Positions 1-41,541 of a DNA stretch of 41,541 bases are shown piece after piece. The notes beneath the pieces are model-generated. The model was not told the origin of the DNA, made no database searches, and saw only the letters and a list, made by a program, of their open reading frames with translations. The DNA is from Parasporobacterium sp. (GTDB taxonomy: Bacteria; Bacillota; Clostridia; Lachnospirales; Lachnospiraceae). A program made the translations under genes and the position numbers. Location: NCBI GenBank assembly GCA_017510065.1, contig JAFWOB010000216.1, forward strand, positions 1-41,541, read 5' to 3'. Each line of letters opens with the position of its first letter. The stretch's first letter is position 1.

Positions 1-26
1 TCATATATGGATTCAATAAATGTCAT
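1..26 (-). CDS. 5' end of a further minus-strand gene (partial)
   Basis: The reverse strand reads AGGAG (33-37), a 6-nt gap, then ATG at 26-24 and the open codons MTFIESIY before the window ends. An ATG three bases earlier (29-27) is possible but too close to the AGGAG. The gene lies downstream of the DUF35-ACP gene and is probably co-transcribed with it. Too little is visible to name a product. Confidence 0.5.
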
Positions 27-114
27 CATAATCTCCTATCTGCCGCCTTCCCGGCAGCCTGTCTTCTGGTCCGGAGCTTTCCTTTGTATTATCCGGGTGT
101 ACTTTACGGATCCG

Positions 115-1194
115 TTATCTCCTGCTTCTTGCCAGTTCCACGAAATCACGGATGGTGTTCAGGTTACCGGCTTCCGGGATCTCGATGGTCACATCCAGCT
201 CTTCCTCGATACCGGCCAGCATGGCGATCATCTTCATGGACTGGTTGGACAGATCCTCGCGGATATCGGTATCCATGGTGATCTCATCTTCTTCCACTTC
301 ATAAGCTTCCGCTGCGCAGGCGATGACCGTTTTTGCCACTTCATCCATAACATCCGCTCCTGAAGCAACGCCTGCTGCTGCGGCCTGTCCGGCTTCGGCA
401 GATCCGTTTCCGGCTCCTGCACCGATGGGGGCCTGGCCTTTCTTTTCTTTCACCCGGTTGACAAATTCCAGGATCGTATTGAGATTACCCGCTTCCGGAA
501 TCTCGATGGTCACATCCAGCTCTTCTTCGATACCGGCCAGCATGGCGATCATCTTCATGGACTGGTTGGACAGATCCTCGCGGATATCGGTCTGCAGGGT
601 GATCTCTTCTTCATCTACTTCGTAAGCTTCTGCGGTGCAGGAGATCACGGTTTTGACCACCTCGTCATCCATGACATTTACTGCTGCTATCTCCGCAGCT
701 GCTGCCCCGGAAGCTGCATTTTTCACTGCTGCCTGTCCTGCCGGATGCTCAGCCACCCAACGATCGGTTGCTTCGTCGCCATCCAGTTCCCAGACTGCCA
801 CTTTGGTATCCTCTCCCTGAACGATGGTAGGACGGACAACCAGAGAATCCAGCTTCGCATGCAGTTCGTCATAACGGGCTGAGTCTGCATGCACCAGGGT
901 GGAGACCACCGGATGAGCGTCTTCGATCTGCACAGCCACTGCCATGAAACCGCCGTTTGCTTCTTTGTATTCTGTCTCCGGGAAAACGATCAGCGGAGGA
1001 AGGATCTGGGTCACTTTGGCCCGGACATGGGTCAGGTCGATCCATTCAGTGTCCAGTCCGCCGCATTCGTTGCAGCAAAGATAGGGAGGAAATTCGATGT
1101 GGCCGCAGCTTAAGCATTTTCTGCCAAGCACCTTGCCTTCTTCCAGTGCATCATAATAGGTTTTAACGATTCGTTCCATTTTGATCTTTTCCAT
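115..1194 (-). CDS. DUF35 Zn-ribbon/OB-fold protein fused to two tandem acyl-carrier-protein domains
   Basis: The 359-aa protein starts with a rubredoxin-like zinc ribbon (C27-x2-C30, C40/C41...C44) and an OB-fold (about 50-150), the DUF35 architecture that docks on thiolase-fold enzymes and presents acyl-CoA. After an Ala/Gly-rich linker come two near-identical carrier domains (about 172-250 and 281-359) joined by another Ala/Gly linker. Each has the LSNQSMKMIAML helix-2 motif; the Ser (S212, S319) sits where 4'-phosphopantetheine is attached, but the usual Asp-Ser is Gln-Ser. The start has AGGAGGAG six bases upstream, and that SD overlaps the stop of the thiolase-like gene, so the two are co-translated. 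Inference: a scaffold that holds acyl groups as thioesters for its thiolase partner. DUF35 with thiolase is well known; DUF35 with two ACPs is not an architecture I recognise. Family call is sure, role is not. Confidence 0.85.
   Translation of the reverse strand: MEKIKMERIVKTYYDALEEGKVLGRKCLSCGHIEFPPYLCCNECGGLDTEWIDLTHVRAKVTQILPPLIVFPETEYKEANGGFMAVAVQIEDAHPVVSTLVHADSARYDELHAKLDSLVVRPTIVQGEDTKVAVWELDGDEATDRWVAEHPAGQAAVKNAASGAAAAEIAAVNVMDDEVVKTVISCTAEAYEVDEEEITLQTDIREDLSNQSMKMIAMLAGIEEELDVTIEIPEAGNLNTILEFVNRVKEKKGQAPIGAGAGNGSAEAGQAAAAGVASGADVMDEVAKTVIACAAEAYEVEEDEITMDTDIREDLSNQSMKMIAMLAGIEEELDVTIEIPEAGNLNTIRDFVELARSRR
172..591. repeat. Direct repeat encoding the two ACP domains (321-bp offset)
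   Basis: About 100 bp at 172-270 recurs almost unchanged at 493-591 inside the DUF35-ACP-ACP gene, an offset of exactly 107 codons. Even synonymous positions match, so the duplication is recent or kept uniform by gene conversion. Confidence 0.85.
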
Positions 1195-1206
1195 TTTCGT
1201 CTCCTC

Positions 1207-2502
1207 CTAGTTATACCGAATGATCGTACAGGTCAGGTTCTGTCCGCCGCCAAAGCCTCTGAGCATCGCATGCTTAATGGGCTTCTTGATCTGATGGGCA
1301 TCTGCCTGTCCGCGCATCTGCATGATGGCTTCATAGAAGTCATGAACTCCAGATGCACCGGCTGCGTGGCCGTAATGGCATCTTCCGCCATTGGTCTGTA
1401 CCGGACGGTCGCCGGTGAACATGCAGCGGTCTTCCATGATATATTCCCAGCCCTTTCCTTTGGGCAGATATTCACATTCTTCTGCAGACAGGAGCTGCTG
1501 TGCCATGAAGAAGTCATTGGTCATGAACAGATCCATATCGGCGCCGGTCAGGCCGGTCAGTTCCCGTACCTGTTTATAGGCATTGATAGTGCCGGTGTGT
1601 TCATTCTGCGGATTGCTGTATTCCACCACCGAATGTCCCATACCGAGGACCTCGATCGGATGGTCGGTATAATCATAAGCCATCTCTGTCGGCATGACGA
1701 CAAATGCGCCTGCACCGTCGCAGCGCTCTTCAAAGCAGCTGGCGCGAAGCCATTTTCCGAGCTTCGGATTAAACTTGGAATGCAGGAATTCTTCGGCGGA
1801 AGCCATACCGGCTTCGTGTGCCCGGGTCTCGTAATCCTTATCGTTCAGGCTCAGCGGATTGATGGAAGCCTGATAGCGGGAATTGATGGCCATTTTGGTC
1901 AGCAGCGCATCCACCTGCTCATCACTGAGTCCGTTTTCTTCGATATAGTCCTGCAGCCATCCTTCAAAATGGAAGGGCAGGATGCCGTTGGTAAAGAGGC
2001 TGTAGTCTCTGGTCATCGTAGAGCACAGAGTCTCATGGAACATGGCGTCCGTTCCGTACCGACGGAAGATCAGATTCTTTGTGGGATAAGCAATGGAGTA
2101 AGGCATCTCCAGACATCCGGAAAGGACCACATCATATTTGCCGGACGCAACTTGAGTTACTGCGGTCTCCAGCGCCAGATATCCGGTCGCACAGGCTTCA
2201 CTGTGATGATAGGAAGCCTTCCCCTTCATTCCGATCCAGTTCGCCACATGCACGTGAGGTGTCGCAAAGTTGCTGGTCCATCCCGGTCCTGCCTGTCCAT
2301 GGATCATAAAGTCCACATCCTTGCCGGTGATACCGGCATCTTTCATGGCAGCGCGAGCCGCATATCCGAACAGTTCGCCTTCCGTCAGGCCATCATACTC
2401 CGGATCATCCTTGACTCTTACAAATGGGGTCACACCGATCCCTACGATCGAAACGCTCCGATTGTACGGTTTCAATTTGGGAAGATTCTCACTAAAGCTC
2501 AT
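1207..2502 (-). CDS. Thiolase-superfamily acyltransferase (thiolase-like / SCP2-PhlC type)
   Basis: This 431-aa protein has the thiolase fold signatures. The nucleophile loop HHSEACATGYLAL carries the acylated Cys, and near the C-terminus GGRCHYGHAAGASG carries the catalytic His. The final CxG loop of condensing thiolases reads RGFGGGQNLTC, so the second catalytic Cys is missing from its usual place, as in SCP2-like and PhlC-like members that do not run ordinary acetoacetyl-CoA chemistry. I start at ATG 2502 (AAGGAA eight bases upstream); the longer reading frame to 2814 only reads through the intergenic repeats. It sits 12 bp before the DUF35-ACP-ACP gene, the usual partner arrangement. It is divergent from the PucR-type regulator and has a large palindrome upstream (2697-2720). 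Likely role: acyl transfer or C-C bond formation or cleavage on a CoA or carrier thioester; substrate unknown. Confidence 0.85.
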   Translation of the reverse strand: MSFSENLPKLKPYNRSVSIVGIGVTPFVRVKDDPEYDGLTEGELFGYAARAAMKDAGITGKDVDFMIHGQAGPGWTSNFATPHVHVANWIGMKGKASYHHSEACATGYLALETAVTQVASGKYDVVLSGCLEMPYSIAYPTKNLIFRRYGTDAMFHETLCSTMTRDYSLFTNGILPFHFEGWLQDYIEENGLSDEQVDALLTKMAINSRYQASINPLSLNDKDYETRAHEAGMASAEEFLHSKFNPKLGKWLRASCFEERCDGAGAFVVMPTEMAYDYTDHPIEVLGMGHSVVEYSNPQNEHTGTINAYKQVRELTGLTGADMDLFMTNDFFMAQQLLSAEECEYLPKGKGWEYIMEDRCMFTGDRPVQTNGGRCHYGHAAGASGVHDFYEAIMQMRGQADAHQIKKPIKHAMLRGFGGGQNLTCTIIRYN

Positions 2503-2521
2503 CGTTCTTGTTCCTTTCTTA

Positions 2522-2550
2522 GATGACAAGGGGACGGTTCTTTTGTCATC
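2522..2550 (+). repeat. RAYT-associated palindromic repeat, single copy (plus polarity)
   Basis: A copy of the dispersed repeat (TGACA...GGGACGGTTCTTTTGTCA, core 2524-2548) lies in the 5' leader of the thiolase-like gene, starting about 20 bp upstream of its ATG and just beyond its SD. It can form a hairpin with 7-bp arms. Confidence 0.9.
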
Positions 2551-2658
2551 TTTTTTTCCTGATGCTCCAGATGACCGAATAACCGTCTCTTTATCACCCT
2601 TTTTCATCTGCAGCATAACAGCCTCTTTTTTCTTGATATCAGTATAGCTTTGAACCTC

Positions 2659-2685
2659 TTTATAGAGATTATCCGATTCTGCCAA
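2659..2685 (-). promoter_or_regulatory. Candidate promoter of the thiolase-like/DUF35 operon
   Basis: On the minus strand TTGGCA (2685-2680) is followed after 15 bp by TATAAA (2664-2659). An alternative -10 GATAAT lies at 2673-2668. The short spacing suggests activator dependence. The palindrome at 2697-2720 lies directly upstream. Confidence 0.35.
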
Positions 2686-2696
2686 AACAAAAGCCA

Positions 2697-2720
2697 GGAT
2701 TGTGCATCGCTGCACAATCC
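2697..2720. promoter_or_regulatory. Perfect palindromic operator candidate (site 1)
   Basis: Two perfect 10-bp arms, GGATTGTGCA and TGCACAATCC, surround TCGC. The same palindrome with the centre inverted (GCGA) occurs at 11088-11109 upstream of the hydrogenase operon, and a half site occurs at 2886-2898 before the PucR-type gene. The shared site suggests control by one regulator, most simply the adjacent PucR-type protein (inference). Confidence 0.6.
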
Positions 2721-2743
2721 CGGAATTCAAGCGACAAGGGGGG

Positions 2744-2835
2744 GGTGACAAGGGGACGGTTCTTTTGTCACCTGTCATTTGGAAGATCGGGAAAAAAAAG
2801 AAAAAAGGTGACAAAAGAACCGTCCCTTTGTCACC
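2744..2835. repeat. Inverted pair of RAYT-associated repeats
   Basis: A plus-polarity copy (core 2746-2770) and a minus-polarity copy (core 2809-2833) face each other across 38 bp of A/G-rich sequence, all within the thiolase/pucR divergent region. A fragment of a third copy (GCGACAAGGGGG) begins at 2731. The polarity is the same as that of the pair bracketing the RAYT gene. Confidence 0.9.
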
Positions 2836-2848
2836 TTTTGTGCACTGA

Positions 2849-2898
2849 TTTACAAGATTATTCGTTTATGTTAGATTAATTACAACATCGCTGCACAA
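2849..2898 (+). promoter_or_regulatory. Candidate promoter and operator half site of the PucR-type gene
   Basis: TTTACA (2849-2854), a 17-bp spacer and TAGATT (2872-2877) form a plausible promoter. CATCGCTGCACAA at 2886-2898, close to the expected start of transcription, matches one half of the palindromes at 2697 and 11088, which would fit autoregulation. Confidence 0.4.
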
Positions 2899-2936
2899 AA
2901 GGAGTCCGATGCAACAGTACAGGAAAGGACAAGATC

Positions 2937-4505
2937 ATGTTCATCAGTCATTACAATATCTGCGAACTATTGAAAGATCAGAACGCCGATTGCCGGGTTC
3001 ATGCTCCGGATTACTGTCTGACCGGATTTGAATCCATTCGAACGGCAATTATTCCATTATCACTGCATACGCTTTATGTTGTGGAAAAACCAGAAGACCT
3101 GGAGCTGTTCGCTGATGATACTACAGAACGGCTTCTTGATGCCCTGTCTGAATCTGTTAATCTGCTGATCTGTAATACCAGTCCGGAACAGGCAGCTGCT
3201 CTTCTGGGAGAGCGGGAATCTCAGCTGAATTACACGATACTGCCCTGTCCGCTGGATGTTTCAATTAAACTCAAACTGCGGGAATTCTTCAACGAGAAAA
3301 ACGGAATGGGCCTGATGGCAGAATCCATTCTGGATATGCTGTTCCATGAAACCGGGATCCAGCCCATTGTGGATAAGTTTACCAGGGGATTCAATAATCC
3401 GGTGTTTGTCTTTGACGCCGGTTATCACCTGATCGCATGCAATTATGATATGGCAGTACAGCATCCTGCCGGAAAACATATCGTGGAACAGATGGGCCTG
3501 ACGGAAGAGGACTTCCGCCTGATCAATAAACGCCGGATCCATGAGAAGATCAAGAAGAGTGACCATCCGATCATCGTCTATCATGAAGAGATCGGCTGCG
3601 AACAGATGCTCTGTGCCATTGATACCCGGAAAGATATCGGACATATCGTGATCAATGCGGTCAACCGTCCCTTCAATGAGATGGACATCCAGCTGATGAC
3701 CATGCTGAAGGAAGGCCTGTATCAGCAGATGCGTAAAGAAGAATTCGTCAAGGATAATAACGGCTTCCCGTACGAATACTTTCTGAAGGATCTTCTGGAC
3801 GGAAAGATCGCCACGCCCCGTCAGTATCTGGCGCAGCTGAACTACGTCAATGCCGAGTTTTCCGACTCTATGTACTGCCTGGTAGTGGAAACGGCCCGCA
3901 GCAGCTCCACCCTCAATGTCTTTCTGATCCGAAACCGTTTTGAGTTCCTTCTTCCCAATACAAAAACCCTGATGTACAACGGAGAGATCATCGTTCTGTT
4001 CTGTCTGGAAAAACAAACTGAACTGTCTGAGGAGGATTATCAGAACATCCGGAAACTTTGCGTGCAGCACGGACTCTTCGCAGGGATCAGCAACAACTTT
4101 ACCTCTCTCCTGGATCTGGCCGGTTATTACAAACAGGCCATCCGAGCCATCGAGATCGGGACCGCAGCCGAACCGGTTCCGGGGCTGTATATCTACAACC
4201 AATATTTTATGGAACATATGGCTCATATTTTCTTCCAGAAAGAATCTCCGGAAGTATTCTGCCATCCCAAGATGAAATATCTGCTGGATTATGACAAGGA
4301 ACATGACTCCCAGCTTGCTTACAGCCTATACATGTATCTGCTGTATGAACGAAACAGTGCCGCGGCGGCAGAAGCCATGTTCATCCACCGTAATACCCTG
4401 AACTACCGGCTGGCCAAAGTCGATTCCCTGGTGCATATTGACTATCGCAACAGTCTCGAAAGGCAATATCTGATACTGTCGTACGAAGTGAAAGACAAGT
4501 CATGA
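2937..4505 (+). CDS. PucR/CdaR-type transcriptional regulator
   Basis: This 522-aa cytoplasmic regulator ends in the PucR-type helix-turn-helix: the stretch AEAMFIHRNTLNYRLAKV, about 50 residues from the C-terminus, is the characteristic recognition region (HTH_30). The central part, beginning near PVFVFDAGYHLIACN, looks like a GAF/PAS-like sensor followed by a CdaR-type domain; the first 120 residues I cannot assign. The start has GGAAAGGA seven bases upstream. It is divergent from the thiolase-like gene and convergent with the methyltransferase gene, so it sits inside the island it probably controls. Relatives respond to small molecules such as purine breakdown products or sugar acids and often activate neighbouring catabolic genes. 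The ligand here is unknown. Confidence 0.85.
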   Translation: MFISHYNICELLKDQNADCRVHAPDYCLTGFESIRTAIIPLSLHTLYVVEKPEDLELFADDTTERLLDALSESVNLLICNTSPEQAAALLGERESQLNYTILPCPLDVSIKLKLREFFNEKNGMGLMAESILDMLFHETGIQPIVDKFTRGFNNPVFVFDAGYHLIACNYDMAVQHPAGKHIVEQMGLTEEDFRLINKRRIHEKIKKSDHPIIVYHEEIGCEQMLCAIDTRKDIGHIVINAVNRPFNEMDIQLMTMLKEGLYQQMRKEEFVKDNNGFPYEYFLKDLLDGKIATPRQYLAQLNYVNAEFSDSMYCLVVETARSSSTLNVFLIRNRFEFLLPNTKTLMYNGEIIVLFCLEKQTELSEEDYQNIRKLCVQHGLFAGISNNFTSLLDLAGYYKQAIRAIEIGTAAEPVPGLYIYNQYFMEHMAHIFFQKESPEVFCHPKMKYLLDYDKEHDSQLAYSLYMYLLYERNSAAAAEAMFIHRNTLNYRLAKVDSLVHIDYRNSLERQYLILSYEVKDKS

Positions 4506-4510
4506 CAGAA

Positions 4511-4623
4511 TGACAGGGGGACGGTTCTTAATGACAAGGTGACAGGGGGACGGTTCTTTTGTCATCTTATGAAACATCAGCACAAAAAAATAAAGGTGAC
4601 AAAAGAACCGTCCCTTTGTCACC
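4511..4623. repeat. RAYT-associated repeats: partial copy plus inverted pair
   Basis: A degenerate plus-polarity copy (4511-4536, ending TTAATGACA) is followed by an inverted pair, plus-polarity core 4540-4564 and minus-polarity core 4597-4621, separated by 32 bp. The group fills the gap between the convergent ends of the regulator and the methyltransferase, where the hairpins could also end transcription. Confidence 0.9.
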
Positions 4624-4630
4624 TTTATAT

Positions 4631-5671
4631 TTATTTTCCAGACATCAGAAATGCAAAATCCTGCTGCATAAAGGATTGGATCATCATGCCCATCCTTGCA
4701 CCGATCACTGCAGGATCCTGGGAATCCACCAGAAGGAAACCAAAGAATCCATAAGCTTTGTGATACGGTCCGTAAGTCTCAATGCACCGTTTCACTTCTG
4801 CATCGATCTCTTCCTGGGTTACACTGGCTCTGGCCGCAGGCCCTGTAGTATCATATCCTCCCAGAAAACTGATCCTGTCTCCATAGGTTTCGATCAGTTT
4901 GCAGATATCATTGGTAGGCTGTACCGAAGTCCATGCTGCCCATCCGCAGTCGATCATATCCTCGACCATACTCTCAGCTCTGCCGCAGCAGTGATAGATG
5001 GGAATGATGCCTCTTTTTATGCACTCCTGCGCAAAGCGCTTGTGATGAGGCTTGATCAAAGTACGATAGGTTTCCAGTGAAATAAACGGTGCCTTCTGTG
5101 TTGCAATATCATCATAATATACAATGGTATCCGGATGATATGCATCGATAATATAGTCCAGGGATTTTACCTTATAATCCGTGATAGCCGTAAATAACGC
5201 ATCTACTTCTTCCGGTTCTGCCGCGATAGAATAAAGAGCCTCTTCAAATCCCATAAGTGCCGCAAGACGTTCAAACACTCCGTTGCCAAAGCCAAACTCT
5301 ACCAGCTCATGTTCCCGATCCGGTTCTCCGAGTATCTGACATTCCATCTGACAGCATGCCTTCCAGTCGAATTCCGCAGGATCCGGAATATGCACCTTTT
5401 CCCTCCAATCACAGATATCATCCAGAACGAAGACATCATTGGCGGGAATTGCAGCTCCACCGCCCGTAGACGGATATTCCCATCGAATTCCAAAACCATC
5501 CATGCAGTCTCCAAACTGAGCACCTTTTTCAATAGCCGGTCCATTGAGGGCTCCAAACCCCAATACTTTATTACCAACAAAAGTACATGGGATGAGGGAT
5601 GTAGGCTTATGGTTCAAAAAATTCAGATGATTTGTCTTAAAATCGAATTGTGGCTGTTGATTGTTCGACAT
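4631..5671 (-). CDS. UroD-family (MtaA/MtbA-like) methyltransferase
   Basis: This 346-aa protein belongs to the uroporphyrinogen-decarboxylase superfamily, the group that in anaerobes includes zinc-dependent methyltransferases moving methyl groups to or from corrinoid proteins. H227-x-C229 in IPIYHCCGR is the zinc-binding HxC motif of that branch, and YYDDIATQ (around 185-192) is the conserved acidic loop. True HemE proteins lack this motif, so haem synthesis is unlikely. ATG 5671 has AGGAG eight bases upstream; the TTG six bases earlier is too close to that SD. A repeat pair lies just upstream, separating it from the MFS gene. No corrinoid protein or activase is visible nearby, so the methyl acceptor is unknown. 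It resembles the second UroD-type protein at 17351-18316 (both have WREKVH and the HxCG motif). Confidence 0.8.
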   Translation of the reverse strand: MSNNQQPQFDFKTNHLNFLNHKPTSLIPCTFVGNKVLGFGALNGPAIEKGAQFGDCMDGFGIRWEYPSTGGGAAIPANDVFVLDDICDWREKVHIPDPAEFDWKACCQMECQILGEPDREHELVEFGFGNGVFERLAALMGFEEALYSIAAEPEEVDALFTAITDYKVKSLDYIIDAYHPDTIVYYDDIATQKAPFISLETYRTLIKPHHKRFAQECIKRGIIPIYHCCGRAESMVEDMIDCGWAAWTSVQPTNDICKLIETYGDRISFLGGYDTTGPAARASVTQEEIDAEVKRCIETYGPYHKAYGFFGFLLVDSQDPAVIGARMGMMIQSFMQQDFAFLMSGK

Positions 5672-5689
5672 TTTCAAAACTCCTGTCCA

Positions 5690-5773
5690 GGTGACAAAGG
5701 GACGGTTCTCTTGTCATCTTTTTGTTTGTCTTGTTATTCCATAGAGTGACAAAAGAACCGTCCCTTTGTCACC
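5690..5773. repeat. Inverted pair of RAYT-associated repeats
   Basis: Plus-polarity core 5692-5716 and minus-polarity core 5747-5771 are separated by 30 bp. The pair fills most of the gap between the MFS gene and the methyltransferase gene, beginning 18 bp upstream of the latter's ATG. Confidence 0.9.
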
Positions 5774-5782
5774 CTTAAATTA

Positions 5783-7033
5783 TTACCGTTTTCCGACAAA
5801 TTTATCATTGGAAAAGATCATCATGACCAGTCCGGCTGCCAGCAGCACCAGGTCTACGATGTACATGACGGAAGGATTGGGGAAGAATCCCGTCATCATG
5901 ACGCCGACACCTGCAAAGATCTCAAAGATAGTACCAATAACCTTATATGCTGCGGTGTAATCCCAACGGCCGTATTTGGTTGCCACATAAGAAGGAAGCA
6001 GATTGCATAGAGCTCCCTGGGCCGCGAAGATGATGATGCCGGCCAGCCAGCAGAAAATCGGTCCCTTGGGCATCAGCAGAGTGCAGACAAAACCAATGAT
6101 GATACAGATAAAATAGATGATAAAGGTCTTCTTGGTTCCGATTTTCTGGTCGATCAGACCGAAAAGAAAGCTTCCACAGATACCACAGATGCCGCCCACC
6201 GCAAAGATGGTGGTTGCAAAAGGATAGTCATATCCGTAGGACATCATAGTAGGGATCGCAGATGCAATATAGCTCATTACCGCCATGAAAGCGAATCCGG
6301 AACCAAATGCGATGAGCCAGGTACTGGAATCTTTAGCCAGAACACTGAACTTGAAAGGACTCTTATACTCGCGCATCATCTTTGCGATCTCTGCGCCGTT
6401 AACTGCATATGTCGGATCGCCATCCGGATACTCTCCGGCTTCTTCCGGGGTATTTTTGATACCGATTATTGTCCAGATCGCTACGATCACCAGTATACCG
6501 GCGATGATGGTCATACCCCATCCCAGGCCGACCTTGCCCAGAAGCTGAGGCATATAAGGCACATACAGGATATTCATCAGGATGATACCGATGGTGGTAA
6601 TACCAAGGACCACGCCTTTTTTCGTTGGCCACCAGTTTGCTGTCAGCGACATACCGCCATTCTTCTCATAAGCACCGCCTAAAAGTCCGATCAGCAGAAT
6701 CATAGCCAGGTACAGCGGCAGACTGGTAGTGAAGCCAAAGATAACCAGAAAAGCTGCAGAGATCAGCAATGACACTGCCATCAGTTTCTTAGGTCCGAAC
6801 CTGTGGACTGCCCCTGCAAATACCAGGATGCCGATTCCCTTCAGGATACAGGCAATACCGGATACGATATTCAGGATATTGATATCCCATCCCCGGATTT
6901 CCGCAAACATCGGAAATACTGTATTGTTGTTACCTCCAATGATACTGGTACCGATCAGGAAAATGACTGCTGTATACAGCATTATATGGATCTGCTTCGG
7001 CCCGTACCATCTGCTCTTTTTATTCGTCTCCAT
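5783..7033 (-). CDS. MFS transporter (OFA-like)
   Basis: This 416-aa protein has about twelve hydrophobic membrane segments and the loop ANWWPTKKGVVLG, which corresponds to the conserved W-P-x-K/R-K/R-G region of the oxalate/formate-antiporter-like branch of the major facilitator superfamily. Members carry small organic anions such as carboxylates. I start at ATG 7033 (GGGAG seven bases upstream) and not at the far upstream start near 7174, because the extra N-terminus is translated from the repeat pair. It lies between the flavoprotein operon and the methyltransferase, with the same polarity as both, and probably imports the substrate of the pathway or exports its product (inference). Substrate not predictable. 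Confidence 0.85.
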   Translation of the reverse strand: METNKKSRWYGPKQIHIMLYTAVIFLIGTSIIGGNNNTVFPMFAEIRGWDINILNIVSGIACILKGIGILVFAGAVHRFGPKKLMAVSLLISAAFLVIFGFTTSLPLYLAMILLIGLLGGAYEKNGGMSLTANWWPTKKGVVLGITTIGIILMNILYVPYMPQLLGKVGLGWGMTIIAGILVIVAIWTIIGIKNTPEEAGEYPDGDPTYAVNGAEIAKMMREYKSPFKFSVLAKDSSTWLIAFGSGFAFMAVMSYIASAIPTMMSYGYDYPFATTIFAVGGICGICGSFLFGLIDQKIGTKKTFIIYFICIIIGFVCTLLMPKGPIFCWLAGIIIFAAQGALCNLLPSYVATKYGRWDYTAAYKVIGTIFEIFAGVGVMMTGFFPNPSVMYIVDLVLLAAGLVMMIFSNDKFVGKR

Positions 7034-7100
7034 TACGTTACTCTCCCTTTCTTTTATACATTTATACATTCCTCCGCTTAATCGGGCACTTACGGTGACA

Positions 7101-7175
7101 GGTGACAGGGGGACGGTTCTTTTGTCATCTTTATCGTTTCCAGTTTGGTGACAAAAGAACCGTCCCTTTGTCACC
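7101..7175. repeat. Inverted pair of RAYT-associated repeats
   Basis: Plus-polarity core 7103-7127 and minus-polarity core 7149-7173 are separated by 21 bp, in the gap between the flavoprotein and MFS genes. The hairpins could reduce read-through from the hydrogenase operon into the carrier gene. Confidence 0.9.
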
Positions 7176-7211
7176 CTATCACCGGCACCCGAAAAGAGAG
7201 GGTTTATAGGT

Positions 7212-8927
7212 TTATGGCATTGCGATCTCCTGCCAGCCTTCCGGCTTGAACGGATAACGTTCGATCGGGATCCGCTCGGTAAAGATGTGCGGCTTTCCGT
7301 CTTCGCTCTTGTTATCCACGAGCACCCATTTCAGCCAGTGCTTGTCATCCCGCTCCGGATAATCCAGACGGCTGAAGCAGCCACGGCTCTCCGTTCTGGT
7401 CTTGAAGACCATGAACATCATTTCCAACATATCGATCATGGTGCGCAGTTCGATCGCTTTGGCCAGATAATGGCCGTTGACCTTCGGCAGATGGATCAGA
7501 TCTTTATATTTACTGCGGACATCCTGCAGCTCTTCGATCAGTTCGGTCATCGTCGCGTCCGTCTTATTGAAGCTGTATTCCGGCTTCTTGATCAGGCGGG
7601 AAATGTAACGGATAACATGATCCGGACGGAATTCGCCTTTGTATTCAGCAGCTTCATAGATCCTCCTGCGGAATTTTTCCACCTGTGCCTCATCGATCTC
7701 GCCCAGTTCCGACTCATCGATCCGTTTCGCAATTGCTCTGGCTGTCATAAGTCCTGTCTTTGCTGCAACACCCAGTCCATCGCCGTGCACCCAGCTGCCG
7801 TGTGCGGAGCCGGCAGTCGTCATCTGGCCGATACCCCAAAGGTGCGGTACGGTGGTCTTGCCTTCCACATCGATCCGCAGAGAACGGATGCTGACACGGT
7901 AAGACACGGAAACTTCCGGTTTCGGATTGCTCAGGTCGATATTCTGGAAACCGCGGATAAACTCATCCAGTTCCAACCGTTGTTTCATCTCAATACCATG
8001 GAAGAAACCGTCGGCACCTTCATTGGCCTTCGGAAGCTGTGTGAAATCTGCCACCAGCGGGCCATTGCCCATTTCCAGTTCTTTTGCCATTCCGCGGATC
8101 AGAGTCACTTCCAGTTCTTCCAGAGATTGACAGTTATATTTGCGGAAAATGTTTTCGCCTTTGCTGTTGCTTACGACCCAGTGCACGCCGTAAAGGAAGT
8201 TTCCGGTGTTGCGGTAGCACAGGTCCCACTCTGTCAGATGCTCCACGTTCCGGAGCTGGGCTCCCGCTTCATAAGCGGCTGCATATCCGGTAGCCGGGGC
8301 CACGAACATATCTCTGCAGGAGGGATTGAACTCGTTCATCGCCAGGACGACTTCTTTGGCACGGATCACAATAAATTCGGTGGTATCCAGGTTAAAACCG
8401 ACTGCGCCGACCACTTTGCCATCCTTTGTCAGAAGGTCTGTAAAATACGTCCGCTCCAGGATCTGTGCGCCTCCTGCCATGACGTTTTTGCAGAACGGAG
8501 TCATGAAGTCCACGTCGATCTGTACCGCTGAGATCTTCTTTCCTTCGAATTCATGGTGATGATGCAGGGTTCCGTCCGGATTGTGAGAGAATTTACCGCC
8601 CATTCGCTCCAGTTCCTGGATATAGGTATACTGTTCTTTCTGGTATTCCAGAAGATAGTCCTGATCGTTCAGATAGGTACCATATGGATTATGCTCCACC
8701 TGCTCCTTACACATGGCGTAGATCTCATCCCCGGCTTCCGGAGACATGATGCACATGCCATGGCCGGCCTTTGTGGTCTGTCCTGTATATCCGAAATATC
8801 CCTTTTCCAGGATCGTGATCTTTACATCCGGTTTCAGCGAATGAAGTTTCTGAGCCAGCACTGCGCCGGCCAGTCCGCCGCCTACGACCAGGACATCCGT
8901 TGTATATGTGATTCTGTTATTTTCCAT
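7212..8927 (-). CDS. FAD-dependent reductase, fumarate reductase/AprA-like flavoprotein
   Basis: The 571-aa protein opens with a dinucleotide-binding motif (VLVVGGGLAGAVLA, about 12-25) and ILEKGYFG, then the TGQTTKAGHG segment typical of FAD contact regions in the SdhA/FrdA/AprA superfamily. The second FAD motif is near PHLWGIGQMTTAGSAHG, and the C-terminal helical domain is of the SdhA/FrdA type. There is no Tat or Sec signal, so it should be cytoplasmic. It is 18 bp downstream of a two-cluster ferredoxin gene, the same pairing as AprA with AprB, and in one operon with a [FeFe]-hydrogenase. Inference: electrons from H2 or ferredoxin pass through the small Fe-S subunit to FAD and reduce an unsaturated organic acceptor, or the reverse. 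No sulfate-activation gene is present, so a true APS reductase is unlikely. SD GGAGG lies eight bases upstream. Confidence 0.8.
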   Translation of the reverse strand: MENNRITYTTDVLVVGGGLAGAVLAQKLHSLKPDVKITILEKGYFGYTGQTTKAGHGMCIMSPEAGDEIYAMCKEQVEHNPYGTYLNDQDYLLEYQKEQYTYIQELERMGGKFSHNPDGTLHHHHEFEGKKISAVQIDVDFMTPFCKNVMAGGAQILERTYFTDLLTKDGKVVGAVGFNLDTTEFIVIRAKEVVLAMNEFNPSCRDMFVAPATGYAAAYEAGAQLRNVEHLTEWDLCYRNTGNFLYGVHWVVSNSKGENIFRKYNCQSLEELEVTLIRGMAKELEMGNGPLVADFTQLPKANEGADGFFHGIEMKQRLELDEFIRGFQNIDLSNPKPEVSVSYRVSIRSLRIDVEGKTTVPHLWGIGQMTTAGSAHGSWVHGDGLGVAAKTGLMTARAIAKRIDESELGEIDEAQVEKFRRRIYEAAEYKGEFRPDHVIRYISRLIKKPEYSFNKTDATMTELIEELQDVRSKYKDLIHLPKVNGHYLAKAIELRTMIDMLEMMFMVFKTRTESRGCFSRLDYPERDDKHWLKWVLVDNKSEDGKPHIFTERIPIERYPFKPEGWQEIAMP

Positions 8928-8945
8928 ATTCTTCGCCTCCCTTTC

Positions 8946-9221
8946 CTAGTCGTTCATTCCTAGCGGATCATACAGCTGATCATAAAATGCCAGTTTTGCT
9001 TCTTCTACTTTGATGGCTCCTGCAGGGCAGAAATACATGCACTGATAGCAGGAAACACACTCTTCCGGATAAGCTGCTGTGGAAAGCTTTTTGACAGGAT
9101 CCCATTCATATACATCGTAGCAGCAGGTTCTGATACATTTCATGCAGCCCATACACAGATCCGGATCAACAGTTACATTATTCATACGACGGGGATCGTC
9201 CTGTAAATCTGTAATTCTCAT
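8946..9221 (-). CDS. 2[4Fe-4S] ferredoxin-type subunit
   Basis: This 91-aa protein has two complete [4Fe-4S] motifs, C23-x2-C26-x2-C29-x3-C33 and C55-x2-C58-x2-C61-x3-C65 (followed by Pro). The 21-residue spacing between the clusters and the acidic C-terminal tail resemble AprB-like or reductase-associated subunits more than clostridial 55-aa ferredoxins. It starts 3 bp after the hydrogenase stop and lies 18 bp before the flavoprotein, so it is the natural electron bridge between the two. Confidence 0.9.
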   Translation of the reverse strand: MRITDLQDDPRRMNNVTVDPDLCMGCMKCIRTCCYDVYEWDPVKKLSTAAYPEECVSCYQCMYFCPAGAIKVEEAKLAFYDQLYDPLGMND

Positions 9222-9224
9222 TTC

Positions 9225-10970
9225 CTACTCTCCTTTCGCCTGATATTTTGTATGCAGGTATGCGTGTGCCTTTTCACTTCCGGGTTTTCCGAGGAAGGTA
9301 TCATACAGTTCGATGATTTCCGGGTTCTCATGAGACTTACGCAGGCTGTCATGCTGATCGAGATGATAAAGGGTCATGGCGCGCTCTGCGCGGATATCAT
9401 TGATCATCCGGACCTTGGCCTTCTGCTGCGGCTGTCCTCCGCCGTTTACGCAGCCGCCCGGGCATGCCATAAATTCCACGAAATCGTACTGTGCTTCACC
9501 GGTACGGATCTTTTCGAGCAGGGCCTTTGCATTTTCCAGCCCACTGACAGCCGCGACCCGAAGCTCCAGACCGCCCACTTTATAAGTGGCTTCCTTGACA
9601 CCGGCCACGCCGCGGACCTCAGCAAAATCAAGAGCATTCTGAGGTTCACCATTCAGCCAGTCATTGGCAGTCCTTAACGCTGCTTCCATCACGCCGCCGG
9701 TTGCGCCGAAGATCGTACCAGCACCGGATCCGATCCCCAAAGGTGCATCGAATTCTTCTTCATCCAGACCCGGGAAGGAAATCCCTTCCATCTGGATCAT
9801 GCGGGCAACTTCCCTGCTTGTGAGGGAATAATCCACATCCGGAACGCCTGCCGCGTTCTGATAGTCTCTTCCCAGCTCTCTCTTCTTGGCCGTACACGGC
9901 ATGGTGCTGACCACCACGATCTTCTCTGCCGGTATCCCTTCTTTTTCTGCCAGAAAGGTCTTCACCATAGCACCGAACATCTGCTGCGGAGACTTGCAGC
10001 TCGACAGATGGTCGATCATATCTCCATAATATGTTTCGCAGTAATTGATCCAGCCGGGGCAGCAGGAAGTAAACATTGGAAGTTTTCCTCCGTTCTGGAT
10101 CCTTTCCACCAGCTCGTTCGCTTCTTCCATAATGGTAAGGTCCGCGGAAAAAACGGTATCAAATACACGGTCGAATCCGATCTTCCGGAGAGCTGCTGCC
10201 AGCTTGCCTTTCGTGCCGGAGCCGATGGGATAACCAAATGCTTCGGAAATGCTGGCGCGGACTGACGGCGCTGCCTGGATCACAACATATTTTTCCGGAT
10301 CCCTGACTGCCTCCAGGACTGCTGCCACATCATCTCTTTCATAAAGAGCGCCTACCGGGCAGACTGTAATGCACTGGCCGCATCCTACACATCCGCTTTC
10401 GATCAGGGTTTCGCCTTTGGAAGGAACGATCTTTGCAGTAAGGCCTTCTCCTTCCATCTTAATGGCGCCGATTCCCTGGATTTTCTCGCAGGCTGCCACG
10501 CAGCGTCCGCAGCGGATACATTTGTTGTCGTCACGTACGATAATGCCGTCCGCTCTCACCGGAACCGCATCAAATGCTTCCGTCACGGGATTTTTCGTAG
10601 TGCGCAGGGAATACTGTACATCCTGCAGCTCACAATTGCCGGTGCGGTTGCAGTTCCGGCAGTCACGGTCGTGATGCTTCAGGATATCCTGCAGGATCTC
10701 CTTTTGTCTTCTCCTCACTTCTTCGGACTTTGTCAGTACCACCATAAATGGCTCTACAACTGTATCAACTGCATTGACGATCCCTTTTCCGGGAACCTCC
10801 ACAATGCAAAGTCCGCTGTCTTCCTTCTCCTGCACGCCCTTCAGGTAATGCAGGGATAAAATATCGGTATCAAATTGTGTTCTCGCATACTGATCTTCAT
10901 ATGCTGCTTCAAAGATCGTAGCTCCGTCATGCGTGGTGACGGGATTTCCATTGATCGTAATCTGAAACAT
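9225..10970 (-). CDS. hydA: [FeFe]-hydrogenase catalytic subunit with degenerate N-terminal [2Fe-2S] domain
   Basis: This 581-aa protein has the three H-cluster motifs TSCCPGW (C303 proton relay, C304 ligand), MPCTAKKRE (C359) and MACPGGCVNGGGQP (C503, C507). Upstream lie two [4Fe-4S] motifs (C151-x2-C154-x2-C157-x3-C161 and C194-x2-C197-x2-C200-x3-C204) and the His-Cys cluster region HHDRDCRNCNRTGNC (about 99-113). The C-terminal small-subunit-like segment (540-581) is present. In the N-terminal ferredoxin-like domain the four [2Fe-2S] ligands of related enzymes align with H41, S52, C55 and V68, so that cluster is probably absent. No NuoE/NuoF-type diaphorase subunit follows; a ferredoxin and flavoprotein do. 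Start ATG has GGGAGG four bases upstream. Role: reversible H2 formation or oxidation linked to the downstream redox subunits. Maturases HydEFG are outside the window. Confidence 0.95.
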   Translation of the reverse strand: MFQITINGNPVTTHDGATIFEAAYEDQYARTQFDTDILSLHYLKGVQEKEDSGLCIVEVPGKGIVNAVDTVVEPFMVVLTKSEEVRRRQKEILQDILKHHDRDCRNCNRTGNCELQDVQYSLRTTKNPVTEAFDAVPVRADGIIVRDDNKCIRCGRCVAACEKIQGIGAIKMEGEGLTAKIVPSKGETLIESGCVGCGQCITVCPVGALYERDDVAAVLEAVRDPEKYVVIQAAPSVRASISEAFGYPIGSGTKGKLAAALRKIGFDRVFDTVFSADLTIMEEANELVERIQNGGKLPMFTSCCPGWINYCETYYGDMIDHLSSCKSPQQMFGAMVKTFLAEKEGIPAEKIVVVSTMPCTAKKRELGRDYQNAAGVPDVDYSLTSREVARMIQMEGISFPGLDEEEFDAPLGIGSGAGTIFGATGGVMEAALRTANDWLNGEPQNALDFAEVRGVAGVKEATYKVGGLELRVAAVSGLENAKALLEKIRTGEAQYDFVEFMACPGGCVNGGGQPQQKAKVRMINDIRAERAMTLYHLDQHDSLRKSHENPEIIELYDTFLGKPGSEKAHAYLHTKYQAKGE

Positions 10971-11029
10971 ACTACCTCCCTCTCATCTTTTATCCGTGTA
11001 TCCTGCTTATGTTTTTTTGCTATATGGGA

Positions 11030-11035
11030 ATTATA
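11030..11035 (-). promoter_or_regulatory. Candidate -10 element of the hydrogenase operon
   Basis: A perfect TATAAT reads on the minus strand, about 60 bp upstream of the hydrogenase ATG, with no good -35 at 17 bp. The palindrome at 11088-11109 lies about 66 bp upstream (centre to centre), consistent with an activator-dependent promoter. Confidence 0.4.
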
Positions 11036-11087
11036 CAGAAGAACAGATTGTCCTTTATTAGACATAAACGTGGAAACTTATCCACAT

Positions 11088-11109
11088 GATTGTGCAGCGA
11101 TGCACAATC
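11088..11109. promoter_or_regulatory. Palindromic operator candidate (site 2)
   Basis: Arms GATTGTGCA and TGCACAATC surround GCGA. This is the palindrome of 2697-2720 with its asymmetric centre read from the other strand. It lies upstream of the minus-strand hydrogenase operon and about 110 bp upstream of the plus-strand PepSY gene. Confidence 0.6.
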
Positions 11110-11127
11110 CCTTTTTTCTTTGATCTG

Positions 11128-11161
11128 TGTGACATTTCTGTGACAAGTTGTGTTTTATAAT
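11128..11161 (+). promoter_or_regulatory. Candidate promoter of the PepSY gene with 11-bp-spaced direct repeats
   Basis: TGTGACA occurs at 11128-11134 and 11139-11145, exactly 11 bp apart, the usual spacing of OmpR/PhoB-type response-regulator half sites. TATAAT lies at 11156-11161, 10 bp after the second copy, and no good -35 is present, so the repeats occupy the -35 region. Confidence 0.45.
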
Positions 11162-11221
11162 GTGGACAGAAAGAGAAAAACACTTTAAAATGAAAATACA
11201 ACTTGAATGGAGGACAGAACA

Positions 11222-12145
11222 ATGAAGAAAAGATATACACTTCCCGTAACCGGAGCAATCTTAACCATGGCACTGATGGCCACCACCTTTGGAACAGCAT
11301 TTGCAGGAACGGCTCCCGAGCCGGCAGCTCCCGCCATCGCGATCGCAGAAGCAAAGATCTCTCAGGCAGAAGCCATCGAGAAAGCACTGGCTGACGCAGC
11401 ACTTACCAAAGAAGCTGTCACATTCAGCAAACAGACCAACGAATTCAGCGACGGCCGCAACCTGTACGAGATCGATTTCATCATCCCCGGAGAAGTCAAG
11501 TATGATTACAAAGTAGACGCTTTGACCGGAGATCTCCTGGAGAGGGAGACAGATCCCTGGGAAGCAGATGACAATGCAGATTATCAGGGGCTCCTGAACG
11601 CCGGACAGGACCTGTTCCTGAATCCGGAGGCGCTGACACCGGAGTTTATCAAAGGAGCTGCGGACGCCGCGCTGAACGCAGTCCAGAAAGCAGAAGCAGA
11701 CGGCCGCTTCTACAAAGCAGGTTTAAACTATGAAGATGGACAGATCGTTTACGAGATCGGCTTCCTGCTCCCGGGAAAAATCAAATTCGATTTCGATATC
11801 GACCCGAAGACCGGGATGATCATCGACACGGATCAGGATCTCTGGGATGCAGAAGATGATGCGGAATACAAAGGGCTTCTCACCCCGCAGGCAGCAGACG
11901 CCGCACCCGCCCCGCAGGCAGCCGGAGAGGTAACCACCGATCAGGCTATGGCGATCGCTTTACAGGACGCGGGCTTTGCACAGGGGGATGTCAATTTCGT
12001 GAAGACCGAAAGAGAGTTCAGTGATGATTACGGTGTAGAGAAATACGACATCGACTTCTTCGGGCCGGATGGACTGAAATATGAATACGACATCAGAGTA
12101 GCAGACGGCGTGATCCTGGATAAGGATGCAGAAGTTGACGACTGA
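11222..12145 (+). CDS. Secreted PepSY-repeat protein
   Basis: The 307-aa product begins with a Sec signal peptide (MKKRYTLP, a hydrophobic core, and likely cleavage after AFA near residue 29). Three PepSY-like repeats follow: each has a helix beginning ISQAEAIEKAL or VTTDQAMAIAL, then a sheet containing YEIDF/YEIGF and a turn such as DALTGDLLE or DPKTGMIID. The sequence is very acidic. ATG 11222 is preferred over 11207 because TGGAGGA lies seven bases before it. PepSY domains are found in extracellular proteins and are often thought to modulate proteases or sense cell-envelope conditions. It is a single gene with its own terminator; the TGTGACA repeats upstream suggest two-component control. 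Confidence 0.8.
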   Translation: MKKRYTLPVTGAILTMALMATTFGTAFAGTAPEPAAPAIAIAEAKISQAEAIEKALADAALTKEAVTFSKQTNEFSDGRNLYEIDFIIPGEVKYDYKVDALTGDLLERETDPWEADDNADYQGLLNAGQDLFLNPEALTPEFIKGAADAALNAVQKAEADGRFYKAGLNYEDGQIVYEIGFLLPGKIKFDFDIDPKTGMIIDTDQDLWDAEDDAEYKGLLTPQAADAAPAPQAAGEVTTDQAMAIALQDAGFAQGDVNFVKTEREFSDDYGVEKYDIDFFGPDGLKYEYDIRVADGVILDKDAEVDD

Positions 12146-12163
12146 TCTTAAATAGAATAAATC

Positions 12164-12196
12164 AAAAAGGGGTGGATCCTTCCACCCCTCTTTTTT
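12164..12196. terminator. Rho-independent terminator shared by convergent genes
   Basis: The stem AGGGGTGGA / TCCACCCCT with a TCCT loop is followed by a T7 tract on the plus strand and preceded by AAAAA, giving T5 on the minus strand. It lies between the 3' ends of the PepSY and GH32 genes. Confidence 0.9.
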
Positions 12197-12203
12197 TGCT
12201 TCT

Positions 12204-13655
12204 CTATATGAGCAGATCATATTTTTCAAGATCCAGCAGAAGACTCCCTTCACACGCAAAGCTGACAGAAGACGAACTCTCCGGCGTATAGATCACAAAG
12301 GAGGCTGCCTGCTCACCTTCATTTATAAAAATCTCCATACTGTAACGATCCATTACGATACGAAGATCCAACATACCTTTCCGGTTCCTGACCGGAAACT
12401 CCCGGACATTGTCAAGATCACAGGGATAGCCGCTGTTCGTCCGGTCTATACGCAGCGTGCTGTTTCCGGGTTCATAACGGATCGAAGTATCGTATTGGCC
12501 TGACATGGCGACCTTCATGCAAAACCATTTGTATGGATCACCGTCATCCACCGGCCGTATCCGCACCGTCATGTCAAGGCATCGGCCGTCAATACCGGGC
12601 AGGATCATCTGCCTTTTCAGCAGAACATTTTGATATTGGATCTTTTTGCCCCGGTAGTTCTCGAGTTCCCGGACCGGCTGCTGTATCAGCCTGCCGCCTC
12701 TGATGGTCAGTTCCCTCGGGACCGTCATCTGTCCGAAAAAGCGAAGTCCCTCCGGCACATAGGCAGACGTTTTCCAGTTTTGCATCCAGGCGATCATGAT
12801 CCTTCGCCCGTCCGGCGTTTCCAGCGTCTGCGGCGCATAAAAATCCGTGCCCTGATCAATGACATCCATTCTCTCCCGGTCCAGACAGTGGTTCTCCGGA
12901 TCATAGGTTCCGATCAGGCAGACCGCCGCATTCATTTCCTGGAGGCTGGCAAGAAGAACATCCTTTCCGGAAAGATGAAAATAATTCGGACATTCCCACA
13001 TGTCTCCGTGTCCGCCGCAGGATGCCGCCAGAACTCCCCGGTACTTCCAGTGCAGGGCATCTTCGCTGTCATAAAGAAGCACCGTCCCGTTGTCCTTAGC
13101 TCCTCGGTTTCCGATGACAGCATGATACCCGTTCTCGTCTTTCCGGATCCCGGGATCCCGGAAGTTTTCCGGGTCTCCTCCTTCCGGCAGCTGGGTTTGC
13201 TCTATGACCGGATTGCCTTTATATTTTTCATAGTTGATCCCATCTCCGATGGCTGCACACTGCGTCTGAAGGATGATCGTCTTCCCATCTGCACCTTGCT
13301 TCCTGCAGACTCCGGTATACAAAAGCAGATGCCGTCCGTCTTCCAGTTCTACCGCACTTCCGGAAAAACATCCGTCCCTGTCGTATTCCCGGTCAGGTGC
13401 CAGGGCCGCAGGCAGACGCTCCCACCTGATAAAATCCCTGGTTTTGACATGTCCCCAATGCATCGGCCCCCATTTTGTTTCATATGGGTAATATTGGAAA
13501 AACAGATGGTATTCTCCTTGATAAACAGAGAATCCATTGGGATCATTGATCCATCCGATCCCGCCGGTCACGTGAAACCGCGGCAGTTCACAGGCGCTTA
13601 CATGCGACAAATGCTCCTGTTCATATTTTCTGGCTTTTTCTAAAAAATCCTGCAT
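12204..13655 (-). CDS. GH32 beta-fructofuranosidase / sucrose-6-phosphate hydrolase
   Basis: This 483-aa protein has all GH32 landmarks: WINDPNG (nucleophile D38), FRDPG (D167, transition-state stabiliser) and ECPN (E221, acid/base), then a C-terminal beta-sandwich from about 330 with the IFINEGE motif. There is no signal peptide, so it acts in the cytoplasm on sucrose or sucrose-6-phosphate or short fructans. The ATG directly abuts the TAG of the patatin-like gene upstream, with AGAGGA six bases before it inside that gene, so the two are translationally coupled. No PTS, ScrR or fructokinase is adjacent, so the transport form of the sugar cannot be told. Confidence 0.9.
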   Translation of the reverse strand: MQDFLEKARKYEQEHLSHVSACELPRFHVTGGIGWINDPNGFSVYQGEYHLFFQYYPYETKWGPMHWGHVKTRDFIRWERLPAALAPDREYDRDGCFSGSAVELEDGRHLLLYTGVCRKQGADGKTIILQTQCAAIGDGINYEKYKGNPVIEQTQLPEGGDPENFRDPGIRKDENGYHAVIGNRGAKDNGTVLLYDSEDALHWKYRGVLAASCGGHGDMWECPNYFHLSGKDVLLASLQEMNAAVCLIGTYDPENHCLDRERMDVIDQGTDFYAPQTLETPDGRRIMIAWMQNWKTSAYVPEGLRFFGQMTVPRELTIRGGRLIQQPVRELENYRGKKIQYQNVLLKRQMILPGIDGRCLDMTVRIRPVDDGDPYKWFCMKVAMSGQYDTSIRYEPGNSTLRIDRTNSGYPCDLDNVREFPVRNRKGMLDLRIVMDRYSMEIFINEGEQAASFVIYTPESSSSVSFACEGSLLLDLEKYDLLI

Positions 13656-14498
13656 CTAGATTCCTCTGGAAAGAAATTCCCGTACCCGTTTTCCGTTTTC
13701 ATAACCTTCCTGATACAGAAGTTCGATCTTTTTCTTATCCTTATCCAATGGATGAAGCTGATTGTATTCCGGGAACAGGATCAATGCTCTTCCCTGCTCT
13801 TCCAGTTTCAGACAGCGCGCAAGCGCTTTGTTGTAAAGCTCCGCTCCTTCTGCCAGTTTTGCCGAGATCGTAGGATATTTCCTGAGCTTTTGTGCCCGTT
13901 TTTCAAAGGAACGGCTGCTTCGCATATGTGTTTTGGGAAGAGTCAGGATCACGATAAGCCTGTCGCAGCCATCCTTAAGAGCTCTCTCCACTGGGAGAGG
14001 ATCCGACACATAGCCGTCAAAATAGGTTCTTCCGTTATAAGGATACGGTTTGCACGCCTCCGGATCACAGCTTGATGCACAGACTGCGCGGTAGTCATCC
14101 TGCCTCATAACGGTCTTATCAAAATACACCGGCTCTGCCGTTTCGGAATCGGTGGCTACGATCTTAAAGACCGTTGGCGACCTCATCATTGCATCATAGT
14201 CCAGCGGGCTTTTCCCATCGTGATTGCTGAGAGTCCCGTAAATATAATCCAGGTCGATAAAAGAGCCGCCTGTCTTCAGCCAGGCCAGCAGGCCGATGGA
14301 GTGAGAGGAAAAATTATAGTTCGTATAAAACTCCAGATTCCGTCCCCGCTGCCCCGCAATATAAGAAGCGCAATTTGCCGCGCCGGCGGAAACGCCGATG
14401 CAGTAGTCTAAGATTATATCGTTGTCCAGCAGGCTGTCGAATACGCCGTCCGCAAAGACCGCTCTGTTTGCTCCGCCTACATCTATGATCCCGATCAT
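13656..14498 (-). CDS. Patatin-like phospholipase (RssA/YjjU-like)
   Basis: This 280-aa protein carries the patatin catalytic layout: an oxyanion loop DVGGANR (6-12), the nucleophile elbow GVSAG with S37, and the dyad Asp in FDGYVSD (D161). It has no signal peptide. ATG 14498 (preceded by AAAGG) begins exactly at the conserved first strand; the longer frame to 14591 adds a low-complexity tail with no family match. Its stop abuts the ATG of the GH32 gene, an odd functional pairing. Likely role: intracellular acyl hydrolase on phospholipid or lysophospholipid. Confidence 0.85.
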   Translation of the reverse strand: MIGIIDVGGANRAVFADGVFDSLLDNDIILDYCIGVSAGAANCASYIAGQRGRNLEFYTNYNFSSHSIGLLAWLKTGGSFIDLDYIYGTLSNHDGKSPLDYDAMMRSPTVFKIVATDSETAEPVYFDKTVMRQDDYRAVCASSCDPEACKPYPYNGRTYFDGYVSDPLPVERALKDGCDRLIVILTLPKTHMRSSRSFEKRAQKLRKYPTISAKLAEGAELYNKALARCLKLEEQGRALILFPEYNQLHPLDKDKKKIELLYQEGYENGKRVREFLSRGI

Positions 14499-14651
14499 TT
14501 TAATTCGCCTTTCACTGTTTTGGACGATGTTACATAGATGGCTCCGTCCTGTCAAGAAAAACCCGGGTTCAGGACCGGCTGCCGCTTGCATTTTGCGCCA
14601 TCTGTATTATTCTTTTCTTTAGAAAAATGTTTTTGATCGGGAGACTTGGAA

Positions 14652-15188
14652 ATGATCTACACGAATCATTATGAATCACCATTGGGGAACATTCTGCTTG
14701 CAGGTGATGAAGAAGGGCTAACCGGACTGTGGTTCAGTGAGGGCAGCAGATACAGCGGGCTCGGGCTGAAAAAAGACGCCGTTCCCCGCGAAACGGATTA
14801 TTTTGAGCAGACGAAGAACTGGCTGGATATTTATTTTACCGGCCGTGATCCCGGGTTCCTGCCGCGGATCCATCTGGTCGGCTCGGACTTCCGCAATCGT
14901 GTCGGGGAGATCATGTGTGAGATCCCCTTCGGAAAAACGGTCACCTATGGATGGATCGCCGATCAGATCGCGAAGGAACGCGGGCTTGCGAGGATGTCTG
15001 CGCAGGCAGTGGGCGGCGCAGTCGGCCACAATCCAATCTGCATCATCGTGCCCTGCCACCGGGTGGTCGGGACAAACGGGAGCCTGACTGGATATGGCGG
15101 CGGGATCCTGCGGAAAAAGGCCCTTCTGGAACTGGAGGGCGTCGACCTGCGCCGGTTTACGGTCCCAACGAAAGGGACTGCGCTTTAA
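14652..15188 (+). CDS. ogt: Methylated-DNA--[protein]-cysteine S-methyltransferase
   Basis: This 178-aa protein has the active-site motif IIVPCHRVVG (acceptor C135), the upstream DNA-binding helix-turn-helix (about 91-125, with IPFGKTVTYG) and the GYGGG loop near the C-terminus. It repairs O6-methylguanine and O4-methylthymine by transferring the alkyl group to its own Cys in a single-turnover reaction. Length fits the Ogt family, and there is no Ada regulatory domain. I chose ATG 14652 (GGGAG eight bases upstream) over TTG 14646, which is too close to the SD. Its 3' end runs into repeat array 1. Confidence 0.92.
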   Translation: MIYTNHYESPLGNILLAGDEEGLTGLWFSEGSRYSGLGLKKDAVPRETDYFEQTKNWLDIYFTGRDPGFLPRIHLVGSDFRNRVGEIMCEIPFGKTVTYGWIADQIAKERGLARMSAQAVGGAVGHNPICIIVPCHRVVGTNGSLTGYGGGILRKKALLELEGVDLRRFTVPTKGTAL

Positions 15189-15198
15189 CGTCCGGTGT

Positions 15199-15496
15199 TA
15201 TCTGCCAGGATGTTCTTAAAATAACCTTTCTTGAAAATCGAGAACACCCGGTGTTCTTTATTTCAGATATTTAGAAATAAAAGAATACAAAGTGTTCTTT
15301 ATTTTGGCAATTCTGATATTTGAGAACTGCCCATGTATTCTTAAATACCGAAAAATGCCCAGATAAGAATATTTTATATTCTTTTATAAAGCAAATCTAA
15401 AAATAAAGAATACACGGCCTGTTCTTTAAAAATGAAAAATGGCGAATAAAGAACATTTCGTATTCTCAAAAAAAGAAAAATCCTGATTTGAGAACA
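15199..15496. repeat. 41-bp-period palindromic array, copy 1
   Basis: Left arms (RAGAAYA) start at 15240, 15281, 15322, 15365, 15406, 15449 and 15490, giving steps of 41, 41, 43, 41, 43 and 41 bp. Each of the first six is followed after 5 or 7 bp by a right arm TRTTCTY; an unpaired right arm at 15211 opens the array and an unpaired left arm closes it. Right arms pair with the next left arm across 22-nt A-rich loops, and the pairing is kept where bases change (TTCTT/AAGAA, TTCTC/GAGAA). It fills the gap between the convergent ogt and MATE genes. I see no coding potential and do not recognise the family. Confidence 0.85.
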
Positions 15497-15537
15497 GTCT
15501 CCCCACCAAATCAAGACTCCATAACCGGTAACCGCTT

Positions 15538-17322
15538 TCAGATCCGGACGATCAGGTTATTGACTCCGAAGGATGCGCAATAGCTTGCCTCCCTGGCGAT
15601 CTTCATGATGATAGACAGGCCCGGTTCGTCGGTTTCTGCACAGTCTGCCTTGACCGCCTCATAATAATCGATCAGATTCAGGGGCTTGCAGTCGTCGCGC
15701 AGGCGGATGATCAGATCCGCATCTTTTGCCACCAGCCTTGCATAGATATTGTGAGGTTTTCCATCTACAAAGCCATGTTCCGACAGGAAGATTGCCAGCT
15801 CCTCCACCAGAAGGCCATAGGTCCGGGCACGTTTCCGGTCTGCTTCATGCTCCAGGGCGAAAGCAACGGCGATATGTGACAATTCCTGGATCTCATCGAC
15901 AGAGGTGGCGATGATCGCAAGCTCATTCTCTTCGGAAACGCCGAAGGTTTCCGGAAGCAGCAGCATTTTCTCCCGGAAGGAACCTGCCTGCCGATTTCGG
16001 GAAATGTAAAAGATTGCCAGAGCACTGAGAACAGCCATACTGATCGGCTTGGAGATCCATGCGCCGTGATAACCTGCGGCCAGCAGGGTCAGCAAGGTGA
16101 CGGGCACCGGAACGCCGCATTCGATCAGAAAGCTGTAGACTCTGCAGAAATGCGGTCTTTTCCCCACCATCAGATAATTGTTGAAGCTGTAGACGATGGC
16201 GTGGAAAGGCAGTGAAAGGCACGCCACCCGGATACATTCCACACTCATGATCATGGCGGCAGGATCCTCTGATTTCATGAGGACTGACGCTGCCGGCCCT
16301 GCAAAAGCAAAGAGAACTGCCATTACGAATCCGGTAAAAAAGAGGCCATGGATCAGAGCAAGCTTCTGAACTTCTTTCAGAGACTCCCTGTCTTCTTCAC
16401 CGATAAAGAGCCCCGTAAACGCTTGCAGCGAGTCCGCAGGAGCATACCAGGATGAACGGACGAACACGGTGATCTGCGAAAACACACCATAAGCTGCTAC
16501 CAGATACGGCATGCTCATGGCTGTGAGCATATTGTTGATCAGGATGCCGCCCAGAAAACTGCTGGTTTTGACGATACCGGCAGGCGCACCGATCTTAAGT
16601 ATCTCCAGACATTGCACGGGATCCACTTTTCGGAAAGAAAAATGGAATGCATGACGGTTTTTCCGCCGCAGGAAATACGATACACAGAAAAAGAAAGGAA
16701 CGATATATCCCAGGGAAGTTGCCAGACCGATCTCAAACATACCGCCATACAGAACAAAGACCACAAAAGCATCTGCTGCCACATCAATGCCAGTGGTCAG
16801 TAAGGAAATGCCGGTCACCAGAGGATATTTTCCCTCGATCTGCAGATAAGGGGTCAGGATCCTGGTCAGGGCAAAAAAGGGGAATCCAATGAGATAGCCA
16901 TAGATATAACCGAAAGTCATCTGCATGATCCCAGGTGCTCTGGCACCAAGGAGCATCGAAACGCCGGAGCAGAAGATCGAAACCAAAAGGACCATAAACA
17001 GCGATAACACAGCGCCTGAAAACAAAGATCCTGAAAACGCCCGGTCCGCTTCCTCCTGTTTTCCGGCTCCGATCAGCGAAGAGACTTTGTTCCGCGCCCC
17101 GCTGCTGATAGTGGTCCCCACCAGTTCAAAGAGCATGATCAACGGGCCGACGTACCCGATGACCGTCACTCCATCCGTGCCGATAAACTGGCTGATGAAC
17201 ACCAGATCGATCATCGGCCCGAGCGCTTTCGAAATATCCGAAACTGTATAGGACACTTCCGCCTTACGGAACAGCCGGCGCAGTATCTTGTCATAACCTT
17301 TTTTGTTGTCGATCGTTTTCAT
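15538..17322 (-). CDS. MATE-family transporter fused to an RsbW-like HATPase domain
   Basis: This 594-aa protein is a MATE/MatE membrane protein over about 1-440, with twelve hydrophobic segments and two related halves. It continues into a soluble domain (about 450-594) that resembles the GHKL ATPases of the RsbW/SpoIIAB anti-sigma group: LLVEELAIFLSEHG corresponds to the N-box helix, RLRDDCKPLN to the G1 box (DDGxPF), and GLSIIMKIAREASY to the G2 helix. Several box residues are altered, so ATP binding or kinase activity is uncertain. No SD is evident before ATG 17322, which lies 28 bp after the UroD-type gene, so coupled translation is likely. MATE proteins are cation-driven exporters; the fusion suggests regulation by nucleotide or partner binding. 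Last gene of the pucR-pfkB-uroD operon. Confidence 0.8.
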   Translation of the reverse strand: MKTIDNKKGYDKILRRLFRKAEVSYTVSDISKALGPMIDLVFISQFIGTDGVTVIGYVGPLIMLFELVGTTISSGARNKVSSLIGAGKQEEADRAFSGSLFSGAVLSLFMVLLVSIFCSGVSMLLGARAPGIMQMTFGYIYGYLIGFPFFALTRILTPYLQIEGKYPLVTGISLLTTGIDVAADAFVVFVLYGGMFEIGLATSLGYIVPFFFCVSYFLRRKNRHAFHFSFRKVDPVQCLEILKIGAPAGIVKTSSFLGGILINNMLTAMSMPYLVAAYGVFSQITVFVRSSWYAPADSLQAFTGLFIGEEDRESLKEVQKLALIHGLFFTGFVMAVLFAFAGPAASVLMKSEDPAAMIMSVECIRVACLSLPFHAIVYSFNNYLMVGKRPHFCRVYSFLIECGVPVPVTLLTLLAAGYHGAWISKPISMAVLSALAIFYISRNRQAGSFREKMLLLPETFGVSEENELAIIATSVDEIQELSHIAVAFALEHEADRKRARTYGLLVEELAIFLSEHGFVDGKPHNIYARLVAKDADLIIRLRDDCKPLNLIDYYEAVKADCAETDEPGLSIIMKIAREASYCASFGVNNLIVRI

Positions 17323-17350
17323 GATGTCTTATGTCAAGTCTGCTGCAATC

Positions 17351-18316
17351 TCATGTATAGCGGTAACTTCCTCCGTAACGAACGATCTCGTTTTTGACGA
17401 TCTCCAGTTTTTCCGCGTTTGTAGGGATGTATGCCGGCATATAGGCACCGCCGGAGGAATTCTCGTCGATAGCCCTGCGGACTTCTGCCCGGATCTCCTC
17501 TTCCCCGGTTCCTTCTGCATCGATCATCTGATTGTTCAGTCCGCCGATCAGACAGATGGCATTTCCAAACTCCTTTTTGATCTGCGGAATATCATTGCAG
17601 ACATTTAAGGGGCTCAATGCATCCACTCCGATCTCCACCAGGTCTTTGACGATCGGCATGACATAGCCGCAGGAGTGATGTTCATAAAGCATCCCCAGTT
17701 TGTGAATATGCTCTGCAAACCGTTTCTCATGTGGTTTGAAAAACTCCCGCCACAGCTCGGGCGACAGCAGCATGGAAGTCTGCATGCCCCAGTCGTCCTG
17801 CATCTGGATCACATCCGGATGAACGGTTTCATACAGTTTATCGATACAGGCGATCCGGTTCTCTTCCATCGCATCAAGAAAGGCATGTACTTCATCCGGG
17901 GAATCATAAAAGGCGCACAGGGAGTTTTCAAATCCTGCCAGATAATGCATTCGCTCAAACGGGCCAGACAGAAGAAGTCCAAATACAACGATATCTGACC
18001 GGTCTTCCGGGACCATGGATTTCGTGATCTGCCATGGCAGCTTATTAACATCCGGAAAATGCACCTTCTCCCGCCAGTCATCAAAGTCATCCATCAACTC
18101 GCTGCCGGGAACCGGAGTCGGTCCGTTAAGACCGGGATTGCCTCCTCCAAAATGCCACCTGACACCCCAGGCATCATAGCCTTCGCCTGCCTGCTGAATA
18201 TAATTATCCCCAAGGCAGATGGCGCCTTTCAGTACCTGTTCCGGGCAGGGAACATAATCCTGCGGCTCTCTTCGATATGCTGCCAGAACACATTCCTTCA
18301 TCGTCTGCATGGTCAT
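17351..18316 (-). CDS. UroD-family (MtaA/MtbA-like) methyltransferase, second copy
   Basis: This 321-aa UroD-superfamily protein has H214-x-C216 in YEHHSCGYVM, the HxC-G zinc motif of corrinoid-linked methyltransferases, and the acidic loop QMQDDWGMQ (around 171-179). It shares the WREKVHFPD region with the protein at 4631-5671 but is clearly diverged. GGAGG lies five bases before ATG 18316, and the gene starts 17 bp after the PfkB kinase. No corrinoid partner is near. Role: probable methyl-group or related C1 transfer on an unknown substrate, or a decarboxylase of the same fold. Confidence 0.75.
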   Translation of the reverse strand: MTMQTMKECVLAAYRREPQDYVPCPEQVLKGAICLGDNYIQQAGEGYDAWGVRWHFGGGNPGLNGPTPVPGSELMDDFDDWREKVHFPDVNKLPWQITKSMVPEDRSDIVVFGLLLSGPFERMHYLAGFENSLCAFYDSPDEVHAFLDAMEENRIACIDKLYETVHPDVIQMQDDWGMQTSMLLSPELWREFFKPHEKRFAEHIHKLGMLYEHHSCGYVMPIVKDLVEIGVDALSPLNVCNDIPQIKKEFGNAICLIGGLNNQMIDAEGTGEEEIRAEVRRAIDENSSGGAYMPAYIPTNAEKLEIVKNEIVRYGGSYRYT

Positions 18317-18333
18317 AAATCCTCCGAATCTTT

Positions 18334-19299
18334 TCAGCAGATTTCATCAGGCGCCTTCATTGCATCGATAAATGCCATGACCTGCGCTCTATCCACTAAT
18401 GCGGTTCCTGCCCCTGCTGCCGTCGTGCAGATCGCTCCGCATGCATTGGCGAAAACCAGGGCTTCCCGGACCGTACTTCCCTGCAGGATCTCTGAAACAA
18501 ATCCGGCAATGAAGTTGTCTCCGGCGCCCGTGGAGTCAATAGCATGGACATCATATGCCGGGAGAAAGAAGGATTCTTTCCGATTCCGGAAATAACTCCC
18601 GTTTCTTCCCAGTTTGAGGATCACATTCTTCACTCCGTGATCCAGAAATACTTCCGCCATCTCTTCAGGAGCTTCCTTCCCTGTATAATATCTGGCTTCA
18701 TCTTCATTTGGGGTAATATAATCGATCAGCGGAAGGCTGTCAGAAAGGTCTTTCAGCTGAAGGACCCGGAAATTCGGAAGTTTGGTATCCGCAACTGTTA
18801 TGAGTCCATGCTGTTTCGCTGCAGCCAGGACTTCCTTTATGATCTCCGGATCGTCAAATGGTGCGCGGAACAAAGATCCAAGAGTGATCACTTTGGAAAC
18901 ATATTTTGCTATATCCACTTTTTCCGGATGGAAATTGTACCTGTGCGCCGGATTGGTGATGGAGCTTCTGGAGCTGTCCTCCCGGACAAGCATGGTCGTG
19001 ATCGGCGTCGGATGCTCCTTCTCCCACCGGATCGCATCTGTGCCTGCGCCGTACTGCTTCAGGGTACTCTCGATCATCTTCCCTGCCATATCCGTTCCCA
19101 GAAAACACAGGATGCCTGCGTTGACTCCCAGCTTGGACAGAGCAATCACTTCATTCACAGCTTCTCCGCCCACATTCAGGGAACAGGACCGGGCCCTGTA
19201 TCCCGACGCCGAAACCGGCTCCGGGTCAAAGCCCTGTACGATCGCGTCTAAAAGCGCAACACCGATACAGAGCACGTCATATTTTTCTGTTTTGGTCAT
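18334..19299 (-). CDS. PfkB/ribokinase-family carbohydrate or nucleoside kinase
   Basis: This 321-aa protein has both PfkB signatures: the N-terminal GGEAVNEVIALSKLG (44-58) that binds the sugar hydroxyls, and DSTGAGDNFIAGF (255-267) with the catalytic base D261 and anion hole. TPNEDEA (196-202) is the usual ATP-side motif. Substrate could be a ketose, aldonate or (pseudo)nucleoside; the sequence does not decide. The SD is weak. It follows the PucR-type gene by about 80 bp and precedes the UroD-type gene by 17 bp, so the kinase is probably induced by the compound sensed by that regulator. Confidence 0.85.
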   Translation of the reverse strand: MTKTEKYDVLCIGVALLDAIVQGFDPEPVSASGYRARSCSLNVGGEAVNEVIALSKLGVNAGILCFLGTDMAGKMIESTLKQYGAGTDAIRWEKEHPTPITTMLVREDSSRSSITNPAHRYNFHPEKVDIAKYVSKVITLGSLFRAPFDDPEIIKEVLAAAKQHGLITVADTKLPNFRVLQLKDLSDSLPLIDYITPNEDEARYYTGKEAPEEMAEVFLDHGVKNVILKLGRNGSYFRNRKESFFLPAYDVHAIDSTGAGDNFIAGFVSEILQGSTVREALVFANACGAICTTAAGAGTALVDRAQVMAFIDAMKAPDEIC

Positions 19300-19378
19300 C
19301 TTCGCATCAGCCCTTCTTTGTTTCTCAGGGCAATTATATCCCTTTCTGCAATTTTATTCAGCAATAAAACCAGTATAC

Positions 19379-20539
19379 CTACGCCGGTGATACCATATGC
19401 AGGAGCAAACATGCGATCTGATAAGGCAGTCTCTCATCCGGCGTTTCCAGGGAACTGCCCAGCATCTGCCGGATGTTTTTCATCCGATAGGTGACCGTAT
19501 TGCGATGGGTAAACATCGCTTCCGCCACGGCCTGGATACTGCCGTTGTACTTCAGATACAGCTCCAGGGTCCTGATATAATCTGTGCCGTGTTTTTCATC
19601 ATACCGGATGAGCGGCCCCAGAGACTCACTGCTAATCTGCCTCAAAAGCTCCCGGTCCCAGACAGAATACAGGATCCTGTACACGCCCATTTCATCGAAC
19701 ACCACCAGGGAATTCCCTGTCTCCTGTGACATGGAAACAGCCGCCAGGGCCCTTTGATAAGAGATGTGAAGATTCATGATGTCAGTCACTAAAGAACCGC
19801 AGCCGATGTGCAGTTTCTGTGTCATGATCTTTTTGGCCCGTTCCATAAAACTCCTGATGATCTCCATGGACAGTCCTATTTCAACAGCATTGATCACCAG
19901 GACAAAATTGCCGTTGTAGTAAAAGAAATGCGCATTATGGGTAAGGTTTTTCAGATAGATCTGGACGCGGTATCCCAGCCTTCTTCTTTCCACGGTATCC
20001 ATTTTATCGAGGCCTTCGGTCGTGATCAGGAACACCTGGAATGTCCCGTCCGTATCAAACACCGGCAGAAGAACATTGACATACAGATTCCTGGCATCCG
20101 GCTGTTCAATGGCATGGATCAGGGCTTCTGAGATCTGCTCATCCGCGGTACCCTGCAGAAACACCCGTATACTCAGATCTTTGATCATATCTACCAGATA
20201 TACGCTCCAGGGCACAGAAAGCAGCGGAAAGTCATGTTCGTCGCAGTATTTCCGGACAGCCTCGGGTATCTCTTCCACATACGGCCCTGTATTAACGATC
20301 AGTCCTGAAGAGTCATGCCGGACCAGGCTGCTGACCAGTTCCAGCAGCCGCTCTTCCGTCTGGAACCCCAGCCCTGTGGTTACCGCCAGTTCCTTCCCGG
20401 AAAAATTGCTGATAATGGTCAGATCCTCGATCATAATGATCCAGCTGATCGAATTCGACCATCCGTTTTCGCCTGCCACCAGTTTCATCCTGTATTTATC
20501 CCTGGAAGCCACCATCATGTCTTCTATCGTAAATGCCAC
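19379..20539 (-). CDS. PucR-family transcriptional regulator
   Basis: This 386-aa regulator has the classic PucR layout: an N-terminal PucR domain (about 5-120; MIEDLTIISNFSGKELAVTTG is its signature region, residues near 36-56), a middle domain, and a C-terminal HTH (AVAEAMFTHRNTVTYRMKNI, about 45 residues from the end). It starts with GTG 20539, preceded by AGAGG and a seven-base gap. It is the first gene of the kinase/UroD/MATE operon. A palindrome, GTGCT-CAC-AGCAC (20560-20572), about 20 bp upstream of the start, is a possible autoregulatory site. It is distinct in domain make-up from the regulator at 2937-4505, which lacks a clear PucR N-domain. Confidence 0.88.
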   Translation of the reverse strand: MAFTIEDMMVASRDKYRMKLVAGENGWSNSISWIIMIEDLTIISNFSGKELAVTTGLGFQTEERLLELVSSLVRHDSSGLIVNTGPYVEEIPEAVRKYCDEHDFPLLSVPWSVYLVDMIKDLSIRVFLQGTADEQISEALIHAIEQPDARNLYVNVLLPVFDTDGTFQVFLITTEGLDKMDTVERRRLGYRVQIYLKNLTHNAHFFYYNGNFVLVINAVEIGLSMEIIRSFMERAKKIMTQKLHIGCGSLVTDIMNLHISYQRALAAVSMSQETGNSLVVFDEMGVYRILYSVWDRELLRQISSESLGPLIRYDEKHGTDYIRTLELYLKYNGSIQAVAEAMFTHRNTVTYRMKNIRQMLGSSLETPDERLPYQIACLLLHMVSPA

Positions 20540-20559
20540 TTCTGCACCTCTCTAAATAT

Positions 20560-20572
20560 GTGCTCACAGCAC
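20560..20572. promoter_or_regulatory. Small palindrome upstream of the PucR-family gene
   Basis: GTGCT and AGCAC flank CAC, about 20 bp before the GTG start. It could be an operator for the adjacent regulator, but the site is short and has no second copy that I found. Confidence 0.25.
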
Positions 20573-20687
20573 CAATTTTACCATAAATGTTTCATCCGGT
20601 AACCCATAGAAAGTGTATTTTTATATGCTATCATTACACCGGTCGAGAGAAAAGAAAAAAGAGAAAGAAAAACAGGAGGATAAAGAG

Positions 20688-20840
20688 ATGATGATGTTTG
20701 TTCCTGAAGATAAATTACAGCATTCACCGGATTGGTGGAATTGTGAGAGATATGATTACTGTGACGTGATCATGAAAAAAGAAGACACTGACAACCTGTT
20801 CAACAGATTAGTCAAAAAATTTTCACAGCTGTTTGCATAA
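20688..20840 (+). CDS. 50-aa small protein of unknown function
   Basis: ATG 20688 has a perfect AGGAGGA seven bases upstream and opens a 50-codon frame rich in Asp, Glu, Lys and aromatics (PDWWNCERYDYCDVI in the middle, two Cys). There is no signal peptide or membrane helix. A strong terminator follows within 25 bp, so it is a self-contained transcription unit. The longer frame from 20613 begins in a purine-rich leader and is not supported. I do not recognise a family. Confidence 0.65.
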   Translation: MMMFVPEDKLQHSPDWWNCERYDYCDVIMKKEDTDNLFNRLVKKFSQLFA

Positions 20841-20860
20841 ACAAAGTGATAAAAAACAAC

Positions 20861-20897
20861 GCTCCTGCCAGACCTGCTATAGGCTGACAGGAGCTTT
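20861..20897 (+). terminator. Rho-independent terminator after the small protein gene
   Basis: GCTCCTG...CAGGAGC forms the stem of a hairpin with a long loop (CCAGACCTGCTATAGGCTGA), followed by TTTTTATTT. It may also serve the convergent hydrolase gene on the minus strand. Confidence 0.85.
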
Positions 20898-20927
20898 TTA
20901 TTTACCGGTCACTAGTACGGTTTTCTT

Positions 20928-21794
20928 TCATCGTTCCATTGTAAGAAGCGGATAAAGCTTCTGCTCAAACGCCCTGCTTTCTTCCCGGACAGCGTTATGA
21001 AATCCCGGCATATAAACAAGTTCCAGTCCAAACCTGTCTGCGACACGCTTTGCAGCGATGCCATGAGGCGCATCATTCCCTGTTTCCTGCCCGCACAGCA
21101 CCAGCGCATTCATCCCCTCCGGGAGCTTTTTCGGCAGGATATCAGAGCTGAAGGTCAGCAGGAATTCATTCTTGATGAAGTTGTATCCATTCTTCATAAA
21201 GAAATGCACTTCATGCTGGTTCATTTCTCTTTTCGATTCCCTGGGGTCTGTGACAAACAGGAGAAACCTGTTCAGGGCTCTGTTATATCGCTGTCCCCGG
21301 ATGTTTTCTTTGATCTCTTCGATGATCTCCCACACCTGGGCGTCCTCCTTCATCAGGATATAAGCCGGCGGTTCATGTAAAAACAGCTGCCGGATCATTT
21401 CCGGATGCTCCGCCGCCAATGCTATGGCAACAAACGCTCCGGCACTGCAGCCGAGCACAACGGCCGGTTCTTTCGAATACTCCTTTAGCACCAGGCAGGC
21501 GTCTTTTGCCTGTCTTCGGTAATACTCCTGTCCGTCCGTTACGCCGGGATATAATTCCTGGTCCTTCTCTTTGCCATCGGTTCCGCTGTATCCGTAGCCT
21601 CTGCGGTCATAGGTGATCACATGATATTTCTCAGACAGGATCTCTGCGAAATCCGCAAAGAATTCGCTGTCCACAACAGCGCCATGGATCAGCAGCAAAG
21701 GCTGTCCCTGTCCGATGTGTCGGGTATACAGAAGGGCTCCGTCTCCGGTTTCGATCATTTTGTTTGTCCAGTCCATATTCATTTTCCATTTCAT
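20928..21794 (-). CDS. Alpha/beta-hydrolase
   Basis: This 288-aa protein has the HG oxyanion motif (LLLIHGAVV, around 33-41), DRRGYGYSG in the strand before the nucleophile, the elbow GCSAG with its Ser, and a late His in GFHNAVRE. There is no signal peptide. Such sequences include esterases, haloperoxidase-like and hydrolytic C-C enzymes; substrate is not predictable. The start is uncertain: three Met codons lie within the first seven residues and none has a good SD. It is a single gene, convergent with the small protein gene. Confidence 0.8.
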   Translation of the reverse strand: MKWKMNMDWTNKMIETGDGALLYTRHIGQGQPLLLIHGAVVDSEFFADFAEILSEKYHVITYDRRGYGYSGTDGKEKDQELYPGVTDGQEYYRRQAKDACLVLKEYSKEPAVVLGCSAGAFVAIALAAEHPEMIRQLFLHEPPAYILMKEDAQVWEIIEEIKENIRGQRYNRALNRFLLFVTDPRESKREMNQHEVHFFMKNGYNFIKNEFLLTFSSDILPKKLPEGMNALVLCGQETGNDAPHGIAAKRVADRFGLELVYMPGFHNAVREESRAFEQKLYPLLTMER

Positions 21795-22140
21795 GACATT
21801 TTTTCGCAGATATCGTCATTATACTTAAGGAAAGGTGTCTGATAAAGTACAATCAAACTTCCAGACATAAAAAACAGCCAGAACCGTTGGCTTTCAACGC
21901 ATTCTGACTATCTAAAAAAGGAGAAGGAAATCTGAAAAAGATTTTTATCCGATAAATTCTCTAACAGTTATTATTGACTTAATGTGCCTGTATTATAATC
22001 CATTATATATGACGATGTAAGGTGTTTTCTTGACTTATTATTAGTCGATATTGACTTTTTTAAAAAAGCAAAAGGGCCCGCAGATTTCTCTGCGAGCCCT
22101 TTTTGTATGCTTTGTGCTGATTGTTCTGTTTTTCAGGCGA
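21795..22140. other. Non-coding AT-rich interval
   Basis: This 346-bp gap has no convincing ORF. It holds a plus-strand TATAAT (21994-21999) with TTGACT only 14 bp before it, stops in all frames, and the terminator at 22072-22108. A short untranslated transcript from about 22006 to the terminator is possible but not demonstrable. Confidence 0.4.
22072..22108. terminator. Bidirectional rho-independent terminator
   Basis: AAAGGGC...GCAGA / TCTGC...GCCCTTT forms a long stem around TTTC, with T tracts on both strands. It lies 30 bp past the stop of the membrane protein gene on the minus strand. Confidence 0.85.
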
Positions 22141-22809
22141 TCAGTTCTCCGCCAGCATCTTCTTTGCTTTTCCAAGAAAGACCAGGTACAGGATGTAAAC
22201 GATCAGTGAGACGATCTCTGCAGCCAGGGATAGAATGCCGACAACACGGCTCGTTGCGGCATTGGCGCCAAAGAATACCGGAATGATACGAACGATGATC
22301 TGGACTGCATAAACGACGATCAGCAGTATCATATAAGTATTTCCTGTGGCAACCATATCCGGCCTGTTCAGCTGCTTTGCCAGATTCTGAACTCCGTTGA
22401 TGATAAAGATCGTTGCGATCATAGCAAGGATATTGGCAACCGTTGTACTCATATTGTCCCAGGTTCCGTAAAGCCAGATCGAAGAAATGATCAAGGAAGC
22501 CAATGTCAGGATCAGAGAACACAGAATGTACATGTACGCCTGATTGAAGATCGGTTCATCCTGAGCAGCGCGTTTTGTTCCGATCATCAGAAAAAGCAGA
22601 CCGATCAGGGAAAGAATGCCGCCTGCAAGTCCGAAAACCGCAAGACCGATACCACCGGTGAGCGCCGTATCTCCGGAAGCAGTTGCCATACCGGCAAGTG
22701 CAACTACGCCAAAAACTGCAAAAATGATCATACATGCTGCGCCGATCAGTGACAGGATCTCTGCAGTAAAGATTTTCTTAACGCCCTGATAGGCATTTGG
22801 AAATTTCAT
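22141..22809 (-). CDS. Integral membrane protein, unknown function
   Basis: This 222-aa protein has about six hydrophobic segments (near 16-42, 50-76, 90-112, 122-140, 157-178 and 185-212) separated by short loops and no recognisable catalytic motif. AAAGGAG lies before ATG 22809. It ends at a strong terminator and appears monocistronic. It could be a DUF-type small membrane protein of gut Clostridia; nothing in the context suggests a role. Confidence 0.75.
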   Translation of the reverse strand: MKFPNAYQGVKKIFTAEILSLIGAACMIIFAVFGVVALAGMATASGDTALTGGIGLAVFGLAGGILSLIGLLFLMIGTKRAAQDEPIFNQAYMYILCSLILTLASLIISSIWLYGTWDNMSTTVANILAMIATIFIINGVQNLAKQLNRPDMVATGNTYMILLIVVYAVQIIVRIIPVFFGANAATSRVVGILSLAAEIVSLIVYILYLVFLGKAKKMLAEN

Positions 22810-22996
22810 AATAATACTCCTTTCAACTGGTAAATCTATGTTCGTTCATTGATAGCAGGTTTTACACAACTAGCGCCGGATACTATCACAAAGGGATATA
22901 GGATTCAAGCCTTTTTACTTATTCAGCGTTGCATTCATGCTCCCCAGCCTGTACCCTTTCAAGTCAGGTGTGACAAACAGGAAGCCCGGAAATGCC

Positions 22997-23764
22997 TCAA
23001 TGCTCTGCTGTAAGATCATTCACGATTTCTCCTGCAATGATAAGTCCTGCCACTGACGGAACAAACGCCGTTGATCCCGGAATGTCTCTTCGGTCTGTGC
23101 ATTTTCTTGCAGTTCCGGGAGGACAGATACAATGCTGCCTGCAGCTGATAGACATATCCTCTAATGGCCGAATCGGTTTTTCCTTTGAGTAAACTACCTT
23201 CAGGGAGTCGATACCGCGTTTCCTGCATTCCCGGCGCATGACTCTCGCAAGAGGACAGATGGATGTTTCATAAATATCAGCAACTTCAAATGCTGACGGA
23301 TTCACCTTGTTCCCTGCTCCCATGCAGGAGATGATCGGAACACCGGCTTTCTTTGCATTTTCGATGATGGAAAGCTTACCGGTAACTGTGTCGATCGCAT
23401 CTACTACATAATCGTATTCACGAAAATCGAACTGATCCTGTGTTTCAGGAAGGTAGAATGTCCTGTAGGTTCTGACTTTGCAATCGGGATTGATCTCATG
23501 GACTCGTTCCGCAGCAACGTCCACTTTGTACTTTCCGACAGTTCTTCTGGTTGCAAGGATCTGTCGGTTGAGGTTCGCAAGGCAGACTCTGTCGTCATCG
23601 ATCAGATCCAGCGCGCCGATGCCGGAACGGGCAAGGGCCTCCACCACGTAACCTCCCACACCGCCGATTCCAAAGACGGCAACACGACAGGCAGCAAGCT
23701 TTTGCATTGATGCCTCCCCATATAGAAGCTGCGTTCTTGAAAACTGATTCAGCACTTCTTTCAA
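22997..23764 (-). CDS. tcdA: tRNA threonylcarbamoyladenosine dehydratase (TcdA/CsdL)
   Basis: This 255-aa E1-like protein has the nucleotide-binding motif VFGIGGVGGYVVEALARSG (30-48), the DDDRVCLANLNRQ region (about 56-68) that contacts ATP, and the conserved VVDAIDT aspartate loop. Length and the N-terminal FSRTQLLYG motif fit TcdA, which dehydrates t6A37 in tRNA to cyclic ct6A using ATP, rather than MoeB/ThiF (no zinc CxxC pair in canonical spacing). It starts 7 bp downstream of a cupredoxin remnant. Confidence 0.9.
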   Translation of the reverse strand: MKEVLNQFSRTQLLYGEASMQKLAACRVAVFGIGGVGGYVVEALARSGIGALDLIDDDRVCLANLNRQILATRRTVGKYKVDVAAERVHEINPDCKVRTYRTFYLPETQDQFDFREYDYVVDAIDTVTGKLSIIENAKKAGVPIISCMGAGNKVNPSAFEVADIYETSICPLARVMRRECRKRGIDSLKVVYSKEKPIRPLEDMSISCRQHCICPPGTARKCTDRRDIPGSTAFVPSVAGLIIAGEIVNDLTAEH

Positions 23765-23771
23765 CTCCCTT

Positions 23772-24041
23772 TTACTCTACAACTTTAATATTGCTCTTGA
23801 TCATACCCATCCGGCAGCTGTAAGGAATCGTTCCCGTTTCGTCCGGGGTAAAAGAAACCATATTTTCCCCTTCATGAAGCTTGACAGAAAGATCAAAAGC
23901 CGGAACCACGATCTCACTGTTGCATCCATTCAGCTTTCCTTCCGGTTTTGTGAAAGGAATTGCCGGAATATAACGGATAACCGAAAAATCGGAAGACTCT
24001 TGCGAATCTTCCGTTACCTTAGCAGCGTTCCCAACTGGCAA
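23772..24041 (-). pseudogene. C-terminal remnant of a cupredoxin-domain protein
   Basis: The 89-codon frame encodes the last two thirds of a cupredoxin-like domain: NGCNSEIVVPAF, GENMVSFTPDETGT and YSCRMGM, the latter with the Cys and Met positions of copper sites in such proteins. Full-length relatives carry an N-terminal membrane or sulfite-exporter-like region that is absent here; upstream of residue 18 there is no homologous sequence, the only start is TTG without an SD, and stops follow. I read it as a decayed gene end. Confidence 0.55.
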
Positions 24042-24220
24042 TTGTAGCTGTCATAACTCTTCACAATCTATTGCCTCTCAACGCATTACCTATTTATATA
24101 GTAGGTGAGTATTGTATCATGGCATACCTATTATTCAATCAATAGGATTTCAGCTAAAATCGCTGCATCTTCTTTTGTTCGTGTTACGGATTTCAAAGAT
24201 TCTGATAGATAAACTCGAAT

Positions 24221-24724
24221 TTATAATTGTAAAGACAATGGCGAATATTCCATAAACTCGATCCTGTTGCCCTCAGGATCATGGATCCAGAACTGCCAGG
24301 TATAATCAGGCCCCTGATTGATCTGTGTATCAGGTTTTACCCCCTTATGCAGCATTTCTTCGTAGGTGTCCCGGATATTTTCTACCTGGATCGCCAGATG
24401 CTGATAACCATACCGGTCAGCTAAAGAAGCCGGCTCTTTCAGAAATTCTCTTACATGAAAGATCTCCAGAAACTGATGGTGTGCCATCTCCAGGTACGTG
24501 ATCATAGGCAGTCCGGGATTCGCTTCGGCAAACTCAATAAACCCTTTCTCCTGTTCAGAAGGCTCTATCCCCTGCTCTTTCTGATATTGGAAGAATTCAG
24601 TTATCCCATCTGTTGTAAGAGTGAATTTCCGTTTCATCCCGATCTTGTCACAGTAGAAAGCGATCAGTTTTTCTGCGTCAAGAGCATTGAATGCTATATG
24701 ACCATAGGATACTATTCTGTGCAT
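24221..24724 (-). CDS. VOC (glyoxalase/bleomycin-resistance) family protein
   Basis: This 167-aa protein has two beta-alpha-beta-beta-beta modules of the vicinal oxygen chelate fold. Likely metal ligands are the His in YGHIAF (H9), the Glu in QFLEIFH, the His in GYQHLAIQV and the Glu in NRIEFMEYS. AGGAGGGAG lies just upstream of ATG 24724. Members include lactoylglutathione lyase, methylmalonyl-CoA epimerase and dioxygenases; the length fits an unspecified lyase or dioxygenase-like group. Monocistronic. Confidence 0.85.
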   Translation of the reverse strand: MHRIVSYGHIAFNALDAEKLIAFYCDKIGMKRKFTLTTDGITEFFQYQKEQGIEPSEQEKGFIEFAEANPGLPMITYLEMAHHQFLEIFHVREFLKEPASLADRYGYQHLAIQVENIRDTYEEMLHKGVKPDTQINQGPDYTWQFWIHDPEGNRIEFMEYSPLSLQL

Positions 24725-24819
24725 CTGATATCTCCCTCCTTCTGTTTTGAAGCATCATTTCTGATGATTGTGTTCTGCTGCGTTATTCAGGGGATGACAA
24801 GCATCAAGGCGTTCAGAAA

Positions 24820-25048
24820 GCTTTTTTCGAAAAAAATGTACAGATTTTTGAGTTGTGTACGTTTTCTTACCTGCATATTGGATTTTCAGCTTCTATTCTT
24901 GTGCTTTTCATTATTTCAATTGGCAATTATCACCATGAATCCACGGTGTGCTTTATGAAATCTGCACTAACAGGAGCGATTAGCAACCCGACACGCCCTG
25001 CATAAATGGTACACAACTCGAGTTTTTGTACACTTTTTTCAAAAAAGC
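24820..25048. mobile_element. MITE-like element with about 40-bp terminal inverted repeats
   Basis: The left end (24820-24860) reads GCTTTTTTcGAAAAAA, TGTACA and GAGTTGTGTAC; the right end (25009-25048) is its inverse, GTACACAACTC, TGTACA, TTTTTTCAAAAAAGC. The 148 bp between have no ORF. The element lies between the VOC gene and the S66 peptidase gene and accounts for most of that 367-bp gap. No target duplication was evident by eye. Confidence 0.6.
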
Positions 25049-25091
25049 ACATTTCTCTTCTGCAAATGCATAATATGGGAGTGCATCTCCC

Positions 25092-25928
25092 TTATTCAAA
25101 AACGATTTCCTGCCCTATCACGATTGCCTTGGAATCATGCCCGTGCCCGATCTCTTTTGTGGCTGCCACCGGCAGGCTCTCATTTATATGCATTTTCAAA
25201 AGATCATACACGGTCAACTTAAGATCTGCGTTTTCATAATCCGTAAATGTTCCCAACAGCACCCCGTGAACCTGATCAAACACGCCCATATGTTCCAGCT
25301 GAGTAAACATCGCTGCGATCTGCCCTGACTCACCGCCCAACGATTCCAGCAGCAGGATCTTACCCTGCATATCCGGCCAGTATGGCGTTCCAGCCAGCTT
25401 TAGCAGGCATCTTATATTGCCGCCAAGCAAGATCCCCTCCATCCTTTTTCCCTGAAGGAATCTGTATTTTATGTTGAATAACCGGGATCTGTCGCCATTT
25501 AAATACTCCATGAACCTGGTTCTTTGTAATTCTGCTTCTGAATATACCAGGTTCTTGATCAGCCACAATACCGAGGGTTTCCCGGCAACAGCGTAGATCG
25601 CATTGATGATTGTCGTCAGGTCGCTGTATCCCCAGAATGTTTTGCCTGAATCTGCGATGACATCATAATCCAGATATTTCAGGATCCCATTTGCCAGATC
25701 CCCGCCTGAAATATCATATATCGCATCAATGGAAGGGTCCCTGTAGAACTTCATAAGATCCTCTGCGCGTTCTTCAGCTGTTCCGCCGAATTCATCTACA
25801 GCGGCATAGATATGGGAAGCCTGCACCGGTTCTATGCCAAAGCTCTCAAGAACTGTCATCAGTTCATCATTTTGATCTTTCCATTCCCTGTTCTGTCCAT
25901 TTGAACAGGCGGTTATACCTATCTTCAT
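25092..25928 (-). CDS. Peptidase family S66 (LD-carboxypeptidase/MccF-like)
   Basis: This 278-aa cytoplasmic protein carries the S66 catalytic triad: the Ser in FWGYSDLT (S102), the Glu in ILLLESLGG (E195) and the His in EIGHGHDS (H262). An N-terminal strand MKIGITACS matches the family start, so I start at ATG 25928; the longer frame to 26030 adds an unrelated Arg-rich tail that runs into array 2. Family members trim the terminal D-Ala from tetrapeptides in murein recycling (LdcA) or hydrolyse microcin C-type peptide-nucleotides (MccF). Sequence alone does not decide between the two. Confidence 0.85.
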   Translation of the reverse strand: MKIGITACSNGQNREWKDQNDELMTVLESFGIEPVQASHIYAAVDEFGGTAEERAEDLMKFYRDPSIDAIYDISGGDLANGILKYLDYDVIADSGKTFWGYSDLTTIINAIYAVAGKPSVLWLIKNLVYSEAELQRTRFMEYLNGDRSRLFNIKYRFLQGKRMEGILLGGNIRCLLKLAGTPYWPDMQGKILLLESLGGESGQIAAMFTQLEHMGVFDQVHGVLLGTFTDYENADLKLTVYDLLKMHINESLPVAATKEIGHGHDSKAIVIGQEIVFE

Positions 25929-26036
25929 GATTCGAACTCTCTTTCGCTCACATGTATTATTGGATTGTTTTGATCCTTTTTTCTGCTCATCCGCGATCCC
26001 GTGCTGCAGATAATTCCTGCGTCTTGCCATGCTGGG

Positions 26037-26363
26037 TATTCTCAGATCAGCCTATTTTCGGTTTTGAGAACACCCTCTGTTCTTAAATCCGGGTTTTTCA
26101 TATTTAAAGAATACAATGTGTTCTTGAATCGGATTATTTTCATTTTTAAGAACTGGTCAAATATTCTTTATTTTTTATTTAGCCTCAAAAAAGAATATAA
26201 ACTATTCTTCTTTGAACATTTGACGGAATTTAAGAATACTCGGACTGTTCTCAAATATTCAAAAATCCTGATTTGAGTACATTTTATGTTCTTAATATTT
26301 AAAAACAGCCCAAAAAAGAACACCTCGGGTTCTCAAAATGCAGAAATGGCTGAAACAAGAACA
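26037..26363. repeat. 41-bp-period palindromic array, copy 2
   Basis: Left arms start at 26066, 26107, 26148, 26191, 26232, 26275, 26316 and 26357, steps 41, 41, 43, 41, 43, 41 and 41. Linkers to the right arms are 5, 5, 7, 5, 7, 5 and 5 bp. This is the same rhythm as the array at 15199-15496, and the arms correspond unit by unit, so the two are homologous. An unpaired right arm (TATTCTC, 26037-26043) opens it and an unpaired AAGAACA closes it. Paired stems across the 22-nt loops include TCTCAAAT / ATTTGAG (26249-26277). It lies between the 5' end of the S66 peptidase gene and the 3' end of the lipase-like gene. Confidence 0.85.
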
Positions 26364-26399
26364 GCCAACGCCCGTAAAACACTGCAGCACTATCCATTT

Positions 26400-28658
26400 T
26401 CAAGCCAGCAGCTCTTTCTCCGGTCTCTTTCGGAAAAAGGTACTGACGGTCAGAGCGGTAAGGCCTGCGATGCAGGCACAATACAGGATAAAATGCCCGG
26501 TAGAGGAAGAGGCCAGCGAACTTTTCTGATACAGGAAGATATTCGCAAACCCCAGAAGCAGCATCAGTCCTGCAATCATCAGGTTCGGGATATTTCTCTG
26601 CCGGATAAAACCCCTGAGCGCCAGGAGAAAGAGCACGAACATCGTAATCCCGGCGCATATTTCCCGGGTCTTTCCTATGCTGAACATATTCACCGTAAAG
26701 AACTGGGTCAGGAGCATGAAGACTCCGATCACCAGAAGGTGGGGGACAATGATATACCAGGCGGAAAATGGCTGATGTCCTCTTCTGCGGCGTATAAGAT
26801 GCACGATCAGGATCACAAGGCATACCAGCAGCAATGCAAGGACAAACACTGCCGCATATAACAGGATCTGCAGCAGGGTGCCCATGTTGATATGCTCTTC
26901 GGCAGAACTTTCGTTACTCATGACCATGGTGGGAGAATAGTGGAACCCTGTTTCCACGACATTTGAAATATCTCCTTCCAGTGCCGTCAGCCTGGTCAGA
27001 TCCTCTGTCCCCTCTACCGTCATTTCATAGATTCCCTTCTGGAGATTCTGGATAAACATGGTATCCGAATCGCCGAAGGTCGAATCGGGCGTATTGAGCA
27101 CATCATAATAGATCAGGTTTTCCGGTCCGTCTGTCAGGACACGGACCTGATACTGACCATCCGCCGGCACGTTGACTACCGTTTGCCTTCCATTTCGGAA
27201 AATATAGACATTCGTCAGATAATAAGCGCCCAGGATATCTTCAGACACAGATATTCCCTGCTCCTCAAACGAATCCCTGAAATAGATCTCCCCATTCCTG
27301 TCCAGGCCGCTCAGGAAAAATCCGTCTTCCCATACTTCCACATCCACATTTCCAAAAAAGGAGAGCCTTCTGGTCGTCCACGGCCCCACAAGCAGCATCT
27401 CCAGATCAATATCAGAGAACATCCAACAGATATAGGTATAGGGCATGTGTTCCCGCAGCACGTTTTCCGCGATCTTCTGATCCGGATTCCATAATCCGCG
27501 GTCCACCTGGGCCGTATTTCCTTTCAGATGCCTGGACATGATATAAGTCAGATAGTCAATGAAGATCTCACTGCTGTATGCTTCTCTCTGATTCAGTTCT
27601 TTCATCGCGGAGAGGGCTGACATCAGGATAGAACCGATCCGTTCCGGATCCGCCTCCGTCCAGTATCTCATGAGGGTATCCTGGAATTTTGCCGCATAGT
27701 CCGCGCTGGTGGGAAACAGTTCATTCAAAAATTCTATGATCAGATGAAGCTGGTAATTGATCTCCGGATTAAAATAGAACATGTCTCCGGTGAGATCGTA
27801 ATTCGTGATGGAATTATAGATGGTATATATCATGTATTGGCTGTCCATCTCCTGCGCCGGCGTATAATAATCTGTGCCGTAACGCTCATATCCCCAGGTT
27901 TCCATCGGGATCATGGTTACCGGATCATATTTTCCGCAGATATTGTATATTCCCCGATAATCAAAATGATCTTCTGCCCGGGTCGTGCGGGGCACCCCGT
28001 ACAGATAGGCATACACATCTTCAAACCGGCCGGAATCGATCATATCTGCTGCCGTCAGATTGGACACTGCCGCCGCACGGGAGAATCCAGAAAGCCATAT
28101 CTTCATCTTGCCTGTCAGCTGATGTTCCCTGATATAATCGTTGATCTTTCCCTCCAGGATCTGAGCGGCCTTATTAAATCCCACATGCCGTTCCTCATTT
28201 CCGACTTCCAGGTTGCTGGCCCATTCTTTTCCATACCCCTGCCCGCAAGGCGCTGCAGCGATCAGAATAAAGTCATCGATCCTTTTACAGCCGATCACGC
28301 CGGACAGGGTATCTTTTGTCGTCTCCTGATCATAACCAAAGGCATCAAGATCCGTAAAACCGGCGGCTGTCAGATACGTTTCGTACTGATCCTCCAGATC
28401 CTGTCCGTTATTACGAAAAGCAGACAGCGCAAGTCCCAGGGAAGCTCTGGCCAGATCCAGGTAAAAGTATTCCGAAGATTCCCTGAAATAATCATCGGAA
28501 TAAGGATATTTCCAGTCCATGATCTGATGGCTGACCGGATTGACGCAGGGTACAGAAATCTCCAACTCCCGCTGCGCTGCGTGACCCGTCATGGGAGTCA
28601 GGCAGCAAAGGAGCATCAGCGCCAGGATTATCGAAAGTATTTTTCTTCCTAATTTCAT
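26400..28658 (-). CDS. Secreted/membrane lipase-like alpha/beta-hydrolase with C-terminal membrane domain
   Basis: This 752-aa protein starts with a signal peptide (MKLGRKILS, hydrophobic core, cleavage near GHAA at 25-28). The extracytoplasmic part contains the class-3-lipase-like elbow LSGFSRAAA (G-x-S-x-A form) near residue 190 and a following YGVPRTT strand, as in Mbeg1/DUF2974-type hydrolases. A beta-rich segment follows to about 590. The last 160 residues have about five membrane segments and an Arg-rich loop LIRRRRGHQ. AGGAAA precedes ATG 28658. Inference: a membrane-anchored outward-facing esterase or lipase. It is divergent from the vWA gene. Family certain at the fold level only. 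Confidence 0.75.
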   Translation of the reverse strand: MKLGRKILSIILALMLLCCLTPMTGHAAQRELEISVPCVNPVSHQIMDWKYPYSDDYFRESSEYFYLDLARASLGLALSAFRNNGQDLEDQYETYLTAAGFTDLDAFGYDQETTKDTLSGVIGCKRIDDFILIAAAPCGQGYGKEWASNLEVGNEERHVGFNKAAQILEGKINDYIREHQLTGKMKIWLSGFSRAAAVSNLTAADMIDSGRFEDVYAYLYGVPRTTRAEDHFDYRGIYNICGKYDPVTMIPMETWGYERYGTDYYTPAQEMDSQYMIYTIYNSITNYDLTGDMFYFNPEINYQLHLIIEFLNELFPTSADYAAKFQDTLMRYWTEADPERIGSILMSALSAMKELNQREAYSSEIFIDYLTYIMSRHLKGNTAQVDRGLWNPDQKIAENVLREHMPYTYICWMFSDIDLEMLLVGPWTTRRLSFFGNVDVEVWEDGFFLSGLDRNGEIYFRDSFEEQGISVSEDILGAYYLTNVYIFRNGRQTVVNVPADGQYQVRVLTDGPENLIYYDVLNTPDSTFGDSDTMFIQNLQKGIYEMTVEGTEDLTRLTALEGDISNVVETGFHYSPTMVMSNESSAEEHINMGTLLQILLYAAVFVLALLLVCLVILIVHLIRRRRGHQPFSAWYIIVPHLLVIGVFMLLTQFFTVNMFSIGKTREICAGITMFVLFLLALRGFIRQRNIPNLMIAGLMLLLGFANIFLYQKSSLASSSTGHFILYCACIAGLTALTVSTFFRKRPEKELLA

Positions 28659-28753
28659 GGGGTTTCCTGTCTAAAATCCAGCTAAAGAAAAAGAAGAGTT
28701 TCATTTGCTGTTGTAAATCTTATCATAAGGAGCCCGGCTTATCTAGATGACAG

Positions 28754-28858
28754 GATGACAGGGGGACGGTTCTTTTGTCATCTTTTCTTGAAAAGATGAC
28801 AAAAGAACCGTCCCCCTGTCATCAACTGTCCCCCTGTCACCACGTCCCCCTGTCATCC
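28754..28858. repeat. RAYT-associated inverted pair plus partial tails
   Basis: Plus-polarity core 28756-28780 and minus-polarity core 28797-28821 are 16 bp apart. Two extra right-end fragments, TGTCCCCCTGTCA and TCCCCCTGTCATCC, follow at about 28827-28858. The group occupies the divergent region between the lipase-like and vWA genes. Confidence 0.9.
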
Positions 28859-28961
28859 GTTCAATTGTAGGGAATCACGACAAAAGCGTACCATATAGAT
28901 GAAAAATATTTTTCGACCTATTACAAAATATCGTTAAGAAAAAACATCTGGAGGTGGTACT

Positions 28962-30881
28962 TTGAAACGTTTACAAAAATATCTCGCTATCACATTGACG
29001 GCCTTGCTGGCGGCAGCATTTGTAGTCCCTGCCGGCGCTTCGGATCCTGCTGCTGTCATCACTGCCGGTTTCACGGAAACAGATTATGATGCCATGACAG
29101 CGCTGGGAGAATCGGTGACTGTATGGGCAGAACCCGGGAAGGAAGAAATCGGAACGATCGCAGACGGTGAACTCGTACATGTTTCCCGGGAATGGTACGA
29201 CGCCAATAAAAATGTAACCTGGTGCTATATTACCTGCGGTGATATCTCCGGCTGGGTATTGCTTTCCGTTCTGGATCTCGATTTCCCGGCAGAAGGATAT
29301 GTCCGGTTCGAAGAGATGTGGGAAGAGGAAGTGGAAATGCTGTATGCGCCATCTGCAGTCGAAACAGGCTTGTATGATATGGCGGTCGAATCCGAAGCTG
29401 CATATAACGGATCTATGGCAAAAGAAGCGTATTGGGAGCCAACAGAAATGTATCCCTATCCTTTTCCGGAATTTTACTTAGAAGGAGAAACCTACGAGGA
29501 ATATGAAGAAACCGGTTTTCAGCTGGTAGAAAGCGCCCCGTTATCCACGTTTTCTGCCGATGTGGATACCGCTTCTTATGCGAATATACGCCGTATGATC
29601 ATGGACGGATATGGTGTCCTGCAGATTCCGGAAGACGCCGTCCGCGCGGAAGAATTTGTCAATTATTTTTCTTATGACTTCGATAAACCGGAAGATGGAG
29701 AGATGTTTTCTGCTTCCGTTGAGGCTTCTGTCTGCCCATGGAATGAAAGCCATAACCTGCTGATGATCGGGATCAGGGCAAAAGATGAAAATGTAAAAGA
29801 AATCCGGCAGAATCTCGTCTTTCTTGTTGACATTTCCGGATCCATGTGGAGCAATGACAAACTCCCGCTTGCCAAAAAAGGCATGCTGAAATTGCTGGAT
29901 ACGCTGACTCCGGAAGATACGATCTCCATTGTCACCTATGCCTCCGGGGAAGATCTGGTGCTGGACGGGGTTCATCCGACAGAGAGAAACCTGGGACATA
30001 TCAAAGCCAGGATCAATCAACTGGAGGCGGACGGTTCCACCGCAGGTGAAAAAGGGCTTCAGATGGCCTACGAGGTTGCAAAAGAAAACTATATCGAAGG
30101 CGGAAATAACCGTATCATCTTAATGACGGACGGCGACCTGAATGTCGGGATTTCCGATCCGGATGACCTGGAACGGTTCATCACAGAAAAAGCAAAAACG
30201 GGCATCTATCTTTCCGCCCTTGGCTTTGGTGAGGGAAACCTCAGGGATGATGTGATCGAACGCCTCGCCGACTGCGGCAATGGAAACTATTCCTATATCG
30301 ATTCAGCACTGGAAGCCAAAAAGGTGCTGATCGATGAGGCTGCTTCCACATTATTTACCGTGGCAAACGATGTGAAATTCCAGATAGAATTCAATCCGGA
30401 AGCGGTCAATGCTTATCGGCTGATCGGATATGAAAACAGACGGCTTGCGGATACAGATTTCAGAGATGATACAAAAGATGCCGGCGAGATCGGTGCCGGG
30501 TTTGAAATGGTGGCTTTATACGAACTGATCCCGGCAGATTCCGACGCTGCGATCAACTTAAGATACGGACAGACAGAATCGGAAGAAAACGACTTTTCCG
30601 ATGAACTCGGCGTGTTATCCATTCGCTGGAAAGGGACCGGATCGGAAGAAGCGGAAGAAAAAAGTATCATCATTAACAAAGATGTGTATACGGACAATCC
30701 AACAAATGCGTTCCGCTTCGCTGCCTCTGTGGCAGAATTTGCCCAGACCCTTCGCGGTTCCGACAATAATGGCACTGGTTCTCTTGAACACGTATACGAT
30801 ATCCTGCAAGAACTGGATCTGGATGATGAATACAAAGAAGAATTCAAATATCTGGTCAGAACACTGCTTGGCCGTGAGTAA
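28962..30881 (+). CDS. YfbK-like secreted von Willebrand factor A protein
   Basis: This 639-aa protein begins at TTG 28962, which has GGAGG seven bases upstream. It has a signal peptide (cleavage likely near PAGAS, 24-27), an SH3b-like segment (about 48-108) and an acidic Tyr/Glu-rich linker. An N-terminal vWA-associated domain follows (STFSADVDTASYANIRRMI, 195-213, to PEDAVRAEEFVNYF), then a vWA domain with a complete MIDAS: DISGS (D290, S292, S294), the Thr in DGSTAGEKG and MTDGD. The remaining 180 residues match the DUF3520-type C-terminus of the YfbK group. The MIDAS implies a divalent metal and a protein ligand on the cell surface. The N-terminal SH3b-like domain, which may bind cell wall, is an addition to the usual YfbK layout. 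Confidence 0.85.
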   Translation: MKRLQKYLAITLTALLAAAFVVPAGASDPAAVITAGFTETDYDAMTALGESVTVWAEPGKEEIGTIADGELVHVSREWYDANKNVTWCYITCGDISGWVLLSVLDLDFPAEGYVRFEEMWEEEVEMLYAPSAVETGLYDMAVESEAAYNGSMAKEAYWEPTEMYPYPFPEFYLEGETYEEYEETGFQLVESAPLSTFSADVDTASYANIRRMIMDGYGVLQIPEDAVRAEEFVNYFSYDFDKPEDGEMFSASVEASVCPWNESHNLLMIGIRAKDENVKEIRQNLVFLVDISGSMWSNDKLPLAKKGMLKLLDTLTPEDTISIVTYASGEDLVLDGVHPTERNLGHIKARINQLEADGSTAGEKGLQMAYEVAKENYIEGGNNRIILMTDGDLNVGISDPDDLERFITEKAKTGIYLSALGFGEGNLRDDVIERLADCGNGNYSYIDSALEAKKVLIDEAASTLFTVANDVKFQIEFNPEAVNAYRLIGYENRRLADTDFRDDTKDAGEIGAGFEMVALYELIPADSDAAINLRYGQTESEENDFSDELGVLSIRWKGTGSEEAEEKSIIINKDVYTDNPTNAFRFAASVAEFAQTLRGSDNNGTGSLEHVYDILQELDLDDEYKEEFKYLVRTLLGRE

Positions 30882-30979
30882 GAAGAACCTCAAGGTAAGA
30901 TTGAGATGCATCTTGATAGCGTAAGTTTTACGCTCCAGCCTCTTGTTTGCAAGTATTTAAATAAACTGCATAAAAAGTT

Positions 30980-31164
30980 CGATTGTGTACGTCAATGACA
31001 CGATATGTCCGATTGTGTACGGCAGTTCCTGTAAAATCTATTCGCATTTGAGCCATTTTCAGAGAAAACGGACAAAAAAACATACAGAAACGAAAAAATC
31101 ATGTCAGCATGATGGTTCAGAAGGTACACAATCGAAGATATCCTGCAGTCAGCGTACACAATCG
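30980..31164. mobile_element. MITE-like element with duplicated CGATTGTGTAC ends
   Basis: CGATTGTGTAC occurs at 30980-30990 and 31010-31020, and its inverse GTACACAATCG at 31124-31134 and 31154-31164. Both ends thus have two sites exactly 30 bp apart, and the two 41-bp ends are imperfect inverted repeats (inner parts ATATGTCCG and ATATCTTCG). The 103 bp between have no ORF. Multiple subterminal sites recall the ends of IS21- or Tn7-like elements (inference). Confidence 0.6.
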
Positions 31165-31263
31165 CCCTTTTTTTGCAAAGTCGGGGAGTGAACCATGTTG
31201 ATCAAATTTGCAGGATGAGGATGCCTGAAAAGGCATTGTCTTTGATACTTTGTCTTCAGTCTG

Positions 31264-31290
31264 AAGGACCACCCATCGGTGGTCCTTTTC
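31264..31290. terminator. Candidate terminator hairpin
   Basis: AAGGACCACC-CATC-GGTGGTCCTT is a perfect 10-bp stem followed by TTC TTC on the plus strand. It lies just past the 3' end of the demethylase remnant. Confidence 0.6.
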
Positions 31291-31298
31291 TTCATTGA

Positions 31299-31674
31299 CT
31301 AGTCATTATAATAATGGCGATTATCTTTCATGGTGGTATATGGATATCTTGCTACTTTTGCACGGATCTCCTTAATATTGGTTTTTCCGTAATCGCCCCA
31401 GTGGAGTATAACTTCTGTGCCTTCCTCCGCAAATGCTTTATCGATCGTACAGTGTGAAATGAACTTTCGGTAGTAATAACTGTATGTCGCAAAACTGGAG
31501 ACGCCAATATCCTGTCCGTCTTTGGTAACACGGTCTGCAAGGCCCCCTGCCATCTGCGGTTCCAGGCATGGAAGCTCAAAGATCTTATACTCTTTTTCAA
31601 TCGGTCTCAGCATGGATGCCCATACATCCATAACATCCTCTTCGTTCCATTCCAGCGTCACGATCGTACGCGGT
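31299..31674 (-). pseudogene. 3' remnant of a GcvT/LigM/DmdA-type aminomethyltransferase-like demethylase
   Basis: About 125 codons encode only the C-terminal part of a tetrahydrofolate-dependent methyltransferase of the GcvT superfamily: VTLEWNEEDVMDVWASM, then DGQDIGVSSFATYSYY and a barrel-like end GTEVILHWGDYGKTNIKEIRA. LigM- and DmdA-type enzymes of about 400-480 aa show these features at their C-termini. The reading frame stops being homologous at 31675, exactly where the palindromic repeat and its 67-bp duplication begin. It appears to be a gene cut by repeat insertion or a repeat-mediated deletion. Confidence 0.7.
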
Positions 31675-31808
31675 GGATGACAAAGGGACGGTTCTTTTGT
31701 CACATGTCAGATCACTTTTTTCCTACTGCCCGAAGCCTTCCGGATGACAAAGGGACGGTTCTTTTGTCACATGTCAGATCACTTTTTTCCTACTGCCCGA
31801 AGCCTTCC
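31675..31808. repeat. 67-bp tandem duplication carrying a RAYT-associated repeat
   Basis: 31675-31741 and 31742-31808 are identical or nearly so. Each unit has one plus-polarity repeat (cores 31678-31702 and 31745-31769) and the last codons with stop of the adjacent GNAT gene. The second unit is the one in use; the first carries a dead copy of the GNAT tail. Confidence 0.92.
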
Positions 31809-32428
31809 GCGTCGGGATGATCCCTGTGACCGGGCAGGGTTGTAAGATCAAATTTCAGTTCATACTCCTTCTTTAAAACAGAAAATACTCTTCTTCCCTC
31901 AAAATGATCCTTCCGCCAGAAGAAATCACGAAATACGCCTTCATAAGTAAGTCCGCATTTCTCAATAACTCTTCGTGATGCTTCATTTTCCGTCCGGCAG
32001 TCGATCTCAATTCTGTGCAGGTTGATCTTTTCAAATCCATATGCAATGACTGCTCTTGTCATCTCTGTGGCATACCCTTTTCCCTGGAATGCCGGTCCGA
32101 TCACATATTCAATCTCGCCATGCTGATTTTTGGTATCCATTAAAAAATAAGCAATTTGTCCGATGCATTCACCGGATTCTTTTTCAATGGCAGCCCATCG
32201 ATAATAATCTTCCCTGGAATAAGAAACAATATACTTCGTATCAAATAATTCCCGTACAGCCTCTGGAGTTGAATAGCACGGCTCACCATAATCCCATTGC
32301 GTCTTCTCATCCGCGATCCAGTTACGAAGCATGGAATCAATATCTGAATACTCAAACCGACGAAGGATCAGACGTTCCGTCTCAATGGTTCTGGTCCCTG
32401 TATGTGTAACTGCATTTTCCTGTTTCAT
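31790..32428 (-). CDS. GNAT N-acetyltransferase (RimJ/RimL-like)
   Basis: This 212-aa protein has the RimJ/RimL-type start (TERLILRRFEYSDIDSM) and the acetyl-CoA-binding loop GPAFQGKGYATEMTRAVIAYGF, near residues 111-132. NLHRIEIDCRTENEASRRVIEKCGL, also typical of this group, follows. ATG 32428 has CAGGT seven bases upstream; the TTG at 32446 is too close to the next SD-like run. Substrates of this group are protein N-termini, antibiotics or small amines. Its last codons are part of the 67-bp tandem duplication. Confidence 0.88.
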   Translation of the reverse strand: MKQENAVTHTGTRTIETERLILRRFEYSDIDSMLRNWIADEKTQWDYGEPCYSTPEAVRELFDTKYIVSYSREDYYRWAAIEKESGECIGQIAYFLMDTKNQHGEIEYVIGPAFQGKGYATEMTRAVIAYGFEKINLHRIEIDCRTENEASRRVIEKCGLTYEGVFRDFFWRKDHFEGRRVFSVLKKEYELKFDLTTLPGHRDHPDAEGFGQ

Positions 32429-32516
32429 AAATTTACCTGTTTTCAATCCTTCTGAACATCGCTTCTCAAAAAGGCGTATACAAACATTTGTGATACGTCT
32501 TTAAACGGATCTGAAT

Positions 32517-34142
32517 TTACACCGGATCCTTCCCGGATAGCCAGCTGCGCAGAGTGCGGCGCACCGCACCGGCGCCTTCCAGTTCGCTTCTGACCATCGT
32601 CTCGATCTTCCCGCCTAGTCCTGCTTCATACAGATCAGAACCGAACAGGCTTTCATTGGAAAGAACACCGCGCAGCTGATCTTTCAGGCTGTCCGGTTCG
32701 CCGAAACGAAGACCGGAAAGCTGCTCTTTCATATACGGGATCATGGGATCCGGGGAGAGTTCAAATGGATTTCCTTCATCGTCCACCGCAAGCAGATAGC
32801 GGATCCATCCGGCGATCGCCAATGGAATGGCCGTGAGGAAGGCGGCGCTTTTATCCCGGCGCACATAGGCTTTGATCGTTTCGCCGAACCGGATGGCTGT
32901 CATCTGCGAGATGTCCACCGCGATCCTGGCGCTTGTATCGCCCAGATAGACATTGGGGAACCGTTCGCTCATCAGTTCGTCCAGAAAAGCCTTCGGAGAA
33001 AGTATGCCGGGATCTTCCACAACAGGAAGCCCTTCCTGATAGCCCAGTATTTCCGCCAGTTTTTTCAGCTCCGGATCCTGCATACCATCCGCAAACAGGT
33101 CATATCCCAGCATGATATCATAGGTGCAGAGCGCCGTATGGATGGGATTCAGACAGGCAGTCACCTTCATACGTTCCGATTTATTGACGGTTTCGCGGGA
33201 CGTCATATATACGCCTGCTTTCTCCAGCGGAGGTCTTCCGTTCGGGAAGGAATCCTCGATCACCAGATAGCTCGGACTCTCTGTGTTGGTGAACGGCGCG
33301 ATGTAGGTCTTTTTGTCCGTTACGAGGATTTCCATGTCCTCGACGCCTTTTCCGGAAAGCTCCCGGTACACATCTTCGCCGGGACGCGGCGTGATCCGGT
33401 CGATCATGGTCCAGGGGAAGGTGATCTTCTTCTCATCCGTCAGATACGCCAGGAATCCTTCATCGGCGAATCCGCGCCGGATCCAGCCTTCTGCCATGAA
33501 CAGTACACTGTCTTGCAGTTTTTCTCCGTTCCGGGAAACATTATCCATGGATACAAGTGCCAGCGGCGCCTTGCCGTTTCGGTAGCGTTCCAAAAGCATG
33601 GCCGCGACAATCGCCATCGCGCCTGATGCTTCATCCGGTCCGTTTTCCAGATCAGCCTTCACAAAACCATACAGCTCTCCGTCCGGATTTTTCAGCGCAT
33701 ATCCCTTTTCCGTGATGGTAAAGGACACCATGGAAAGTCCCGGATTGCGGAAGATCTCTTTCAGGCGTTCCCACTGCTTTTCCTCCTTCGCATCCGCCTT
33801 TACCGCCCCGGCCAGGGAGCCGAGCACGCGGCAGTCCCTGCTGCCGTCCGCATGCAGAATGACAGACAGAACCAGATTATCGTGCGGCCGGTATATTTTA
33901 TCGACCACTTCATAGTCAAAGGCCTCGGCACAGAGGATTCCCCGGTCCATGCTGCCTTCCCGCAGCAGTTGATCCGCGATCCCGCCTATAAACGCCCGGA
34001 AAATGTTTCCGATGCCGAAATGAAGCCAGACAGGCGCCTCTTCAGTCCTCTTCGCAACCGCCTGCACATCATAGGACGGAAGCGCAATTCCGGCTACCGT
34101 CCAGTCATCTTTTTTCCGAATTCCTTCACGGGTCAGTTTCAT
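32517..34142 (-). CDS. Mannitol dehydrogenase-family oxidoreductase (UxuB/fructuronate reductase-like)
   Basis: This 541-aa NAD(P)-dependent enzyme has the Rossmann start HFGIGNIFRAF, the TFPWTMIDRITPRP motif (about 240-253) and the catalytic Lys region VNKSERMKVTACLNPIHTALC, the K-x(5)-LN-x-H pattern of long-chain mannitol dehydrogenases and D-mannonate oxidoreductases. The second, helical domain spans from about 290 to the end. No UxuA, UxuR or mannitol PTS is adjacent, so the exact polyol or aldonate is open. A HAD phosphatase lies about 60 bp upstream on the same strand and may share its transcript. Confidence 0.85.
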   Translation of the reverse strand: MKLTREGIRKKDDWTVAGIALPSYDVQAVAKRTEEAPVWLHFGIGNIFRAFIGGIADQLLREGSMDRGILCAEAFDYEVVDKIYRPHDNLVLSVILHADGSRDCRVLGSLAGAVKADAKEEKQWERLKEIFRNPGLSMVSFTITEKGYALKNPDGELYGFVKADLENGPDEASGAMAIVAAMLLERYRNGKAPLALVSMDNVSRNGEKLQDSVLFMAEGWIRRGFADEGFLAYLTDEKKITFPWTMIDRITPRPGEDVYRELSGKGVEDMEILVTDKKTYIAPFTNTESPSYLVIEDSFPNGRPPLEKAGVYMTSRETVNKSERMKVTACLNPIHTALCTYDIMLGYDLFADGMQDPELKKLAEILGYQEGLPVVEDPGILSPKAFLDELMSERFPNVYLGDTSARIAVDISQMTAIRFGETIKAYVRRDKSAAFLTAIPLAIAGWIRYLLAVDDEGNPFELSPDPMIPYMKEQLSGLRFGEPDSLKDQLRGVLSNESLFGSDLYEAGLGGKIETMVRSELEGAGAVRRTLRSWLSGKDPV

Positions 34143-34202
34143 AGCGTTTCTTCCTTTCGCATAAAGACAGTGTCAGCAAAGGATTGGCAGGCGGTGTGAT
34201 AC

Positions 34203-35021
34203 TCAAAGGCAGAATTTATACAGAATTTCCGCAACGGCAGAATGGTTGCAGTCGTTTTCGGTAATGTAATCCGCATGAGCTTTCAGATCCGGCACTGCAT
34301 TTTGAACAGCACATCCGATTCCTGCCGCTTCGATCATCTGTATGTCGTTATGTTCATCTCCTGCGGAGATGGTATTGCTGATCGGTATGCCCAGATATTC
34401 GCAGAGGAACCTGATCGCAGATCCTTTGTTGACGCCTGTCGGTACGATCTCAAGATAGGCGGGACTGGAACGAAATGCATCCAGGACCCCTTCATACCTG
34501 GCTTTCGCCAGTTCTTCAAAGCGAGTGACCTTATCCGGATCATCATAATCCACTGCAAGTATTTTACAGGGTTCCTGCGTCAGAGCATTTCTGATATCGC
34601 TGACAACACAGACGGGGATATTCTGGACCTTGCTGTATCTGCGAAGATATTCGTTATCCTCCAGCGCCAGAACATGGGTATCTGTGTAAGTCTGTATATG
34701 AATGCCAAACCTGCGCGCGGTTTCAAAAACCTCTTCCACAACGTCTGCAGAGATCCCTTTCCGGCAGATGGTCTTATCATTTGCTGTATCGATGATCTGG
34801 CCCCCATTATATGCACTTAATATGCACTTGCCGTAAAATCCCAGGCTCCTGACCAGATTCACGGCAGCTGCCACAGCCCTTCCGGTGGATACCGCAAAGA
34901 TGTTTCCCCGCCTGATAAATTCTTCGATGGCCTCTTTCGTCTCCGGGCTCATACTCTTATCAGATCCCACCATCGTATCATCAATATCCGAAAAAAATAT
35001 TATTTTTGCCTGTTTGTCCAT
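34203..35021 (-). CDS. Cof-type HAD phosphatase
   Basis: This 272-aa protein has HAD motif I SDIDDT (D12, D14), motif II in AVSTGR, the Lys of motif III in the TGVNKGSA region, and motif IV GDEHNDIQM, with the C2B cap in between. These Cof/YidA-type enzymes dephosphorylate sugar phosphates and related metabolites. ATG 35021 has GAGGT seven bases upstream; that SD lies directly next to the repeat at 35035-35063. Confidence 0.88.
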   Translation of the reverse strand: MDKQAKIIFFSDIDDTMVGSDKSMSPETKEAIEEFIRRGNIFAVSTGRAVAAAVNLVRSLGFYGKCILSAYNGGQIIDTANDKTICRKGISADVVEEVFETARRFGIHIQTYTDTHVLALEDNEYLRRYSKVQNIPVCVVSDIRNALTQEPCKILAVDYDDPDKVTRFEELAKARYEGVLDAFRSSPAYLEIVPTGVNKGSAIRFLCEYLGIPISNTISAGDEHNDIQMIEAAGIGCAVQNAVPDLKAHADYITENDCNHSAVAEILYKFCL

Positions 35022-35034
35022 AACCTCTACCTCA

Positions 35035-35063
35035 GATGACAAAGGGACGGTTCTTTTGTCACC
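35035..35063 (+). repeat. RAYT-associated repeat, left end of the element (plus polarity)
   Basis: Core 35037-35061. The final TCA of the core is, on the minus strand, the TGA stop codon of the RAYT gene. Confidence 0.92.
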
Positions 35064-35799
35064 TTTTAATTTTTTGAATTATACCTCTGCTTATTCCTGT
35101 TAACCGCTCTATCTGCCTTATGGATAATCCTTCCCGAAGCATTTTTCCAATTGCACTGTCGCGCTCTTTTCTGGAAAATGTCTGTACAACGGTGCCGCTT
35201 GTCAAACCCATTCCCTGAAGTATTTCTTTTGCTTCATCATCTGTTTTTCGCATCATCGAATATTCCATGCACTGGTCATTTTCATCCGCGTGCAGGAAAT
35301 TGACATATTCTTCCCATCCGCCAATCATTTCAGAAAATACAGATGTATTAATAAACGTATCACTTCTTCCAAAACAATTAAAGCTGCTCCATTGGTATTC
35401 AGAGGCAGGACAGATCCCTGCTTTTTCGGGATTCTTCAGGATATATCGAAAAACTGTCAACAGATATGCCGTATTTTCTACTGCTTCGCTTTTGTATCGA
35501 TCCTGAAATACATGTCCAATCCGCTGATACTTCTGATTGTAATAAATTGCATAACTGACTCCGATTTTTTTCATGAACAATGGTAAATGATGGTCTTCGT
35601 CAAAAAGCAAAAGATGCACATGATTTTCCATCATGCAATAAGCACAAACAATAATGTTATTCTCATGTGCATTTTTTTTGAGAATCGAGAGAAAGAATAG
35701 ATAATCCGACTTTTCTTCAAAGAGAATCTGCTTGCCAATACCTCTGATGATTACATGAACAAAACCGGAGCAGCTCTTCTGCCTTGCTTTTCTCGGCAT
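35059..35799 (-). CDS. rayT: REP-associated tyrosine transposase (RAYT, IS200-like Y1 family)
   Basis: This 246-aa protein has the RAYT N-terminus MPRKARQ...FVHVIIRG, the metal-binding HUH motif in MENHVHLLL (H60, H62) and the catalytic-tyrosine helix FRYILKNPEKAG (Y119). It ends in an extra helix-turn-helix (LREGLSIRQIERLTGISRG), which some RAYT clades have. The family nicks single-stranded DNA at palindromic REP sequences. ATG 35799 has AAAGGAG nine bases upstream; the frame beyond it has no homology. The gene is bracketed by inverted copies of the window's most common repeat, and its stop codon lies in one of them, which links enzyme and repeat directly. All key residues are present, so it may be active. 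Confidence 0.92.
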   Translation of the reverse strand: MPRKARQKSCSGFVHVIIRGIGKQILFEEKSDYLFFLSILKKNAHENNIIVCAYCMMENHVHLLLFDEDHHLPLFMKKIGVSYAIYYNQKYQRIGHVFQDRYKSEAVENTAYLLTVFRYILKNPEKAGICPASEYQWSSFNCFGRSDTFINTSVFSEMIGGWEEYVNFLHADENDQCMEYSMMRKTDDEAKEILQGMGLTSGTVVQTFSRKERDSAIGKMLREGLSIRQIERLTGISRGIIQKIKR

Positions 35800-35874
35800 G
35801 GTTGAGCACTCCTTTCTTTTATATCGTTCATCGTAATGTAATACAATCCAGAATGTCAAGACAAACAGAAAAAA

Positions 35875-35903
35875 GGTGACAAAAGAACCGTCCCTTTGTC
35901 ACC
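35875..35903 (-). repeat. RAYT-associated repeat, right end of the element (minus polarity)
   Basis: Core 35877-35901, about 75 bp upstream of the RAYT start. Arms GGTGACAAA and TTTGTCACC flank an 11-nt loop. It is also immediately downstream of the large oxidoreductase gene. Confidence 0.92.
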
Positions 35904-35911
35904 TTTCCGGA

Positions 35912-38818
35912 TCATTTCATCATTTCATTGATATCTACTGCATTTCCCGTATGCGGCTTGCTTGGATCCTGTTTATAGGCCTTTCGCTTCGCTGCCATTT
36001 CTTTCGCCTCAGGAGAGCCGCTGTTTAAGACGATCTTGACCGCTCTCGGTATCGCATAGGAGATCAGTCCGGTGATCTTGTCCTCTGCGCGGCGATAATC
36101 GGTCATCTCCGGATGATCGCGCTTCAGATGGATGGCGTCGAATTCGCACCTGGTCGTACACAGTCCGCACCCGATGCAGCGGTTCTCATCCACGATATTG
36201 AGGCCGCATGACAGGCACCTGGATGCTTCACACTTTACCTGTTCCTCTGTAAAGACTTTTCTGGGATCCACAAAGGAGTGACCGGGATCTGCAATCTTCT
36301 CCACATCCGGCTCCTGGCGCCCCGCATGGTCATAGGACGGCACCGTGATGTTATCCGTATCAAGCGGCTTGAAGAACCGTCTGTCTCTTCCGATGGTCTG
36401 CGGCACATGATACTCGGAAACGAACCGCGCAAGCGATTCCGCAGCCTCATGCCCCTGGCCGATGGCGTCGATTACGAACTTAGGTCCCGTGAAAACATCC
36501 CCACCTACGAAAATGCAGGGATCTTCTGTCTGATAGGTGAACGCATCTGCCGCCGGGTAGCTGCCTCGCGAGAAGGTAACGCCCGAACCATCCAGGAGGT
36601 TCCCCCACTCAATCGCCTGGCCGATGGCAAAAATGATCCTGTCCGCCGGTACCGTTATGATCTCGTTTTCGTCATATTTCGGAGAAAAAGCGCCTGTGTC
36701 AGGATCGATGGTAGAGAGACACTTCTTAAAGACAATGCCATTCACATGTCCCTTATCGTCAACGAGAACTTCCTTCGGACCCCATCCAGCCCGGATCACA
36801 ACATCTTCTTCCTCAGCCTCGGCAATCTCCTGCTTTGAAGCAGGCATGGTCTCCCTGGACTCCAGGCAGAACATGGATACGCTTTCGGGATGGAAGCGAT
36901 GAGCCGTTCTTGCACAGTCGATGGCAACATTTCCGCCGCCGACGACAATCACATTTCCATCCATCTTCTGATCCGGATTGCTGAGCGCTTCCTTCAGGAA
37001 CCGGACAGCGATATCCGTCCCCTCTGCAGTCTCGTTCGCAACGCCCGGAAGCCTGCCGCCCTGACAGCCGATCGCGATATAAAACGCCTGATACCCCTGC
37101 TCTTTCAGCTCCTGGATGGTGATGTCCTTTCCGACCTCGACTCCGCAGCGGATCTCAGCACCCAGTTCAAGGATGATATCGATCTCCGCTTCAATTACAT
37201 CCTTTTGCAGCTTATAACTGGGGATCCCGTAGGTCATCATGCCGCCGGGCTTCTCATTTTTCTCAAACACAGTAGGATGGTAGCCTCTCTCGGCAAGATA
37301 ATACGCGCAGCTCAGGCCTGCCGGTCCGCCTCCTATGATGGCGATTTTCTGTTTCCACTCGCCGGTCAGATTGTTGATGATCTTCCTTGGCACATAGCGG
37401 GTCTCCGCATGGAGATCGCGCTCCGCGAGGAACTTCTTGACCTCGTCGATGGATACCGGTTTATCGATGGTGCCTCTGGTGCAGGCGTCCTCGCACAGCT
37501 TGTTGCACACGCGTCCGCAGATTGCGGGGAACGGATTCTCTCTCTTAATGAGAGCCAATGCCTCATCATACCGTCCCTCTTTTGCCATCTGCAGATATCC
37601 CTGTACCGGAACGTGCGCAGGGCAGGCTGCTTTGCAGGGTGAAGTTCCCGTCCGGTGCGTATTCACACGGATCGTATCCCTGTAGTTTTCATCCCAGGCG
37701 TATTTTCCCCAGCGGATCTTATCCGGGAGGATCTGTTTCGGATAAGCGATTTCCTTCCCGTTTTTGTCGCAGAGCTTCTGGCCCAGCTTGATCGCGCCTG
37801 CAGGACAGATCTCGACGCACCGGTTGCAGGCAACGCATTTTTCCCTGTCGACCTCCGCCGTGTACGCGCTCTTGGACATGTTGCGGGTATTGTAAAGCTG
37901 CGAAGTGCGCAGGGCATTGCAGATCTGCACGTTGCAATTGCAGATATCGAAAATATGATCTTCGCCGTCTATATTCGTTGTCTGGTGGACATAGCCGTTC
38001 TCTTCTGCGCGTTTCAGAATATCCAGCGCTTCTTCTGTCGTGATATAGTGTGCGCGGCCTGTCTCCACGGTATAGTCCGCCATGTCACCGACCTGGATGC
38101 ACCAGTCGTTGACATCGTCTGTGCAGCCCTCACCAAGCTTCGCGCGTGAGTAGCGGCAGGAACAGATGCCTGCAGAGAGATGCCCCTCGTATTTTTTCAG
38201 CCAGTAGGAGATCTTCTCGATGTCCAGCGCCTCATTGTGCATGCTGACTTCCTTTTCCACAGGAATGACATGCATGCCGATACCGTCTCCACCCGGACGC
38301 ACCATCGATGTGATGTGTTCCAGAGGCAGAAATGTCATCCGCTCGAAGAAGGACGCCACCGGCGGGGCCTTGTCTACCCGATCGACGGAGGAGTTGAACA
38401 GCTCCGCGCTCCCGGGAACGAAGAATGAGAGACGGTAGCGGATCTCTCCCCGCTCCTTCTGTGTCGGTCCGTTGTCGTCATAGTGATCGCCATAGTCATA
38501 CTCGACAATTCCGTGCACGCACATCAGATCCAGAACTTCTTTGAATTTTTCCCTGGAAAACTGCTTCTGGTTCTTCTTATAGAGGTCATCAAAAGAATAC
38601 CATTTGCGCAGCTTCATGGTGAGGCCGATATCTACTTCTTCCTCTGTAAGGACTTCCCTCAGCCCCCAGTACTCAGGATCAGTGGCTTTTACGCCTCCGA
38701 TCTTTGTCTTTACGTTGTCGGTGATTTTTTTCCCAAGACGGGCATATTTTTCTTTAAAATCCTTCTCGCCCTCATACTGGGAGATCGTCTCTTGTTTATC
38801 CCTGTAAATCTCCGGCAT
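35912..38818 (-). CDS. Multi-domain Fe-S/FAD NAD(P) oxidoreductase (GltD-like)
   Basis: This 968-aa protein has at least four parts. Residues 1-320 include a winged-helix-like region and Cys clusters C219-x-C221, C232, C240 and C293-x-C295...C300. A ferredoxin motif lies at C328-x2-C331-x2-C334-x3-C338. A GltD-like module (390-800) has N-terminal cluster cysteines (C395, C399, C434, C438, C442, C446), FAD motif IIGGGPAGLSCAYYLAERG (494-512) and NAD(P) motif VVGGGNVAIDCA. A C-terminal segment adds C868, C871 and C881-x2-C884-x2-C887-x3-C891. It resembles the electron-input half of bifurcating NADPH:ferredoxin oxidoreductases but with a long unusual N-terminus. It precedes hypA and hypB on the same strand and is probably one operon with them. 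Function beyond electron transfer from NAD(P)H is inferred. Confidence 0.8.
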   Translation of the reverse strand: MPEIYRDKQETISQYEGEKDFKEKYARLGKKITDNVKTKIGGVKATDPEYWGLREVLTEEEVDIGLTMKLRKWYSFDDLYKKNQKQFSREKFKEVLDLMCVHGIVEYDYGDHYDDNGPTQKERGEIRYRLSFFVPGSAELFNSSVDRVDKAPPVASFFERMTFLPLEHITSMVRPGGDGIGMHVIPVEKEVSMHNEALDIEKISYWLKKYEGHLSAGICSCRYSRAKLGEGCTDDVNDWCIQVGDMADYTVETGRAHYITTEEALDILKRAEENGYVHQTTNIDGEDHIFDICNCNVQICNALRTSQLYNTRNMSKSAYTAEVDREKCVACNRCVEICPAGAIKLGQKLCDKNGKEIAYPKQILPDKIRWGKYAWDENYRDTIRVNTHRTGTSPCKAACPAHVPVQGYLQMAKEGRYDEALALIKRENPFPAICGRVCNKLCEDACTRGTIDKPVSIDEVKKFLAERDLHAETRYVPRKIINNLTGEWKQKIAIIGGGPAGLSCAYYLAERGYHPTVFEKNEKPGGMMTYGIPSYKLQKDVIEAEIDIILELGAEIRCGVEVGKDITIQELKEQGYQAFYIAIGCQGGRLPGVANETAEGTDIAVRFLKEALSNPDQKMDGNVIVVGGGNVAIDCARTAHRFHPESVSMFCLESRETMPASKQEIAEAEEEDVVIRAGWGPKEVLVDDKGHVNGIVFKKCLSTIDPDTGAFSPKYDENEIITVPADRIIFAIGQAIEWGNLLDGSGVTFSRGSYPAADAFTYQTEDPCIFVGGDVFTGPKFVIDAIGQGHEAAESLARFVSEYHVPQTIGRDRRFFKPLDTDNITVPSYDHAGRQEPDVEKIADPGHSFVDPRKVFTEEQVKCEASRCLSCGLNIVDENRCIGCGLCTTRCEFDAIHLKRDHPEMTDYRRAEDKITGLISYAIPRAVKIVLNSGSPEAKEMAAKRKAYKQDPSKPHTGNAVDINEMMK

Positions 38819-38833
38819 TTTTATTCTCCTTCT

Positions 38834-39211
38834 CTATTTGTTGTCTGTGACGGCGGCAGGGTCGTCCGTCTCCGCCGAAATCTCTTTAATGATCAATTCA
38901 TTTCCCTTCACGAGCCAGGTCTCACCGCTTCCGCAATACGGGCAGATCCTGCCGTGCGCAACGGTTCCATAGGTCTTCTGGCATCCGTCGCAGTATGTGA
39001 CTGCAGGGATGATCTCCATGCGAAGCTCGGATCCTTCCAGTATGGGATGTTTTCCGGAAAAATACCTCCACGCATCGGTAAACAGATCTGTTACGATTCC
39101 CGAGACTTCGCCCACGGACAATGTCACCGAACCGATTTTGGTGACATGATTTTCCTTTGCAAAATCGTCCAGTGTTTTAGCCAGGTGGATCACAATTCCC
39201 ATTTCATGCAT
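38834..39211 (-). CDS. hypA: Nickel metallochaperone HypA
   Basis: This 125-aa protein begins MHEMGI, the invariant nickel-binding N-terminus (H2), and has the zinc site C74-x2-C77 and C90-x2-C93. I start at ATG 39211 because HypA needs Met-His at its N-terminus; AGGA lies six bases before it, and the stop of hypB is 8 bp upstream. It delivers nickel with HypB to a nickel enzyme. No [NiFe]-hydrogenase or urease subunit is in the window. Confidence 0.93.
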   Translation of the reverse strand: MHEMGIVIHLAKTLDDFAKENHVTKIGSVTLSVGEVSGIVTDLFTDAWRYFSGKHPILEGSELRMEIIPAVTYCDGCQKTYGTVAHGRICPYCGSGETWLVKGNELIIKEISAETDDPAAVTDNK

Positions 39212-39219
39212 AGTATATC

Positions 39220-39879
39220 CTATTTCCCCCAGCTTCCTGCCTGTTCCTCGAGCCACTCTTCCCACGCGTCCATGCCTTTGCCGTTTTTCGCGCACACACG
39301 GAAAATAAGGATGTCCGGGTTCAGCTTTCTTACCCGCTCTTCACACTTGTCGAAATCAAAATCGAAGATACTGACAGCATCTGTCTTAGTGATCAGAAGA
39401 ACATCGCTTTTTGTGAACATGAGCGGATATTTGAGCGGCTTGTCATCTCCTTCAGGGACACTGAGGATCATGACATTCCTGCCGGCACCGGTATCAAATT
39501 CCGCGGGGCATATGAGGTTCCCGACATTTTCAAGGAAGATAAGGTCCTTGTCGTCATACGTAAGCTCCTCAAGCGCGGTTCTTGTCATCCCGGCGTCCAT
39601 ATGGCACATCCCGTCGGTATGGGCCTGCACGGCACTCACGCCAAGCGCCGACAGGGCTCTCGCATCCACATCCGAATCGATGTCCGCTTCAATAATGCCG
39701 ATCTTGTAACGGGAACCGATATCCCGGATCGTCCGGTCCAGGAGCGTTGTCTTTCCTGCGCCAGGAGAGGCCATAAGGTTAATGAGGAGCGTGCCGCTTC
39801 TAAGCAGTTCCTCACGAAGCTCCTGTGCATCCCTGTCGTTGGAAGCCGTAATGGTTTCTTTCAGTTCTATGATTTTCAT
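39220..39879 (-). CDS. hypB: Hydrogenase nickel-incorporation GTPase HypB
   Basis: This 219-aa SIMIBI GTPase has the P-loop SPGAGKTT (38-45), the switch I region EADIDSDVDA, the metal-site loop THDG-type sequence AHTDGMCHMDAGM, LENVGNLICP and the guanine-specificity motif TKTD. The N-terminal His-rich nickel-storage stretch of some HypB proteins is absent. It works with HypA to insert nickel. Order hypB-hypA-oxidoreductase on the minus strand. Confidence 0.94.
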   Translation of the reverse strand: MKIIELKETITASNDRDAQELREELLRSGTLLINLMASPGAGKTTLLDRTIRDIGSRYKIGIIEADIDSDVDARALSALGVSAVQAHTDGMCHMDAGMTRTALEELTYDDKDLIFLENVGNLICPAEFDTGAGRNVMILSVPEGDDKPLKYPLMFTKSDVLLITKTDAVSIFDFDFDKCEERVRKLNPDILIFRVCAKNGKGMDAWEEWLEEQAGSWGK

Positions 39880-39907
39880 AACTCACCTGCCAATCAGAAA
39901 TGATCCA

Positions 39908-41320
39908 TTAAAAGAATCTGTCCACCAGATCTCTCGATGCGGCACAGGTATCCTCCATATCGCCGAATCCCATGATCTCGCCGGCATACCAGGTCTTTTG
40001 TTTCCCCTGCATGGCATCCAGCTTGTCATACCAGCCATCGGCATAGTCCTTGGGGCTGACATGCGGGCAATAGTAAGTTTCCTGCTCATAAAGGCGTTCC
40101 CTGACTGGGAAGCCGCACGCCTTCATGTCCTCCATCATAAGATCGATCGTTTTATCATACGGTACATCTGTACTGCCCATGTGGTTACGCAGGGCGTATA
40201 CAGTACTCGGGCAGTTGGCCTGCTGGTCCTCCCATCTGTGATAATAGACCATCGCGTGGCCGAGACGTTCCACCGTCATATTGTCGAAAATATAACCGGA
40301 GATGGTCGGTCCTGCATCTTTATCAAAACGAGCGATAAAATCCACATATTTCTCATGTATGATCTTGCTGAAGAGCTCTTTTTCCTCGTCCCTGGCATCT
40401 GCATACTGCACAAAATGATCCAGCGGCGTCGTTATGATCAGCTGATCGAATTCCTCCGTCCTCTCGCCTGCTTCATCCTTGACAGTGATCTCGATCTTAC
40501 CGTCCGTTCCTTCTGCCGGGCGCACCACTTTCACCACCTCGGTATTTAAGAGCGCAGGATTCTTCAGCTTCTTATTGGCCGCCTCATAGATTGACTGTGT
40601 GCCGTTCTTCCAGGTCCAAAGACGCATATTGATAAATTCGATCGCCGTCGTGGTGTCCAGGTATTTCATGACATACGCTGCAGGGATCTCGTCAAAATAA
40701 CCGTAGCCGAAGGAAGTATAGGGACCGATCCAGATCCGCATGACCTCTTCGACGCCATTGAGTTTACAGAACTGATCAAAGGGAAGTGCCAGATCCTTGA
40801 GGTTCGGATTCTCGCCATCGATCATCTGAAGCGCATCATCCAGTCCCTTGGACAGACCGTTGTAGCGGCCCTGGGCGACGCCCCGGTGTCCGTAGCAGTC
40901 ATATCCCTTGTATTTCGTTTCCATGATCTCGACCAGCTTCTTCATCTGTTTTTTCAACTTCAAAAGACTGAACATTTTGGAAATGGAGAAATTCTTCTTA
41001 GGGTCAAACGGGAAGATCTCTTTCCCGCTTTTATCACGGTACATCCTGCGCATGTTGGGTCCGTCCGCATGACTAACGCCGGCGAACTCCTCTACCTCAT
41101 GTACCGCGTGATAGGTAATGGCGCCCATGATCGCACCGGTCTCATAAGTGCGGCTCTCGCCATTCACATCGATCAGAGGCGAAAAACACTTACCACCCAC
41201 TTTGTTCTGCCGCTCATAAATGACGTAGTGTTCATATCCCTTTTTTTCCAGATACATAGCTGCGGAAATACCTGCCGGCCCCCCGCCGATAATGCATATT
41301 CTGTCTGTCAGATCAGCCAC
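39908..41320 (-). CDS. FAD-dependent amine-oxidase-like oxidoreductase
   Basis: This 470-aa protein opens with ICIIGGGPAGISAAMYLEKKG (8-28) and YERQNKVGGKCFS, the Rossmann motif and the GG motif of the amine oxidase/phytoene desaturase superfamily. The C-terminus TWYAGEIMGFGDMEDTC is the second FAD contact. It starts with GTG 41320 after GGGGGT and a seven-base gap. There is no signal peptide. It lies about 28 bp upstream of hypB and may head the operon; the substrate is unknown. Some relatives are cyclopropane, isomerase or desaturase enzymes. Confidence 0.8.
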   Translation of the reverse strand: MADLTDRICIIGGGPAGISAAMYLEKKGYEHYVIYERQNKVGGKCFSPLIDVNGESRTYETGAIMGAITYHAVHEVEEFAGVSHADGPNMRRMYRDKSGKEIFPFDPKKNFSISKMFSLLKLKKQMKKLVEIMETKYKGYDCYGHRGVAQGRYNGLSKGLDDALQMIDGENPNLKDLALPFDQFCKLNGVEEVMRIWIGPYTSFGYGYFDEIPAAYVMKYLDTTTAIEFINMRLWTWKNGTQSIYEAANKKLKNPALLNTEVVKVVRPAEGTDGKIEITVKDEAGERTEEFDQLIITTPLDHFVQYADARDEEKELFSKIIHEKYVDFIARFDKDAGPTISGYIFDNMTVERLGHAMVYYHRWEDQQANCPSTVYALRNHMGSTDVPYDKTIDLMMEDMKACGFPVRERLYEQETYYCPHVSPKDYADGWYDKLDAMQGKQKTWYAGEIMGFGDMEDTCAASRDLVDRFF

Positions 41321-41436
41321 AATGAATACCCCCTCTGCTCATATTTATTTCCCCTCCTCAGAATACTGTTTCCATGGTCCGGTTCTTTTGATAAAAATAT
41401 ATCATAACCGCTGTAATAATTATAGATGATATTCAA

Positions 41437-41524
41437 GATGACAGAGGATGACAGAGGGACGGTTCTTTTGTCACCTTTTTAAAAAGGTGACAAAAGAACC
41501 GTCCCTCTGTCATCCTCTGTCATC
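41437..41524. repeat. 88-bp perfect palindrome built from an inverted RAYT-associated pair
   Basis: 41437-41480 and 41481-41524 are exact reverse complements with no loop. The cores are 41449-41473 (plus) and 41488-41512 (minus). Each outer end carries an extra tandem GATGACAGAG fragment. It lies upstream of the amine-oxidase-like gene. Confidence 0.95.
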
Positions 41525-41541
41525 CAATTTTTTTCTCATCA

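Follow-up and report, generated by a model that had tools for sequence, protein, structure and literature searches.

Phased DNA sites that are bound cooperatively are familiar from the lambda operators and from partition sites, in which dyads recur at whole helical turns and a symmetric complex is formed; one or a few such elements lie beside the gene of the protein that binds them. Two kinds of dispersed repeat also resemble the arrays described here. The BIMEs or REPs of enterobacteria and pseudomonads are, like these arrays, described as extragenic and dispersed, with palindromic units alternating in orientation; they are mosaic, often occupy convergent gaps and are insertion-sequence targets (PMC2817692, PMC1525189, PMC3733652). 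IHF, gyrase and DNA polymerase I are reported to bind BIMEs or REPs (PMC2817692). The BOX, RUP and SPRITE elements of pneumococcus are likewise described as short repeats interspersed in a single Firmicute lineage and found in excess between converging genes; BOX has a modular build, with a varying unit number and a predicted RNA fold, BOX and RUP have reported TIR and TSD, and the same account argues that the pneumococcal repeats gather between convergent genes through tolerance there, without function (PMC3049150).

The arrays, which a small group of ruminant-gut bacteria carries in dozens of intergenic copies, differ from each of these systems. Unlike lambda operators and partition sites, their copies are spread over the chromosome. 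Unlike BIMEs and REPs, they have spacers (22 or 27 nt) that hardly vary in length and a fixed number and order of units, and they fail the REP/RAYT tests, showing neither a GTAG or CGTC tag, nor compensatory stem changes, nor a cognate RAYT flanked by arrays (one gene tested in full). Unlike BOX, they vary very little in unit number and spacing and showed no RNA covariation, and no TSD was detected, in contrast to BOX and RUP. The sequence-only reading knew of no named family with this layout, and we likewise found no matching element family: the window (the whole 41,541-nt stretch of a Parasporobacterium sp. contig that was analysed) has no Rfam match at the gathering threshold, its first array has no match in plasmids or phages, and no equivalent is described in the literature searched.

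The two arrays of the window belong to one interspersed family

The window carries two arrays, listed in Table 1 together with the neighbouring genes, which are given as context only. The bounds previously assigned to array 2 were correct, but those of array 1 began 12 bp early, at 15199, where there is no unit; array 1 has seven clear units and no recognisable eighth. All recognised units of both arrays have the 22-nt loop that had been noted, in a scan set to look for that length. The common origin proposed for the arrays is borne out by 75% identity, with query bases 51–308 aligning to the minus strand. The 5/7 linker pattern is shared as described, but the arrays are actually inverted relative to one another and seem the same in order because the linker order is a palindrome. 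A search of the window for the 5-nt-linker dyad with at most two mismatches gave 12 matches against 1.55 expected; nine had at most one mismatch, all inside the arrays, and the remaining three lay outside.

Table 1. Arrays in the window and adjacent genes
Feature	Position	Strand	Description
Family A array 1	15211..15496	+	Seven 36-bp units TRTTCTY-N22-RAGAAYA; linkers 5-5-7-5-7-5; dyad centres ~15249, 15290, 15332, 15374, 15416, 15458
Family A array 2	26037..26363	-	Full eight units; linkers 5-5-7-5-7-5-5; dyad centres ~26075, 26116, 26158, 26200, 26242, 26284, 26325
ogt (6-O-methylguanine DNA methyltransferase)	14646..15188	+	3' end 22 bp from array 1
MatE-family transporter gene	15538..17322	-	Convergent; 3' end 41 bp from array 1
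LD-carboxypeptidase (Peptidase_S66) gene	25092..26030	-	5' end towards array 2
Lipase_3-domain protein gene	26400..28658	-	3' end 36 bp from array 2

Each of the two arrays is a copy of the same interspersed family (family A), which BLAST detects at 36 places in the genome of the window (G000) rather than at the two first described. A four-arm pattern, which is its own reverse complement, gave 102 matches in this genome and none for the reversed control, so the arrays are not a product of chance but a real repeat system.

Conserved dyads recur every four helical turns

Family A has a rotationally symmetric layout of eight 36-bp units joined by linkers of 5-5-7-5-7-5-5. Near-complete arrays measure 327 bp in 12 of 20 cases and 325–328 bp in the other eight; the 12, chosen for equal length, align without gaps and form the alignment used below, from which the eight were left out (an earlier alignment took only the 25 copies whose best match spanned at least 200 bases). 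The conserved unit is a double-stranded DNA dyad, AGAA-N9/11-TTCT, recurring every 41–42 bp, close to the four turns suggested by the sequence-only reading: successive centres are 41, 42, 42, 42, 42 and 41 bp apart, with N9 at the 5-nt linkers, N11 at the 7-nt linkers and a lone half-site at either end of the array. Dyads 3 and 6 are poorly symmetric, the second arm base being unpaired in 11 and 9 of the 12 copies, respectively. In a second subfamily the outer arm base is G/C, not A/T, on both sides at several 5-nt linkers (AGAACGC-AAA-GCGTTCT), so that the hairpin pair is lost. Taken as a whole, the array reads as an imperfect palindrome (identity with its own reverse complement 0.593, compared with 0.522 when spacers are shuffled), and units 1 and 8, at its two ends, are related in inverted orientation, with a loop identity of 0.73.

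Arm pairing does not exceed that of shuffled columns

Family A arms are able to pair across the 22-nt loop in 92.6% of cells, against 44–56% in slid registers, and across the linker in 90.0% (12 full arrays). The earlier proposal that the arms preserve their pairing as the sequence changes did not hold up: arm pairing among 40 copies showed no excess over column shuffles, and in the 12 full copies the covariation score of the arms was 0.098 compared with 0.093 for shuffled columns, 129 of 500 shuffles scoring as high. The linker dyads of the 12 full arrays did not covary either, including within the first subfamily, and arm pairing in 25 arrays of a second family, B (see below), was again in no excess over shuffled columns, three rows with broken units being kept in the test. 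Low p-values were obtained at single places, namely 0.033 at one hairpin position and 0.003 (beyond the arm) and 0.030 at linker positions in family A. In family B, single positions in the loop gave 0.018 and 0.046–0.049, and several in unit 4 gave about 0.04, with rows in which that unit is broken included. These few values among many tests do not form a pattern. An RNA consensus fold of the 12 full arrays does not pick the row of hairpins. Long hairpins do occur among the family B units, one example lying at G000:C110:88801.

A second family keeps its half-sites while its spacers diverge

Family B comprises 25 arrays built on the half-site TTTCTAAA, each with four TTTCTAAA...TTTAGAAA units in 211 or 210 bp and a middle of 33 or 32 bp. 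The search pattern allowed loops of 22–28 and linkers of 5–13 nt, and intact units have 27-nt loops (one of 26) and 11-nt linkers in all 25 arrays. With 50 and 72 bp between units, the spacing does not come in multiples of four turns. Comparison of eight orthologous B pairs showed changes at 12 of 609 half-site positions (2.0%), 197 of 1033 spacer positions (19.1%; half-sites against spacers, p = 6e-29) and 552 of 4171 flank positions (13.2%); for one pair (L113/L119) only the first 140 bp were used, and the comparison also took two A pairs, with L031/L070 (swapped centre) and L034/L068 (cut array) not counted. Between B paralogues the half-sites are fixed and spacer identity is 36–43%, compared with 26–28% expected from composition. 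For family B, L103 and L107, both similar to L115, were excluded; the same analysis also excluded L040, in which 141 bp duplicate L041 and L022. Fixed half-sites in arrays whose paralogue spacers share so little require ongoing constraint after copying. A census of inverted 7-mers at 59 G000 loci (259 kb, biased to arrays) revealed no third family.

Arrays lie at gene ends and exchange their centres

Family A arrays are extragenic and enriched between convergent genes, as are REPs and BIMEs. Among 28 G000 arrays entered, 18 had both neighbours resolved, and 12 of these occupied convergent gaps (9 of 59 control gaps) and none a divergent gap (17 of 59 control gaps). Family B is less biased, with 8 of 21 resolved arrays in convergent gaps. 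Of 53 A flank sides, 23 carry a terminator-like hairpin directed at the array, compared with 7 of 53 in shuffles; by eye, the neighbouring genes have nothing in common.

Array centres have been swapped between loci, one type replacing another at the same locus in L031/L070, L019/L063 and array 1 of the window/L076. In addition, arrays L020 of G000 and L065 of G012, a second genome of the genus, are alike over units 2–7 (0.78–0.92 per unit) and 88% identical over 292 bp, yet their flanks do not match. All eight B arrays of G012 lie at the same locus in G000 (L122 was matched on one flank). Target-site duplications did not rise above permutation (p 0.07 for 15 A arrays, p 0.81 for 15 B arrays), no parent transposon sharing terminal inverted repeats was found, and a family search of the window neighbours and two other ORFs recognised no transposase gene bracketed by arrays. 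Y1_Tnp (Pfam PF01797), searched in 14 genus genomes, had three matches in G000 and none in G012 (79% complete). The RAYT-like gene in the window (35059–35859), the one gene tested in full, is flanked by a different palindrome, the two other G000 loci (L127, L132) being covered by the inverted 7-mer census only; no RAYT flanked by array repeats was found, and RAYT mobilisation was set aside for lack of association with the arrays. By eye, no GTAG or CGTC tag beside a palindrome is conserved in the A and B alignments.

The family A pattern occurs in two of 14 genus genomes; 396 further genomes sampled across the taxonomic family yielded no match. Family B is present in the same two genus genomes, and pattern searches detected neither kind of array in the remaining 12. 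One or two B matches in each of four other family genomes were no more than in the reversed control, and neither a 33-bp match in a same-order genome (G054, L044) nor a match in an Erysipelotrichaceae MAG (L074) had, by eye, a surrounding array. The single A match in viral contigs, inside an AT-rich ORF, was attributed to chance, and family B had none there.

Discussion

We lean towards reading the arrays as double-stranded DNA platforms of phased sites for a putative dimeric DNA-binding protein. The protein would bind the dyad that spans the short linker (AGAA-N9-TTCT, with N11 at 7-nt linkers). With seven dyads about four helical turns apart and a single half-site at each end, dimers would align on one DNA face, and from this arrangement we infer that their cooperative assembly may build a complex with two-fold symmetry, about 327 bp long. 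The DNA from one dyad to the next would serve as a spacer whose length matters and whose sequence matters much less, and family B may be a second platform of the same style. By analogy with BIMEs, the role is probably architectural or topological (nucleoid anchoring, supercoil buffering or a domain boundary) and would not be promoter control; such a role appears most likely because the arrays lie at gene ends, those of family A mostly between convergent genes and often just past a terminator-like hairpin. Absence from 12 genus genomes argues against an essential one. Counting against a platform, 8 of 20 A arrays differ in length by 1–2 bp, two of seven dyads are poorly symmetric, the linker dyads do not covary and B spacing departs from four turns; functionless repeats may also collect in convergent gaps, and family B is less biased towards these.

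The same arms could instead form rows of hairpins in RNA or single-stranded DNA, as 3' structures that stabilise or end converging messages or as targets of HUH enzymes, a proposal that would suit their pairing far above slid registers (and nearly as often across the linker), the long hairpins among B units and the position at gene ends. We regard it as improbable, since pairing is in no excess over shuffled columns in either register or either family, the consensus fold does not yield such a row, Rfam has no match, terminator-like hairpins already stand on many A flank sides, and spacers nearly constant in length but free in sequence are better explained by DNA phasing. Of the two possibilities raised by the sequence-only reading, sites on one DNA face are the better supported. 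That reading did not describe the inverted orientation, the symmetry of the eight units as a whole, family B or the exchange among arrays; of the three outcomes that it named as refuting it, the lack of significant covariation came about, whereas further copies do exist and no known family matched. That the arrays are operators controlling adjacent genes is hard to credit: although the dyads resemble operators of dimeric repressors and array 2 lies upstream of the LD-carboxypeptidase gene, divergent, promoter-bearing gaps are avoided and the neighbouring genes share no theme by eye.

An old non-autonomous mobile element (MITE or BIME-like), consisting of transposase-binding DNA copied by an enzyme since lost or unrecognised, deserves more attention, and we consider it unlikely rather than remote. 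Its outermost units would be terminal inverted repeats, in keeping with the palindromic character of the whole array, and the dispersal of copies in one lineage, the L020/L065 resemblance between non-matching flanks and the replacement of centres at single loci all speak for it. However, neither target-site duplications nor an array-bracketed transposase gene came to light in the sets searched, the B arrays of G012 lie at the same loci in G000, and the constancy of B half-sites amid dissimilar paralogue spacers needs constraint after copying.

Extending the protein-binding platform, we tentatively suggest that the arrays may form a lineage-specific chromosome-architecture system, in which a predicted protein or paralogue pair would assemble on two kinds of two-fold symmetric array of regular geometry (~327 and 211 bp) located at the ends of genes, and exchange among loci would renew the array centres. 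Small interspersed palindromic repeats are often discussed as parasites or RNA structures; half-sites and distances that are kept while the letters between them drift offer a direct test of the idea that such repeats are chromosome-shaping platforms. Fixed geometry with free spacers also provides a search principle for elements that sequence alignment misses, as it does here because B paralogues share little beyond half-sites and spacing.

Interspersed family A arrays

Both palindrome arrays claimed in the sequence-only reading are present in the window, and their unit structure was confirmed: each 36-bp unit of this family (family A) reads TRTTCTY-N22-RAGAAYA, with two arms enclosing a 22-nt spacer. 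The arrays are also homologous, as claimed, but BLAST and alignment place them in inverted relative orientation. The dyad formed by two arms across a 5-nt linker between units matched nine times in the window with at most one mismatch, always within these arrays, and three times with two mismatches, outside both.

Coordinates of arrays and associated features
Feature	Location	Strand	Details
Family A array 1	window, 15211-15496		seven intact units; linkers 5,5,7,5,7,5
Family A array 2	window, 26037-26363		eight units; linkers 5,5,7,5,7,5,5
MatE-family gene	window, 15538-17322		594 aa
MatE-family gene	L076, 606-1184		192 aa
RAYT-like Y1 transposase gene	window, 35059-35859	-	Pfam Y1_Tnp, 43.7 bits
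Inverted palindromic repeat	window, 35034-35076 and 35862-35904		43 nt; flanks RAYT-like gene
Family A array L027	L027, about 3050-3418		nine units, the extra one attached via a 6-nt linker
Cousin array L061 (G012:C33)	L061, about 381-795		about ten units; constant 42-bp period

A repeat system calls for further copies, and these were found. With array 1 as BLAST query, the genome that carries it (G000; 3.47 Mb, 242 contigs) returned 64 matching pieces, counted as 36 places, some of which are the two ends of a single array split by an assembly break. A four-arm pattern matched 102 sites in G000 (reversed control, 0) and 19 in one other of the 14 genus genomes (G012); it matched in none of 396 other genomes of the family sample. 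A wider pattern, run on single representative genomes of 84,980 species, yielded 13 stretches: nine in Parasporobacterium sp. RGIG2565 (goat jejunum), two in Lachnospiraceae RGIG2573, one in RUG12788 and one chance match. The RUG12788 contig (L081) matches G000 over 3.2 kb at 99.8% identity and carries the sole array found by the two patterns in that 2.8-Mb genome, while both RGIG2573 arrays (L076, L078; genome 3.3 Mb) lie on 3-kb contigs. We infer that these are misbinned contigs of the same lineage; they also show that the arrays did not arise as artefacts of a single assembly.

Complete eight-unit arrays with linkers 5-5-7-5-7-5-5 were found at nine of the G000 loci scanned for units (array 2, L012, L013, L015, L017, L021, L025, L026 and L035) and one G012 locus (L062). 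Array length is exactly 327 bp in 12 of 20 near-complete arrays and 325-328 bp in the other eight; by arithmetic from unit positions, dyad centres in the standard layout are spaced 41, 42, 42, 42, 42 and 41 bp. The linker order is identical read from either end, as are most arm types, and spacer sequence is likewise symmetric across the array above chance (self-reverse-complement identity 0.593 versus 0.522 ± 0.008 with shuffled spacers; 12 arrays), most strongly in outer units (0.73 for units 1/8, 0.36 for units 4/5). The family A element is therefore a roughly two-fold symmetric object. Departures from the usual layout include the nine-unit L027 and the cousin array L061, which has distances of 28 (TTCT to AGAA) and 14 (AGAA to TTCT), 6-nt linkers and, by eye, left arms TATYCT; the ORF adjoining L061 had no Pfam match.

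Arm pairing and the linker dyad

If arms paired across the loop, a change in one should track the other, and the sequence-only reading held that pairing was kept through sequence change. This was not borne out, as family A arms showed no covariation excess. Across 40 copies, pairing of the arms over the loop exceeded column shuffles by a mean of ≤0.001 at each position; over all positions tested, isolated low p-values were 0.033 (unit 4, position 2) and, past the arm in the linker, 0.003 and 0.030. In 12 full arrays, covariation scores were 0.098 versus 0.093 shuffled for the hairpin and 0.082 versus 0.088 for the linker dyad. The RNAalifold consensus fold did not pick a row of hairpins, and the window had no Rfam match. 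Moreover, a second subfamily, present in G012 (L066-L070) and RGIG2573 with 0 pattern matches in G000 and with spacers mostly of 21-22 nt, has several 5-nt linkers where the outer arm base on each side is G/C instead of A/T, a change that preserves the linker dyad and disrupts the hairpin pair. This change points to the linker dyad, AGAA-N9/11-TTCT, as the putative site, and together these observations disfavour rows of hairpins in RNA or single-stranded DNA.

Family B and constraint on half-sites

A second family (B), with half-sites TTTCTAAA/TTTAGAAA, was met while examining an insertion sequence beside an array. Among the 14 genus genomes, its pattern occurs in the same two as family A, with 29 forward and 31 reverse matches in G000 and 14 and 13 in G012 (controls 0); in the wider family sample, four of 396 genomes besides G000 had one or two matches, not above the reversed control. 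The 25 arrays fetched (17 from G000, eight from G012) follow a 39-11-39-33-39-11-39 bp layout, except for four with a 32-bp middle and one 26-nt loop; L101 and L120 have no recognisable right arm in their fourth unit, and L119 stops inside its third. Paralogous spacers are 36-43% identical, against 26-28% expected from composition. No covariation was found at the arms of units 1-3 in the 25 arrays; low p-values came from single loop positions (0.018 and 0.046-0.049) and from unit 4, where several positions gave about 0.04 in a test that included rows with a broken unit 4. The arrays L103, L107 and L115 (G000:C37, C64 and C190) are mutually similar, and near-identical genes adjoin the latter two, which suggests strain variants merged in assembly.

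All eight G012 B arrays lie at the same locus in G000 (L122 matched via one flank). Over these orthologous pairs, with L113/L119 comparable in the first 140 bp only, changes amounted to 12/609 (2.0%) in half-sites (10-bp windows), 197/1033 (19.1%) in spacers and 552/4171 (13.2%) in the partly coding flanks within 300 bp (half-sites versus spacers, p = 6e-29). Overall length differs in one pair; the Poisson p of 0.00014 against the flank indel rate is generous, because the alignment has four gap events within the arrays, some cancelling. In family A, changes in arms, spacers and flanks were 2/112, 11/215 and 24/600 for L012/L062, and 6/111, 50/215 and 62/594 for L019/L063. Selection, or a process that resembles it, maintains half-sites and their distances and leaves the intervening letters to drift. 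Gene conversion alone is an unlikely cause of half-site conservation in family B, as the spacers are not homogenised.

Array exchange, genomic context and mobile elements

The loci beside a tRNA-Ser gene, L031 of G000 and L070 of G012, appear orthologous in their flanks and outer units, but their inner units come from different A subfamilies. In the L019/L063 pair, identity between orthologous units is 0.94 and 0.89 for the outer units 1 and 8 but 0.61 for unit 5, and unit 5 of L063 matches array 1 of the window at 0.97. In L076, a subfamily-2 array instead occupies the array 1 locus (ogt to the MatE gene), whose flanking pieces are 92.3, 95.2 and 86.2% alike; the MatE-family gene is much shorter there, apparently through an internal deletion. 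L020 and L065 have similar arrays in flanks without match. The fetched G000 set contains a flank-matched array for four of the ten G012 loci that carry A-type or cousin arrays. The exchange and the L020/L065 pair indicate that family A has some spreading history, via transposition or recombination. The main rival reading, a worn mobile element, draws on this history, although no target-site duplication of arrays was seen.

One crude gene caller placed A arrays of G000 in convergent gaps in 12 of 18 cases and in divergent gaps in 0 of 18, against 9/59 and 17/59 for other gaps at the same loci (p = 6e-5). A looser caller assigned 50 A loci, orthologues counted twice, as 17 convergent, nine tandem, three divergent and 21 unresolved; one divergent case, L031 (orthologue, L070), becomes tandem once the tRNA gene is counted. 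Resolved B arrays were convergent (8 of 21), tandem (11) or divergent (2). Terminator-like hairpins are directed into the array on 23/53 A flank sides (shuffles, 7/53) and 13/34 B flank sides (shuffles, 5/34), so that many arrays come after an ordinary terminator.

Eight matches in G000 belong to a mobile element whose transposase is of Mutator type (IS256-like); four of them adjoin A arrays (L029, L033, L037, L099; an uncontrolled count). L098 and L096 are the two sides of a single such insertion, ≤20 bp from a B array and with a 9-bp repeat in both; L097 holds the opposite side of the insertion at L033, by comparison with L081, and L100 has no array within its fetched flank. In both genomes, several insertion sequences break or touch arrays (L029, L033, L037, L099, L098/L096, L024, L038, L039, L069). 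By analogy with REPs, described as preferred insertion-sequence targets (PMC1525189), arrays may be such targets too, the observation being uncontrolled.

The arrays would work much as BIMEs do, but they have neither the REP/BIME tag nor compensatory stems, nor a cognate RAYT as judged from the one gene examined in full: the RAYT-like gene in the window scores 43.8 bits with NCBIfam REP_Tyr_transpos, under the cut-off of 80, and its flanking repeat is unrelated to the arrays. On these three features we keep the arrays out of that class, and with Rfam also blank for the window, the sequence-only remark that no named family with this layout is known stands within this scope. Judged from sequence, the arrays fit best as a phased double-stranded DNA platform for putative protein binding, which would have an architectural role at gene ends.
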